DNA from: Clavaria fumosa
Lineage: Eukaryota; Basidiomycota; Agaricomycetes; Agaricales; Clavariaceae
Assembly: GCA_951802425.1 (NCBI GenBank)
Contig: OX637806.1
Coordinates: 372,001 to 436,000, forward strand
Direction of reading: 5' to 3'
Length of the DNA stretch: 64,000 bases
In this document: piece by piece, positions 1-64,000 of the stretch
Numbering within the stretch: position 1 is the first letter of the stretch
Layout of the letters: each line of letters begins with the position of its first letter
Program-made: the position numbers and the translations under genes
Notes under the pieces: model-generated
The model's database searches: none
What the model was told of the DNA's origin: nothing
The model's input: only the letters and a program-made list of their open reading frames with translations

Positions 1-6
1 GCTCAT

Positions 7-900
7 ATGGAGGCACCATGGGACGCCTGGGTGCTATATGAAGAGCATGAAGAGGCTTCTGCTCAGAGCTCATCTACCACTACTTCTGCACTCACGTCCG
101 AGCTCACGTCGATTTCTTCTATGTCGAATTTTCTGGATGACACTACGTTATCCCCGTGCCCCCCCATTGTCGTCATCGTCGGTGTGGACGACGGCGACAA
201 GGATGAGGTCAAGTGCTCTGACCACTCCTACGATGTCGCAACAAGCGTCGCAGATGACTGCCCCACCCACGTTATAGGCACAAGGATGCTGGCGGAGGAC
301 CTACTCACCCCCGCTACGTCCCCAGCGGCCGCGGCCGAGTTCGATTCATCGTACCACTCCAACTCCCAACACACGCACGTGGACACGGCCGCCAGCGAGA
401 CGTGTGCGGTGTCCTCCTTTTCGCGCTCCTTCTCGTCCTCCTCGTCCTGCTTCCTCCACCACGATGTGCCCGATCACGACCGCGACGACCACGACCGTCA
501 AACCTACTGCTCGACCGCCGTCGTCTCCTGCCCGACGCTCGCGGACCTGATGCCCACACCCTCGCCAGAGGCAGAGCGCATGCGACGACGCCCCTCCAAG
601 CTAGTAAGACACTTCTCTCGTGGCAGCACTGCGAGCGCTTGGCGCGCTTCCCGTGCAACAGCAACCACTCAGCGAGATGCAGGTGTGCGTTTCGATAGCC
701 ATCCGGACGAGAAGTCGGAAATTTCAAACGCTAGCCAGCACAAACGACGGCCCTCTGCTAGCAATGTCTCTCCCAAGCTGGCTGCGGCCAAGGGGTGCGC
801 AGCGTTTGGCGGGGCTGGTACTTTGAAGTTGCTGATGAAGAGGGTGTTCAGCATCAGAGGCCCATGCACATCCATTCAGAACCCCTCCAACGGACTCTAA
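7..900 (+). CDS. Serine-rich hypothetical protein (start uncertain)
   Basis: An open frame of 297 codons runs from an ATG six bases inside the window edge to a TAA at 898-900. The product is rich in Ser, Thr, Asp and His, with long serine runs around residues 20-40 and 135-150, a basic patch near residues 192-205 (RMRRRPSKLVRH) and a hydrophobic/basic tail (LKLLMKRVFSIRG). I recognise no domain. Because almost no upstream sequence is visible, this may be only the last exon of a longer gene. High GC3 and the lack of repeats match the neighbouring VWA8 gene, so it looks like an ordinary host gene. It is convergent with VWA8. Confidence 0.6.
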   Translation: MEAPWDAWVLYEEHEEASAQSSSTTTSALTSELTSISSMSNFLDDTTLSPCPPIVVIVGVDDGDKDEVKCSDHSYDVATSVADDCPTHVIGTRMLAEDLLTPATSPAAAAEFDSSYHSNSQHTHVDTAASETCAVSSFSRSFSSSSSCFLHHDVPDHDRDDHDRQTYCSTAVVSCPTLADLMPTPSPEAERMRRRPSKLVRHFSRGSTASAWRASRATATTQRDAGVRFDSHPDEKSEISNASQHKRRPSASNVSPKLAAAKGCAAFGGAGTLKLLMKRVFSIRGPCTSIQNPSNGL

Positions 901-1110
901 TTTTCATTTTATCTTCATTGTTTTCAATATCCCTTCTTTCTGGGTCATGCACCTCGGACATCGCAGACGATACATAGTAGCGTTTGTTCAATTTAGACAA
1001 ATTTTCTTAGCCGCTCGGGTCATTTTGAATACCAGCCCCAGAGTACATGCACTTATCAGCTACCTTGATTATTCGAGCGAGCACACGAACTATCTATCTC
1101 CACGTATATA
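901..1110. other. Convergent intergenic spacer
   Basis: About 210 bases between the stop of the serine-rich ORF (+) and the stop of VWA8 (-). It is AT-richer than its flanks and presumably holds the two 3' UTRs. I see no further gene. Confidence 0.6.
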
Positions 1111-4100
1111 TCATCGCTCAACCATCCCTGCTAGTATACTCTTCAGTACTACCGGAATGCTACCCGTTTCTTTGACACGAAATGCGCGACCTGGAAGTGC
1201 CTGAGGTACCCTGGAATTTACCATCAGCCCTCGAAAAGGTCCCAAATCGAAATAATGGACTCACCATCTCATTTCAGCACCATCGCCAATACAGATGAGC
1301 ACGGTGTGCACTTTGGGATTGGAGTTCATGGCACGCTTCAGCTCATCTTCGGTGACCTGATAACGTCCAAAGTTGACATCGGTGATCGCGATCACACACC
1401 AATCATCTAAGAGGTGGGTGATGAACAAACTAGAGGAATAAGACTCAAGTGAATTCATTAATACCCGCATCGAATTTGGCAACTTCTGCCACGCCCTTTT
1501 CGATGGCTTCGACTGTGGCAGGCGCGAATTGAGAGCCGTGTAGATCAATAGATGTCGAGAACATACGTGTGTAATCTCCTGAGAACGCATACTGTGTTAC
1601 CATCATCATCTTCTCAATCACTTTCCATCGGTCGCGGAATGCGATCGGCGGATTATCAGCTGGTACCAGTGGGATAAGCGGGGAATCGCCGGACTATGAT
1701 CAATCAGCGCTAAATCAGCGCTTGACCACAAAATTGCACGGAAGCATTTGCCAAAGAAGAAACGTACGTGTCCATACATCTGCTCAGGAAAAATATAACG
1801 GTGAATACCAACATGGCAAAGTGCCAGTGCACGACTTACATCCCATACGTACTTCTCCTTCCGAGATAAGCGTGCAAATGCTTCCATCAGCATCACCGCT
1901 GGAACCTCATGAACAACCATACATTTTCAGCCAAAGTATCAACTCACCAGTCTCTAAGCTTCGTTGCAACCGGCCGTCGTATTGGAAACGATACCTAGCC
2001 GAATCAAGCTCAGCAAAGCAGACCAGACTCACAAGTGGAAGAGCCACAGACATGGATCCACTGATGTCAAAGACGAATCTGATGCGCTTGGGTCTATGGA
2101 CAAAACACGTTCACTCAGCCAGAACGAAAATGGACAAACATGCGGATACTTTATCTGTGGCCGCCCAGGTTCAGGCCGTTCCGACCCGCGGCGCTTGTAT
2201 ACGGTAGTCTCTCCGGTCAGAGTCTCTGTCAAGCGAGAGTCATCGAGCTCGCCATCCGTTCGACGTTTGATCCAGACGCGCTCCTCTTCTCTTGCGGCCA
2301 GATCTATGAGATATCAAATCTTTGTGTGGACCAGGGACGGGACAAGAGAAAGAAACGAACTTTCAAGGAGACTGTGTAATGAGGCAATATTGCTCTGAAC
2401 TGCCCTGAGGAGTTTTCCATAGCTTTCGGCGTCCCCAGCACTCATTTCTAGCTCGTCAAGACGGCGCTGGAGTTCCTGACGTGCCAACTCTCGCGCCTTC
2501 TCCTTGATGGCATCAGGAACAGCGTCCTTGATCTCACGCGAGACCTCCAACATAATTCGTAGAGCGCTCGCAAGTGATTGCCTCCAAACTCACCTGGTGG
2601 ATCTGATGGCCTTTGTCAAGTCGCTTGTACCCGCCTGTACCACCCAAGCCGGCAGTACCGCGTCCTCCCGTCTGCTAGTACATGAGAAAATATCCTCTGA
2701 CAAGCTAAGGAATGATAATCATACGCCACCAGCCCATCTCGTTCCACCGACATGAGGCCGATTTTCGGGATCATGTTCGCCTTCTTTTGGTTCGGAAATT
2801 TCCGCGCTCTCTGTTGGTTCAAATTGCATGTCCACCCTCTTGGAAGTATTACGTATGCCATCCCTCCCGATGTCTTGGGAGCGAATCCTGGCGCGTTGAC
2901 AGGAAAAATTAGAAAAGTGGAGCTGGGGTAGACAGAACGTACCCGTGACGTTCCAAAATCTTCACCAGCTGGTCCATCGTGTCAAGATTGTAAAGGTCGA
3001 AGTCGAAGACGTTGCGCAGGGCGGCACCCATAGAATCGTCGGGATATTTTCGCATATGGCGAACGAGGTTGATAAGCTCTTAAGGAGATCGCTTCAATCC
3101 CCACAGGCCATCGTGTGCTTTGTATTACTGACGCACCTCGCAGAGAATAGGGATAACCAACGGTACCTGCGTCCCATGCTCGCCGCAAATCTTGGAAAAT
3201 GGCGACAAGCTGATTGATCGTGCCTTCGCCTATCTCAGGTGCCAGCTGCAAGAGAATTTCTCGCTCCGATTCTTGATCAGGATTGGACACCGAGTGACTG
3301 AATCTATTAGTACTGCCAATGTAAAACGCTGCATTGCCACGAACACTCACTAGCTGAAGTTGTCACCAAGAACCTGGAGGAAATGGTTCCCCAAGAAGGC
3401 TAGGATAGTCCTTGCGTTAGCAGTCTTACGAAAAACACTGTGAGGGCTTACGATAACCCGGCCGATTTCCAAGTAGCACGAGCCTGAAATTGGGATGCAC
3501 CGCGATATCTCCCTTGCGTTCGTACACAGGGCGGACCCTTCTGCCATCGGATAGGGACATCCCTTTCTGGCCTGATAGGCTCCGCAATACAGCGACGACA
3601 TGTTCCGGCGCTTTGTCAACTTCGTCAACGATGATCACTCGTCCGTGCGAAATGGCGCGAAGAAGCGGTGAATCGATATGTTTGATGATGCCACCATCCA
3701 GAGACGTCGTGAACATGAGCTGGTTCACGGTGGTATCCCGATGCAGCTGTACGTATTCTCGAGGGCGGCCCAGAAGCTGCACAGCACGGACTGTTCATAC
3801 TAGACAAGATTACAAGGGAGGTAATTCTCACTTGACATAAACTGAGGGAAGATGGATAGCAAGTCAGGCGAGAAAAGATGCAACGAAATATACGATTTAC
3901 CGGTCAACGATCTTATTTTTCCCAACACCCTAGACAAACATGTATATGGAGTCCTGGGGTAAAAAAAAGGTGTACGGACACTCACCTGATTACCAAGGAG
4001 GACAACGTGCTCATCGAGAACTTCTAAATCGAGTGCGAGATCACGCATGAGACCCGTCTGCGAGCTGTTGTCGTAGAAATGATCCATGTGTGGTACATGT

Positions 4101-6906
4101 GACGCCACTCCCTCTGGGTCCTGCAGGGGATCGAAGCAGGGAATGTCAAGAGACGTCGCTGGCGCACCGCTCGCGTCGGGAAACAACACAGAGTTCTTTA
4201 GCAAGACTGGGGGCGGATTAAACTATGCCATATAGAGGTTTGCCTCAGGAAAACTGGTGGTGACCAGGCGACAGCCCTCGTGACAAAAGCGAGACATACC
4301 AACGGGGACTTCTTTAGAATACCGACTTCCTTAAATAAGTCATCCAAGCGCAGTTGCTCAGCGGCGGGTAAGAACTCGGCCAACAGTGCTCTGCTGATGA
4401 TTGCATAGAGGTCATCGTCCTGTGGAAACCGTGCAAGCCTCCGTGCGATCCTGACGAGAGTGCGCGTCCCGAGTTTGCGGTTTTTCTGTACGCTGTCCAC
4501 TACCATGCTTGCTCTATATTTCACTGCGAAGGACAGAAGCGGTTTGAGGAACGACGACGCGCAGCCCGTCACTGTCAGCGTGGCCATCTCCTCTTCGAGC
4601 GACATGGGTTGGGTTGGGATTGTGAAAAACATGTTTGCGTGCTCGTCTGATAACCAGTCTTTGAGGGGCATGGACTTAGACGATGTGGCGATGATGCGAA
4701 AAGACCTGTGAGCGGTAGAGAGCTCCCCGGAAGCAAGCTGGAATATAGATGCTAAGCTCCTCATGGTTCTCGACAATCTTACATAAACCCTACCTCCTGA
4801 ACAGTCGCCTCTTCTACCATGCGCTTGCCTTCCCATAGCTCGGCCTCTCGATCTTGCGTTAAGCGGGCCAGCGATCCTGCCGTAGCACCCAGGACGTCAA
4901 GCCCAGAAAGATGGACAAGACTCCCGCGGCAAGCGCCGTCAATAATGGGACTGGGAATTTCGGCATAAGAATGTCTCGCCCACAGGTCTTTTCTCAAGAA
5001 AATGCAACAGAAAAAGAAAGACGAAACGAAGAAAGCAAAGCAAACATCAAATGCTGGCATCTCACCTAGGTTCCCACGTTGTAGCACCGCTGTCCTCAAC
5101 CTTGCGTCGCATAATTAAATCCCTACCGCCCAACTCCTTGTACATGTGAACCGATTCTATCTCGTACCCGAGTAGCTCGCCAAAGACCCTCACAAGGGTT
5201 AATGTCGATGTCGATGCAGTAGAGTGAGCTGGGGGTGGAATGAGCGATATGTCCCACCCAAGGGCGTGTGCCTGCAAGCAGCACGTGAGAAGCCCCAGAA
5301 ATCGGGGAGATGGGGTTAGCTCGAGCATCCCCAACTCCCCGCTTTTGAATGGGAACGCTCGCAACGGCCGCGGACCAGACGGAACGACGACAGTAACGGA
5401 TGGGCGGCCGGGCAGGCCACGAAACGTGACCCGTGTTGTGTGCTCGCCTTCACGCCAGATGCCCGCGATGCCGTAGCCAAAGAATCCTTGGTGCTCCTGT
5501 TGCTGGCCATCTGCCGCCTTTTCACCCAACGTCCAAGGGCGACCGAGCTCCCCAACACCCGCATCCGAGACCAGGCGCCCCAGAGTCCGCCACGCCGCCT
5601 CGGGCACATAGGCCAACCGTGGGTGTACGGCGAGCAGAAGGAGCGCCAGTTGTGCGGGACTGCCATACCGTTCCTGTGGCGGGAACACAGAAACCAGCGC
5701 GCGCAGTTTTTGCAGGGCGGTTTGCGGAAAAGGTGGCAGCGTTGGCGCAGAATTTGACCCAAAAGCGTCCCGCGTCTCGCTGGCATACTGAACGGTGAGT
5801 ATGACATCTCGCAGTCTCTCAAATAGCAGAGACGAGATTGGATCAGAAAGAGCTCCAGGAGAAACAGAGCCAAGGGTGAGCAAAGCATCAACGGGATCAA
5901 TGAACCGTGCCTGGAAGCGGCTGCGAAAAGGAGGATCTGTAGGGGGCGGGGGCAGAAAATGACGAACGTCATTCCACGTACATAGAGAGAAGGTGCGAAC
6001 AAACCTAGAGGATAGCCAGGATACTGAGGCACAGGTGCTGCAATCGCAATGACGCGAAAATCCTTAGAGGCAGGAACGAATCGAGCCCCAGACATTGGTG
6101 CACCTGGGTCTTGGGCTTGGGCTTCAAGTTGAGCGTAGCGATGGTGATGGACAATATGGGTCCCGTCGTCAAGGTTCCTGTGCGATGGGGTTAAGCATTG
6201 TCCCAATCCACACATAGAATAAGCACATTTCTCTGTTTTCCAGCAAATTATTGAGGATCTGAAGACACACTTCTTGAGCGCGAGAACGAGAAGCACAAAA
6301 GTGACGCACAGGCATGATACCCCTCTCGGCTTTTTCTATTCCTTCTAAAATGAGGACCCGACCGTGCTTGACTGCCCGCACCACTGCACTGTCGACGTGC
6401 ACCAAGTTCCCGCCAGCCTTGATCTCTCTTCCTTGCTTAATCTCCGTCTCGCCGACATCCCGATGAAGAGCTACGTACTCGTACTCGGCATTGATAAGCC
6501 TTTGAATGTTCGAATAAACAAAGCGGGAATCGAGGTCACCCAAGGACAAAAGAACATACCTCGCAAAACTCATCGCAAGGCGCCGCGCATACGGGCCGGG
6601 TTGCCCGACAAGGAAGACGTCCTGGCCAAGGACACGTTTCTGCAGAAGCCAGCGGAAATGCTCGCGCGTCCGGACATCGTCATACCCCTCGTCGTGCCCC
6701 TCGTCATTATTGTCGAATGCGCCCGAAGTCAAGGACGTCTGAGACCGCAAGGCCGGAATCGGCGGGGTGCGAGGTAGACGTGCGGGCGCACCCGCTGCGA
6801 GAACGTCGTAAGTCACATCATTCCCTAGCCAAAGGGTCCCCACCACCTCGGGGGGTGAGGATAGCGCGCTGAGGACGTGTTTCAAACGATCGCGCGGTGG
6901 GGTCAT
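1111..6906 (-). CDS. VWA8: VWA8 homologue, midasin-like AAA protein with C-terminal von Willebrand A domain
   Basis: A spliced gene of about 20 exons encoding roughly 1,400 residues, shorter than the animal protein (about 1,900). In order I can follow: a first AAA module (LLQKRVLGQDVFLVGQPGP near 6650, then VALHRD, VLILEGIEKAERGIMPV and ILNNLLENREM); a second module (5,900-4,800) with SPIIDGACRGSLVHLSGLD; a third with a split Walker A, GNQ|GVGKNK, across exons ending at 3986 and spanning 3901-3929, then GRPREYVQLHRDTTV, VIIVDEVDKAP (Walker B) and NRPGYPFLGNHF. A Gly-rich linker follows (GGRGTAGLGGTGGYKRLDKG, about 2600-2670), then KDAVPDAIKEKAR. The VWA domain has a MIDAS-type DISGSM near 2060-2090, and the last exon (1111-1210) ends in VVLKSILAGMVER. 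Start ATG at 6906, before the conserved first module. Two tiny exons (29 and 10 nt) are needed to keep frame. Animal VWA8 is mitochondrial; location here is inferred. No disabling change seen. Confidence 0.95.
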
Positions 6907-6993
6907 AGCAAATCACAGGCGGACAGGACGGTAAGCGCGAGACGGAGGACGCGGTGCGATATAAAATCGCTGCCAGACCTTTCGCTGATTTAT

Positions 6994-7304
6994 CTAGGGT
7001 GCAGACTGAAGGGACGACATCGGGCTCGGGTACTGGCAGTCATTATCCGTATCAGCCTTTGGACGACGACGCGGTTTCACGTGGTAAAAATCGGTATCAC
7101 GTGGCAAAAGTCGCTCATCCACGAGCTCGTTTTGCGTAAATGTCGGCTCTCGTGATGCGACCACCACCCTCTCCAATGACGTCCACCCCGCCTCCTCTTT
7201 GACCCACTCCCACAACGCCGTCTCCAACTCACCTGCTCTCCCCTCCCATCCCTCCTTCCCCTGCCGCATCAAGTCCATGTCCAATCGATCGAGCACAAAT
7301 ACAT
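6994..7304 (-). CDS. 3' exon of an unrecognised gene, 5' part missing
   Basis: An open frame on the minus strand ends at 6994, 87 bases upstream of the VWA8 start codon on the same strand. It reads VFVLDRLDMDLMRQGKEGW, then ELETALWEWVKEEAGW and a basic tail. A good acceptor (TTTCCAG) sits at 7305-7311, so this looks like a last exon. Upstream of it the DNA changes at once to AT-rich, repeat-type sequence and no partner exon is visible within several hundred bases. I do not recognise the family. Either the upstream exons lie across a long inserted sequence or the gene has been cut by the repeat block that starts here. Confidence 0.5.
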
Positions 7305-7319
7305 CTGGAAACGAGGATT

Positions 7320-8221
7320 GGGAGCCAAGATATGGGCCAAACAAGATTGAGGCCCAAAAAGTCAAAAATGATGGCCTCCACTAGAAGAATGGCAATAGCG
7401 CAACAACGAAATGTCAGATCGATTTGGAATAAAGTCCAGTAAATAGAGCACACAAATGCGTGTCGGATGGTGTGTAATATGTCCACGAATACTGGATAGT
7501 TGGACAAGGGATATCAATTCAATGATTTTCAGACTTGAAGTGAAAAATGTGAATATATGAGTCAATTCTTGACCAATATTTTCAATGAATAGATCAATTG
7601 ATAGGTCTGAGGTAGGCATGTCAAATGTGGGCAGCCACTCGCAATTTGATGGGAAGATGGTGGAAAAAAAGTGATAATGGTGAATGGGCAATGGTGTTGA
7701 TATCTTGGGAAGGGATGAACAGAATCAGACATGTAGGGGCACAATCGAAAGGTGGGTTTTAGGTGGGTCAAATGCAATTTGAATCAGTCCAACCCAGAAA
7801 TGGCTGAGATAATGCAGGATTTCCCAGAGTCAAAAAAAAGCAAACTCTCCACCACACTTCAAGTCTTCCTGGTAAACCAGGGAATTCTCCTGATACTTCA
7901 GGGATCTAAGAGAGGCTTGATACAGTCACAGGAGGTCTTCAGAGCACCCTAGAGTGCAGGTCTCATAATCTGAACAGACCAGAGAGCACAGCAGACATGC
8001 TGAGATGATACAGAAGAGTCAAGCTTCACAGTCAGATATAATATTTTAAGGGTATAGAAGTACAGATAGTCACAAACCTGGAGTCAAGCTTCACAGTCAG
8101 AGATAGGGAGACTTGAAGCTTGACCCCCAGCTCTTACTTACACTGCCGCTTTTTGGGTACAAACATATACAAACCAAGTCAGCCACACCTGGCTCATCAC
8201 AACACCACATAAGGGCCCCAG
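7320..8221. other. AT-rich spacer, start of repeat-rich territory
   Basis: No convincing coding exon. A 20-odd-base direct repeat (GAGTCAAGCTTCACAGTCAG) occurs at about 8008 and 8082, followed by a partial inverted copy (GACTTGAAGCTTGACCC) near 8110. This looks like decayed mobile DNA. Confidence 0.5.
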
Positions 8222-8277
8222 GTGCATCTTCTCCCCATTCTTTGCTTTTTTCTTCTTTTTTTCTTATCAGTCCAGGA

Positions 8278-9035
8278 CAATGGCAATGACAATGGCAGCA
8301 GCAGAAACAGCAGTGATGGCAATGGCAGCAGCAGCAGTGATGGTGGTGGTGGTGGCAGCAACAGTGGTGGCAACAGTGGCAGCAGCAGCAGCAGCAACAG
8401 CAGCAACAGTGAAAGCAGTGGTGGCAACAGCAATGATGGCAGCAACAGTGGCAACAGTGATGACAATGGCAGCAACTGTGGCAACAGTGATGATGACAGC
8501 AGTGACAGCAGTGGTGGTGGCAACAGTGATGATGACAGCAGTGACAGCAGTGGTGGTGGCAACAGCGATGACAACAGCAGTGATGGCAGTGGTGGTGGCA
8601 ACAGCAATGATGACAGCAGTGATGGCAGTGGTGGTGGCAACAGCAATGATGACAGCAGTGATGGCAGTGGTGGTGGCAACAGCAATGATGACAGCAGTGA
8701 TGGCAGTGGTGGTGGCAACAGCAATGATGACAGCAGTGATGGCAGTGGTGGTGGCAACAATGATGATGGCAGTGGCAGCAGCAACAGCAATGATGGCAGC
8801 AGTGGCAGCAACAGCAACAACAGCAGCAATAGTGATGACAGTGGCAACAGTGATGATGGCAGCAATAGCAATGACAGTGGCAACAGCAATGATGGCAGCA
8901 ACAGTGACAATGGTGGCAACAGTGATGACAGTGGCAACAATGGCGGTGGCAGCAGCAGTGACAATGGTGGCAACAGTGATGACAGTGACAACAATGGCAG
9001 TGGCAGCAGCAGTGGCAGCAACAATGGCCCAGGCC
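8278..9035. repeat. Ser/Asn/Asp/Gly-codon minisatellite with 39-bp core unit
   Basis: The plus strand is built of GGC, AGC, AGT, AAC, GAT and GGT triplets. Between about 8500 and 8760 a 39-bp unit (13 triplets, GGTGGTGGCAACAGC...) repeats about seven times, four of them nearly identical. Several frames on both strands are open for more than 250 codons, as expected for this composition. No flanking splice sites or conserved domain support translation. Confidence 0.85.
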
Positions 9036-9262
9036 CCCTACTGCAGTCACAGGCTGACAAAGGGGACCTGGGCCATTGATTTGTAGTGGCTGGTGTGCAA
9101 AGGAAAGGAAGGGTGGTGGTGGCAGGCAGGAAGCAGCATCTACATTGTTCTACACAGAAAGGCTTGTATCTATGTAGTTCTACATAGGCCAGGAAGTTGT
9201 CTATGGGTATTTTGGGTCTATGTAGAGGCTACACAGCACTGCCTCATGATGAGCAAGAAAAG

Positions 9263-9335
9263 TGACCACACAGGGGATTGAACCCAGGACCTCCCAAGTA
9301 CATGCTGGGTGCTCTAGCCACTGAGCTATATGGTC
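9263..9335 (-). mobile_element. tRNA-like sequence, probable SINE head
   Basis: On the minus strand this folds as a 73-nt cloverleaf: a perfect 7-bp acceptor stem (GACCATA with TGTGGTC, one G-T pair), A box TAGCTCAGTGGCTAGAGC, 5-bp anticodon stem CCCAG/TTGGG, and B box GGTTCAATCC. Position 33 is A instead of the near-universal T and the T stem has a T-T mismatch. A related sequence lies 1.1 kb away. I therefore call it a tRNA-derived SINE head or decayed tRNA rather than a working tRNA; the nominal anticodon would be TGT. Confidence 0.6.
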
Positions 9336-9639
9336 TCAGTCCAATGTGAGCTGGGGATAGGCTAAATACCCCAGGTCCAGACTCTGCCCACTCCCCCAAA
9401 CCAAACCCACCTCAATAGAGGGGCAGAACAGATGACTGTGGGGTTGCCACATTACAACCACCAACACCACAGTCTACTGTAGTATCAACCCCAGTTTGGT
9501 GATGCAGCGTGATGAAGGATCCTTCCATAAATGGGAGGACTCATAACAAAACAAGAGAATACCTACATACATTCACAAAGGGGTATAGTACATGGCAAGG
9601 GTTGTATTTACTCCAGCACACAGTAAAAAGTGCCCTATT
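9336..9639. other. Spacer without recognised feature
   Basis: Unique-looking sequence between the tRNA-like element and the dioxygenase exon. No open exon or repeat recognised. Confidence 0.4.
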
Positions 9640-10044
9640 TCACTCTTCTCTTTTGAACTTGCTTCTGCTGTTTAACAGATGGCCAAAGACCAGAGTATGT
9701 GTCATTGCACCATCCTGGGGGTGATTACACAGCTTATCAAGGGGTGATCTTTGGGGGAAAAATACATGTCTCATCCTCCCAGGGACTATGCCATACTTAT
9801 TGACACCTCCTGATGGTTTCCAATCCCCAACTGCATGGTATAATTCCCCTGGAGGAAAAATGAAAATATCCCCAGGTTTGTAACTGAACTTCAAATGCAA
9901 GTCTGGGAAATATAGTTCACCACCAGTGTACTGGCCCACATTGAAAATAACTGTTGGACCATCATCCTGTCTATCTTGATGAGGCTTCACTTGAAGCTTA
10001 TACACAATGGCACAGCCCAGCCATGGGCCAGGGTGAGAACTTTA
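9640..10044 (-). pseudogene. TET/JBP-like 2-oxoglutarate/Fe(II) dioxygenase, catalytic exon
   Basis: The minus strand encodes IVYKLQVKPHQDRQDDGP, FNVGQYTGGELYFPDL, KPGDIFIFPPGELYHAVGDW and KYGIVPGRMRHVFF. This is the double-stranded beta-helix pattern of the family: HxD (HQD) for iron, GGxLxxPDL, PGD, the second iron His (YHA) and a downstream Arg. TET/JBP enzymes oxidise 5-methyl pyrimidines in DNA, and in Agaricomycetes they are expanded and often travel with transposons. The frame changes by one between the HGWAVPLC reading and the IVYKLQV reading near 10,000. The upstream part of the gene is separated by a minisatellite island and an LTR insertion, so the locus is probably inactive. Family assignment is from motif pattern only. 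Confidence 0.55.
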
Positions 10045-10915
10045 CACTTGCCCACCCATTCCTCAGGAGTCCTCAGTACTCCTGAGGAGTGAGTGAGGAG
10101 TAGTGAGGAGTAGTGAGGAGTGGGTGAGGAGTAGTGAGGACTCCTGAGGAGTGAGCTGGGACTCCTGAGGAGCCAGTCAGGACTCCTGAGGAGCCAGTCA
10201 GGACTCCTGAGGAGCCAGTCAGGACTCCTCCCAGCCAAATTGCTGTGAGGACTCCTCACTATTCCTCAGGAGTCCCAACTCAGTCAGGAGTCCTCAGTGC
10301 TCCATGAGGAGGCCTCCTGAGGAGTAGTGAGGAGTAGTAAGGAGTCCTGAGGAGCAGTCAGGAGTCATAAATGTTTTGGCAACTCTCAGGATTGAACTCA
10401 GGCCTCCAGACAAACTGAGCCATGTACATTACCACTAAGCTAAATGGTCATTCTCATAATAGATTGTATTTGTGACCAAATGCAAAACATGGGGCACATA
10501 CCAAAGGCAATCAATTGCAATCAGATGCCATTCTATGCTTTGTCATTTATATACTAAGTCCTTGGAACCATGAGGAATGACAGGGAGGACCAAGGACTAT
10601 TCAGGACTCCTGAGGAATAGTAAGGAGTCCTGAGGAGTAGTGAGGAGTGGTAAGGAGCCCTGAGGAGTGGTGAGGAGTAGTAAGGAGTGGTGAGGAGTAG
10701 TGAGGAGTAGTGAGGAGTAGTAAGGAGTAGTGAGGAGTCCTCAGGAGTCCCTAGGAGTGGCAAGGAGTCCTGAGGAGTGAATGAGGAGTCCTGAGGAGTG
10801 GGTGAGGAGTCCTGAGGAGTGGGTGAGGACCCTGGGGGGACTCCTGAGGAGTACTGAGGAGCACTGAGAAGTACTGAGGACTCCTGAGGACTCCTGAGGA
10901 ATGGGTGGGAGAGTG
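10045..10915. mobile_element. 871-bp inverted-ended minisatellite island inside the dioxygenase gene
   Basis: Both ends carry the same inverted sequence: CACTTGCCCACCCATTCCTC at the left and the complement of CACTCTCCCACCCATTCCTC at the right, each running on into CTCAGGAGTCCTCAG. The interior is two blocks (about 10060-10370 and 10570-10900) of GAGGAGTAGT/CTCCTGAGGAG units around a tRNA-like sequence and about 100 unique bases. TA flanks both ends, so a TA target duplication is possible. The joined flanks would form the palindrome AGAACTTTAAAGTTCT. I read it as a non-autonomous element with expanded subterminal repeats; a large repeat-bearing intron is the alternative. Confidence 0.5.
10378..10450 (-). 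mobile_element. Second tRNA-like sequence (decayed)
   Basis: On the minus strand GACCATTTAGCTTAGTGGTA (A-box-like) is followed about 45 bases later by GAGTTCAATCCT (B-box-like). The 5' end matches the tRNA-like sequence at 9263-9335 in outline, but the acceptor stem no longer pairs. Probably a SINE relic inside the minisatellite island. Confidence 0.45.
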
Positions 10916-11462
10916 TAAAGTTCTGTTCAAAGTAAGCACCCAGGAAAGATGCAATATATGCTGTTGCCCTGAAGTAATCATTGACAGCTAGAGATGCATA
11001 AGATCCCTTGCACATGTCATTGGAAGGGATAAGGGCATATTTGTTCCCTTTTCTGCCTTGCTCAAACCAGGCATGAGCCAAGTGGGTGACACCAGTGAAT
11101 TCATATGCCACTGAAGATCCTTCAATCTCTACTCCAGGATGTGCAACTTCAGCATGTTCCTGACTCAAATCTCCCATCAACTGCTGAAGCCTACCAATAG
11201 ACTTTGATACATGTCTGAATTCCCTAAAGGGTTGGGTATTCTCATGTTCAGCTTGAGCATCCCCATTGTCCTCCTCCTCACTACTCAAAGAGGTGAGGTC
11301 ACTCTCATTACTCTCATTGTCAGACTCTGCACCAGCATCTGCATCTGAGTCTGCATCAACATCCATGCCCATTTCAATATCCTTTGGTCTATATTCCATC
11401 ACATTTTCCTGCTCATGCCTGACATCTCTCTTGTGAGCCACAGGTTTCAGCACAGAGTGCAA
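10916..11462 (-). pseudogene. Upstream part of the dioxygenase gene
   Basis: A minus-strand frame reads an acidic stretch (MDVDADSDADAGAESDNES) and then THLAHAWFEQGRKGNKYALI and AVNDYFRATAYIASFLGAYF, ending exactly at the minisatellite island. The order acidic segment, then this block, then the catalytic exon suggests one gene. The frame stays open into the island, but what follows is repeat-encoded. Function of the N-terminal part is unknown. Confidence 0.45.
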
Positions 11463-11539
11463 TAGCTGGGTGGCAGCTTGTACCTGGTTTTGGAGCTTTT
11501 CCTGTTCAGTTTGTCAATAAATGTCATTCTGATTAAAGG

Positions 11540-11931
11540 AGGATAGTTACACTCAAGCCCCACATCTGGACATTCCCATTTGCTTTGGCCTGCTCAACAA
11601 CAGCAGTAGTGCACCCAATAGCAGACTTCACTCCAATTGGGTAGGCAGTGGGCTTCAACTCTGATGAAATGTGGGATGACTGTTCCTGCAAATTTCAATT
11701 TCTATCAGCCTGTGGTAAGAAAGATAGGAGGAAACCTACTTCATATATATGATCTGCAAATGCAGCAATGAGTAACTTCCCCTCTTCATCATACCATTGA
11801 CCAGAACAAGCATCAGATGGCCAAGACTCCATGGAGGCCATTACCTGTGCTGCCTTTTGTATACCAAGCTTGGTATTCTTGGCTCTCTGACACAAAATAG
11901 TGAGATTAGTCCCAGGCAAAATGAAGCCTGG
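11540..11931 (-). pseudogene. Further upstream exons of the same broken gene
   Basis: The minus strand reads PGFILPGTNLTILCQRAKNT, then WYDEEGKLLIAAFADHIYE, a donor (GAA|GTAGGT) at about 11740, an acceptor, and EQSSHISSELKPTAYPIGVK. The frame is cut at 11931 by the LTR element. On the other side of it (16137-16222) the same frame resumes as LIYFGLLNKVEQVHWIE, CKKRANSWRQK. I cannot prove that these exons and the dioxygenase are one gene, but all run in the same direction without an intervening start. Confidence 0.5.
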
Positions 11932-12774
11932 TGTCACGGTCCTATCCAGTCACCTAATCACCTCCGAAACACGTCCGAAACACCTCCGAAGCACCTCCGA
12001 AGCATCTCCGGCATCTCCGACACAGTTCCGCCCGAACTCTGCTCCGCTCCATCTCCGCTCCGGCTCCAACTCTGAAGCTCCGGTCCGGACTTTCGTCGGA
12101 CTTTGATATCAGTCCTTCGGACCGAATGGACTTTGTTTCTAGCATGTTCCTTGGTGCTAGTCCATGGTTAGTAACCATTGGGACGATGCCCACTACCCAT
12201 GGGAACTTATTCTTTGCCTTACATGTATCATCTATGCCTTTCTCACTCCTCAGGTGAAATTATTGTAGATATTTGATATATTCATGTTTCACAGTCTGCC
12301 CTATGCCCTACCCTAGTAGCATATAAGCCCCCATGTATCTCCATGATCCTCAGTTTGAATATTAACGTTATTTCTGGTCCTTGTCACTTGGTCTGTGCAT
12401 TAAGGGACTTTGTCCTCACTGTTCTCGACAGTCCCGACGAGTTCCGCAAAACTCCGGTGGACTCCGACAGACTCCGGGTGATTTCCCTTCGGACTTCGTC
12501 CTTCCTTGTCCTGGAAAGCAAAGTACCAGCAAGGTTAAATTGGGACACATATACATGCGGTGGCACAACCCATAAGTTGAGGCCATAGTCCCACCCCCTT
12601 TGACCTCCTTCTAGTCCTTCTCCTTTGTGTAGAGGAGAAGTCCTTGCGCAACTCCGATCTGGACTCCGACTGGACTCCGCTCCACTCCGGCTTTGCCTTT
12701 GCCACCCTCCTTTTTGGTCTCCTCTACACTACCCCTCCCACTCCTGCTTTGAAGCAAAGAATCAGATCTTAACA
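11932..12774 (+). repeat. 5' LTR of the non-autonomous element
   Basis: 843 bases, TG...CA ends. It differs from the 3' copy by scattered substitutions, many of them C/T or G/A. TATA-like GCATATAAGC lies near 12320. Confidence 0.9.
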
Positions 12775-12889
12775 GTATATTCGAACTAACAACCTCGTGT
12801 ATACAACTGGTCCTTTGATTGCCCTTTGTGCTGCTGCTTGCCTTGCTCCTTGCTGCAAAAGCCAAAGGTCCGATCCGAACCTCCAATCT

Positions 12890-13380
12890 GAACCTCCGCT
12901 CTGAAGCTCCGGTCTGTTCGAGCGCACTTCGTGTGCATTTGCTCTGGACCTGAATTTGCCACAAGCCATCTGTCCACGGCGATACAACTAGGACATTTTC
13001 CTAACCTCCGATCCGAAACTCTGATCCATAACTCCGATCCGCACCTCCGATCCACACCTCTGATCTGCACCTCCGATCCAAAACTCCGCTCCGAAGCTCC
13101 GGTCTGTTCGAGCGCACTTCGTGTGCATTTGCTCTGGACCTGAATTTGCCACAAGCCGTCTGTCCACGGCGATACAACTAGGACATTTTCCTAACCTCCG
13201 ATCCAAAACTCTGATCCATAACTCCGATCTGCACCTCTGATCCACACCTCCGATCTGCACCTCCGATCCAAAACTCCACTCCGAAGCTCCAGTCTGTTCG
13301 AGCGCACTTCATGTGCATTTGCTCCAGACCTGGATTTGCCACAAGCTGTCTGTCCACGGCGATACAACTAGGACATTTTC
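12890..13380 (+). repeat. 190-bp tandem repeat inside the non-autonomous LTR element
   Basis: The motif CTGTTCGAGCGCACTTC starts at 12914, 13104 and 13294, exactly 190 bases apart, with most intervening sequence conserved (GCCACAAGC..., CTAGGACATTTTC...). About two and a half copies; no coding role evident. Confidence 0.85.
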
Positions 13381-15288
13381 CAAAGCCCAGCCAACAATTC
13401 CCAGTGCTCCTTAGCTCATCTCCTTCATGTTGGGAGAATTGAGGCAGGAAAACACTGAATGCTGGACTTCTGAACTCTGGCCCCCTGTTCCTGGGTTTTC
13501 CCTGGCTTGCCTCCTTCATATTCGATGTTGCGAGGCTCTGAAATGGGAAGCTCCGAACTCCAGATATCCGGACTCCGTCTCTGGCCACTCCGAGATGGGG
13601 AATGTTGGATATCCAGTCTCTGGCTCTTGTTTGTGCTTTCCTTGTGCTCGTTTCCTTCGTGGATTACCATGTTGCGAAACTCCGAGACGGGAAATGCTGA
13701 ACTCCGAGCTCCAGACCCCCAAAACTCCGAACCTCTGAACTCCGGACTGTCAAACTCCGGACCTCCAAAATCCGGAACTCCGAACTCCAGACACTTTGTC
13801 TTGCTTCATGGCCCACTGTCTTGTCTCGACATGGCCCTCTGAACTCTGATCTTGTCCCCTTGTGTGACTTGGTCCTTTGGACACCTGGCTGTACCATATA
13901 CAATCTGCTGATTGTCCAGTGTACAAGCCTAACAATTCGAGGACTCCCACACTTGCGGATATCTGACTCTGAAACTCCGATCCGACTCCGGCCCGATCTG
14001 GGCACGGACTCCGATGGGCGCTTGGCCAGCGCATACTCCGGACCTACTCCGGAACTCTGACTCCGGGACTCCGATTCTATCCTTGCTGCAGCGAGTCCGA
14101 ATCTGGACCCGATTCTGGATGCTGCCCACTGTGGTTGCATCACCAGTTCTCAGGATTGCTATCTTGTGAACACATCTGTCCAGCGAGGTTGCTCACACAA
14201 TCCTTGCTACTCCGAACTACTCTGAACTCCTCTGACATGGTCTCGGACCTCCACGCCACATCTCTGCACAACTCCGGACCACTCTGCACTCACATTCTCG
14301 GACTCCGCATCTCCAAAACTCCAAGATTCCTCTGATGCTCCAAAAACTCCGAAATTCCAAAATTATGTCCCTTTGCTACATTGTTATGCTTCCTATGTCC
14401 TTATGCTTCCTGTTACTCCAATCCCCATGAATTCTGAATCTCCAAAACTCTGTTTTTTCATTTTTGATACTTTTGATTCCCTCACTTTTCTTGACTTTAC
14501 AAAACTCCAAAATCTTGTTCCATACATTGTTGCCGTTTGTACAACTCCAACACTCCTTGTTTCCTCCTTTTGTTTGACTCTTCTGTCCACTCTAGCCCAC
14601 TTCTTGACAAATTCCTTAGTAAAACATAGAAATTTTTTCTTAAGATAAAAAATTTTGTAGGAGGGGGGGGTGAGTGAACTTACAATAGGTCCTCACAGCC
14701 TCCCAGCATCTCCGACCTTTTCTGGTCCCCCCCTCCACACTCTGCTACCTCCGCACCTCCGCTCCGCACCTCCATACCTCTGCACCTCCGCTCCACTGCT
14801 CCGACTCTGCTACCTCCACTCCTACACCGATTTTGCACCTCCACACACCACTCCTCCACTCCGACTCCAATTCCACACCTCCTTCCTCCACACTTCTGCT
14901 CCCTCTGCAACTCCACTCTGAACCTAAAAAAAAATCTGTTTTCCTAACCTCCAAAACTCCGATTCCCTTACCTCTGCTCCTCTGCTCCTCCACTCCAAAA
15001 CTCTGATCCTGTACCTCCACTCTGAATCTCCAAAACTCCGACTCCCTCACCTCCACACCTCTGCTCAAAAACTCCGAAGCTCCCAAAACTCCGATTCTCT
15101 CAGCTCCACACCTCTGCTTCACATCTCTGACACCCTCTGACCCATCTGCACCATCTCCGACCTGCTCCAGACCTCTGACTCCAACTCCAGCTCCAGTTCC
15201 ACCACCTCCAACTCCAACTCTCTCCAACCCACACAGTGAAATACTGTCACTTAAGGGTCTCGAGGGCTCGACCCTAAGAGGGGGATAC

Positions 15289-16131
15289 TGTCACGGTCCT
15301 ATCCAGTCACCTAATCACCTCCGAAACACCTCCGAAACACCTCCGAAGCACCTCCGAAGCATCTCCGGCATCTCCGACACAGTTCTGCCCGAACTCCACT
15401 CCACTCCATCTCCGCTCCGGCTCCAACTCCGAAGCTCTGGTCCGGACTTTCGTCGGACTTTGATATCAGTCCTTCGGACCCAATGGACTTTGTTTCTAGC
15501 ATGTTCCTTGGTGCTAGTCCATGGTTAGTAACCATTGGGACGATGCCCACTACCCATGGGAACTTATTCTTTGCCTTACATGTATCATCTATGCCTTTCT
15601 CACTCCTCAGGTGAAATTATTGTAGATATTTGATATATTCATGTTTCACAGTCTGCCCTATGCCCTACCCTAGTAGCATATAAGCCCCCATGTATCTCCA
15701 TGATCCTCAGTTTGAATATTAACGTTATTTCTGGTCCTTGCCACTTGGTCCGTGCATTAAGGGACTTTGTCCTCACTGTTCTCGACAGTCCCGACGAGTT
15801 CCGCAAAACTCCGGCGGACTCCGACGGACTCTGGGCGATTTCCCTTCGGACTTCGTCCTTCCTTGTCCTGGAAAGCAAAGTACCAGCAAGGTTAAATTGG
15901 GACACGTATACATGCGGTGGCACAACCCATAAGTTGAGGCCATAGTCCCACCCCCTTTGACCTCCTTCTAGTCCTTCTCCTTTGTGTAGAGGAGAAGTCC
16001 TTGCGCAACTCCGATCCGGACTCCGACCAGACTCCGCTCCGCTCCGGCTTCACCTTTGCCACCCTCCTTTTTGGTCTCCTCTACACTTCCCCTCCCACTC
16101 CTGCTTTGAAGCAAAGAATCAGATCTTAACA
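15289..16131 (+). repeat. 3' LTR of the non-autonomous element
   Basis: 843 bases, the same length as the 5' LTR, preceded by the purine tract at about 15275-15288 and followed by the CCTGG duplication. Confidence 0.9.
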
Positions 16132-16136
16132 CCTGG

Positions 16137-16222
16137 GGTCTTCTGCCTCCAACTATTTGCCCTTTTCTTACAGGTTTCTATCCAGTGTACCTGCTCCACT
16201 TTATTAAGGAGACCAAAATAGA
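16137..16222 (-). pseudogene. Exon remnant on the far side of the LTR insertion
   Basis: Continues in frame with 11540-11931 once the LTR element and one CCTGG copy are removed. An AG that could serve as acceptor lies at about 16223-16226, in sequence that may already belong to the Copia relic. Confidence 0.5.
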
Positions 16223-16945
16223 TGAGAGTATAGGGCTACTAAAGCCTATCTGGATTCCTAGAGTCCAGTACAAGTCACTATATTAGTAAAAGTATATAGG
16301 TAAATGAAGTACATGAGGGGACACTCACCTAGAGTCTAGTACAAGTCACTGAGGGACTGAAACTGGACTCTGTGGCAAAGTATCCATGCTTACATAAGCA
16401 ACAACAGTCACACAATCACACTTAACACTCCCCCTTAATCTCACATCTCTTCCTGAAGTCCCATGAGGTGCCTACACACTTCAACCTGTGTCCTAGGCAG
16501 TCCTTTAGTCAAAATATCTGCAGGCATCTCTGCAGTAGGTATGTATGATAGCAAAATCAATTCAGCCTCCGCTTTCTCCCTGAGCCAATAAAATCTCAAA
16601 TCCAGGTGCTTCATGTGACCATGGTGCTTGGGGTTCTTTGCAACATTCATAGCAGATTGGTTGTCAACTCTCAACTTGGATGGCAAACTGGGTTTATACC
16701 CAAATTCACTAAGAATATTGTGCATCCATATCATCTCCTTTCCAGCTTCAACTGCAGCAATATACTCAGCCTCTGTGGTGGACAAGGCCACAATTGGCTG
16801 TAATTTGCTCCTCCAGCTTACAGCACCTGTCCCAACTTTAATCAAATACCCACTGGTAGACTTGCCAGACTGCTTGCATCCTCCAAAGTCAGCATCAGAA
16901 AATGATATCCAGCAATCAAAACTGTTCTTTGTGCAGATGCCTATC
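16223..16945 (-). mobile_element. Ty1/Copia fragment: RNase H end plus 3' LTR remnant
   Basis: Minus-strand reading: CWISFSDADFGGCKQSGKS, VSWRSKLQPIVALSTTEAEY, AAVEAGKEMIWMHNIL, LRVDNQSAM and ADILTKGLPR, the Copia RNase H signature (catalytic D, E, D visible). It stops at about 16441. A polypurine tract (complement of CTCCCCCTTAAT) precedes an LTR start TGTTAAGTGTGATTG at about 16427, which runs down to about 16225. Gag, integrase and reverse transcriptase are missing. The 5' side is cut at about 16945, where Helitron sequence on the other strand begins. Confidence 0.85.
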
Positions 16946-16984
16946 AGGGACTGGTAGATGCTGCAGCAAATACTGATGCAAACC

Positions 16985-18985
16985 TTGCAGAGCTTGGGCA
17001 GCAGGGTATTTCATGCTAAAGCAGAACAGCTCCTCCTTGATCTCACCAAGAACAAAGTCCTGTCACAAGTGTTGGCATACATCTGGACAAAGGAGTTCCA
17101 GATATGTGGCCTCCCTCACAAGCACATGATTGTCTGCCTTCATCCTGATGCCAGAATGCAAACACCAGAGGATGTGGACACCTTCATATCAGCAGAGTTC
17201 CCTGACAAGGACCTCCACCCAGAGCTGTATGAATTGGTGAAGAAGTATATGGTCCATGGTCCCTGTGGAGCACTCAATCCAAATTCACCTTGCATGGAGA
17301 ATGGAGCATGTGCCAAGAACTTCCCAAAGCCATTTAGGGATGCCACCACATATCTCTGAGGACAGCTACCTATCCTATAGGCATTGTGATACTGGCAGAC
17401 TTCATGATGTTCATGGCCACCAAGTGGACAATCACTGGATTATCCCATACTTTCCATACCTTCTTTACAGGTTCCAATGCCATCTCAATGTGGAATGTAT
17501 AGGCTCTGTCAAGTGCTTCAAGTACATCCACAAGTATATCTACAAAGGGCATGACCAAACCACTATGGAGTTTGGGGCTTGCAGGGATGAAGTGAAACAG
17601 TACCTGGATGCTCACTTTGTGAGCACACATGAAGGGTGTTGGTGCCTCTTCATGTTTGACATGCACAAAGAGGTTCCCAATGTTGTTAGGCTGCAAGTGC
17701 ATCTCCCTGGCCAACAATTGGTTACCTGGGACCCAGAAAGTCAGCAGGATATTCAGCAGGTTGTGGATCATGCTGCAACCAGAGACTCTACACTCACAGC
17801 CTACTTTAAAGCAAATGCTAAATACAGGGATGTTTCCAGCTACTCTATCATGAATTCCCTCAAAAGTTTACTTGGGTAGCAAGCAAAAGAGAGTGGAAGC
17901 CCAGGCAGCAGAGATTTGCAATTGGACAAATGTACCATGTCAGTCCAAATGCTGGAGAAAGGTTTTACCTTTGTACACTGTTGAATTGTGTCAAGGTATG
18001 TTAATTTGCATACCTATAGCATCTACATATTCCTGATTGCTCTACAGGGTGCAACTTTATTTGAGGCTCTAAAAGCCTTCCAAGGGACTATCCACCCTTC
18101 CTTCCATGATGCCTGTTTAGCTCAAGGACTTCTGGAGGATGATGGTGAATGGGTTCAATGCCTCCAAGATGCCTGTGCCATGCAGACAGGCAAACAACTC
18201 AGGGCTTTATTTGCAGTCATCCTAAGGGACTGCCAACCTTCCCAGCCAGCAGAACTGTGGACTCAATTTAAGGTGCACATCTGTGATGATTTAAAGCATG
18301 GTCTGCACAGACATGGGGTTCCAGAAGCATCAGAAGAACAGGTTTATGACTATGGTCTTCATCTAATTGACCAGATCCTTGGCCACAGTAACAAGTCCCT
18401 CAGGGATTATCCTCCAATGCCACTGTCTCAAATGGATTGGCAACAAGTGGTTGGAAATAGGGTTATTGCACAGCACAGAAACTATGATGTAGAGGAGCAG
18501 CAGCAATTGGCAGATGAACATGTACCCATGTTGAATGCTGATCAGAGGGCAGCCTTTGATCAGATCATGGAGGCAGTCAACAACAACTCTGAAACCAGCT
18601 TCTTCCTCAATGGACCTGGAGGTACAGGCAAGACATTTGTGTACAACACAATATGTTACACTCTGTGAGCCCAGGGACAGATTGTCATCTGTGTTGCTTC
18701 CTCTGCCATTGCAGCACTCCTCATCATTGGTGGAAGGACAGCACATTCAACCTTCAAAATCCCTATCCTCATCCATGAATCATCAACTTGCACAATCAAG
18801 AAGAATGGCTTTGAAGCTGAACTTCTGCAATCTGCAGCCATGATTATCTTGGATGAAGCACCAATGCAGCATCATCATATTGCTGAGGCTGCGGACAGGA
18901 CATTGCAGGATATCTGTGGAAGTGACAGGCTATTTGGTGGATTGACAGTGGTGTTTGGTGGGGACTTCCAACAGACATCCCACCT
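16985..18985 (+). pseudogene. Helitron Rep-helicase fragment, degenerate
   Basis: Plus-strand segments, in two or three frames, match Helitron replication proteins: GLPHKHMIVCLHPDARMQTP, MVHGPCGALNPNSPCMENG, FKYIHKYIYKGHDQTT (the two-tyrosine Rep motif), VRLQVHLPGQQ, a helicase Walker A GPGGTGKTFVYN at about 18615-18650, Walker B MIILDEAPMQ at about 18840, and VVFGGDFQQT. An intron (about 17996-18048) is intact. Breaks: frameshifts near 17345 and 17870 and a TGA at 18666-18668 where the family has Arg. The two-His Rep motif and everything after GGDFQQT are absent. Both ends abut other elements, so neither Helitron terminus is visible. Confidence 0.9.
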
Positions 18986-19195
18986 TCTTGACATCAAGGA
19001 TTGCCTCCACATTGTACTCCAGGTGGTCATTGTCAATTGTAGGGGGTGGAGGGGGAGGCAGGTTCTGGGAAGGGAAGGAAGGGGGGTGGTATGGCATCAA
19101 CAGCAACTCATTGAAGACCTGATGGATGTGCCATGCCTGGGGGAGTCTGAGCCGATACCCTGCTGGTCCCACCTTCTCTTCAATGGTGAAAGGTC
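18986..19195 (-). pseudogene. Ty3/gypsy integrase C-terminus, inverted segment
   Basis: Minus strand: GPFTIEEKVGPAGYRLRLPQ, AWHIHQVFNELLLMPYHPP, then DNDHLEYNVEAILDVKK. This is the GPY/F module and linker that normally precede the chromodomain, yet the chromodomain lies immediately to the right on the plus strand. The segment has therefore been inverted in place. Confidence 0.85.
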
Positions 19196-19343
19196 CATGT
19201 GGGGTGAAGTACTTGGTGAAGTGGTTGGGATACCCAGTGGAGGAAAACACTTGGGAGCCCTGTAGGAACCTCACCAATGTAGTGCTGCTGCTCCAGGACT
19301 TCTTCCTTGCCCACCCTGACAAGGCCAAGCTAGCTGGTTGAGA
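19196..19343 (+). pseudogene. Ty3/gypsy chromodomain, plus-strand end of pol
   Basis: Reads VKYLVKWLGYPVEENTWEPC, then FFLAHPDKAKLAG and stop. A chromodomain of this type targets integration to marked chromatin. It is followed by a polypurine tract (TTAAGAGGGGGGTGA) and an LTR, so this is the 3' end of a chromoviral element with a scrambled interior. Confidence 0.85.
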
Positions 19344-19367
19344 CGCCCAGCCTTAAGAGGGGGGTGA

Positions 19368-19731
19368 TGTTAGGATCGCTTACCTAAGCCATCCAAGAAG
19401 AGGAGTTGTGGAGAAACTAGAGAAGGTTGTTGGAAGGTCACATGACCTGTGGCTGGGTCGGATTATGTAATCACCAAAGTCACCTGACCTGCGCCTTGGC
19501 ATGTCATGTGATCCAAGGGTCCGAGCATGGGAATGCCGGCAAGTGCCAAAGCTCTCACTATAAGTACTTCATCATTTCCTTTTTTGTACTCTTTTCCCCT
19601 TATCTTAGTATTGTCATCATGACCTTACCCTTAAGTTGTGTGAGACCCAGTCTGATAGCTGGCTAGTCAAATACCACCCAGTCTCAACCTGTCAGTCTCA
19701 ACCTAGCAGACTTGCCTGAATGTATATTGCA
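19368..19731 (+). repeat. LTR of the chromovirus relic (right end uncertain)
   Basis: Begins TGTTAGGATCGC just after the purine tract and contains CATGTGATCC and TTTGTACTCTTTTCCCCTTA blocks also seen in the LTR at 31294. The CA end near 19731 is a guess because no second copy is present. Confidence 0.6.
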
Positions 19732-19880
19732 GGTAGTGCTGTTCCAGCCCAGCTTGGCCTGGAAGCCACTGGCTTTTGCCTGGCCCCTCAGGGCTCCAGC
19801 TTGAGATATCATGGAGCCAAGCCATGAGCATCAGCTTTGGCCTGGCCCCAGCCTTAACCCATGGCTTTTGTAGGGACATG
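19732..19880. repeat. GGCCTGGCC-rich fragment, probable hAT relic
   Basis: Repeats of AGCTTGGCCTGG/GGCCTGGCCCC resemble the subterminal arrays of the hAT-like element at 21303, but no terminal repeat is visible. Confidence 0.35.
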
Positions 19881-20006
19881 AGCAAAACAGCTTGGCTAAG
19901 TTGTCAGTATAGAGAGGTATGGGCTGGTATGTAACACCCCAAGACAACCTGGGGTGTTACACACCTCCATACCTGTCCATACTTACATTTAGCTGAGCTG
20001 TTTTGC
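19881..20006. mobile_element. MITE 1
   Basis: Inverted ends AGCAAAACAGCT... / ...AGCTGTTTTGCT, and a central hairpin (TGTAACACCCCA / TGGGGTGTTACA at about 19930-19962). Related at its ends to the MITE at 21008. Confidence 0.6.
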
Positions 20007-21007
20007 TGATAACAGATTTACTTTTGCTAGCTACAATCAGTGGCAGAAGTGCTACTCATATCCAAGGATTCATCTCTGTCACACAGTTTCAGAAGCAACT
20101 CATCCCACCCCATTTCACCAGCCAAGTCTGAGTATATGGCCTGAAGCTGGGCCAGACTATTTAGCCTTTCATGGCAAAGACATGCTGATATAAGCATTAC
20201 ATAATACATGTGATCATAGTTGAATGCAAGCATGACTCACCTGTCCTTTTATCCTACTGGCCAGCTCCTCGCAGACCAAATTGTTTGTGGTGTTAGTTGG
20301 CCAGACACTTGTGTGTCCATTGGCTCTCTCCCCAGAGTGTCAGAGGTCCAATGGAAACACAATGTGCTTTTTTCCCTCATCTTGCCTCCCTGTTGCTTCA
20401 TCTCCTACCACCTCTAGACATGCAGAGAGCACTGCTGCACTGCCTCAGGCGCTGCTCCCTACCCCACAGTCCCCTGTCAGTGCACCCATTGTTGTTTCTG
20501 CTGCTGCTGCTGTTGCTGCTGCAATGATGGTGTCTGATCTGGGGATGCATTCTCACTCAAGGACAGTGTGGGGCCTGAGGGCGGGGAGACGAGGGCGGCA
20601 CGCAAGCCGCTCGATGAGCAGGGCAGGGTGTCTGTAGAGGAGGCAGGGGAGAAGGCACACGGCACACTGGAGTCAACAGAGTGGCTGAACCCTGCAAGCA
20701 TTTCCACAGTGGTTATCCACTTTGAATGGGACACTTAACTATCTCACCCATGCACAGTGTGCATGCCTCCTACACTCTACTCACAAGCTTGAGGCCCTCC
20801 TCAGTACCATGCCCCATCTCCTAGAACAGCATGAACAGCAACATGCTACATACCCATACTCTTCCCTTGCGCAGCCATCCATCCTGTCCATACCTACCAC
20901 ATTCAGTCCCAAGTATATGCCAACACACAGCATGCCCACATATGCTCCACTCCCCATCCCTATGCTGCTGCTGCAGTGCCGTTGTCAGCCTCAGCAGTCT
21001 CCCTCTC
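20007..21007. other. Unassigned kilobase, possibly decayed gene
   Basis: Moderate GC, no repeats of note. A minus-strand stretch (20027-20233) reads MGWDELLLKLCDRDESLDMS and could be an exon; plus-strand frames are Pro/Ser rich. I recognise nothing. Confidence 0.3.
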
Positions 21008-21135
21008 CATCAGCAAAACAGATTGGACAGGGGCTAGGTATGTACTGGTATATACTTCTCTATACTACCTATAGGTGTTATAAACCACTTAAAACCAGTA
21101 CATACCTAGCCCCTGTCCAATCTGTTTTGCTGATG
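21008..21135. mobile_element. MITE 2
   Basis: About 128 bases with about 40-bp inverted ends beginning CATCAGCAAAACAGATTGG and ending in the complement. The centre is AT-rich. Shares its terminal AGCAAAACAG with MITE 1. Confidence 0.75.
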
Positions 21136-21302
21136 AGTCCTGCTCTTCACTCAACTCATGCTCCTCCTCTGAAAAGACCTACAAGTCGGATCAACACCAC
21201 CATCAGTGGCACCCCACACCCGCGTACTACCACTCCTCCTCGTCCTCTCTCAGGCTTCCCCTCCTGGGTGCCTCTAAGCAGCGCCTTGCCCTTCAGCACA
21301 CT

Positions 21303-22476
21303 TAGTGATGTGCTTGGCCCGGCTTCAGGCCAAGGGCCAAGCCGGGCCAGGCCAAAATAGGCCAAGCCAAGCCAGGCCAAAAGTGTTGGCCTGACATTGG
21401 CTTTGGCCCGGCCTGGCAATTCTCCAGGCCAGAGCCAGGCCCTCAGGCCGTGGCTTTCACTGTCACACCGTCACACCACTGTGACAACTCTCTGTCTCTC
21501 CATGGTAGATCCTCAACACCAGTTAAGACCAACAGCCGCCCTTCTTCCATTGTCGCCTTCACTCCTGTTGTCACCATCATTGTTGGCAGTGGTGGTCCAC
21601 CTGTCAGGTTGCCTGTGTCTGGGTTGGGGATGGGGGTGCAGGATGACATTTGGGCAGGGATTGGTGTGGAAGGGGAGGACGTGGTTGGGAAGGACATGCA
21701 TGCGGAGACGACGGAGAAGACGGCCGTTCTAGCGGCGGACGAGCCGGCGCCGACACAAGCAGCGTTCACGCCTGCCGCTGCCCCCCCACCACGATGCACC
21801 TGCCGCCGCTGCGGCACATGCTGTCGGACTCGCAGCTGGTGCAGACGCTCACGCGCGATGGCGGGATAGGTGGTGCGGGCACGAACATGGCAACAACGAC
21901 GATGCTGGGGCCGGGGCTGACGACGCGCAGCGCGAAACACATGTCGACACCGGGGCCGTCGTCCTCGTTGGTGGGGTTCCCTGCTTTCCTGTCTGCCGCC
22001 GCCGCTGGCGCTGCTGCTGCTGGCTGCGCGCTGTTCTCGCGCTGGGCACCGGCGCTCCGTGCGGAGGAGGAGGAGAGGGAGGGCGAGGGGGAGAGAGAGG
22101 GTGTCGTTGTGATGCTGCTGCGGCTTCGTTGGGACTTGCTGTTGGGAGAAGCGCCGACGGAAGTTGGTGGTGAGCGGTGTGCCGCGGGATGACGATGCCG
22201 GGTGCGAGGCCGTGCGGAGGTGGTGCGAGGTACGCTCTTCTTTTTTTTTCTGAGGCTGCGGCTGTTTTTTTTTTGGGGGGGGGTGCTGATATGTTTTTTC
22301 AACATCTGAGAGTAAATAGAAAAGTTTATTTCCAGGCCACAGCTCAGGCCAGGGCCAGGCCAAGGCCAAGCCCCGGATATGGCTCTGGCCCGGCCTGGGA
22401 TTTTTACAGGCCATGAGCCCCCAAAAGCCAGGCCAAAGCCGGGGCTTTCAGGCCAAGCTGGGCCGGCACATCACTA
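21303..22476. mobile_element. hAT-like non-autonomous element (1,174 bp) with 8-bp target duplication
   Basis: The 11-bp ends TAGTGATGTGC / GCACATCACTA are perfect inverted repeats. The bases AGCACACT stand on both sides (21295-21302 and 22477-22484), the 8-bp duplication typical of hAT elements. Subterminal zones (21315-21460; 22330-22465) are arrays of GGCCAGGCC/GGCCAAGCC. Between them lies about 800 bases of distinctly GC-rich sequence with frames open on both strands and no transposase. It looks like a pack-type element carrying foreign gene sequence. Confidence 0.85.
21480..22260 (-). other. GC-rich cargo inside the hAT-like element
   Basis: A minus-strand frame reads ADRKAGNPTNEDDGPGVDMC and VSVCTSCESDSMCRSGGRC, more gene-like than the other frames, but no start, stop or domain is recognisable. 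Composition differs from both the element ends and the surroundings. A captured host exon is the best guess. Confidence 0.35.
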
Positions 22477-22492
22477 AGCACACTACACCTGC

Positions 22493-24973
22493 TGTTAGGG
22501 TACTTGAGTACCTGTAGTACTTAGCCCCTTGAACAGATGATCCAGGCAATTATGCGTCTCTTTAATACATTCCTATGCTCTTTCTAGGTCCTTTACCCAT
22601 TCTGTACTACTCACCCATGTAAACTTACTCCCAATATGACATAAGCTATGGAAAGTGGTACTAGGACAGAAAGAAATGGCTCTACAGCAGGAACAAAGAA
22701 CCGCACAAGCAAACGGTTTTTACCATTGAATTCCCACTGCTCATTTACCCTATATGCATAAAAGCAAAAGGAAGTAACCATTATTCACTCACTCAGGCTG
22801 GTTCTACTGCTGTTTAGGCCATACTCTAGTATTACTAAAATAGCGCTAAAGGGAGGTTTTAAATGGAAGGTCTGAACAGACAGAAATGTCGGGAAGGTCT
22901 GTAAGGTCATACCCGCGAGTTTACGAGAGACGCGGAGCACTTGCGGCTGAGCTACAGGGTCACGAACTCGCTGGTGTGAGTTTGGCACCACTCTGGCATT
23001 GCAGGGCAATCCCAATCATGATCGGACCTCAATCAAGCAATCGAGGACTGACAGTTTGGCCCAGTTCCCACAGTGGTGGGGGCAGTGATCAGCAGTGATG
23101 GCCGACACTGCCGCACTTCCAGATATGGACTAGTCATCCTCATGAGCAGACTGTGTGCCTGCAACCTTTGTGCACAGTCCCTTGGCCCTCCCCTCGTCTC
23201 CCTTTGTACTAGGGTATTACTAGCATATATCTGGCATAGAATACAGCTGAAACACATGCTAAATAAGGCTAGTACACTTAATTATGACTAGTCTGGGGGA
23301 GATAAGAGGAAACAGAGGAAGTATAGATGAGATAATGATGCGATCAAGGCCAGGAACGTTGTAGAAAGTCGTGGAAAGTCGCGGAACGTCGTAGAAGCGA
23401 TCGGGGGTGATCGTGGGGTCCTTCCTCACAATCCCCAATGACCGGGACCCAAGAAATGAGTCATTATGAGTCATTTTGATTATTTTTAGAATATGTAGAA
23501 CCTTCGAGAAGGAATATCTCAATGAGGACATGAGATATAATTATGATCTTGCCTGGTATGTAAAGCCAGTAAATTCTTCTTAATTTAGAGTTCTTAAGCG
23601 GTATGTTAGGATTACTAGTTAAGGAGCTACGTTGAATCTTTCCAAATGTAGTAGATATGTAAATTTGAGTATAAATAACTGACGGAACCTCGCGTTCTAG
23701 GCATCATTACCTACCCACTTATCGATTGCACCATCCCCTAAGAGGATTAAGCCTAAGTCTAGCCCAGCAAGGAGCTAAGGACAAATTTAGCTAAACTAAG
23801 GACTAAGTCTAGTTGAACTAAATCTAGTAACTGCTGACTAAGGACTTGGTCTGGTCAAGTGATCTGGGTACCCAAAGGTACCCAGGGTTTGGATGAGCCG
23901 CCCTGTGCCAGCTCCCCTCGGCGCGGTAAGTATTGAGCGAGTTATGAATATTTCGGTATAGGGTACAAGGTGTTCTACTGTACAATGTACCAGTGTATTC
24001 ATCAGAGTAAGTAGTGAATAGCTAGCCAAGTACTGAGAATTAGGCAGAGGTTTATAGAGGTAGAATGGTCTACAAGACCAGGAGAATTTAATGAACTCTT
24101 TAGCTTGTTTCTCCCGTGTCTGGTTAGCTATGTATTCACTGATCTATTTTGACCTATCTACATTGATTTGGCTTAAGTGTGCAATACCTATGGAGTGGTC
24201 AGTCATTGACCCATGGTATCAGTCTGTGGAGTGATACCAGATTGAGGCAGACCATGGGGGTCTAGTGTTGCCACAGCTTCAAGCTGAAGCCCAGCTGGTC
24301 ATAAGCCAAGCCGAGCCGATCAATCGGCTTGGCTTGACATCAGCTTCAGCTTCAGCTTGAGGCTTTCTCCAAGCTGCACAGCTGCTGCTCAAGCTGCGGC
24401 TCCCAAGACATCCATCAATGGGGCAAAGAATTGTTTTTTTCCTCCTCCACTGCCCTCCACTGCCCTCCACTATGCTTATCTGGGTCTGCAACTGTTGTCT
24501 ATCACCAGGCAGCTGCTTCTCTCTATTCTTGTATGCATGGTTAGAGACATTGATGTCTGTCAATCCTGCCCTGGAGGAAGATCTTCTTGGAGACATGTTA
24601 CTGGATGACTTTGACACTGTGTTTGACAAGGTATTAGCCACCATTGCCCAGGATGATGATGATGAGATGTAGTTCTATAATGGTATTTTTGTCATTCTAG
24701 GCCAGTTCCCATTATTAGCTGGCTGCAAGCCACAGCTACAGCTTGAGTCAGCTTCAAGCTGTGGCTGGAGCTGCAGCCATGGCTACAGCTTCAGCTTGGG
24801 TGAAACAAGGTCAGCTTGTGAAGCCAAAGCCGAAGCTCATTGAGCTGGCTTGGCAGCTAGCCGAGCTGCAGCAACACTATGGGGAGGATCTACTAGTCCT
24901 GTAGACCAACTGCATAAGGAATTGAGGACCTGTCTGAGTCATTCTGACTGCATCCAGTACCAGATCCATAACA
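22493..24973. mobile_element. Solo LTR 1 with CCTGC target duplication, carrying an hAT-like insertion
   Basis: Begins TGTTAGGGTAC and ends CATAACA, with CCTGC directly on both sides (22488-22492; 24974-24978). It aligns with solo LTR 2 over long blocks: GACAGAAATGTCGG, GTAAGGTCATA..GCGAGTTTACGAGAG, CCGCCCTGTGCC, CCCCTCGGCGCGGTAAGTAT and AGGATCTACTAGTCCTGTAG. There is no internal coding region. Length without the nested element is about 1.9 kb. Confidence 0.8.
24263..24879. mobile_element. hAT-like element nested in solo LTR 1
   Basis: Ends TAGTGTTGC / GCAACACTA, subterminal arrays of AGCTTCAGCTTGAAGC type, 617 bases. The 8-base flanks TGGGGGTC and TGGGGAGG agree only partly, so the target duplication is doubtful. 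A plus-strand frame ends PALEEDLLGDMLLDDFDTVF...DDDDEM, of unknown meaning. Confidence 0.6.
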
Positions 24974-24978
24974 CCTGC

Positions 24979-26437
24979 CTTAACTGTGGACACTCCAGCA
25001 GTGTCTTCTCCTGGTGCATATCTCACACACTGCTCAAACAATCACCAACCAAGCTTGGCAACAAGAACGCACAGGCCTCTGCCACTCTTGCTCATGCTGG
25101 AACCACCACCAGTCATACCCCTTGCTTTGACCTCTGCCCATCTCAACAATGATGATGACGATGATAAGAAACTGGAAGATAGTCCTTTCACTCTGCCCCC
25201 CTTCTCTTCCTCCTCTGCACCCCCATCTCCACGAAGCCCAACATGCACATTACACCACTAGCAACAACCACAACAGCCTCCATGGCAAAATTGGTGTCAG
25301 CCATGCCTGTCCAAGCTGCTCATCTCCAAGGAGTGCTGGGACAAAATGGCCAAGCTGACACAGCATCTCAGTGTGGGCATCCCGTCTGAGCTTGTCTTCC
25401 TGCACCTTGTGGCTAACAAAGACCAGCACACCTCTACTGCTGATGAAAAGAAAAACTGGCACAGGTGGCTGCATGCGTCATCCATGCCGACCTTGCCTAT
25501 GATGCCATGTTGTGTTCCTCCTGCCTACATGGGGACCTCAGCATGTCTGTACCCCAGCTGTCACACAGGGAGTTTGACTTGTGCATGCTGAACCTGCCAT
25601 GATGGAGGTCTTGGCATGTGCAGAGCAATGTGGGGGTTGGCATACCTTCAATTAGGAAGATGCTTGGTGACTGCATTGATGGTCCAAGTCCCCCATCATT
25701 GGTCTGTGACCAAAGGAGGGCACCTGGGCCATCATATGATGCAGGCAGGGCAGCTGGAGGGAGTAGCCATGGGAAGGAAATATAGGTATTACCCAACATT
25801 GGTGCTTTATTGCCCTTGCCAAGGTGTGCAGAATAAGCATAATATCATGCAAAACCATGGAGTATTGAGTGAGATATGGCAAATCAGACATTTTCAACAA
25901 CTTTGTCCATTAGCAAAGTGCAATCAGGCTATATGCCATTTGGCAGTGCTGCACAGACAGCTGTAGAGCCATAGAAGCCATAGACAACTTCCTTATATGT
26001 GTAAAACTGTGTAGCACAGCATGATTGCTTTGTAGGGGAACATGACCCACTGCAGCACTACAAAGGTCTAGAATAAAGCCACAGAGTCCTACACAAAAAC
26101 ATGTAGCTAGTCCTACATCTGAACTATGCTCAACTGCACAATTGCAACTAAATCATATTTGTGTTTATTTTATGAATCAACTAAGTCATCTGATACTCTA
26201 ATTGAGTAGGTCAAGACAGGGGCTTGGGCTCCCTGGTTGCTGTGAATGCTCTGGAGACTCATAGGAATTTTGCTATGGCAAGTAAGCCCTTGGTGCCACT
26301 TAGCAGGACTGGCAGGGAATGGTTGTGGTGTACAGCTGGTAGTATGTGTCAGTGCTCGTTGTATGCCCAGCAGTTGTGGAATATATGATCTTGGTATCTT
26401 GTTGCTGGTGCACGTGACTCATGTAATGACTCACATG
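24979..26437. other. Unassigned 1.4 kb
   Basis: Unique-looking sequence. A plus-strand stretch at about 25346-25480 (LSVGIPSELVFLHLVANKD) could be a decayed exon of the sequence that was continuous before the solo LTR and hAT insertions. No domain recognised. Confidence 0.3.
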
Positions 26438-26545
26438 CACCATGTTGTGATGCATCACTCTCAGCCTCACTACCTCTTCCACCCTACCACCCACCATGTT
26501 GTGATGCATCACTCTCAGCCTCACTACCTCTTCCACCCTACCACC
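26438..26545 (+). repeat. About 53-bp tandem duplication
   Basis: CACCATGTTGTGATGCATCA ... CCCTACCAC occurs twice in succession with no differences seen. Confidence 0.85.
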
Positions 26546-26578
26546 TCAGGGAGCCAGCAGGGCTGTGGTGGCTCTCCT

Positions 26579-28563
26579 TGCCCCTCTCCCTCTTTTCTCT
26601 CTCCCTCTCCCTCTCCTCTCTCTTCCTCCCTTCCCCAAAGCGATGACGGCGGTGGCGATGCCAGATGCACCCTCTCCTGTCTTTTTTCATTCTCATTTAT
26701 TATTATTATTTATTTCACTATTTACAGAGCAATGGATGACAGGAGACAACAGATGGCGACAATGATGGCAGTGGCACCCTCATCTCACCCCTCACCCTCA
26801 CCCTCACCCCTCCCTCTCTCTCCTCCCTCTCCTCTCTCTCCCTCTCCTTCAGCAGCAGTGGTGGCAGCAGTGACACCCTCACCCTCACCCTCTCTCCTTC
26901 CTTTCTCCTCTCTCTCTCCTCTCTCTTTTTCGACCCACAAGAGACAACAATGGCAGCAACAGGTGGGAACCACCAGGTGTGCCCTCCCCCTGTTCTTTTT
27001 TAAAATTTTCATTTCATTTCATTTTAATTTTCAAATTACTATTTACAGGGCAACAAATGATGGCAGACAACAGACAGCAATGGTGGTGGCGGCTCTCCCT
27101 CTCCCTCCTTTCCCTCTCAGTAGCAACGGTGACAGTGGCAGTGACAGCAGCGACTAGTGACAGTGGCAGCAGCAGTGACCAGCAACAGTGGCGGTGGCAG
27201 CAGTGACCAGCAACAGTGGCGGTGGCAGCAGCAACCAGTGACCAGTGACAGCAGCAGTGGCAGCAGTGACCAGCGACAGCAGCAGTGGCAGCAATGACCA
27301 GTGACAGCAGCAGCAGCAATGACCAGCGACAGTGGTGGCGGCAGCAACCAGTGACAGTGGCAGTGGCAGCAGCGACCAGTGACAGCAGCAGTGGCAGTGA
27401 CCAGTGGTAGTGGCCAGTGGTGGCAACCAGCGATGGCAGTGGCAGCAACCAGCAACAGCAGCAGTGGCAGCAGTGACCACCCTCACCCTCTCATCTCACC
27501 TTCACCCTCACTCTCTCTCCTCCCTTTCTCCTCTCTCTCTCCTCTCTCTTTTTCCACCCCCAAGAGACAACAATGGCAGTGACAGGTGGGAACCACCAGG
27601 TGCACCCTCCCCCTGTTCTTTTTTAAAAATTTCATTTCATTTCATTTTAATTTTCAAATTACTATATACAGGGCAATGAATGATGGCAGACAACAGACAG
27701 CAATGATGGCAGCAGCTCTCCCTCTCCCTCCTTTCCCTCTCGGTAGCTACAGTGACAGTGGCGGTGACAGCAGCAACCAACAACAGTGGCGGTGGCAGCA
27801 ACCAGCGACCAGTGACAGTGGCAGTGGCAGCAGCGACCAGCAACAGCAGCAGTGGTGGCAGTGACCAGTGACAGTGGCAGCAGCAGCAACCAGCAACAGC
27901 AGCAGTGGCAGCAGCGACCAGCAACAGCAGCAGTGGTGGCAGTGACCAGTGACAGTGGCAGCAGCAGCAACCAGCAACAGCAGCAGTGGCAGCAGTGACC
28001 AGCGACAGCAGCAGTGGCAGCAGTGACCAGCGACAGCAGTGGCAGCAGCAGCGACCAGCAACAGCAGCAGTGGTGGCAGTGACCAGTGACAGTGGCAGCA
28101 GCAGCAACCAGCAACAGCAGCAGTGGCAGCAGTGACCAGCGACAGCAGCAGTGGCAGCAGTGACCAGCGACAGCAGTGGCAGCAGCAGCGACCAGCAACA
28201 GCAGCGGCAGCAGTGACCAGTGACAGTGGTGGAGGCAGCGACCAGTGACAGTGGCAGTGGCAGCAGTGACCAGCGACAGCAGCAGCAGCAGCAACCAGTG
28301 GTAGTGGCCAGCAGTGGCAACCAGCAACAGCAGTGGTGGCAACCAGCAATGGCAGTGGCGGCAACCAGCAATGGCAGTGGTGGCAACCAGCAATGGCAGT
28401 GGTGGCAACCAGCAATGGCAGTGGCAGCAACCAGTGATGGCAGTGGCAACAACCAGCAATGGCAGTGGCAGCAACCAGTGATGGCAGTGGCAACAACCAG
28501 CAATGGCAGTGGCAGCAACCAGTGATGGCAGTGGTGGCAACCAGCAATGGCAGTGGCAGCAAC
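26579..28563 (+). repeat. Composite repeat: pyrimidine tracts, splice-site-like AT blocks and 22/28-bp minisatellite
   Basis: A unit of about 620 bases occurs about three times: a CCCTCTCTCC tract, CACAAGAGACAACAATGGC, GGTGGGAACCACCAGGTG, an AT-rich block ending ACTATTTACAG (resembling a 3' splice site) and AATGATGGCAGACAACAGAC. It ends in a minisatellite. The last 250 bases are 22-bp units (GCAACCAGCAATGGCAGTGG plus two bases); earlier units are nearer 28 bp. The first part is almost identical to 60085-60400. All six frames are long and open because of the composition. Confidence 0.8.
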
Positions 28564-30565
28564 TGTTAGGATATTGTATGCTTACCTTCTCATGTCTAGG
28601 CTTCCTCCTTGTCCAGGGCCCTCCAGTTATGCGTCTCATTAGCCTAATATGCCTACTGCCCTATCCACACATGCCTATGTACCAATAGTTATGGAAACCA
28701 CTTTTGATTTGGTGTTTAAAGTAAAAGTACTGGGAATCTACACTCAGAGAAAGATGAGGCTCTATAGCGAGAACTAAGAATCGCACAGAGATGCGGTTAA
28801 TACCGTTCAATTTCCATTCACTGATAACCCTTATTCCAAGAGTTGCAAAAGGAAACAACAGTTTTTCATTCCTTAAACTTAGAAACATTGCTCTGGGCTT
28901 CATCTGAGTAGACATCGAAATAACACCAAGGGAGATAGGAAATATGAAATTCTGAACGGACAGAAATGTCGGCAGGGTTCGTAAGGTCATATGCGCGAGT
29001 TTACGAGAGGTGCAGAGCTTTTGCGGCTAGGCTACAAGGTCGCGAACTCACTGGTGCGAGTTTGGCACCATTCTGGTGTTGTGGGGCCAAGTGATTGTGA
29101 TCAGGGCCTCGATCGGGCGATCGGAACCCAGAGAGGTGATGACATTCCCATGGTGACCAAGTTGGGGTGTGGAAAGCGGTTGGCACTGATGCCATCACCG
29201 CCCACTTTGCCTAATTAGGAGTACTCCTCCCAGGTGAAGGATGCACACTTTGTGACCTTTGTCCATTGGATGCGCAGTCCACCCTTTGTCCTATCTTGGC
29301 CTGGAAACTTGGCTAAGCTCAACTAGGATTAGAATAGGGTCTAGTAGAGCATGAGTCATGTTCTATTAGTAATTCTGTGCTATTGCAGAATGAGACAGAT
29401 AAGACTGAATGAGGTAAAAACGAGATAAGGTCGCGATTGGGGTCTAGAAGTGTCCAGAAGGCCACGGAAATGATCGGGAGAGACTGCGGGGTGTTTCCCC
29501 GCATTCTCCTGGCGTTAGATCGCCGATATTGAGTCAGTATGACTCAATATGATTATTTTTAGATAAGCTGGAATGTTCGAGATGAAATATCTCAACGAGG
29601 AGATAAGATAAAATTATGATCTTACCTGATATGTAAAGCCACTAAATTCACCTTAATTTAGAGTCCTTAAACGGTATGTTAGGATTACTACTTAAGGAGC
29701 CATGTTGTATTCTTCCGAATGTGGTAGGTACACGAATTTGAGTATAAATAGCCGACGGAACTTCGCGTTCCAGGCATCTTTACGTACCCACATATCTGTC
29801 AAACCAACCTGCAAAAGGACTAAGTGTTAGTCTAGCCCCCCAGGGAGCTAAGGACTCTTTTAGTTAAACTAAAGACTGAGTCTAGTTTAGCTAGATACGG
29901 TAATTGCTGACTAAGGACTTAGTCTGGTCTAGTGCAGACGGTACCCAAAGGTACCTATGCCTCGGGACTGCCGCCCTGTGCCGGCTCCCCTCGGCGCGGT
30001 AAGTATTGAACGAAATATGAATATTTTGGTATAGGGTACAAGGTGCTCTACTGTACAATGTACCAATGTATTCATCAGAGTAAGTAGTGAATAACTAGCC
30101 AAGTATTGAGAATTGAGGGAAGTTTTATAGAGCTAGAATGGTCTACAAAGTCAGGAAAATCTCATGAACTCTTTAGCTTAATTCTCCCTTCACTGGTTAG
30201 CTAGTTATTCACCATTCGATTTTTGACCTATCTATGTTGATTTGACTTAAGTGTACAATACCTATGGAGTGGTCAGTCATTGAGCCATAGTATCAGCCTG
30301 TGGAGTGATACCAGGTTGAGGCAGACTATGGGGGATTAATAGCTAAGCCCATGGGATGTTGTGACTTAGGTTACTAATAATAATAATATCTGCCCAAAGC
30401 AATGCCTTGCTAGAGTGTTGGTTCCAATACTGTTAGCAGGAAGGTATGGAATTGGAGGATCTACTAGTCCTGTAGACCAACTGCATAAGGAATTGAGGAC
30501 CTGTCTGAGTCATCCTGACTCTCAGTGACTTAGTTCTGACTGCACCCAGTACCAGAACCATAACA
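28564..30565. mobile_element. Solo LTR 2 (2,002 bp) with GCAAC target duplication
   Basis: TGTTAGGATATTG...CATAACA, flanked by GCAAC at 28559-28563 and 30566-30570. Inserted in the middle of the 22-bp minisatellite, which resumes immediately after it. Same family as solo LTR 1. The flanking repeat itself contains GCAAC, so the duplication is a little less telling than for copy 1. Confidence 0.8.
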
Positions 30566-31293
30566 GCAACCAGTGATGGCAGTGGCAACAACCAGCAATG
30601 GCAGTGGCAGCAACCAGTGACGGCAGTGGTGGCAACCAGCAATGGCAGTGGCAGCAACCAGTGATGGCAGTGGTGGCAACCAGCGATGGCAGTGGCAGCA
30701 ACCAGCGATGGCAGTGGCGGCAACCAGTGACAGCAGCAGCGATGGTGGTGATGCGCAATGGCAGCAACAGCGGCAACCTGCAACATCAGCAGCAGTGGTG
30801 GCGATGCACGATGGCAGCAACCAGTGACCAACAATGGCATTGGCAGTGACCAGCAAGGGCGGTGGCAGCAACCAGTGAGGGCAGCAGCAACGACCAGTGA
30901 GGGTGGCAGCAGCAACCAGCGAGGGCAGTGGCAGCAACCAGCAAGGGTGGTGGCAGCAACCAGCAAGGGTGGCAGTGGTGACCAGTGGCAGCAACCAGAG
31001 ACAATGGCAGCAGCGACCAGCAAGGGTGGCAGTGGTGACCAGTGGCAGCAACCAGAGACAATGGCGACAGCGGTGACCAGTGGCAGCAACCAGAGACAAT
31101 GGCAGCAGCCACCAGCAAGGGTGGTAGTGGTGACCAGCATTGGCAGTGGCAGTGACCAGCAACAGCAGCAGCAGCAACCTGCAACAGCAGCAGCAGTGGT
31201 GGCAACCTGCAAGGGCAGCAGTGGCGACTGGTGGCAGTGGTGGCAGCAGCAGCAGCAGTGACCAGAGACAGTGGCGGTGGCCACCAGCAAGGG
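30566..31293 (+). repeat. Continuation of the 22-bp-class minisatellite
   Basis: Units of GCAACCAG(C/T)(A/G)(A/G)(T/C/G)GGCAGTGG type, drifting to GACCAGCAAGGGTGGCAGTG variants towards the right, where the LTR at 31294 begins. Confidence 0.85.
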
Positions 31294-31700
31294 TGTCATA
31301 AATTATTTCTTGTCTATATGCCTCTTACAGTAAATTATATAACTTATTTTTTAGTTTGTACAAAATTTGGCTGATTCAAGCAAGGGTCTGCTGACAGTAG
31401 TCAGCCCTTCCTAGTAATTGACACACTGCCAATAATTTCATAAATAGTGTGGATACCTTACATAAGCAAGTAGTCAGTATATAGTCACATGACTTGTGTG
31501 CTACGATCATGTGACTGGTGCCTAATGTGCATCATGTGATCCAGACCCAATGTCACATGATGAGAGCCCTGAACATGGGAACACCAGGAAGTCCCAAGGC
31601 TCCAAGTATATATATCTTTGTTCTTTCACTTTTGTACACTTTTCCCCTTACATTGGGATTGTCATCTACTACTAAGTGTGAAGTGTGAAGTGTGACAACA
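31294..31700 (+). repeat. 5' LTR of a truncated Ty3-like element
   Basis: TGTCATAAATTATTTC...GTGTGACAACA, 407 bases, with TATATATATC near 31606. Shares CATGTGATCC, ATGGGAA and TTTTGTAC(A/T)CTTTTCCCCTTA with the LTR at 19368. No second LTR is seen. Confidence 0.6.
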
Positions 31701-31718
31701 AGTTTCATATTAGATCAG

Positions 31719-31985
31719 ATGGACACAACTATGAGACCTGCACCAATCAACACCAACATTCTCATTGTTGATGATGACCACATCAACACTAGTCCTTTGA
31801 CTCTGCTGACTAATGATGAACCTGGAGGTACATGAGCATTTCCTTCATCTAAATAATGATATAACTAACCCTCAGACCTACTAGTTTTGCCAGACATTTG
31901 TACCTGCACTGCTACACCACAGCCATACAATGTTCCTGTTTATAGGAGGAACAAAGATGATCACATTGGTATGTATCACATAAAA
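31719..31985 (+). pseudogene. Start of the ORF downstream of that LTR, truncated
   Basis: An ATG 19 bases after the LTR opens a frame (MDTTMRPAPINTNILIVDDD). It has a donor GGAG|GTACATG, a 48-base intron with CTAAC branch point and acceptor CTCAG at about 31875, then LLVLPDICTCTATPQPYNV and another donor (ATTG|GTATGT). It then stops where gypsy-A leader sequence begins on the other strand. Could be gag N-terminus; not recognised. Confidence 0.4.
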
Positions 31986-32184
31986 AACTTCATACCTCAT
32001 ATTGAATGAGAAGCAGGTCGAAGCGCGGGTAGCCGAGCTGCTCCACGAGGGATTTGGCTTCTTCACGCAGGGATGAGGCATGGCTAGGTGCGATTTGGGC
32101 GGATTCTTCGGGCTGTGATTGAACGATGGATGTGGGTCGCTCTTGAACGGTGGTAGGCAGCTTGCAAGTAGTCCCCAAAATCAT
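31986..32184 (-). pseudogene. Leader ORF beyond the gypsy-A LTR, truncated
   Basis: Minus-strand ATG at 32184 opens MILGTTCKLPTTVQERPTS... EEAKSLVEQLGYPRFDLLL and ends at a possible donor (GAG|GTATGA). It lies about 130 bases past the putative 3' end of the gypsy-A LTR, so it may be the first ORF of a second, tandem copy. Alternatively it is a host gene's first exon. Truncated by the neighbouring LTR element. Confidence 0.4.
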
Positions 32185-33193
32185 TGGAGTGATCGCACGG
32201 CTACCTGTTCATGTCTGGAAGTGATGAGTGGTTGGTTGGGGAGGAGTGTGACTGGAAGACATAATAGGGTGTTATCCAGGTGTTGAGTGGTGGGGCGAGG
32301 GGGAGACTTGATATTATGTTAGGGCCTGTCCTGTCTCGTAAGTAATGTCGAAGGTCAACTTGTTGGTGACCGGTCTTGGGAACTCGCTAAGACCAATCAA
32401 CTGTTGAGCACAGTCAAGAATGCTCAGTCCCGGAATATTGAAGAGATGTTAGAAACGTTGTGAAGTCAGTAGACAAGCATAAAAGAGAAAAAGACAAATG
32501 GAGAGGTCGCTGAGGGGGTCATGAGGTCGACCAACGAAGTGTGAGGAAAGAAATAGATGAGGTGGGAGAGATAGGTAACGCTGAGAAGGTCGCGAAGTCA
32601 ACCAACGAAGTGTAAGGAAGGAAAATGATGAGGTGGGAGAAATAGACGATGGGGAGAGGTTGTGTGAAGTTGTGACAATGTTGAGAAGTAGATCGGTTGA
32701 AGGCAATGACTTTGCTGACCGATAAGGGAACCTGTTGGGTTCCAAGGATCAGTACCAAGATGAAACGAGGAAAATACTTAGGTGGCACAAGTTGCACGAG
32801 CGCCGAGAACGAGGTAGAAGAAAAGCAGAGTGGGTCTTGGTGTGATCTGGTCACCAAGTGAGACAAGCACTTATCAATCGTGCTTGGTTCGAAGCTCAGA
32901 AGGCGTCGGGCCTAAAGCTTAAACCAATAATGCATCAATATCAAGTCTGGAGTGCAGTAAGTACAGGAGGGACAAAACTGTTGCAATGTTTGGTCATTTT
33001 GCATTGTCATCTGTATTACATATCATATATTGGAGATAAAATTGGCTAAAAATATTCTTTAAATAAACCTACTTCCTGGCTATATTTCAACATTTATCCC
33101 ATATAAATCCATTCATTAATCACTGAGGAATTAAATATTTTGTGTGGGGGTAGCATTGCAACAGTTTTGTCCCTTCCAGTCTGATGGTACAAA

Positions 33194-33288
33194 GTCACCT
33201 GATTTTGTTGATTTGCTACAAAATAGAGCACAGCCACACATTGCAATCAACAATGTCAGGTGACTGGTTCATTTTGTGGTATATATAC
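33194..33288 (+). promoter_or_regulatory. Tc1 promoter region with inverted repeat and TATA box
   Basis: GTCACCTGATTTTGTTGATT (33194-33213) and AATCAACAATGTCAGGTGAC (33245-33264) form an imperfect inverted repeat. TATATATAC at 33280-33288 lies 46 bases before the chosen ATG. The inverted repeat could bind transposase; that is inference. Confidence 0.5.
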
Positions 33289-33333
33289 ACCCCCTTGGGG
33301 TGCAACCATCCTCCCCCCAGAGCTCAGAGCAGC

Positions 33334-34350
33334 ATGAAGCCCCTCACCACTACTCAGGCTAATCACATCCTTTCTCTGCTTGATTCTGGGCACTCTGCCC
33401 ATCAGATATCCTCTCTGACTGGAGTCCACACCAGCACCATCTCCAGGCTTCGCTCCAAACATCGTTCCTCCCTTTCCAAATCCCTTGGTGGTCGACCCTC
33501 CCTCCTCTCTGATGCCAACATTCGCTATGCCCTCCACCTTATCTCATCCCAGAAGGCTGAGAATGCCACCCAAATCACCAAATCTCTTCAGGATATCACC
33601 AACCAGCCCCTCTCCTCCAAAACTGTACGTCGTGGCTTGCAGAAGGCTGGGATGAAAGCTGTGGTGAAGCAGAAGAAACCCTCACTGTCTCAGAGACACA
33701 GGAAGGAGAGGATGGATTTTGCTGTCAGCCACCAAGATTGGACTGTGGAGGATTGGAAGAAGGTTGTCTGGTCTGATGAGACCAAGATTAATCGTTTTGG
33801 TTCAGATGGGAGGAGATGGGTGTGGAAAAAGGCAGGGGAGGGCCTGAGTGATAGGCTTGTGCAGGGGACTAGGAAGTTTGGGGGGGGATCTCTGATGATG
33901 TGGGGGTGCATGATGTGGGAAGGACCTGGCTATGCAGTCAAGATTGATGGTAGGATGGATGCAGAGCTCTACACCAAAATCTTGGAGGAGGATCTTCAAG
34001 CCAGCCTCACCTATTATGACAAAACTTCCAGAGATGTCATCTTCCAACAGGACAATGACCCCAAACATGTCAGCAAGAAGGCCAAGGCTTGGTTCCAAGA
34101 CAATAGTTTCAAGGTCCTCTCATGGCCAGCACAGTCCCCAGACCTCAATCCTATTGAACATTTATGGAATCACCTGAAGAAGAAGCTTGGGGCATATGAC
34201 AAGCCACCTGGTGGAATACTGGAGCTTTGGGACAGGGTGGAGAAGGAGTGGAATGGGATAGATGCATCAGTGTGCCAGGGACTTATTGAAAGTATGCCTA
34301 GGAGAGTTGAGGCAGTGTTAAAGGCCAAAGGGGGCCATACCAAATACTGA
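33334..34350 (+). CDS. Tc1/mariner DD34E transposase
   Basis: 338 codons without a break, the usual size for Tc1 transposases. The frame is open from 33184, but the ATG at 33334 (MKPLTTTQANHILSLLDSGH) is preferred because the TATA box lies between the two and the family starts with this helix-turn-helix region. N-terminal HTH with HQISSLTGVHTSTISRLRSK; second DNA-binding part with GRPSLLS. Catalytic triad: D in VWSDETKINRFG, D in IFQQDNDPKH and E in SPDLNPIEHLW, with 34 residues between the last two. GRP-like and WGC motifs are present. The enzyme cuts and pastes DNA at the terminal repeats into TA sites. All key residues are intact, so it may be active. Confidence 0.95.
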   Translation: MKPLTTTQANHILSLLDSGHSAHQISSLTGVHTSTISRLRSKHRSSLSKSLGGRPSLLSDANIRYALHLISSQKAENATQITKSLQDITNQPLSSKTVRRGLQKAGMKAVVKQKKPSLSQRHRKERMDFAVSHQDWTVEDWKKVVWSDETKINRFGSDGRRWVWKKAGEGLSDRLVQGTRKFGGGSLMMWGCMMWEGPGYAVKIDGRMDAELYTKILEEDLQASLTYYDKTSRDVIFQQDNDPKHVSKKAKAWFQDNSFKVLSWPAQSPDLNPIEHLWNHLKKKLGAYDKPPGGILELWDRVEKEWNGIDASVCQGLIESMPRRVEAVLKAKGGHTKY

Positions 34351-35100
34351 TAAATAGAGTTTTCTTTACCCTGAACTGTGAGGGACAAAACTGTTGCAAT
34401 ACTACCCCCATACAAAATATTTATTTTCTTAATGAATAATGGATAGATCTGGATGAGATAAAAGCTGAAATATAGCCAAGAAGTAGGTCTATCCAGTGTA
34501 TATTTTTACTTAATTTTACCCTTCTTAAATGTTACATAACATGGATAATAATGCAAAATGACTCAACATTGCAACAGTTTTGTCCCTCACTGTACATGTG
34601 AGACTTATATATACGTACGTACAGAGAGTATGACAAGAAAGGGAAAGTACAGAGAGCGCCAGGCAACAAGACTATAGTAGTACGGGGTATAACTAGTCAT
34701 AGAGTGACCGTGCGCATGTTCTACTAAGGTCGTGAGGGTGTCAACAATTGTCACGTTGACTCCCAGGTATTCGAGGAACTCAGGCGGAGTTGGCCAAATG
34801 GGAGCAAAGGAGGTATGTGATAGAAAGTAACAACCTGCAGATACACGTTACAGGGTGGCTACTTATATAGTACACAAGTATGAGTCATGGAGAGTCATGG
34901 TAAGCGGAGGTCGACACGTGTAGGAAGCGAGGCGTAACATGTGTAGGTGATAGCATGGAAGGGGGGAAGGCATGCGTTGTGTGACGGATGGGAGAAGAAG
35001 GGTGTGAAGAGTAAAAGGGGGGTGTGATGTACGAAAGGGGGTGAGGCGGAGGAATTGTAACATTATCCCCTCCCAGTGGTCCGTCGTCTCGACGGGCCCG

Positions 35101-35868
35101 CTAGGCCTCCGGACTTTCTTGACGCTCGTGTGGTTGTGGTTCGGCGGGGGGCTCGGTTTCGGTGGGGGGGTCGATGCTGGTGTCGCGTGTGTCTGGTACA
35201 AGGGGGTGCTCGTAGGTATTGCCAGGAACGATCCATGGGCGCATTACGTCGGTAGTTACGGGTATGACCCAGGCAGGGCCTGTGCGGCTATGGTGCACGG
35301 CCCACTCCTCTTGTAGGATCGGTTCGGGTGGTAGGGGGACCTCGAATCGTAGTCTTGAGTTTCGGGAGTTGACCCATATCTCGACAAGGACGGGGGAAGT
35401 GCGGAGGACGCATCGTTGTTGTTCGAACTGCAGTCCTCGCATTTCGGTCCACATTGCACGGCTGAAGCTTATGCTAAGCCGCTCGGCCATCCTACGGAGC
35501 CAGACGTCATCTTCGGGCTCCAGAAGTTCTCTGTTCAGTCGGAACTGCAGTATCCGCGTGGGGGGGTCGTCGGTCATAAGCGGTGGGGGGTCCAATCCCA
35601 GTACTCGGTGCGCGTGGGGGATCCGCACCGCGTCCAAGATGTGGCACATGCGGGGGGTTGTGCCGGGGGACGACGGTGGGCCCTGGAGCCTCGGTGGTGT
35701 GCCCCGTGGGTCAGGTCCGGGTCGCAGGTCCAGCGCGGGTCGTTGGCGAGTGGTCTCGGCGGGAGGTGGGCGTGGTAGGCGGTTAGGCCATCCAGCCGCG
35801 CGGCGTGCGAAGTAAGGCGGTCCCGGGGTTCCGCGGCGTGGGGTTGTGGGCGTGCGGTCGGGCAGCAT
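35101..35868 (-). CDS. Accessory ORF3 of gypsy-A, unknown function
   Basis: A 255-codon sense-strand frame lies between the pol stop (35969) and the polypurine tract (35077), starting 100 bases after pol. The N-terminal third is Pro/Arg rich (TPTTPRRGTPGPPY). The middle is more structured: ILQFRLNRELLEPEDDVWLR, MAERLSISFSRAMWTEMRGL, EIWVNSRNSRLRFEVPLPPE. The C-terminus is acidic/proline rich (DTSIDPPTETEPPAEPQP). No signal peptide or membrane segment, so it does not look like an envelope protein. Remaining open although pol next to it is damaged suggests it was under constraint. I do not recognise the family. Confidence 0.7.
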   Translation of the reverse strand: MLPDRTPTTPRRGTPGPPYFARRAAGWPNRLPRPPPAETTRQRPALDLRPGPDPRGTPPRLQGPPSSPGTTPRMCHILDAVRIPHAHRVLGLDPPPLMTDDPPTRILQFRLNRELLEPEDDVWLRRMAERLSISFSRAMWTEMRGLQFEQQRCVLRTSPVLVEIWVNSRNSRLRFEVPLPPEPILQEEWAVHHSRTGPAWVIPVTTDVMRPWIVPGNTYEHPLVPDTRDTSIDPPTETEPPAEPQPHERQESPEA

Positions 35869-35968
35869 GGCAGAGGGTGTTGGTTACAAGGGGGGGAGGA
35901 AGGTGTTTGGTGGGCGAAGTCGTTTGTGGTTTTTCTTTTTAAGTGTTCGACCCTGAGTGTGTGATCAC

Positions 35969-37698
35969 TCAGGCAAAGGATACCGTGAGAGAACGTGCCG
36001 CCTCAGGGTGTTTTTGGTGGAAGTCTGCGATCGCCTTGGCCGCTTTCTTCAGGTTCGTCTTTGGCTCCCACGTGTTGTCCTCGTGAGGGTAGCCAGCCCA
36101 TTTTACCAGATATTGTAACTTACGCCTGTGTTTCCGGCTCTTCAATACTTCTTCTACGTCATATTGTAAGTGGTTGTCGATTAACTCGGGAGGTGGGCGT
36201 TCGTCCGGAGTTTGGTTAGGGAATTTTCCTTCCTTATAGGGTGTAAGGAGTACTTTGTTAAATACTGGGTGAATTCTCCAAGTTGCTGGCAGGTTGAGTC
36301 GGTAGGCAGCCGGTCCTACTTTTTCTACCACTACGAAAGGGCCAACTCTTCTGTCCGTAAGCTTTTCTGATGGTCGTTCCGTGTTCAGGTTAGTGGCATC
36401 TAGCCAAACCAAATTTCCTTTCTTGTAGTCTAGTGTTTTTTTGTTTTTATGTTTGTCGTAGGCAGTTTTCATATATTGTGCGGCTTTCTCCATGGCCTTC
36501 TTTGCATTCTCTCTGGCTTTTTGTAATTTTGCGGCAAAGTCAGAGGCCTCCGGGGTGTGCGGCACATCAGGCAAGCTAATATCACCCATGCGAGGGTGAA
36601 AGCCATAGTTCAAGAAGAAGGGGCTGTATTTGGTGGCGGAATGCTGCCGGTTGTTTAGGGCGAATTCCGCGGTCGGTAGCCAGTCTGACCAATCGTCTTG
36701 CATGAAGTCGACGTATGAGCGCAGGTATATTTCTATCTCCTGGTTCATTCTTTCCGTTTGTCCGTCGGTTTGCGGGTGGTAGGCGGTACTCGGGTTCCCT
36801 TTTATCCCAATGATTTTATAGAACCCCTCCATGAAGTTCGAGACGAACTGGGACCCTCGGTCGCTTATTACCTTGCAAGGTACTCCATGGCTACGAAGTA
36901 CCCGGTCCCGTAGGATTTTTGCTGCCCCTAGCGCTGTAAGTTTCGTATCCGTGGCTTCTAGTAGGGTCATCTTCGTGAGTTTGTCGCATATCACGAGGAT
37001 GGCATTATGCGTTGCAGATTTTGAGAGTGGTCCGATGAGGTCCCAAGTGATGGTATGCCACGGGCAGGGTGGTATTGCGTGCGGATGTAGGGGTACACGT
37101 CATTTTGTCCGGTCGGGTTTCATCCTTTGGCACTTCTCAGCCGGCCACATACTCCGTTATGTCTTCCTTCATCCCTGGCCATGTGAATTGGCAGGTAACA
37201 CTCTCCAAGGTCTTTTCAGGTCCGGGATGCCCTCCAAGCGGGGAGTCGTGTAGTTCCATTAACACTTTGTGCACTAGGTCTTGGGGTACCCAGATCTTTC
37301 CTTCGTGTCTGAAAAGTCTGTCTACTCCTTTCTCAAAAGGCGCGCCTCTAGGTGGTATAGTGTTTGCGTGTGCCTCCAGAAGCAGTTGGTCAATTGTTGG
37401 TTCAGGGATTAGTAGTGTGGCAAGACGGTGGGCTGGAAAAACCTGTACTGTGGGTTTTTCGTATTTGTCCGTTCCTTCCCAGTGGTCTGGTCATCGGGAA
37501 AGGGCATCCGCTTTCATATTTGTCTTTCCGGGTTTATATTTCACTTCGAAATTGAAGCACTGTAACTTTGACTGCCATTGCGTTTGTCTAGGGTTGAGTT
37601 TTTGACTTTTTTGGAAATATTGAAGGTTTGCATGGTCAGTGTGGATTTCGAAAGCGTCCTTGGCCCCCCCGCAAGTAGTGGAGCCACTCTTCTAGTCC
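35969..37698 (-). pseudogene. gypsy-A pol, part 3: RNase H end, integrase, chromodomain
   Basis: Minus strand: FEIHTDHANLQYFQKSQKLN (RNase H), MKADALSR then a TGA near 37493, HDSPLGGHPGPEKTLESV and GCEKCQRMKPDRTK (H2C2 zinc region), then a second TGA near 37107. An open frame from 36994 follows: VISDRGSQFVSNF (catalytic D), STAYHPQTDGQTERMNQEIE (catalytic E), GPFVVVEKVGPAAYRLNLP and the chromodomain LQYLVKWAGYPHEDNTWEP. The upstream end abuts the palindromic element. The chromodomain marks a chromovirus. Confidence 0.92.
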
Positions 37699-38329
37699 TC
37701 TGATGCACCCCCTTCAGCACACCCACCCCCTATCCAAAAGGCCCAGCCGATTTTGACTGATGCCCTTTTTATGGGCCCAGCCGATCGTCGGCCGAGATAT
37801 TGCTTTATAGGCTTGGCCAATCAACTTGATATACCAAAATCCTGCCAGGCATACAGGGATCCCATGGTAATGATGATACCCTTTCAAAAGGGCTGGCTGA
37901 CACTCATTTTAGGAACCAGTGTAGAGGGTCTGAAGCACCCTATTCAAACATTTCTCTCACTTACATGACAAATTAGATCAAAAGGCTGGGGATAAAGCAT
38001 ATGCACAAGATTAGGAAGCAAAGATCAGATGTGCTATTTGATAGACATGTAAATTACAAGGTCATCTGCATCATTTGAGACTCCTTATCATATGAGACTC
38101 CTCCATGACAACTTAACATAGTTGGGTGAGATGAAAACCAATATGCCTTCCAATAGGTCTTCAAAGGGTAGAAGCAAATGTACCAATCAAATATGCAATG
38201 GAGCCATTATAAACTAGAGTGAAATGTGGTTGTCAACTGAGTCAGAATATTCTTTGGAAAAGGATGGGCCTTAATATCCTTTCTGAAGAGTATTCAAATC
38301 CACTTTGAATATGTGTTCTAAAGGAGAAT

Positions 38330-39012
38330 GTATTGTTATTGTTCAAATATTCTTGCAATGTAGAAGTTGTGCATGTGAGTCTGTTATCACACCTTGTGAT
38401 TATATCATTCTGTGGCTGTGCCTGGGATCCCGGGTGTGACAGTCACACTGTGACCAACTCTGCATATTAGTATTGTTCAGATATCCTTGCATTGTAGAAG
38501 TTGTGCATGTGAGTCTGTTATCTCACCTTGGGATTATATCATTTTGTGGCTGTGCCCGGGATCCCGGGTGTGACAGTCACACTGTGACCAACTCTGCATA
38601 TTAGTATTGTTCAGATATCCTTGCAATGCAGAAGTTGTGCATGTGAGTCTGTTATCACACCTTGGGATTATATCACTCTGTGGCTGTGCCCGGGATCCCA
38701 GGTGTGACAGTCACACTGTGACCAACTCTGCATATTAGTATTGTTCAGATATCCTTGCATTGTAGAAGTTGTGCATGTGAGTCTGTCATCTCACCTTGGG
38801 ATTATATCATTTTGTGGCTGTGCCCGGGATCCCAGGTGTGACAGTCACACTGTGACCAACTCTGCATATTAGTATTGCTCAGATATTCTTGCATTGTAGA
38901 AGTTGTGCATTGTAGAAGTTGTGCATGTGAGTCTGTCATCTCACCTTGGGATTATATCATTTTGTGGCTGTGCCCAGGATCCCAGGTGTGACAGTCACAC
39001 TGTGACCACAAC
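38330..39012 (+). repeat. 134-bp tandem repeats, left arm
   Basis: The motif AGAAGTTGTGCATGTGAGTC recurs at 38362, 38496, 38630, 38764 and about 38898, 134 bases apart, about five units. Each unit carries CCCGGGATCCCGGG-type and GTGTGACAGTCACACTGTGAC palindromes. The last unit has a short internal duplication. Confidence 0.9.
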
Positions 39013-40195
39013 TCTGGATCTGCAACTCATATCCATAACTACCAGGGCAGGGCAAGTACAATGATTGGACAGAGGGGAACAAGGTGTGAAGACATGTTCA
39101 GAGAAGGAAGGACTACTGTATCTGTAACTACAAGGGCACAACAAGAACATATCCAAGGCTGGGGAAGGCATCTCAGAGAGGATGATGAGTGTTGAGAAGG
39201 GGTGGTGTCAGCACTGACAGAGTCATCACACTCAAACATTCTTTCATTTACTTGTGTCTATAGTAGTCTCTTTGTGTTTACCTGCCCTCCTCTCCTTGTA
39301 TTTACCTACCAGTTTCTACATCATATACACCCTGGGGCTCTTGAGCATGAGCCAGGGATCACTTTATGACTTATTGCACATGGACAGCAGAACATAGGAT
39401 GATTTGACACTTGAGATTATTTGAAAGGATGCTGCTGGCCCACTTAGGGTTAGGGTTAGGGCAGATAAACTGCAATAGATTCAGGGTGATCTCTTATACC
39501 ATATTCATTTGTCAAAGCTAATCCACAAGTACAAATTAATTACAACAAATCAAAAGAAAAACATGTCTGGCATTTACATCAGAGGATGGGTGGCCAAATC
39601 CACCTCCGACAAGCCATTCATATGATAATATGTGCTTCATTGCAAAGGGGGCACTGCAATCTAGGCAAGCCCCACTTCACCAAAGCAAGAGTCCCCAGTC
39701 TCAAGTAGATAAGATGATCTGTAAGAAACTAGGGTGGGAGGACGCTAACCACATGGCAGTCAGCAGTCCATCCCAGAGCCCATATGGCAACCCCAAGGTA
39801 TGAGCAGCAGATAGCACAAAAAAACTTACAAAGATGGGGTTGGGGGAGGTTGTCTTGCATAATAGACCACACTCACATCCTTGGCCCATTTGGCCACCCC
39901 AGGTGCAGGTATGAATGAGGGTTGGTTGGGGCCAGCCTGCATATAAGCTGCCACCAAACCAAAAGGCCCATACGGCCACCCTCTTCACATAACATTCTGA
40001 AAAGCAACATCAACAAGCACCATACCAGTAAAAAGTGTGAATAGTAATAAAACCCACGTACCTCTGCAGGTGTCAAGCTCATACAGACACCTGAAGGCAG
40101 ACAAGAGCAGCATTCCCTGTATGGCACTGCAGTTGCCACACAGAGAATGCTGCCCTTGTCTGCCACAAACCATAAGGTGGACATGGCAGCACAGG

Positions 40196-41620
40196 AAGGG
40201 CAGTGGGCAGCGGGGCAGCAGGCGGGGCAGCAGGTGGGCAGGGCGGGGCAGCAGGTGGGCAGGCGAGGCAGCGGGTGGGCAGGCGGGGCAGCGGGCAGGC
40301 GGGGCAGGGCAGCGGGCAGGCAGGGCGGGGCAGTGGGTGGGAAGGCAGGGCAGCGGGTGGGAAGGCGGGGCAGCCGGTGGGCAGGCGGGGCTGCGGGTGG
40401 GCAGGCAGGGCTGCGGGCAGGGCGGGGTTGCGGGCGAGCAGGCGGGGCTGCAGGAGGGCAGGCGGGGCTGCAGGAGGGCAGGGCGGGGCAGGGCAGGGCG
40501 GCGGGTGGGCAGGGCTGCGGGGCTGCGAGGCAGCGGGCAGGCAGGGCGGGGCAGCGGGCAGCAGGCAGGCAGGGCAGCGGGTGGGCAGCGGGTGGGCAGC
40601 GGGTGGGCAGGCAGGGCTGCGGGCAGGGCGGGGTTGCAGGCGAGCAGGCGGGGCAGCGGCCAGGCAGGGCGGGGCAGCGGGCAGCAGGCAGGCAGGGCAG
40701 CAGGTGGGCAGCGGGTGGGCAGTGCGGGCCAGCGGGCCAGCAGGCAGGCGGGGCAGTGGGCAGGCGGGGCAACGGGTGTAGAGGCGGGGCAGCGGGCGGG
40801 CAGGCAGGGCTGCAGGAGGGCAGGGCGGGGCAGCGGGCGGGCAGGCGGGGCAGCAGGAGGGCAGGGCGGGGCAGGGCGGGGCGGCGGGTGGGCAGGGCTG
40901 CGGGGCTGCGAGGCAGCGGGCAGGCAGGCAAGGCAGTGGGCGGGCAGGGCGGGGCTGCGAGGCAGCAGGCAAGCAGGGCGGGGCAGCGGGCAGCAGGCAG
41001 GCAGGGCTGCGGGTGGGCAGCGGCTGGGCTGCGGGTGGGCAGGCAGGGCTGCGGGCAGGGCGGGGTTGCGGGCGAGCAGGCGGGGCAGGGCGGGGCGGCG
41101 GGTGGGCAGGGCTGCGGGGCTGCGAGGCTGCAGGTGGGCAGGCGGGGCTGCGGGCGAGCAGGCGGGGCAGCGGGCGGGCAGGCGGGGCTGCAGGAGGGCA
41201 GGCGGGACGGCAGGAGGGCAGGCGGGGCTGCAGGAGGGCAGGGCGGGGCAGGGCGGGGCGGCGGGTGGGCAGGGCTGTGGGGCTGCGAGGCAGCGGGTGG
41301 GCAGGCAGGGCTGCGGGCAGGGCGGGGTTGCAGGCGAGCAGGCAGGGCGGGGCAGCGGGCAGCAGGCAGGCAGGGCAGCGGGTGGGCAGCGGGTGGGCAG
41401 CGGGTGGGCAGCGGGTGGGCAGCGGGTGGGCAGTGCGGGCCAGCGGGCCAGCGGGCAGGCGGGGCAACAGGTGTAGAGGCGGGGCAGCGGGCGGGCAGGC
41501 GGGGCTGCAGGAGGGCAGGGCGGGGCAGCGGGCGGGTAGGCGGGGCTGCAGGAGGGCAGGGCGGGGCGGCGGGTGGGCAGGGCTGCGGGGCTGCGGGGCT
41601 GCAAGGCAGCGGATGGGCAG
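40196..41620 (+). repeat. G-rich minisatellite, left arm (about 1.4 kb)
   Basis: Mosaic of GGGCAGGCGGGGCAGCGGGC, GGGCTGCAGGAGGGCA and GGGTGGGCAGC units. G-runs are regularly spaced and could form quadruplexes. Long Gly/Ala/Arg and Pro/Ala/Cys frames result from composition and are not called as genes. Confidence 0.9.
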
Positions 41621-42478
41621 GCGCAGCAGAGGACGTTCCACCATGTTTGTTTGGTGCTCACTGTTTAAAGTGTTTCAACATTTGGCTCTGTTTGTTCATG
41701 TTGATATGTCATGTGACTCTGCCCAATGACACAATCACAAGCCTTTTCTTGGCCCTGTACTCAGGCCAGGCTAGAATGGGAGGATTTTATGTACTAGGTT
41801 CTATATGATGTGATAAGCTAGAGTCTAGATGTGGGTGCCAAGAGAGGATGATACAAACAAAGGCCCAGAGCTGCTTTTGGTAAGCTGCTATGACTGTGGG
41901 AAGAAAATTGCATGGCTTGCGAAATATGACTTTTTATACACCAAAAAATCGGCAAAAATCAGGAGATTCTGAATCTGGATACCCCACATTTGTACCTGCC
42001 TTGGTTCAGTGTCAATTCGCAAAATACACAGAAAATATTCATTTTCCACAATTCTGCAGTACTCTGCAGTACTCTGGCTTGAAAATGGTTAGTGGAGGAT
42101 ACACACATTACCTGTAGACATATGGGGAGGATGTAGATTAGTTTAACAATCCACCCACCATCTCTGTCACCTCCCTGGAATCCATTACTAGGAATTAGGG
42201 TTATTGGCCTGGGAGCATGGCTATTTGTTATATTGCAAATTCCAGCCATCAGACTACACCCTATGACATCTAATACAATCATACAAAAGCCCATAATATT
42301 TGGTGCAGAACTACAGATTCCCCATGTCTATTTTCCCAAAATTCTCAAAATCTCTCCCCAGATAGCCCCCTTTGTCAAATCACATATTCCTGTTAGCAAA
42401 TAGTTTACAATGTGTACATGAAGACATGTACAAAGTTTGGTGAAGTTGGGCCAAGTTCTCAGGAAGATAGCCCAGAAT

Positions 42479-42561
42479 GAGACTTTTGGGAGACTGTCAA
42501 GGTCTTCCTTATCCTCGCCTTCATCTTTGACTTCACTTTAGACTGTCCTTCCAGAAGACAT
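42479..42561. other. Palindrome centre (83-bp spacer)
   Basis: The only asymmetric part of the element, GAGACTTTTGGGAGACTGTC ... AGACTGTCCTTCCAGAAGAC. GACTGTC occurs twice. Confidence 0.9.
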
Positions 42562-43419
42562 ATTCTGGGCTATCTTCCTGAGAACTTGGCCCAACTTCAC
42601 CAAACTTTGTACATGTCTTCATGTACACATTGTGAACTATTTGCTAACAGGAATATGTGATTTGACAAAGGGGGCTATCTGGGGAGAGATTTTGAGAATT
42701 TTGGGAAAATAGACATGTGGAATCTGTAGTTCTGCACCAAATATTATGGGCTTTTGTATGATTGTATTAGATGTCATAGGGTGTAGTCTGATGGCTGGAA
42801 TTTGCAATATAACAAATAGCCATGCTCCCAGGCCAATAACCCTAATTCCTAGTAATGGATTCCAGGGAGGTGACAGAGATGGTGGGTGGGTTGTTAAACT
42901 AATCTACATCCTCCCCATATGTCTACAGGTAATGTGTGTATCCTCCACTAACCATTTTCAAGCCAGAGTACTGCAGAGTACTGCAGAATTGTGGAAAATG
43001 AATATTTTCTGTGTATTTTGCGAATTGACACTGAACCAAGGCAGGTACAAATGTGGGGTATCCAGATTCAGAATCTCCTGATTTTTGCCGATTTTTTGGT
43101 GTATAAAAAGTCATATTTCGCAAGCCATGCAATTTTCTTCCCACAGTCATAGCAGCTTACCAAAAGCAGCTCTGGGCCTTTGTTTGTATCATCCTCTCTT
43201 GGCACCCACATCTAGACTCTAGCTTATCACATCATATAGAACCTAGTACATAAAATCCTCCCATTCTAGCCTGGCCTGAGTACAGGGCCAAGAAAAGGCT
43301 TGTGATTGTGTCATTGGGCAGAGTCACATGACATATCAACATGAACAAACAGAGCCAAATGTTGAAACACTTTAAACAGTGAGCACCAAACAAACATGGT
43401 GGAACGTCCTCTGCTGCGC

Positions 43420-44440
43420 CTGCCCATCCGCTGCCTTGCAGCCCCGCAGCCCCGCAGCCCTGCCCACCCGCCGCCCCACCCTGCCCTCCTGCAGCCCCGC
43501 CTACCCACCCGCTGCCCCGCCCTGCCCTCCTGCAGCCCCGCCTGCCCGCCCGCTGCCCCGCCTCTACACCTGTTGCCCCGCCTGCCCGCTGCCCCGCCTG
43601 CCTGCTGGCCCGCTGGCCCGCACTGCCCACCCGCTGCCCACCCGCTGCCCACCCGCTGCCCTGCCTGCCTGCTGCCCGCTGCCCCGCCCTGCCCGCAGCC
43701 CTGCCTGCCCACCCGCTGCCTCGCAGCCCCGCAGCCCTGCCCACCCGCCGCCCCGCCCTGCCCACCCGCCGCCCCGCCCTGCCCTCCTGCAGCCCCGCCT
43801 GCCCTCTTGCCATCCCGCCTGCCCTCCTGCAGCCCCGCCTGCCCGCCCGCTGCCCCGCCTGCTCGCCCGCAGCCCCGCCTGCCCACCCGCAGCCTCGCAG
43901 CCCCGCAGCCCTGCCCACCCGCCGCCCCGCCCTGCCCCGCCTGCTCGCCCGCAACCCCGCCCTGCCCGCAGCCCTGCCTGCCCACCCGCAGCCCAGCCGC
44001 TGCCCACCCGCAGCCCTGCCTGCCTGCTGCCCGCTGCCCCGCCCTGCTTGCCTGCTGCCTCGCAGCCCCGCCCTGCCCGCCCACTGCCTTGCCTGCCTGC
44101 CCGCTGCCTCGCAGCCCCGCAGCCCTGCCCACCCGCCGCCCCGCCCTGCCCCGCCCTGCCCTCCTGCTGCCCCGCCTGCCCGCCCGCTGCCCCGCCCTGC
44201 CCTCCTGCAGCCCCGCCTGCCCGCCCGCTGCCCCGCCTCTACACCCGTTGCCCCGCCTGCCCGCTGCCCCGCCTGCCTGCTGGCCCGCTGGCCCGCACTG
44301 CCCACCCGCTGCCCACCTGCTGCCCTGCCTGCCTGCTGCCCGCTGCCCCGCCTGCCCACCCGCTGCCTCGCCTGCCCACCTGCTGCCCCGCCCTGCCCAC
44401 CTGCTGCCCCGCCTGCTGCCCCGCTGCCCACTGCCCTTCC
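43420..44440 (-). repeat. G-rich minisatellite, right arm (about 1.0 kb)
   Basis: Same units as 40196-41620 in opposite orientation, with several units missing; edges match exactly. Confidence 0.9.
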
Positions 44441-45624
44441 TGTGCTGCCATGTCCACCTTATGGTTTGTGGCAGACAAGGGCAGCATTCTCTGTGTGGCA
44501 ACTGCAGTGCCATACAGGGAATGCTGCTCTTGTCTGCCTTCAGGTGTCTGTATGAGCTTGACACCTGCAGAGGTACGTGGGTTTTATTACTATTCACACT
44601 TTTTACTGGTATGGTGCTTGTTGATGTTGCTTTTCAGAATGTTATGTGAAGAGGGTGGCCGTATGGGCCTTTTGGTTTGGTGGCAGCTTATATGCAGGCT
44701 GGCCCCAACCAACCCTCATTCATACCTGCACCTGGGGTGGCCAAATGGGCCAAGGATGTGAGTGTGGTCTATTATGCAAGACAACCTCCCCCAACCCCAT
44801 CTTTGTAAGTTTTTTTGTGCTATCTGCTGCTCATACCTTGGGGTTGCCATATGGGCTCTGGGATGGACTGCTGACTGCCATGTGGTTAGCGTCCTCCCAC
44901 CCTAGTTTCTTACAGATCATCTTATCTACTTGAGACTGGGGACTCTTGCTTTGGTGAAGTGGGGCTTGCCTAGATTGCAGTGCCCCCTTTGCAATGAAGC
45001 ACATATTATCATATGAATGGCTTGTCGGAGGTGGATTTGGCCACCCATCCTCTGATGTAAATGCCAGACATGTTTTTCTTTTGATTTGTTGTAATTAATT
45101 TGTACTTGTGGATTAGCTTTGACAAATGAATATGGTATAAGAGATCACCCTGAATCTATTGCAGTTTATCTGCCCTAACCCTAACCCTAAGTGGGCCAGC
45201 AGCATCCTTTCAAATAATCTCAAGTGTCAAATCATCCTATGTTCTGCTGTCCATGTGCAATAAGTCATAAAGTGATCCCTGGCTCATGCTCAAGAGCCCC
45301 AGGGTGTATATGATGTAGAAACTGGTAGGTAAATACAAGGAGAGGAGGGCAGGTAAACACAAAGAGACTACTATAGACACAAGTAAATGAAAGAATGTTT
45401 GAGTGTGATGACTCTGTCAGTGCTGACACCACCCCTTCTCAACACTCATCATCCTCTCTGAGATGCCTTCCCCAGCCTTGGATATGTTCTTGTTGTGCCC
45501 TTGTAGTTACAGATACAGTAGTCCTTCCTTCTCTGAACATGTCTTCACACCTTGTTCCCCTCTGTCCAATCATTGTACTTGCCCTGCCCTGGTAGTTATG
45601 GATATGAGTTGCAGATCCAGAGTT

Positions 45625-46290
45625 GTGGTCACAGTGTGACTGTCACACCTGGGATCCTGGGCACAGCCACAAAATGATATAATCCCAAGGTGAGATGACA
45701 GACTCACATGCACAACTTCTACAATGCACAACTTCTACAATGCAAGAATATCTGAGCAATACTAATATGCAGAGTTGGTCACAGTGTGACTGTCACACCT
45801 GGGATCCCGGGCACAGCCACAAAATGATATAATCCCAAGGTGAGATGACAGACTCACATGCACAACTTCTACAATGCAAGGATATCTGAACAATACTAAT
45901 ATGCAGAGTTGGTCACAGTGTGACTGTCACACCTGGGATCCCGGGCACAGCCACAGAGTGATATAATCCCAAGGTGTGATAACAGACTCACATGCACAAC
46001 TTCTGCATTGCAAGGATATCTGAACAATACTAATATGCAGAGTTGGTCACAGTGTGACTGTCACACCCGGGATCCCGGGCACAGCCACAAAATGATATAA
46101 TCCCAAGGTGAGATAACAGACTCACATGCACAACTTCTACAATGCAAGGATATCTGAACAATACTAATATGCAGAGTTGGTCACAGTGTGACTGTCACAC
46201 CCGGGATCCCAGGCACAGCCACAGAATGATATAATCACAAGGTGTGATAACAGACTCACATGCACAACTTCTACATTGCAAGAATATTTG
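45625..46290 (-). repeat. 134-bp tandem repeats, right arm
   Basis: Mirror image of 38330-39012, including the short internal duplication in the innermost unit. Confidence 0.9.
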
Positions 46291-46935
46291 AACAATAACA
46301 ATACATTCTCCTTTAGAACACATATTCAAAGTGGATTTGAATACTCTTCAGAAAGGATATTAAGGCCCATCCTTTTCCAAAGAATATTCTGACTCAGTTG
46401 ACAACCACATTTCACTCTAGTTTATAATGGCTCCATTGCATATTTGATTGGTACATTTGCTTCTACCCTTTGAAGACCTATTGGAAGGCATATTGGTTTT
46501 CATCTCACCCAACTATGTTAAGTTGTCATGGAGGAGTCTCATATGATAAGGAGTCTCAAATGATGCAGATGACCTTGTAATTTACATGTCTATCAAATAG
46601 CACATCTGATCTTTGCTTCCTAATCTTGTGCATATGCTTTATCCCCAGCCTTTTGATCTAATTTGTCATGTAAGTGAGAGAAATGTTTGAATAGGGTGCT
46701 TCAGACCCTCTACACTGGTTCCTAAAATGAGTGTCAGCCAGCCCTTTTGAAAGGGTATCATCATTACCATGGGATCCCTGTATGCCTGGCAGGATTTTGG
46801 TATATCAAGTTGATCGGCCAAGCCTATAAAGCAATATCTCGGCCGACGATCGGCTGGGCCCATAAAAAGGGCATCAGTCAAAATCGGCTGGGCCTTTTGG
46901 ATAGGGGGTGGGTGTGCTGAAGGGGGTGTCTGATG

Positions 46936-47192
46936 ATGGCTAAGAACTCCTTGTCATATGTCGCATAATTCATCTCCGCCGGGGAGAAGGTCTTCGAAAT
47001 GAAGTCTATCGGTCGCCAGACGCCGTCGGGTTGCTGCTGTGATAGTACTCCTCCGGTGGCGTAATTACTCGCGTCCACTTCCATTTTCCACTTGCCTTCA
47101 TCTTGTGGGATCGCCAGCACTACATCGCTTTGCAGTATATCTATCAGGCGCCTCCAGGCACGTTCTTGTCGGTCCGTCCAGACATATGGCGT
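46936..47192 (-). pseudogene. gypsy-A pol, part 2: end of RT / start of RNase H
   Basis: Minus strand: PYVWTDRQERAWRRLIDILQ, KMEVDASNYATGGVLSQQQ (RNase H catalytic D) and AEMNYATYDKEFLAIIR. It joins part 1 in frame when gypsy-B is removed and part 3 in frame when the palindrome is removed. Confidence 0.92.
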
Positions 47193-48110
47193 TGTAAGGA
47201 CCATATGCGATCTAAACACGGAAACATGACAGATACCGACTATCCGGATGTTTTGCGATCCAAAGAAATTACGTGCGATACGAACCGATAACGATCCGAC
47301 ACCGTCCGATAACGACCGATAGCATCCGATACATGTCCGATGTCGGACACTTCGGTCTTCAATCCCCCGTGACGATCACAGCCCACCGCTCTCACACACC
47401 GCCCACGCCTCTCTATTTCACCTCTCCAGCACGGTCAGCGCTCGACATACACACTATTCCATTCCCATTCCTTTATTTCATATACCATGCTGTAAATTTC
47501 ATATTATGATCCCTTTCAACCATTCAATCGTTTAAACGTTTCAAACCCTTTGCAGTACCTTGTCCATTGTTCTTAGTACCCCTTTGCTGTACCAGCCCCA
47601 CTTTCCTTCAGTTTATGAGCGGTCCGGACATTTGCTAGTTATCGGACATTTCATTCCTCCGAGCTACTCATTTCCCTTGTGATATAACTCCTTCATGTAA
47701 CCCTTCACGCGACATGGCGCTGTTCCATGTGTTTTCCGGACATTTCCGTACATTCCAATTTGCTGTACTTACAGAACTGTACTTAAGTACACTCCGGACC
47801 TCTCTGAAATACAGCTTTCTGAACCCCTTCTCTCTGTTAGAAACCTCACCTAAGCTCACCCGTCGTCGCAACCTTCGATCCGCTGGCCTCCGTCGTTGCC
47901 GGCCCTTCGTCTTATCGCACCATCCTTATCGGATTTTATCGGACACATAGCAGAATATCCCGGACACCGTATATTTCTATTTCTCACATATTTTGAATTC
48001 ATACTCCACATCCTCAAGGGTGTTTGGTGAATCTCTAACGCCTTACAGGAACCCCTGAAGGACTTGACTGTAATCAAGCAGTTGCAGCAAGAACCGTAAT
48101 ACCCACTACA
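47193..48110 (+). repeat. gypsy-B 5' LTR
   Basis: TGTAAGGACC...CCCACTACA. Near its end, GTGAATCTCTAACGCCTTACAG resembles an intron branch point and acceptor. Confidence 0.95.
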
Positions 48111-48499
48111 ATTCTGGAGCCCACCGCGAGGGGTTCAACAAGACGTCTTCACTACCACCCTCAAGGATTCCCAGAGGCTCATCCGCTCCTCAGCCTCGAC
48201 GCTCCGAACGCCTGAGAAGTCGAAACCCGAATCCGATCACAGAACCACCGCCCTCCGAACCCCCCGGAGAAGTAATTGAAACTTCCCACCTTCTTCCATC
48301 GGACATTCCCAGTATCTCATCCATTGTCTACTCCCACACGAGTTTCACCACTCCGGATCCCTCACTACCACAGACCTTCGAACAACCACACTCACCGCTT
48401 ACACCACTTCCCCTTGAACCAGACATCCTTCATTTCCCGCCCGAAACACCTCAGAATTCACCAGACGAAGTTCACTCACCGCCCCACGCACCAATACAA
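48111..48499 (+). other. gypsy-B leader, open in the gag frame without ATG
   Basis: The frame of gag stays open through all 389 leader bases and into the LTR (SGAHREGFNKTSSLPPSR, then Pro/Ser-rich) but has no ATG before 48500. With the acceptor-like signal at the LTR end, translation may begin on a spliced upstream exon, or the leader may simply lack stops by chance. Confidence 0.45.
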
Positions 48500-50497
48500 A
48501 TGGCCAACCAACCGAGATATCCGCTCCGTGGCGCCCACGGGGCCCCTGCCTTTGACGGAGTACCGACACACCTCAACCGGTACTTCGAGGACATCGACAT
48601 CGTGCTCACCGGCGTCAACCCGGACGTTCCAGAACCCGATTTAATTCGGTACGCCAAGCACTATCTCGACACCGATACGTGTCTCCTCTGGGAGACTCTT
48701 TCACCTGACCCGGACCCGGTATGGACGTGGGATACCTTCAAAGCGGCCGTCCGACGACTTTATCCAGGATCTGATGGAGGTCGCTTATTTTCCGTCGCCG
48801 ACCTGGACCGTTTCATATCGGACTCGGCCCAAAAGGGAGTTTACACGCGCGCAGAACACGGAGAATACTATCGGGACTTTCTCCGGATCACCTCGCACTT
48901 GATCACATCACAGCGTATGTCCACAAATGACAGGAACCGACTTTACATCCTCGGATTTGGGGATCATACAAGGCGTCGGATCGAAAGCCGACTCGCTATC
49001 ATACTACCAAACCACCATCCGGAGGATCCTTACCCCATGAATGAAGTACATGGTGCAGCTGAATTTCTTCTCTCCTCGACGTCCCCCCACTCTGCGACAA
49101 CCGATCAACTTTCCGGACCCGTCCGTCTCGCATCTTCAGCCCCCGGGAGAGAAACGAAACCGGTAGTCAAGAAGGAAGAATTTGATATGTCCGCAGCCTG
49201 GGCAACATTCGCTTCCACAATGGCTCGCCTGGAATCGATTTTGACAGCCCAATCTCTCGAACCGGCAAGACACTCCGCTCCCCGGACAACGAACTCTCCC
49301 GCAGGCCGGACGTGTAATTTCTGTTCGGAAATAGGTCATTTTGTTAGTGCCTGTCCGAAGGCCCTCGAATACATTAAGTCCGGCAAATGTATACGGAACA
49401 CAGAAGGCAGGATTTGTCTCCCCTCCGGACGATATTTGCCAGGCACTATCTCAGGGAACAACCTATCCGAGCGCTTCGACAAGTACTACGCTACATACCA
49501 ATCCCAGAACACGCAACCGGCGACAACCGCGGTATTTGAAGCACAGCCGATCGGACAATCCGCTCACCCCCCGGACATGGAAGACGATTCGGACGAGGAA
49601 GATGACGAGAATACCGTGTTGGAAAACATGGTCCGCACCTTTGCAAACGATGTCGCGAAGAAAGTAGACAAGGGCAAAAGGAAAGCACCCACACCCAGGA
49701 ATACCGATCCTCAGCCATCTAGGTTACCGCCCCCACCCGCCGTTGTTATTACGCCGCCTCAGGTCACTCGTCCATCAAAGCCGGAGAAAATCGAACGACC
49801 CGACGTCCAGTACCATTACCAAGCTCCGATCGAAAATCCGGTAACCGTTCAACAAGTATTCGATCGCGCACTCGACATGCCAGTCCGCGTCACACCTCGC
49901 GAACTACTCGCCATTTCCGGAGACATCCGCAAAAAGATGAAGGATGTGGTTACCGCTCGTCGCGTTCCGGTCACCGCGTCCGTCGTACAGGATACGCTCT
50001 ATACAAACATTACGGTCCCGGACACCTCCGATCTTGTTGTCGCCGTCGACGCTGCTCCGCTCTGCATCGTAGAAGGGATATTGGACAACCGGATCGCCGC
50101 GGAGTGCCTGCTCGACCAAGGCAGCTCAATCGTGGCAATGCAAAGAGACGTTTGGGAGAAACTCGGCAACCCACTACACTCCGAGAACGTTATTCACATG
50201 GAATCCTCTCATGGCACCATCGCTCCGACCCTCGGACTCATCAAGAATTTCCCCCTACAGATCGGTCCGTGCACATTCCATGTTCAAATGCAAGTAGCAG
50301 ACACGTTGCCCTGCGAGGTTCTTGTCGGACGACCGTTTTTCATGTTAACCGGATCCCAAACGATTGACCATCCCCACGGGGCCCAGGACCTTATTCTCAA
50401 CGATCCAAACACCGGAGAAAGAATCATAGTGCCAACGAAGGAGCGAATCCCGATCCGCAAATCCTTGAAGAACAAGAAACCGCATCCGGATTTTTGA
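48500..50497 (+). CDS. gag: gypsy-B Gag-protease
   Basis: 665 codons, start at the first in-frame ATG (MANQPRYPLRGAHGAPAF). The capsid-like region is roughly residues 20-190; a zinc knuckle C-x2-C-x4-H-x4-C (CNFCSEIGHFVSACP) lies at about residue 272. An acidic linker (DDSDEEDDENT) and proline-rich stretch follow, then a retropepsin-like domain with AECLLDQGSSIVAM at about residue 533, where DQGS replaces the usual D(S/T)G. It ends TTT TGA at 50492-50497, just where pol is open in the -1 frame. Builds the particle and cleaves the polyprotein. Confidence 0.93.
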   Translation: MANQPRYPLRGAHGAPAFDGVPTHLNRYFEDIDIVLTGVNPDVPEPDLIRYAKHYLDTDTCLLWETLSPDPDPVWTWDTFKAAVRRLYPGSDGGRLFSVADLDRFISDSAQKGVYTRAEHGEYYRDFLRITSHLITSQRMSTNDRNRLYILGFGDHTRRRIESRLAIILPNHHPEDPYPMNEVHGAAEFLLSSTSPHSATTDQLSGPVRLASSAPGRETKPVVKKEEFDMSAAWATFASTMARLESILTAQSLEPARHSAPRTTNSPAGRTCNFCSEIGHFVSACPKALEYIKSGKCIRNTEGRICLPSGRYLPGTISGNNLSERFDKYYATYQSQNTQPATTAVFEAQPIGQSAHPPDMEDDSDEEDDENTVLENMVRTFANDVAKKVDKGKRKAPTPRNTDPQPSRLPPPPAVVITPPQVTRPSKPEKIERPDVQYHYQAPIENPVTVQQVFDRALDMPVRVTPRELLAISGDIRKKMKDVVTARRVPVTASVVQDTLYTNITVPDTSDLVVAVDAAPLCIVEGILDNRIAAECLLDQGSSIVAMQRDVWEKLGNPLHSENVIHMESSHGTIAPTLGLIKNFPLQIGPCTFHVQMQVADTLPCEVLVGRPFFMLTGSQTIDHPHGAQDLILNDPNTGERIIVPTKERIPIRKSLKNKKPHPDF

Positions 50498-53400
50498 GAG
50501 CTGGAGCCTCGAATGTCCGCAAACCAACGGACTTACCTCCGATCAATGCGGACACGGAAGCTATACCCAGATACGAGACTCCAGCCATTTTTCCTACTTC
50601 CGTTCACGTTCCCTTATCGTTTTCCCTTATAAACCCAGTCTCTCTCGACCCCTTCCCCTGTATCAGTATCTCGGACGTTTCTCTCGATTCCGCTGATTCC
50701 CCAGTCGCTATCGGACGTGAACCGTCGCGTCCAAATGTTGCAACCCCCTTGTACAACAAAACCCCCGAAATAAATTCCCTGTCTACGGACGCCGTTCTTC
50801 CAGTTTACTTGGGAAAGAAATATAAGAAAGTCGCGAATCGCGTCAATCCGATCAAAGCGACAGTACCCAAAGAATTCCGGATTGTCCGACGCCGACACCC
50901 GGACCCCCTAGCCGATATGCCAACTCTTCCGACCCATCCCCCCGATTTCACCCCCGGTCTTCGATACACTCAAAACCGGAAAGACACGCACAACGCCAAC
51001 CCCACCGGATTCTTATGGCCGGAGGAAGAAAAACTCGTTCACCATCTTATTAAAGCCCAGGAAGACGCCTTCGCTTGGAAAGAGACCGAAAAAGGACGAT
51101 TCGACGCAAAATACTTCGATCCGATTATTATCCCGACAGTCGAACATATCCCTTGGATCTTCAAAAATATACCGATTCCCCCCGGTATTTACGACGAAGT
51201 TCTCAAAGTAATCCGGGAAAAGATCGCAGCCGGCGTTTATGAAGAATCCAACTCTTCTTATCGGTCCCAGTGGTTTTGCGTGTTAAAGAAAGACGGAAAG
51301 TCTCTCCGACTCGTGCACAACCTCCAGCCGCTTAACAAAATCACTATCGGCGATTCCGCGGTCCCCCCGATAATGGAGGTTTTTGCGGAATCATTCGCCG
51401 GACGCGGATGTTACGGATCACTCGACCTTTTCGTCTCCTTCGATCAGCGGTCTCTGGACGAACGAAGCCGAGACCTCACCACGTTTCAAACCCCTCTCGG
51501 AGCAAAACGGCTCACCTGCGTCCCCATGGGATACACCAACGCGACGCAGATTATGCATGGAGACGTCACGCATGTTCTACAAGATGAAATTCCGCACGTA
51601 ACCATCCCATTCGTAGACGATGTAGCGATCAAGGGCCCGGAAACCCGATACGAGCTTCCGGACGGCACCTACGAGACGATCCCTGAGAATCCGCAAATAC
51701 GACGATTTGTTTGGGAGCATTTAAATAACGTCAACCGGGTGCTCCAACGAATCAAGAAAGTCGGAGGAACCTTTAACGGCAAGAAAACGACAATTTGCGT
51801 TCCCGAAGCAGTCGTTACCGGACATACGTGCACATACGAAGGACGAGTTCCGGATGCCTCCAACGTTCAGCGTATCCGGGACTGGCCTCCTTGCAAAACC
51901 CTGACCGATGTCCGATCATTTTTAGGGGTTTGCGGACTACTCCGGATATTCATTAAAAACTACGCCGTACTTGCCCGACCTCTTGTCAGTCTAACTCGCA
52001 AGGACGTGCCATTCAGATTCGAAAAAGAAGAACAAAACTCGATGGACCGACTCAAACACGCGATTCTGAACTCATCCGCCATCCGACCAATCGACTACCG
52101 CTCCGGACAACCCGTAATCCTCGCCGTCGACTCATCAAATATCGCCGTTGGTTTCGCACTCTTCCAAATTGGAGAAGATGGAATACGATATCCCTCCCGC
52201 TTTGGCTCCATTACCTGGAACGAACGCGAGGCCCGATACTCACAAGCAAAAATCGAATTATACGGACTCTTCCGCGCACTTCGGTCGTACCGGATTTACC
52301 TTATAGGCCTTCCGAAATTTACTGTCGAAATGGACGCGAAGTTCATTAAGGGTATGCTAAACAATCCGGACATTCAACCCAACGCTGCCATGAATCGATG
52401 GATTGCCGGTATACTACTCTTCGATTTCGATCTTGTTCATATTCCCGCAGATAAGCACACCGGAGCCGACGGACTATCACGCCGACGTGCCGCAGATGGT
52501 GAAGAAGATACCGAGTCTGAAGATCACGAAGAATGGATCGATCGGAGCTACGTATTCGCCATGGAACACATGAATCGAGCACCGGACGCTTCCTACACAT
52601 CCGAGACACGACTCGCCGGCATCACCCATACTCGCTTCAAAGTTTACACAGGATCGACGCTACTCAATTCGACGGTACCACCCGAGGAATCACCGACCCC
52701 GAACGAATCTTCCGCCGTCCTTATACCCCGATCCGATGCAGCAAACAAAAGAGAAGAACAGATTCGCAAAATTGAATCTTTCCTTCGAAACCCGATCCGT
52801 CCCTCCGGCATTGACGCAAACCAGTTCCAACGACTGGTCCGCTCCGCATCCGAGTTCTTCATCCTAGATGACAAATTATGGCGACGCCGACCTAACGGAT
52901 ACCACCAAGTAGTACCTCCGGACCACAAACGTCTCGCAATTATCACAGAGGCACACGATTCACTCGGCCACAAAGGCGTTTACGTTATCCGGACACGTAT
53001 TCTAAATCGGTTCTGGTGGCCGGTGCTGGATCAAGACGTAAAATGGTTTGTCAAAACTTGTCACCAATGCCAAACTCGGCAAATCCGGAAGATCTTCATT
53101 CCACCGACGGTCGCTACACCGGCCGGTCTTTTCCGTCGAGCGCACATTGATACTATGTTCCTACCAAGAGCCCGCGGTTTCCGACTTCTCGTCCACGCCC
53201 GATGCTCGTTATCCGCATATCCGGAAGCAAGACCGCTACGAAACGAGACCGCCCGACTTCTCGGAACCTTCATATTCGAAGATATACTATGCCGATGGGG
53301 AGCAGTAGAAGAGATTATCACGGATAACGGAGCCCCATTTATCAAAGCCCTCGATTTCCTTAAGAAACGGTACGGAATCCATCACATCCGTATATCCGGA

Positions 53401-54231
53401 TACAACTCCCGCGCTAACGGCGTCATCGAACGTGCCCATCGATCGGTCCGTGAGTCGTTAATCAAAGCAGCAGATGGAGACGAATCGAAATGGCCGGACG
53501 TTTTACCCTCAGTCATTTGGGCAGAACGAACCACGATCCAACGGTCCACCGGCCACTCCCCATTTTACATCGCACATGGCGTCGAACCGCTTTTCCCCTT
53601 CGACATATCCGAAGCAACATATTTAATTCCGACCGCCGACGCCCCGATGACCACTCCGGAACTGATAGCCCTTCGTGCCCGCCAACTGCAAAAACGAGAA
53701 GAAGATCTAGCAACAATCGCCGATAAAGTGCTCGCTGCCCGCAAACAATCCGTCAAGCAGTTCATCGACGCACACCGGAAGTCTATTATCGACTACGACT
53801 TCCAACCCGGATCGTTGGTATTGATCCGCAATTCGGCCGTTGAAATGGAATTAAATCGAAAAACAAAACCGCGATTCTTCGGACCGATGATCGTCGTTCG
53901 CCGAACACAATATGGCGCCTATATTCTCTCGGAACTCGACGGCGCCGTTTCCAAAATCCACTACGCAGCTTTCCGCATCATTCCCTACTATCCGAGGTCG
54001 CAAACATCGATTCCGGTCACTTCTATCATCGACCAAACGACGGAGATAAACGAGGACATCTCTCCCTATCAAATACACGAGGCGTCACCCAACTCTATCG
54101 ACAGAGAAGATGAGCAAAACCAAGCGGCTGACCTATCCGATGAATCCGATAATGAAACCACCGACGACGACACTGCAGAAACTCGTCCGCAACGCTCCGG
54201 AGCAACCCGGAACCTTCGGCCTCGCCATTAA
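50494..54231 (+). CDS. pol: gypsy-B Pol: reverse transcriptase, RNase H, integrase
   Basis: 1,245 codons in the -1 frame relative to gag, with no ATG at the junction, so a Gag-Pol fusion by frameshift is likely. RT: RLVHNLQPLNKITIGDSAVP, GSLDLFVSFDQRSLDERSRD, PMGYTNATQIMHGDV and catalytic FVDDVAIKG. RNase H: ILAVDSSNIAVGFALF and HTGADGLSRR. Integrase: zinc-binding HDSLGHKG ... CHQCQTRQ, then catalytic D (AHIDTMF), D (IITDNGAPF) and E (ANGVIERAHRS). GPY/F-type end FFGPMIVVRRTQYGAYILS; no chromodomain; acidic tail. The RT motifs fit a basidiomycete Ty3 lineage distinct from the chromoviruses. No disabling changes seen. Confidence 0.95.
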   Translation: MRAGASNVRKPTDLPPINADTEAIPRYETPAIFPTSVHVPLSFSLINPVSLDPFPCISISDVSLDSADSPVAIGREPSRPNVATPLYNKTPEINSLSTDAVLPVYLGKKYKKVANRVNPIKATVPKEFRIVRRRHPDPLADMPTLPTHPPDFTPGLRYTQNRKDTHNANPTGFLWPEEEKLVHHLIKAQEDAFAWKETEKGRFDAKYFDPIIIPTVEHIPWIFKNIPIPPGIYDEVLKVIREKIAAGVYEESNSSYRSQWFCVLKKDGKSLRLVHNLQPLNKITIGDSAVPPIMEVFAESFAGRGCYGSLDLFVSFDQRSLDERSRDLTTFQTPLGAKRLTCVPMGYTNATQIMHGDVTHVLQDEIPHVTIPFVDDVAIKGPETRYELPDGTYETIPENPQIRRFVWEHLNNVNRVLQRIKKVGGTFNGKKTTICVPEAVVTGHTCTYEGRVPDASNVQRIRDWPPCKTLTDVRSFLGVCGLLRIFIKNYAVLARPLVSLTRKDVPFRFEKEEQNSMDRLKHAILNSSAIRPIDYRSGQPVILAVDSSNIAVGFALFQIGEDGIRYPSRFGSITWNEREARYSQAKIELYGLFRALRSYRIYLIGLPKFTVEMDAKFIKGMLNNPDIQPNAAMNRWIAGILLFDFDLVHIPADKHTGADGLSRRRAADGEEDTESEDHEEWIDRSYVFAMEHMNRAPDASYTSETRLAGITHTRFKVYTGSTLLNSTVPPEESPTPNESSAVLIPRSDAANKREEQIRKIESFLRNPIRPSGIDANQFQRLVRSASEFFILDDKLWRRRPNGYHQVVPPDHKRLAIITEAHDSLGHKGVYVIRTRILNRFWWPVLDQDVKWFVKTCHQCQTRQIRKIFIPPTVATPAGLFRRAHIDTMFLPRARGFRLLVHARCSLSAYPEARPLRNETARLLGTFIFEDILCRWGAVEEIITDNGAPFIKALDFLKKRYGIHHIRISGYNSRANGVIERAHRSVRESLIKAADGDESKWPDVLPSVIWAERTTIQRSTGHSPFYIAHGVEPLFPFDISEATYLIPTADAPMTTPELIALRARQLQKREEDLATIADKVLAARKQSVKQFIDAHRKSIIDYDFQPGSLVLIRNSAVEMELNRKTKPRFFGPMIVVRRTQYGAYILSELDGAVSKIHYAAFRIIPYYPRSQTSIPVTSIIDQTTEINEDISPYQIHEASPNSIDREDEQNQAADLSDESDNETTDDDTAETRPQRSGATRNLRPRH

Positions 54232-54288
54232 GTATTTTTTCTCCATCATATCCTTCATTTTTCTATACTTCACATTGATTCACACCTT

Positions 54289-54290
<2 letters not shown>

Positions 54291-54326
<36 letters not shown>
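54291..54326 (+). repeat. A36 homopolymer between pol and the antisense gene
   Basis: An uninterrupted A tract of about 36 bases lies 60 bases after the pol stop. It sits between the 3' ends of pol (+) and the antisense gene (-). Confidence 0.9.
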
Positions 54327-54328
<2 letters not shown>

Positions 54329-54468
54329 GAAATTTCGGACAAGTCCAAACTTTATACCCGACGTTCTTTCAACCATTTTCTCACATTCTCACATTCCTCA
54401 CTTATCCCACACGACATACCATACCAAATAGAAAAAGAAAAACATATATAAAAACAAAAACAAAATAT

Positions 54469-56004
54469 TTACTTAGAGGACGACTCGCCAAGGAGGAGCA
54501 TCCGGAGCAGCTCCGCTCCGGCCTTCACCTGGTCCGCCCCCCTCTCCATCATCTCCAGCGCCCTATCGAGCGCCTCCCTCCCGGACACCCCTCGCGCCAC
54601 CTCCCGCTCCTTACCCTTCCGACTTGGTCCCGCCTCCGCCTTCTTCTTCTTTGCCGGCGGCTCCTCCACCAGCTCCACACTGGTATCCTCCTCAATCTCG
54701 TCCTCCTCCTCCGGCGTCGTCTCCTCGCGAACCGGTACCCGCGTCGCACCTCGCCTCGGCCTCTTACTTCCGCTCGCTCCCGCCGCCTTCGGACCTGTTC
54801 CGATACGTTAGCAAATGCGGACCCGATACCTTCTCGACATACCTTCCGTTCCGGACACCGCCGCTCTCTCTGTTTTCGCTCCTGAAACACACCTATCATT
54901 TGTCTCATCATGAAAAATAAAAAGAATACCACTTACCTCGCACAGCCGACAGACTGCACGATACCTTATACGTCCGGCACCACCGGCACGCTATCCCCTC
55001 CACTCCGTAGCACGCCCGCCACTTCCGGGTGCACTCCTTGCACCCCGGAACGTGCTCCTAATCATTATATCAGACGTCGAAAAAGCCTCACATATCTTAA
55101 TTAACCACTCACCTTATCTCCAGGCTGCCGCGCAGCCCGGGACTCTATGTCGCTCTTCGCCCCGCCTCTCCTCCCTCGCCCTCGCTCCGCTGCCTTCCGC
55201 CTCGCGATCTCCACCCACACCGGAGTCGCCATCATCCGCGCACCGTCCCGGTGCACGAACATCGGCTCCTCCACCGACTGCTCGCCTCCCCCGGCCACCG
55301 CACTCACCGCCGCCGCCTCGATAACACCGACGGGCGTCACCCCGTCGGTTCCCCACACGGTCCGATGACCGTCCGGATCCTCCCCTGCCGCCACCTCGTC
55401 CACACGCAGCTCTCCGGCGTCCGGTGATATCGTCGTCGTTGTTACCGCCGCTGCACCGGACTCCGCCGCTCCCGTCGTCGTCGTTGTTGCCGCCGCCGCC
55501 GCCTCGCCCTCGTCGTCGCTGTCACTTACGACAATTAAGCGCGCCCGGGCAAGGCGCGCCCTCTTCTCGGCAGCCCGCCTCTCCTCCGCCTCCGCCTCTG
55601 CTGCGGCCCGCTCAGTAGCCGCCCTCTCCTCGCTCGTGCGCTGTTTCTCGGCCTCGACCTCCTCCCGCCTTCTCGTCCGCTCAGCGGACCACTCGTCCCC
55701 GCGGAGCTTCCGCCACTTCTTGAGCCTTCGCGCGACCCGGACGAGTCCCTCGTCCACCTCCACGTCGTCGTCGATCGCTGCCACATATCCGGCAAGAAAA
55801 TCGTCCTAAAAACGTTGTCAGTGCGATACAAAAAAGTACGAAAGATTCTCGTTCACGCACCGCGTCACCCGCATACGTCCCCACCCACTCCGCGCACTCT
55901 CCATCCTGCCCCCGATCCGGCAACTCCTCGCCCGGCGCCATGGCCTGCGCCTCGGTCATCGCCTGGACTGCGTTTCGAAAGATTGAAGAATCGAAGTTTT
56001 CCAT
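54469..56004 (-). CDS. Antisense spliced gene carried by gypsy-B, Cys-rich putative DNA-binding protein
   Basis: Five exons, minus strand: 55861-56004, 55113-55805, 54937-55057, 54843-54881, 54469-54794. They total 1,323 bases, exactly 441 codons with stop, and all introns are 47-56 bases with GT-AG ends. Start MENFDSSIFRNAVQAMTEAQ. Exon 2 has a charged, probably coiled-coil region (RRREEVEAEKQRTSEERAAT) and Ala/Thr-rich linkers. Exon 3 encodes a cysteine cluster (CKECTRKWRACYGVEGIACR then WCRTYKVSCS) resembling fungal Zn-cluster DNA-binding regions. Exon 5 has a basic, NLS-like stretch (GSKRPRRG; PPAKKKKAE) and a helical end. Transcription would start close to the 3' LTR and run against pol. 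A nuclear, DNA-binding role is inference. Frame conservation across four introns argues strongly that it is a real gene. Confidence 0.85.
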
Positions 56005-56161
56005 TGTCGGAGAGTTGACGTGTTGCTGTCGCTGGAGAAAACACAAGGGTGTGTTGGGACCTATGTGCACCCACACGACGCGTACTTCACGATCAACAAA
56101 CCGTTATTTGGCCTTGTTTGGTTGCAACTGAGGGCGGTTGCATTTTCAGCCCCCGGGAGAA

Positions 56162-57079
56162 TGTAAGGACCATATGCGATCTAAACACGGAAACATGACA
56201 GATACCGACTATCCGGATGTTTTGCGATCCAAAGAAATTACGTGCGATACGAACCGATAACGATCCGACACCGTCCGATAACGACCGATAGCATCCGATA
56301 CATGTCCGATGTCGGACACTTCGGTCTTCAATCCCCCGTGACGATCACAGCCCACCGCTCTCACACACCGCCCACGCCTCTCTATTTCACCTCTCCAGCA
56401 CGGTCAGCGCTCGACATACACACTATTCCATTCCCATTCCTTTATTTCATATACCATGCTGTAAATTTCATATTATGATCCCTTTCAACCATTCAATCGT
56501 TTAAACGTTTCAAACCCTTTGCAGTACCTTGTCCATTGTTCTTAGTACCCCTTTGCTGTACCAGCCCCACTTTCCTTCAGTTTATGAGCGGTCCGGACAT
56601 TTGCTAGTTATCGGACATTTCATTCCTCCGAGCTACTCATTTCCCTTGTGATATAACTCCTTCATGTAACCCTTCACGCGACATGGCGCTGTTCCATGTG
56701 TTTTCCGGACATTTCCGTACATTCCAATTTGCTGTACTTACAGAACTGTACTTAAGTACACTCCGGACCTCTCTGAAATACAGCTTTCTGAACCCCTTCT
56801 CTCTGTTAGAAACCTCACCTAAGCTCACCCGTCGTCGCAACCTTCGATCCGCTGGCCTCCGTCGTTGCCGGCCCTTCGTCTTATCGCACCATCCTTATCG
56901 GATTTTATCGGACACATAGCAGAATATCCCGGACACCGTATATTTCTATTTCTCACATATTTTGAATTCATACTCCACATCCTCAAGGGTGTTTGGTGAA
57001 TCTCTAACGCCTTACAGGAACCCCTGAAGGACTTGACTGTAATCAAGCAGTTGCAGCAAGAACCGTAATACCCACTACA
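56162..57079 (+). repeat. gypsy-B 3' LTR
   Basis: 918 bases, same as the 5' LTR in every stretch compared; followed by the GCGT duplication. Confidence 0.95.
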
Positions 57080-57083
57080 GCGT

Positions 57084-58623
57084 GTTGTCACTTAGTAACT
57101 CATAGAGTGGTTTGGCGACAGTGGCAAATCCCTGTATGAATCTCCGGAAGTAGTTTAACAATCCGATTCCGCGCTGGAGAGCATGTTTGTTCCTCGGTAC
57201 GGGCCAGTCGGCTATCCCCCTACATTTCTTGGGTGAATGCCGGATGCTCCCTTCTGAGATTAGCAATCCCAGGAACATGACCTCTGGCTGTTCTATTTTG
57301 CATTTCGATTCTCGGACGCAGAGGTCATTCTCCTGGAGTATCTTGAATACCTCGCGAAGTAGGCGTCGGTGTTCTTCGATTGTTTCTGTTGCCACAAGAA
57401 TGTTGTCGATATACACGAACACCTTCCCAGTGGCTATCAGGGTATGGAGAATATAGTTCATTCTTCTCTGGAAGACCGAAGGGGCATTCATTAACCCAAA
57501 CTGCATGACGGTGGGCCACACTGTACCGTACTTGGTGATTATTGCGGCGAGGTGCTGTGCCCATTCGGCCATCGCGACGTTCCAATAGCCCCATTCCACA
57601 TCCATGCTTGTGAACACTTTGGCTTTCTTCAAGCTTGCCACTGTTTCATCAATCCTAGGTAGCGGGTACATGTCCTTCACGCAGAATGATAATGGGTCGT
57701 AATTTGTCTCCCTCGTCCTTAAAGAAGATGGGGCTAATGTAGTCTGATTCTCCCCACACTAACCGCCCATTTTCTAAGTTTTCTTTGAGCCAGGCTTTCA
57801 ATGCCTCATCTTCCTTGCTGGTCAGCGGGTAGACTTTCAAGCGCAAGAAACCAGGGTCATTTTTGAACTTGATCTCATAATCGATTCCCGGTAGAGATTT
57901 GGGTAGTTTTTGGCCAGTTTTCCCAGCGAACACCAGAGGATATAGGGCCTTCCAGTCAAGCGCAATTGTCGTATCGTGCACGCTTCGCAGGCCATAGCCG
58001 TAATCCACAATGTGGCAGTCTTTCTTTTTGCACTTGTCAAAGTGGATATACTTTTCAAACCACCGGATACTAGGGTTGTGGTACCAGAGCCAATCGTGTC
58101 CTAGAATTGCTGGGTGGCCGGTGACTCGTCCTAATAGGAACTGTTTAATCTCGATGTGCCCTCCGATGTTTAATCGTAGGGCCACTGAATGTTTGAAGGC
58201 CCCTGATATGTTCGTCGTTCCATCGATGTTTTTGAACACTATAGGAGTTTCAAGTTTTGTGAGGTTTATCTTCCTGGTGGTGGCCCATTCCAGGTCCATG
58301 ACAGACATCGTACAGCCAGAGTCAATTAACAGTTTGATGTCGTAGGTCTCCTTGGTGTCCAACGTGGTTACGAACCCTGGCATGTCCAGTTGTCGTTCTC
58401 CTCCTCTCCCATATGTGGTCCTGGGATCCCTGTCCCAGTCCACATCATCATTGTATCCTGGGAGCTTCTTAGAGGTGAGGTCCTTGAGGGTGTGCTTAGC
58501 CCTCTCAGCCTCTCTCAACAAGGGAAACATTGGCTTGTCATTCATAATCTGGTTTACATGGTGTCGACGGGTGGGAACAACATACATGGATCCTACTTTA
58601 GCACTCAAGTGGATCCCTCTCAA
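57084..58623 (-). pseudogene. gypsy-A pol, part 1: protease and reverse transcriptase
   Basis: Minus strand. Frame from 58623 (no ATG; -1 relative to gag): protease ETYDIKLLIDSGCTMSVMD (active-site DSG), ILGHDWLWYHNP, then RT start LRLKVYPLTSKEDEALKAWL and ISPIFFKDEGDKLRPI. A small deletion and frameshift near 57675 precede VKDMYPLPRIDETVASLKKA, QFGLMNAPSVFQRRMNYIL, VFVYIDNILVATE and SKCKIEQPEVMFLGLLIS. The RT active site reads YIDN instead of YIDD, which should abolish polymerisation. It ends at the gypsy-B insertion. Confidence 0.92.
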
Positions 58624-59891
58624 AAATCCTGATCTCCGGCATTTGACGTTGCTGTGGTCGTCTCTGGTCCGAGTGTCGGCGCCCTGGGTCTCTGTTGAAT
58701 GTGCAGCTGGTCCCTCAACTGCGCAATGGTATTTTCCATTTCCTCGTAGTCGTTCTGCGCAGCCGTTGAGGCTGCATACGAGGGGTTGAATGATGTTAGG
58801 GAGGCCGGGTGTGATGACGGATAGGCGGGTACGGGGTATGGCGAAAACGGGGGCGGCGTGTAATACCTGGGGGGCGAGCGCATCTCGAATGCACTACCAA
58901 GCCTCGCTTGCTGTCTAGGCGTGGCGCGACGTTGTGGTGGTTCAGGGCACAGTCGAGCGGGGTGGCCAACCTGTCCACAGTTGTAGCAAATCAAGGGGCG
59001 ACGAGGGCCGGTTCCTCGACTCGTGTCCATTGGGGTTCCCTGTCTTGTCCCAGGTGGGGGCTGCCTGTTCCATTGTGCAGGCAGTGGCCCTTGCTGTTGT
59101 TGCTGCTGCTGCGGTGCACGTGACTGCCATTGCGCTTGCTGGGGTTGTTGGGGGGGCGGTGCACCCCACTGGTTCGACCCTGGGTATGTGGCTTGTGGTT
59201 GCCACTGTGGAGACCGCCAGAAACGGTTCTGAGGGGGTACATGTTGTGCCGGTTGGTTCCAGGCAGGGCGAGCTGCCTGTGACCGCATCTCTCTCTGTAC
59301 TGCTGTGTGCAGCTGGTGCTGCCTGTCGAGGCGTATGGCTAACATGCGGAAGGCTTGGTAGTCGGCGGGTTGGTCTGCGCATGCGAGGATTTTCTCCATG
59401 AGCTTCGGGTGTAATGCCCTCATCAACAGGGCATGGATCATGTTCCAGTGGGTATCCTCTTCATACCCAGCTCGGCTCATCAAGGTTTCGAGCCTCTGGA
59501 AGAACTGTGCGGCGTCCATGCCTACTTGTTTGAAGTTGTTCAGTTCCTGAATGGCTAACGCCTGGTCTTCAATGGGAGCAAAAGTCTCCCTCATGCATGC
59601 TTCGAATGTGGCCCAGATTACGTTTTCGCCTCCTGGTTCCAGTAAGACATTCGCAGCTTGGTTTGCCCACTCTGCCGCGTACTTCTCCGTCATGTGGCTC
59701 AAGCAAAATACCACCTTATGGAAGTCGGTAGGGTATTTCACCTCATTTAGCTGGAACTCTAGGCGCAAGCTCCTCAAGAACGTTTGGAACTCGTGCCTTT
59801 CTCCAGTATACGGAACGATCTTCAGTGAAAATGTAGCAGGTGCAAGGGGTGCTGCTGGTGCGGGTTCGGCGTCGGGGGCTATGTCAGCCAT
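58620..59891 (-). CDS. gag: gypsy-A Gag
   Basis: 423 codons, unbroken. Start MADIAPDAEPAPAAPLAPAT; capsid-like region VPYTGERHEFQTFLRSLRLE through ADYQAFRMLAIRLDRQ; a Gln/Pro-rich linker (QQQQQQQ); zinc knuckle CYNCGQVGHPARLC (C-x2-C-x4-H-x4-C) near residue 305; proline/tyrosine-rich tail. It ends GAT TTT TGA, with pol open in the -1 frame. Although pol is dead, this gag could still be expressed. Confidence 0.93.
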   Translation of the reverse strand: MADIAPDAEPAPAAPLAPATFSLKIVPYTGERHEFQTFLRSLRLEFQLNEVKYPTDFHKVVFCLSHMTEKYAAEWANQAANVLLEPGGENVIWATFEACMRETFAPIEDQALAIQELNNFKQVGMDAAQFFQRLETLMSRAGYEEDTHWNMIHALLMRALHPKLMEKILACADQPADYQAFRMLAIRLDRQHQLHTAVQREMRSQAARPAWNQPAQHVPPQNRFWRSPQWQPQATYPGSNQWGAPPPQQPQQAQWQSRAPQQQQQQQGPLPAQWNRQPPPGTRQGTPMDTSRGTGPRRPLICYNCGQVGHPARLCPEPPQRRATPRQQARLGSAFEMRSPPRYYTPPPFSPYPVPAYPSSHPASLTSFNPSYAASTAAQNDYEEMENTIAQLRDQLHIQQRPRAPTLGPETTTATSNAGDQDF

Positions 59892-59895
59892 GCTC

Positions 59896-60084
59896 TCAAT
59901 CTAGTTCTTCGAGGTAAATGCGTGGGGGGTCTTGGAAAATGTCTATTCGTAGACGGTCTTGCAGTGAACCGAATGTAAGGTTGGTTTGCGCTTCGGTGGA
60001 TCGGTGTGTAAGGGGTTCTTCGTCGGTCTGCGTTGTCACAGACAAGTGCGTCGGTTCCTCGAGTTCTTCACAAGCCTGACACCC
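59896..60084 (-). pseudogene. ORF upstream of gypsy-A gag, truncated
   Basis: Reads CEELEEPTHLSVTTQTDEEP ... LQDRLRIDIFQDPPRIYLEE and stops 5 bases before the gag ATG. Its 5' side is replaced at about 60085 by composite repeat sequence. Could be the end of the leader ORF whose start may be at 32184. Confidence 0.5.
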
Positions 60085-60705
60085 TGCCCCTCTCCCTCTT
60101 TTCTCTCTCCCTCTCCCTCTCCTCTCTCTTCCTCCCTTCCCCAAAGCGATGACGGCGGTGGCGATGCCAGATGCACCCTCTCCTGTCTTTTTTCATTCTC
60201 ATTTATTATTATTATTTATTTCACTATTTACAGAGCAATGGATGACAGGAGACAACAGATGGCGACAATGATGGCAGTGGCACCCTCATCTCACCCCTCA
60301 CCCTCACCCTCACCCCTCCCTCTCTCTCCTCCCTCTCCTCTCTCTCCCTCTCCTTCAGCAGCAGTGGTGGCAGCAGTGACACCCTCACCCTCACCCTCAC
60401 CCTCTCTCTTCCCTTTCTCCTCTCTCTCCTCCCTTTCTCCTCTCTCTCTCCTCTCTCTTTTTCCACCCCCAAGAGATGACAACGGCGGCAACAGGTGGGA
60501 ACCACCAGGTGCACCCTCCCCCCTGTTCTTTTTTTGAAATTTCATTTCATTTCATTTTAATTTTCAAATTACTATTTACAGGGCAACAAATGATGGTGGA
60601 CAATAGATGGCAATGGTGGCAGCGGCTCTCCCTCTCCCTCCTTTCCCTCTTGGTAGCAACAGTGACAGCAGCAGTGGTGGCAGCAACCAGCGACAGCAGT
60701 GGCTA
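60085..60705 (+). repeat. Second copy of the composite repeat
   Basis: Starts TGCCCCTCTCCCTC and matches 26579-26895 almost base for base, including GATGACGGCGGTGGCGATGC, then follows the later 26900-27150 pattern with extra CTCTCTCC units. It replaces the 5' end of gypsy-A. Confidence 0.85.
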
Positions 60706-61560
60706 TTTGAACAGTGGTAGATTCTTGTGTCTCCCATATTTTTTTTGAATGAATTGTTGAGGTCCCACTTTGCTTGTTTTATGTTAAATTCATGTTTTCG
60801 GGCTTCAAATCTGCACAACATGGACACACTGCTGCATTCATTGATGGATTACTGGTGCATTTAGTAATCTATCTATGCAAACTATTACTCAATCTTGTTT
60901 GTTGTTGTCCTCCATGGTGAGGTTGACTGTGATGTGCTCCATCCTTTCCTGAACCCTGGGCAGCTGTGTTAATTCTGGCCTGAGACATTGATGGTTGTGG
61001 AATACCCTCTTCATCATGATCAGGCCACAAGTGCATTTTGCAATTAACATCTTGAATTCAACCTCCATCAAGCCATACTAATATCACCAATAGAATAAAA
61101 TAAATGCCCATTACAGGGCTGACAGTAGTGGTGGTGCTCAGCAAGGCAGTGGCAGTGCAGGGTGGAGGTGGTGGCAATGCAGTGGTGGTGCAGGATGTGC
61201 ATGCCCAACCACATTCTTGGTCCCCTCTTAGCTAGGGATATCCAATGGCTATTTAAGCCCCTAGTAAGTTTTATATACCAATGCATATCTGGTCTGATGC
61301 CATTTTACACTGACAGAGCCATGATGCTCAAACATTCTCTCATTCACTTGTGTCTAAGAGAAATCATTCTTAAGAAAGGTTTCAAACAGGTGGGAGGATG
61401 TAGTTCCCACTACCACTAACATCCCATGCCATTATTCTGTCAGCAGCTTTGTCATCAAGTTTTGACACTGTGGAAGTGATCAGTGCTGTGGTGATGTCAA
61501 GTTACAACACATGTAGAGTTATAAAATACAATAGTATGTGCCAGGTTCCTGGCATGGCCT
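60706..61560. other. Unassigned sequence with one palindrome-arm relic
   Basis: No gene recognised; a minus-strand stretch at 60889-61071 (KCTCGLIMMKRVFHNHQC) might be an exon. At about 61306-61355, CACTGACAGAG..CTCAAACATTCT.TCATT.ACTTGTGTCTA matches the palindrome arm at about 39214-39262. Confidence 0.4.
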
Positions 61561-61659
61561 TGATTATCCCAGATCATTGTGCACCAAGTCCCATTTGCTG
61601 CAGGTCCCAGGTAAGCATGGAAGACTGGATGGGAAGTGCTGAGCACTTTTGCACCTAAA

Positions 61660-61960
61660 AAACTTGGGACCTGAGAAACCTGGGACACCTGCCTGAGACC
61701 CTGGGACACCTGAGACCCTGGGACACCTGAGACCTGGGACATCTGAAACCTGAGACACCTGAGACACCTGAGACACTTGAGACACCTGGGACATGGGGTA
61801 CATGGGACCTCAGGCACAGGGGATCCAGACTTGGGACACCTGAGGCATGGCACCTGGGAGACCTGAAACCTGAGACACCTGGGAGACCTGGGACCTGGGG
61901 TATATGGGACCTGGGGTACAGGAGACTTGGGATACCTGAGGCATGGCACCTGGGAGACCT
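61660..61960 (+). repeat. ACCTG(A/G)GAC-unit minisatellite
   Basis: Units of 9-10 bases such as GGGACACCTGAGACCTG, in two blocks around a copy of GGCATGGCACCTGGGAGACC. Frames on both strands are open through composition. Confidence 0.85.
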
Positions 61961-62372
61961 GGTACTTAGAATCTGAAATATTGGACTTGGCACACTTTAG
62001 GTCTCAGGCACCAAGTCCCAGGTCCCAAGTCCCAGGTGTCCATATCAGCACAACAAGCAGATCCCAGGCACAAAATGTGTCCCCTGTGTCACATGCATCA
62101 CCAGTATATTCACTTGGGGGAGTGGGCTGTCACAAGTGTGGTGGTGATAGTGGCAATGGAGCAGTGCAGTGCATCTTTCTCCTGTTTTTTCTTCTCACCC
62201 TGGTTCTTTTTTGCTCCTGCAACTTCAGTGACTATGACTCCAGCAAATGTGACTGATGGTGGAAACCACAGGCCAGGGAATGCAGGGGGTGCCACAATGA
62301 TGGTGATGGGGCCACCTGGTGCTTCCTCTCCTGTTCATTCAGGCTCTGCAGCATGGGCTGGCTGTTTCCCTC

Positions 62373-62995
62373 TACCCTAGCCTTCAGCCCTTTAGGGGAT
62401 GCATCCTGTGGATGTGGTGCGCCAGCAGGATTAAAGGCCATTCTGGCTTCCTGACCTTTTGCACTTTTTTGAGGGTAAGGGGCTTCACCGCTTGAGTCAA
62501 TGGAGTCCCCCAGGTGGACAGGGGTATCCCCTACCCTAGCCTTCAGCCCTTTAGGGGGTGCATCCTGCAGACATGGCACGCTGGTGGGATTAAAAGCCAT
62601 TCTGGCTTCCCAACCTTTCACACTTTTTCGAGAGTAGGGGGCTTCGCCTGGGACATCAATGGGGTCCCAGTTAGACAGGTGTACCCCCATACCCTAGCCT
62701 TTGGCCCTTTAGGGCATGTGTCCTGTGGACATGGCATGCCAGTGGGATTAAAAGCCATTCTGGCTTCCTGACCTTTCGCACTTTTTTGAGGGTAGGGGGC
62801 TTCACTGCTCAAGTCAATGGAGTCCCCCAGGCAGATGGGGGTATCCCCTACCCTAGCCTTCAGCCCTTTAGGGGGTGCACCAGTGGGATTAAAAGCCATT
62901 CTGGCTTCCCAACCTTTCACAGTCCTTCAAGGGTAGGGGCTTTTGCCTCTGACATTGATGGTGTCCCCCAGGCAGCCAGGCATATCCCCCCCCCC
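62373..62995 (-). repeat. 159-bp tandem repeat, four copies, partly open as 53-residue units
   Basis: TACCCTAGCC occurs at 62373, 62532, 62690 and 62849 (spacings 159, 158, 159). On the minus strand each unit reads like KSAKGQEARMAFNP..., PKGLKARV and GDSIDSSGEAPYP. One spacing of 158 shifts the frame, so a single continuous protein is not supported. Confidence 0.8.
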
Positions 62996-63604
62996 ACTTT
63001 TTTTCTCTTCGCTTGCTGCCTTCCATCTTTTTGTGTTCAGCAGTCACTCCTGCCCTGCTGGCCCTTCCACCAGCTATCTGTTTCCTGCAACACTTGACAG
63101 CCTACTTGCCCAGTGCTTAAAGTGGCTACCCCTGCCTTGCTTTCCTTGGTGACTTGTCTGTTCACTTCCTGCTCTCCTGCTCTCCTGTGCTCCCACTTGT
63201 GTTCTCCCCTGCACAGGTTGGACTTGAGTTTTTTTCCACCTACTGCTGCCCCCCACCCTGACTTCCCTGACTGCTTGGACTGACCCTTTCTCCTGCTGGT
63301 GGTCTTAATCTCTCTCACTAGGTGTAATCAGTAGTATGGCATGGCAAGGTTTTAGATAACAATATATAATGTGGATCCCCTGGGCTGAGGGGGAATGTAA
63401 GAAGGAACTCATCATAATTTAGTAATTTAACTTTTATGGTGAACTGTGGCTGTACTGATTTCATAAGCAAGCCATTGAATGCTGACACTGCGCATCATTG
63501 AAAACAATGCTATTGAAAAACACAATAACTCCTCTTGCCATGATTGCATCCATAACACATCTTTTATTGCTTATCCTGATCCTTCTCACTTCACTCACAA
63601 TGGC
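62996..63604. other. Spacer without recognised feature
   Basis: C-rich and AT-rich patches, no exon or repeat recognised. Confidence 0.4.
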
Positions 63605-63892
63605 CTAATGATCAGGTGGCATCCTATGCACAGTGCACACAGGGAGTGTCCTAGGCCTCCCTGACTCTCCATCCACTCTAATGGTGACACACTGTGTCCC
63701 ATCTGCCATGTGCACTGTCCCAATGACAGTCCCATACATCACTTCAAACATCCCAAAGAACCAGATGCGAGAGCCATTGGGGTAGGCATTTGGGGTCTCC
63801 ATGGCTGTCTGGTGGTTTTCAGAGTAGTAATACCAAAGGTGGGGTGAATGGTGTAGAGAGAAATGTGTATGTGTCACTCTGATGCACACCAA
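63605..63892 (-). CDS. Possible exon, unrecognised
   Basis: A 95-codon minus-strand frame: LWYYYSENHQTAMETPNAYP, RIWFFGMFEVMYGTVIGTVH, CVTIRVDGESGRPRTLPVC. Residue composition is protein-like, unlike the nearby repeat frames, but there is no clear start context or domain. It may belong to a transposon gene continuing outside what I can connect. Confidence 0.3.
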   Translation of the reverse strand: MVCIRVTHTHFSLHHSPHLWYYYSENHQTAMETPNAYPNGSRIWFFGMFEVMYGTVIGTVHMADGTQCVTIRVDGESGRPRTLPVCTVHRMPPDH

Positions 63893-64000
63893 CTATCATG
63901 TGACTGGTCACATGACAACTAAAAACACTGTGTGACCATACAACTACAGTTCTATGCTTACAACTTCATGTATCAGTGTCCACTAGATATATAAGCACTG

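What the first reader, a model, noticed from the sequence alone, without database searches (positions are those of the whole stretch)
37706..46928. A 9.2-kb near-perfect palindrome inserted as a unit, with 7-bp target duplication
Two arms of about 4.4-4.8 kb in opposite orientation around an 83-bp centre, bounded by CACCCCCTTCAGC and flanked by TCTGATG on both sides. Removing it restores the host retrotransposon frame, so it arrived in one event. It encodes no recognisable transposase. Arms of this length and identity are rare and should be hard to replicate; how it moves and how the arms are kept alike are open questions.
Basis: partly seen in the sequence, partly recalled or inferred. Interest (0 to 1): 0.88.

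Follow-up and report, generated by a model that had tools for sequence, protein, structure and literature searches.

The report
Palindromic jumping DNA in a fungus
This is a 9-kilobase mirror-image transposon with no recognisable genes of its own, apparently moved by larger transposons that share its ends, and copies across the genome suggest that its two halves keep correcting each other, probably through a DNA hairpin.

Summary
Confirmed. 37706-46928 is a 9,223-bp near-palindrome flanked by the 7-bp duplication TCTGATG. It is one of nine such palindromes (eight of 7.1-10.4 kb, one interrupted) among 27 convergent pairs of the end CACCCCCTTCAGCACACCC drawn from the listed matches in this 48.8-Mb genome. 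Of 16 pairs of 22-44 kb, 13 contain a KDZ transposase match; the one copy scanned also has CxC2 and TET/JBP domains. With 7-bp duplications and CA..TG ends this is Kyakuja-type. The palindrome is therefore read as a non-autonomous Kyakuja-like element moved in trans.

How the arms stay alike: variants shared by both arms of an element outnumber single-arm variants 85 to 24. Own-partner divergence averages 0.25%, against 1.05% between elements. A second palindromic family (CAGTA) shares the central 1.3 kb and behaves alike (93 to 16). Of 12 sites asymmetric in several elements, 10 lie at the hairpin tip. One copy carries 43 bp of its left flank, inverted, between its right end and its target duplication. 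I infer repeated hairpin-templated copying.

Very long inverted repeats of this make are known in Drosophila Galileo, so this is a new variant of a known kind. Raw reads were not available.

The parts
37699..37705 (.). target site duplication, left copy (TCTGATG)
46929..46935 (.). target site duplication, right copy (TCTGATG)
37706..37724 (+). terminal sequence CACCCCCTTCAGCACACCC shared with the 22-44 kb elements
46910..46928 (-). same terminal sequence, inverted
37706..42478 (+). left arm (4,773 bp)
42562..46928 (-). right arm (4,367 bp)
42479..42561. hairpin tip/loop (83 bp counted from the first tip mismatch; 55 bp between the arms by the repeat finder, 42493-42547)
37706..38474 (+). terminal 769 bp, 97.7-97.8% identical to the two ends of the 25.9-kb KDZ element C8:731235-757123 (mirror copy 46160-46928)
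38331..39008 (+). 134-bp tandem repeat array, approximate bounds (mirror copy about 45626-46303)
39032..40175 (+). contains three blocks 75-84% identical to internal stretches of the two 26-kb KDZ elements compared
40236..41641 (+). GC-rich minisatellite in the left arm, approximate bounds; length differs between the arms; long ORFs without Pfam match
43418..44427 (-). GC-rich minisatellite in the right arm, approximate bounds
41866..43174 (.). palindromic core shared (about 88-96% at the 12 CAGTA-type loci compared) with a second palindromic family with CAGTAGTACTG ends
37819..37819 (+). only mismatch (A/G, partner 46815) in the outer 2,593 bp of the arms

Best explanation
The palindrome is a non-autonomous Kyakuja-type (KDZ superfamily) DNA transposon. 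It moves in trans: a transposase made by the 22-44 kb elements recognises the shared CACCCCC..GGGGGTG ends and inserts it with 7-bp duplications. It arose once, when the central 1.3 kb of another palindromic family came to lie beside one arm of a CACCC element; copying across the hairpin then turned that single arm into two mirror arms with two working ends. The arms have since been kept alike by repeated hairpin-templated copying: a broken or resected arm folds back at the core and is re-synthesised on its partner, or stem mismatches in an extruded cruciform are corrected. The loop and the pairs next to it mostly escape. Copying sometimes runs past the end into flanking DNA. Shown here: the family, ends, duplications, transposase-bearing partners, one common arm/core junction, joint evolution of the two arms, and one 43-bp inverted flank copy placed between end and duplication. 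Inferred: the single origin and its order of events, trans-mobilisation by the KDZ protein, the fold-back route, and one-ended cleavage as the trigger of the overshoot.
For: Ends: 102 matches with up to 1 mismatch, reversed control 0; 27 convergent pairs of 0.65-44 kb drawn from the 100 listed. Perfect 7-bp duplication in 17 of 23 pairs whose two flanks were read; 6 of 7 in two, inverted flank in two, none in two. KDZ matches: of the 150 listed (185 found), at least one lies inside 13 of 16 pairs over 11 kb and 0 of 11 shorter ones. The one 26-kb copy scanned has CxC2 (8e-27), KDZ (1e-30) and Tet_JBP (2e-18). Arms of nine palindromes: 85 sites where both arms of an element share a variant, 24 single-arm, 5 asymmetric in two or more elements (3 at the tip), 5 mixed. 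Own-partner divergence 0.25% against 1.05%; own partner nearest for 16 of 18 arms; 0 of 2000 shuffles as close. CAGTA family, 12 loci: 93 symmetric, 16 single-arm, 17 mixed, 7 shared-asymmetric, these 7 in the last 22 of 640 columns. Core ends: 217 matches, 200 with CAGTA-type and 17 with CACCC-type flank, mirror-imaged about the core at the loci read. C1:3227889 carries 43 bp of its left flank inverted between its right end and GTAGTCT; C1:4638393 has a 64-bp inverted flank.
Against: No raw reads, so consensus polishing that levels the arms is not excluded; mismatches outside the tip survive in eight of nine palindromes, and C5:397880 keeps only the three at the tip. Two of the five sites asymmetric in several CACCC elements do not lie at the tip (positions 114 and 2309). 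The interrupted palindrome C2:123702 is closer to another element than to its own partner (0.75% against 0.58% and 0.69%). Over the terminal 550 bp alone the partner is nearest for only 12 of 18 palindrome arms; 11 elements of 24-44 kb also show arm matching (0.63% within, 1.60% between, 0 of 5000 shuffles as close), so a close hairpin is not required. In the CAGTA set some arms of different loci are identical (minimum between 0.00%), and own partner is nearest for 20 of 24 with ties settled by name. Fold-back synthesis and ordinary conversion leave the same pattern. C1:4638393 has no displaced duplication. Placement within KDZ by a transposase tree was not tested.
Confidence: 0.7

Rival explanations
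1. Ordinary inter-copy or sister-chromatid gene conversion levels the arms, and the palindrome geometry is incidental; no fold-back synthesis is involved.
For: The ends of 11 elements of 24-44 kb are also more alike within than between elements (0.63% against 1.60%, 0 of 5000 shuffles as close). Multi-kb arm conversion is reported for a sex-chromosome palindrome (title and start of abstract of PMC3723533).
Against: The within/between ratio is lower in the nine palindromes (0.22/1.30) than in the long elements (0.63/1.60). Sites asymmetric in several elements lie at the tip in 3 of 5 cases in one family and 7 of 7 in the other. Inverted flank copies lie beyond 2 of 23 elements.
Confidence: 0.3
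2. Assembly or polishing artefact: reads from one arm placed on the other level single-base differences in the consensus.
For: No reads can be checked here; the arms are long and nearly identical; C5:397880 shows mismatches at the tip only.
Against: In the window copy indels of up to 386 bp survive, and eight of nine palindromes keep mismatches outside the tip. The 1.3-kb CAGTA-type cores, which reads should span easily, show the same pattern with up to 3.3% surviving divergence. Different flanks with matching 7-bp duplications speak against a false palindrome as such.
Confidence: 0.08
3. Each palindrome was made separately from a different single-arm ancestor, so arms match because they are newborn, without continuing exchange.
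For: A single-arm copy exists (L021). Element-specific symmetric variants would also follow.
Against: All nine carry the same arm/core junction, eight on both sides and C9:3273191 on one, and the left/right differences at 4774 and 4775 are the same in 8 of 8 scored, pointing to one ancestral palindrome. Repeated re-making on a pre-existing core is the same as the fold-back model.
Confidence: 0.12
4. The element is an unrelated cargo palindrome that merely captured KDZ-like ends by chance insertion.
For: The core belongs to another family.
Against: The terminal 769 bp and three further blocks are related to the 26-kb elements, and palindromes of this kind carry 7-bp duplications at eight sites.
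Confidence: 0.03

Closest known systems
Kyakuja (KDZ superfamily) TET+ DNA transposons of Agaricomycotina (Kojima 2025, PMC12730594; abstract, sections 3.1.1 and 3.2 and passages read)
   Same: 7-bp duplications, 5'-CA..TG-3' termini, KDZ transposase, TET/JBP gene in the long copy scanned
   Different: Kojima's two Laccaria families have no terminal inverted repeats. Here the two long copies compared have about 3.7-kb inverted ends and the short ones are near-complete palindromes.
Galileo (P superfamily), D. willistoni copy 112 (PMC4168063; passages read) and D. mojavensis Galileo (PMC3573991; Discussion read in full)
   Same: A 9,021-bp copy made only of two inverted repeats of 4,246 and 4,680 bp with ~140-bp tandem repeats, flanked by identical duplications; foreign transposon pieces recruited into both repeats; for D. 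mojavensis a conversion model of repeat growth is proposed and 98-100% identity between the two repeats of a copy is stated
   Different: Different transposase superfamily; one such very long copy described in D. willistoni; in the passages read no site-by-site test of arm exchange, no palindromic core shared by two families and no inverted flank copy beyond an end
KDZ1 of Cryptococcus neoformans (PMC12810828; passages read)
   Same: KDZ transposase; insertions recovered in a reporter gene
   Different: About 11 kb, 241-bp inverted ends, 8-bp duplications
Sex-chromosome palindromes (PMC3723533, PMC8981503; starts of abstracts in the search listing)
   Same: Arm-to-arm gene conversion keeps arms over 99% alike
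   Different: Chromosomal palindromes, not described there as mobile elements
Hairpin-mediated fold-back inversions in yeast (PMC7467729; abstract and outline read)
   Same: A single-stranded hairpin mediates an inverted duplication
   Different: Gross chromosomal rearrangements, not bounded mobile units

Membership tests
Kyakuja / KDZ superfamily | KDZ transposase in the autonomous partners | tested here: met
   PF18758 1e-30 and PF18803 8e-27 in C1:471029; KDZ matches inside 13 of 16 pairs over 11 kb. The window copy itself: no match in the three ORFs scanned.
Kyakuja / KDZ superfamily | 7-bp target duplication (8 bp reported for Zisupton and a Dileera, PMC12730594) | tested here: met
   17 of 23 pairs perfect, 2 more with 6 of 7
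Kyakuja / KDZ superfamily | 5'-CA..TG-3' termini | tested here: met
   CACCCCC..GGGGGTG
Kyakuja / KDZ superfamily | TET/JBP gene carried by long members | tested here: met
   PF12851 2e-18 in C1:471029; an ORF of the same length and same listed start is in C8:731235; no other long copy was scanned
Kyakuja / KDZ superfamily | transposase groups with Kyakuja rather than Zisupton or Dileera in a tree | not tested
   no reference proteins at hand; the protein search was not sent
Zisupton / Dileera | 8-bp target duplications | tested here: not met
   longest exact duplication is 7 bp in the 17 perfect pairs
Galileo / Foldback | long, internally repetitive inverted ends | tested here: met
   134-bp repeats and minisatellite within the arms
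Galileo / Foldback | P-superfamily transposase in the autonomous partner | tested here: not met
   the partner carries a KDZ transposase; no P-type family among the Pfam matches of the 10 ORFs of one partner that were scanned
MITE | short, usually under 600 bp (as stated in PMC3573991) | tested here: not met
   9,223 bp; a 650-bp member with the same ends and a 7-bp duplication does exist at C2:4266713

The most novel reading that the evidence does not exclude
A palindromic core acts as a self-renewing seed for transposons. When it comes to lie beside one end of any KDZ element, fold-back copying triggered by one-ended transposase cutting mirrors everything out to that end, and sometimes beyond. 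One end thus becomes two, and both a new mobile unit and its continuing repair are produced. The 43-bp inverted flank between end and duplication at C1:3227889, the nested outer ends of the CACTCCC elements and the two families sharing one core would be stages of this process.
Probability: 0.35. Interest if true: 0.78.

Novelty: new variant of a known kind. Interest (0 to 1): 0.6.

Why it matters
Long palindromes are expected to be fragile (general knowledge), yet this genome holds at least eight of 7-10 kb and a second palindromic family of roughly 4 kb. They offer replicated natural tests of how palindrome arms exchange sequence, outside sex chromosomes and inside mobile DNA. If the fold-back reading holds, it explains how transposons acquire very long inverted ends and how non-autonomous elements are born from one end of a parent.

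Tried and rejected
Chance inverted repeat: rejected, because copies with matching duplications occur at many sites. Core as an independent third transposon: its ends read CA..TG, but by count its 217 end matches are made up by the two flank contexts (200 + 17), and at the loci read no direct duplication flanks it, so it is read as the centre of the CAGTA family. The listings are cut at 100 rows and the patterns allow different mismatches, so the sum was not checked match by match. Variable palindromic flanks around cores as inverted host DNA: rejected after reading the flanks of 11 loci, which begin with similar family sequence at all but one locus (L029 differs after the first bases), the palindrome ending where one side is truncated or the element ends. 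CACTCCC-ended elements (4 rows) were dropped from the duplication count because they lie inside longer ends: three were extended; the outer end CACACCCTTCAGCGTACCC with duplication GCCGTCA was printed for C6 only, 889 bp further out; the fourth was not extended. C1:3555842 (two ends in the same direction, no pair) was also dropped. Four of the 27 pairs (C4:3704787, C5:3519689, C10:3056211, C11:2185650) were never fetched; single, unpaired ends were not followed. Polarity of conversion along the arms: single-arm sites 9, 3 and 12 against symmetric 40, 16 and 29 in the three segments; I see no clear gradient and made no test. Species name: rRNA search failed twice. Kojima reports TET-bearing Kyakuja in Agaricomycotina, so the host is probably such a fungus (inferred). 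Literature: nine searches listed no title or abstract start that reports palindromic Kyakuja elements; subscription papers are mostly not held. Changed on re-checking: the KDZ count was first made with 25 typed places and repeated with all 150 listed, same result; the tip claim was narrowed to 10 of 12 sites; confidence lowered from 0.72 to 0.70 for it.
Full report
OBSERVATION. The window holds a 9,223-bp inverted-repeat unit at 37706-46928, flanked on both sides by TCTGATG. Its outer 2,593 bp match with one mismatch; an inner 1,058 bp match at 99% around 55 bases; between them lies a GC-rich minisatellite in which the arms differ by indels of 386, 25, 11 and 5 bp. Long ORFs inside (up to 558 codons) look low-complexity, and the three scanned have no Pfam family. 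The frame argument is weak: kept apart, the flanks give one continuing minus-strand phase open 440 bp on the right but only 67 bp on the left.

FAMILY AND MOVEMENT. The window lies in contig C13 of a 48.8-Mb, 17-contig genome. The 19-bp end occurs 49 times forward and 53 times reverse with at most one mismatch; the reversed control gives none. From the 100 listed matches I drew 27 convergent pairs, 0.65 to 44 kb long. Of 23 pairs whose flanks I read, 17 have a perfect 7-bp duplication, two have 6 of 7, two have inverted flanks and two have none. The genome search found 185 KDZ transposase matches and listed 150; of these 150, at least one falls inside 13 of the 16 pairs longer than 11 kb (one of the three without is the interrupted palindrome C2:123702) and inside none of the 11 shorter ones. 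Ten ORFs of one 26-kb copy were scanned: they include CxC2, KDZ and Tet_JBP domains. The terminal 769 bp of the palindrome are 97.7-97.8% identical to the ends of the 25.9-kb element at C8:731235, and arm positions 1327-2470 contain three blocks 75-84% identical to internal stretches of the two 26-kb elements compared. Kojima (PMC12730594, section 3.2 read) reports 7-bp duplications and CA..TG termini for TET-bearing Kyakuja of Laccaria; Zisupton and a Dileera make 8 bp. The palindrome is therefore best read as a non-autonomous Kyakuja-type element. That the KDZ protein moves it is inferred from shared ends and duplications.

OTHER FORMS. Nine palindromes carry the same arm/core junction, eight on both sides and C9:3273191 on one (sequences): the window copy, C1:3227889, C1:4235028, C2:123702, C4:4314730, C5:397880, C9:3273191, C10:64666 and C10:1906547. 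C2:123702 is 22 kb between its ends and its mirror arm is found only in part near its core, so I read it as interrupted. C12:2036368 (3.2 kb) is a single-arm form: arm positions 1-3252 followed by a 294-bp inverted end, without a 7-bp duplication.

SHARED CORE. Bases 41866-43174 recur, about 88-96% identical at the 12 loci compared, at the centre of a second palindromic family with ends CAGTAGTACTG. Pairs of these ends around such cores are 3.9-4.4 kb apart in L030, L031, L032 and L047. Flanks show 7-bp duplications GGGATTT in L030 and CCGGGCT in L031 and none in L032. This end occurs 38 times forward and 33 reverse. The core-end sequence occurs 217 times; 200 matches carry the CAGTA-type flank and 17 the CACCC-type flank. 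By count the core thus sits in two contexts, mirror-symmetrical at the loci read. A single recombination would alter one side only; a mirrored junction needs copying across the palindrome (inference).

ARMS EVOLVE TOGETHER. I aligned three segments of each arm (up to 2.77 kb; 1.9 kb for C9:3273191 and 1.6 kb for C2:123702, where a segment is missing) from the nine palindromes, oriented by their asymmetric loop. Without exchange, mutations should sit on one arm, and left arms of different copies should resemble left arms. Instead 85 sites carry a variant shared by both arms of one or a few elements, 24 differ in one element only, five are mixed and five are asymmetric in two or more elements. 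Of those five, three lie at the tip (6, 8 and 8 of 8 elements); position 114 is asymmetric in 3 of 9 with mixed polarity and 2309 in 2 of 8. Within-element divergence averages 0.25% (0.11-0.75%), between-element 1.05%; the own partner is nearest for 16 of 18 arms, and 0 of 2000 random re-pairings are as close. The two exceptions are the arms of the interrupted copy. Mismatches outside the tip survive in eight of nine. Twelve CAGTA-family cores show the same: 93 symmetric, 16 single-arm, 17 mixed, 7 shared-asymmetric, these seven within the last 22 of 640 columns; within 0-3.3%, between 5.9% on average with a minimum of 0.00%; own partner nearest for 20 of 24, ties settled by name. As a control, the terminal 550 bp of 11 elements of 24-44 kb give 0.63% within and 1.60% between, against 0.22% and 1.30% for the palindromes; both sets beat all of 5000 shuffles; in this short stretch the own partner is strictly nearest for only 12 of 18 palindrome arms and 6 of 22 long-element arms, 16 of 22 with ties. 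Exchange is therefore not confined to palindromes but looks stronger there.

OVERSHOOT. At C1:3227889 the right end is followed by 43 bp that are the exact inverse of the left flank, and then by GTAGTCT, the 7 bp that end the left flank; beyond that the host retroelement resumes, roughly collinear (71%) with a related copy. So 43 bp of left-flank copy lie between the element's right end and its duplication. The simplest reading is cutting at the right end, re-synthesis on the left arm through a hairpin, overrun into the left flank, and re-joining. C1:4638393, a 26-kb element, has a 64-bp inverted flank with one mismatch but no duplication. The CACTCCC ends of four further elements have inverted flanks of 57 bp or more; three were extended, and in one (C6) an outer end CACACCCTTCAGCGTACCC with duplication GCCGTCA lies 889 bp further out. 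This may be the same process on a larger scale.

MECHANISM. I favour hairpin-templated copying, by fold-back synthesis after breakage or by repair of stem mismatches. The loop-adjacent asymmetry fits both; the overshoot needs synthesis. Ordinary conversion between arms is the main rival and cannot be excluded. Polishing artefact is unlikely but untested without reads.

NOVELTY. Galileo copy 112 of D. willistoni (PMC4168063, passages) is 9,021 bp with 4.2- and 4.7-kb inverted repeats, ~140-bp tandem repeats and foreign pieces in both repeats, and a conversion model was proposed for Galileo repeats (PMC3573991, Discussion). The architecture is therefore known in the P superfamily. What I did not find in print is its occurrence in Kyakuja (Kojima saw no inverted repeats in the Laccaria families), its repetition in nine copies, the arm test in two families, the shared core and the overshoot; this rests on nine searches of an open-access library.

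Noticed in passing
window 47193-47930 and 56162-56899: Two direct stretches of at least 738 bp, identical to each other, flank ORFs with protease, reverse transcriptase, RNase H and integrase zinc-binding matches (48500-54231): probably a young LTR retroelement beside the palindrome.
   Followed up: partly
window 33184-34347 (+): 388-aa ORF with DDE_3 and HTH_Tnp_Tc3_2 domains: a Tc1/mariner-like transposase gene close to the palindrome.
   Followed up: no
L010:4656-5111 (-) in the 26-kb KDZ element: ORF containing ARNKQTAQRSTGG, which resembles the histone H3 N-terminus (resemblance recalled; no Pfam match); an ORF with the same listed start is in C8:731235.
   Followed up: no
G000 genome-wide: 185 KDZ transposase matches (a lower bound) in 48.8 Mb, so this superfamily is abundant here.
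   Followed up: partly
L040, L041, L042 with L071-L076: Elements with mirror-symmetrical inner CACTCCC ends. In C6 the mirror symmetry runs out to a CACACCC end with a 7-bp duplication; in the other two the self-alignment stops 337 bp short of the corresponding place.
   Followed up: partly
G000:C7:2479816-2505164: A 25-kb pair of CAGTA-family ends, a candidate transposase-bearing partner for that palindromic family; not fetched, and no listed KDZ match lies in it.
   Followed up: no
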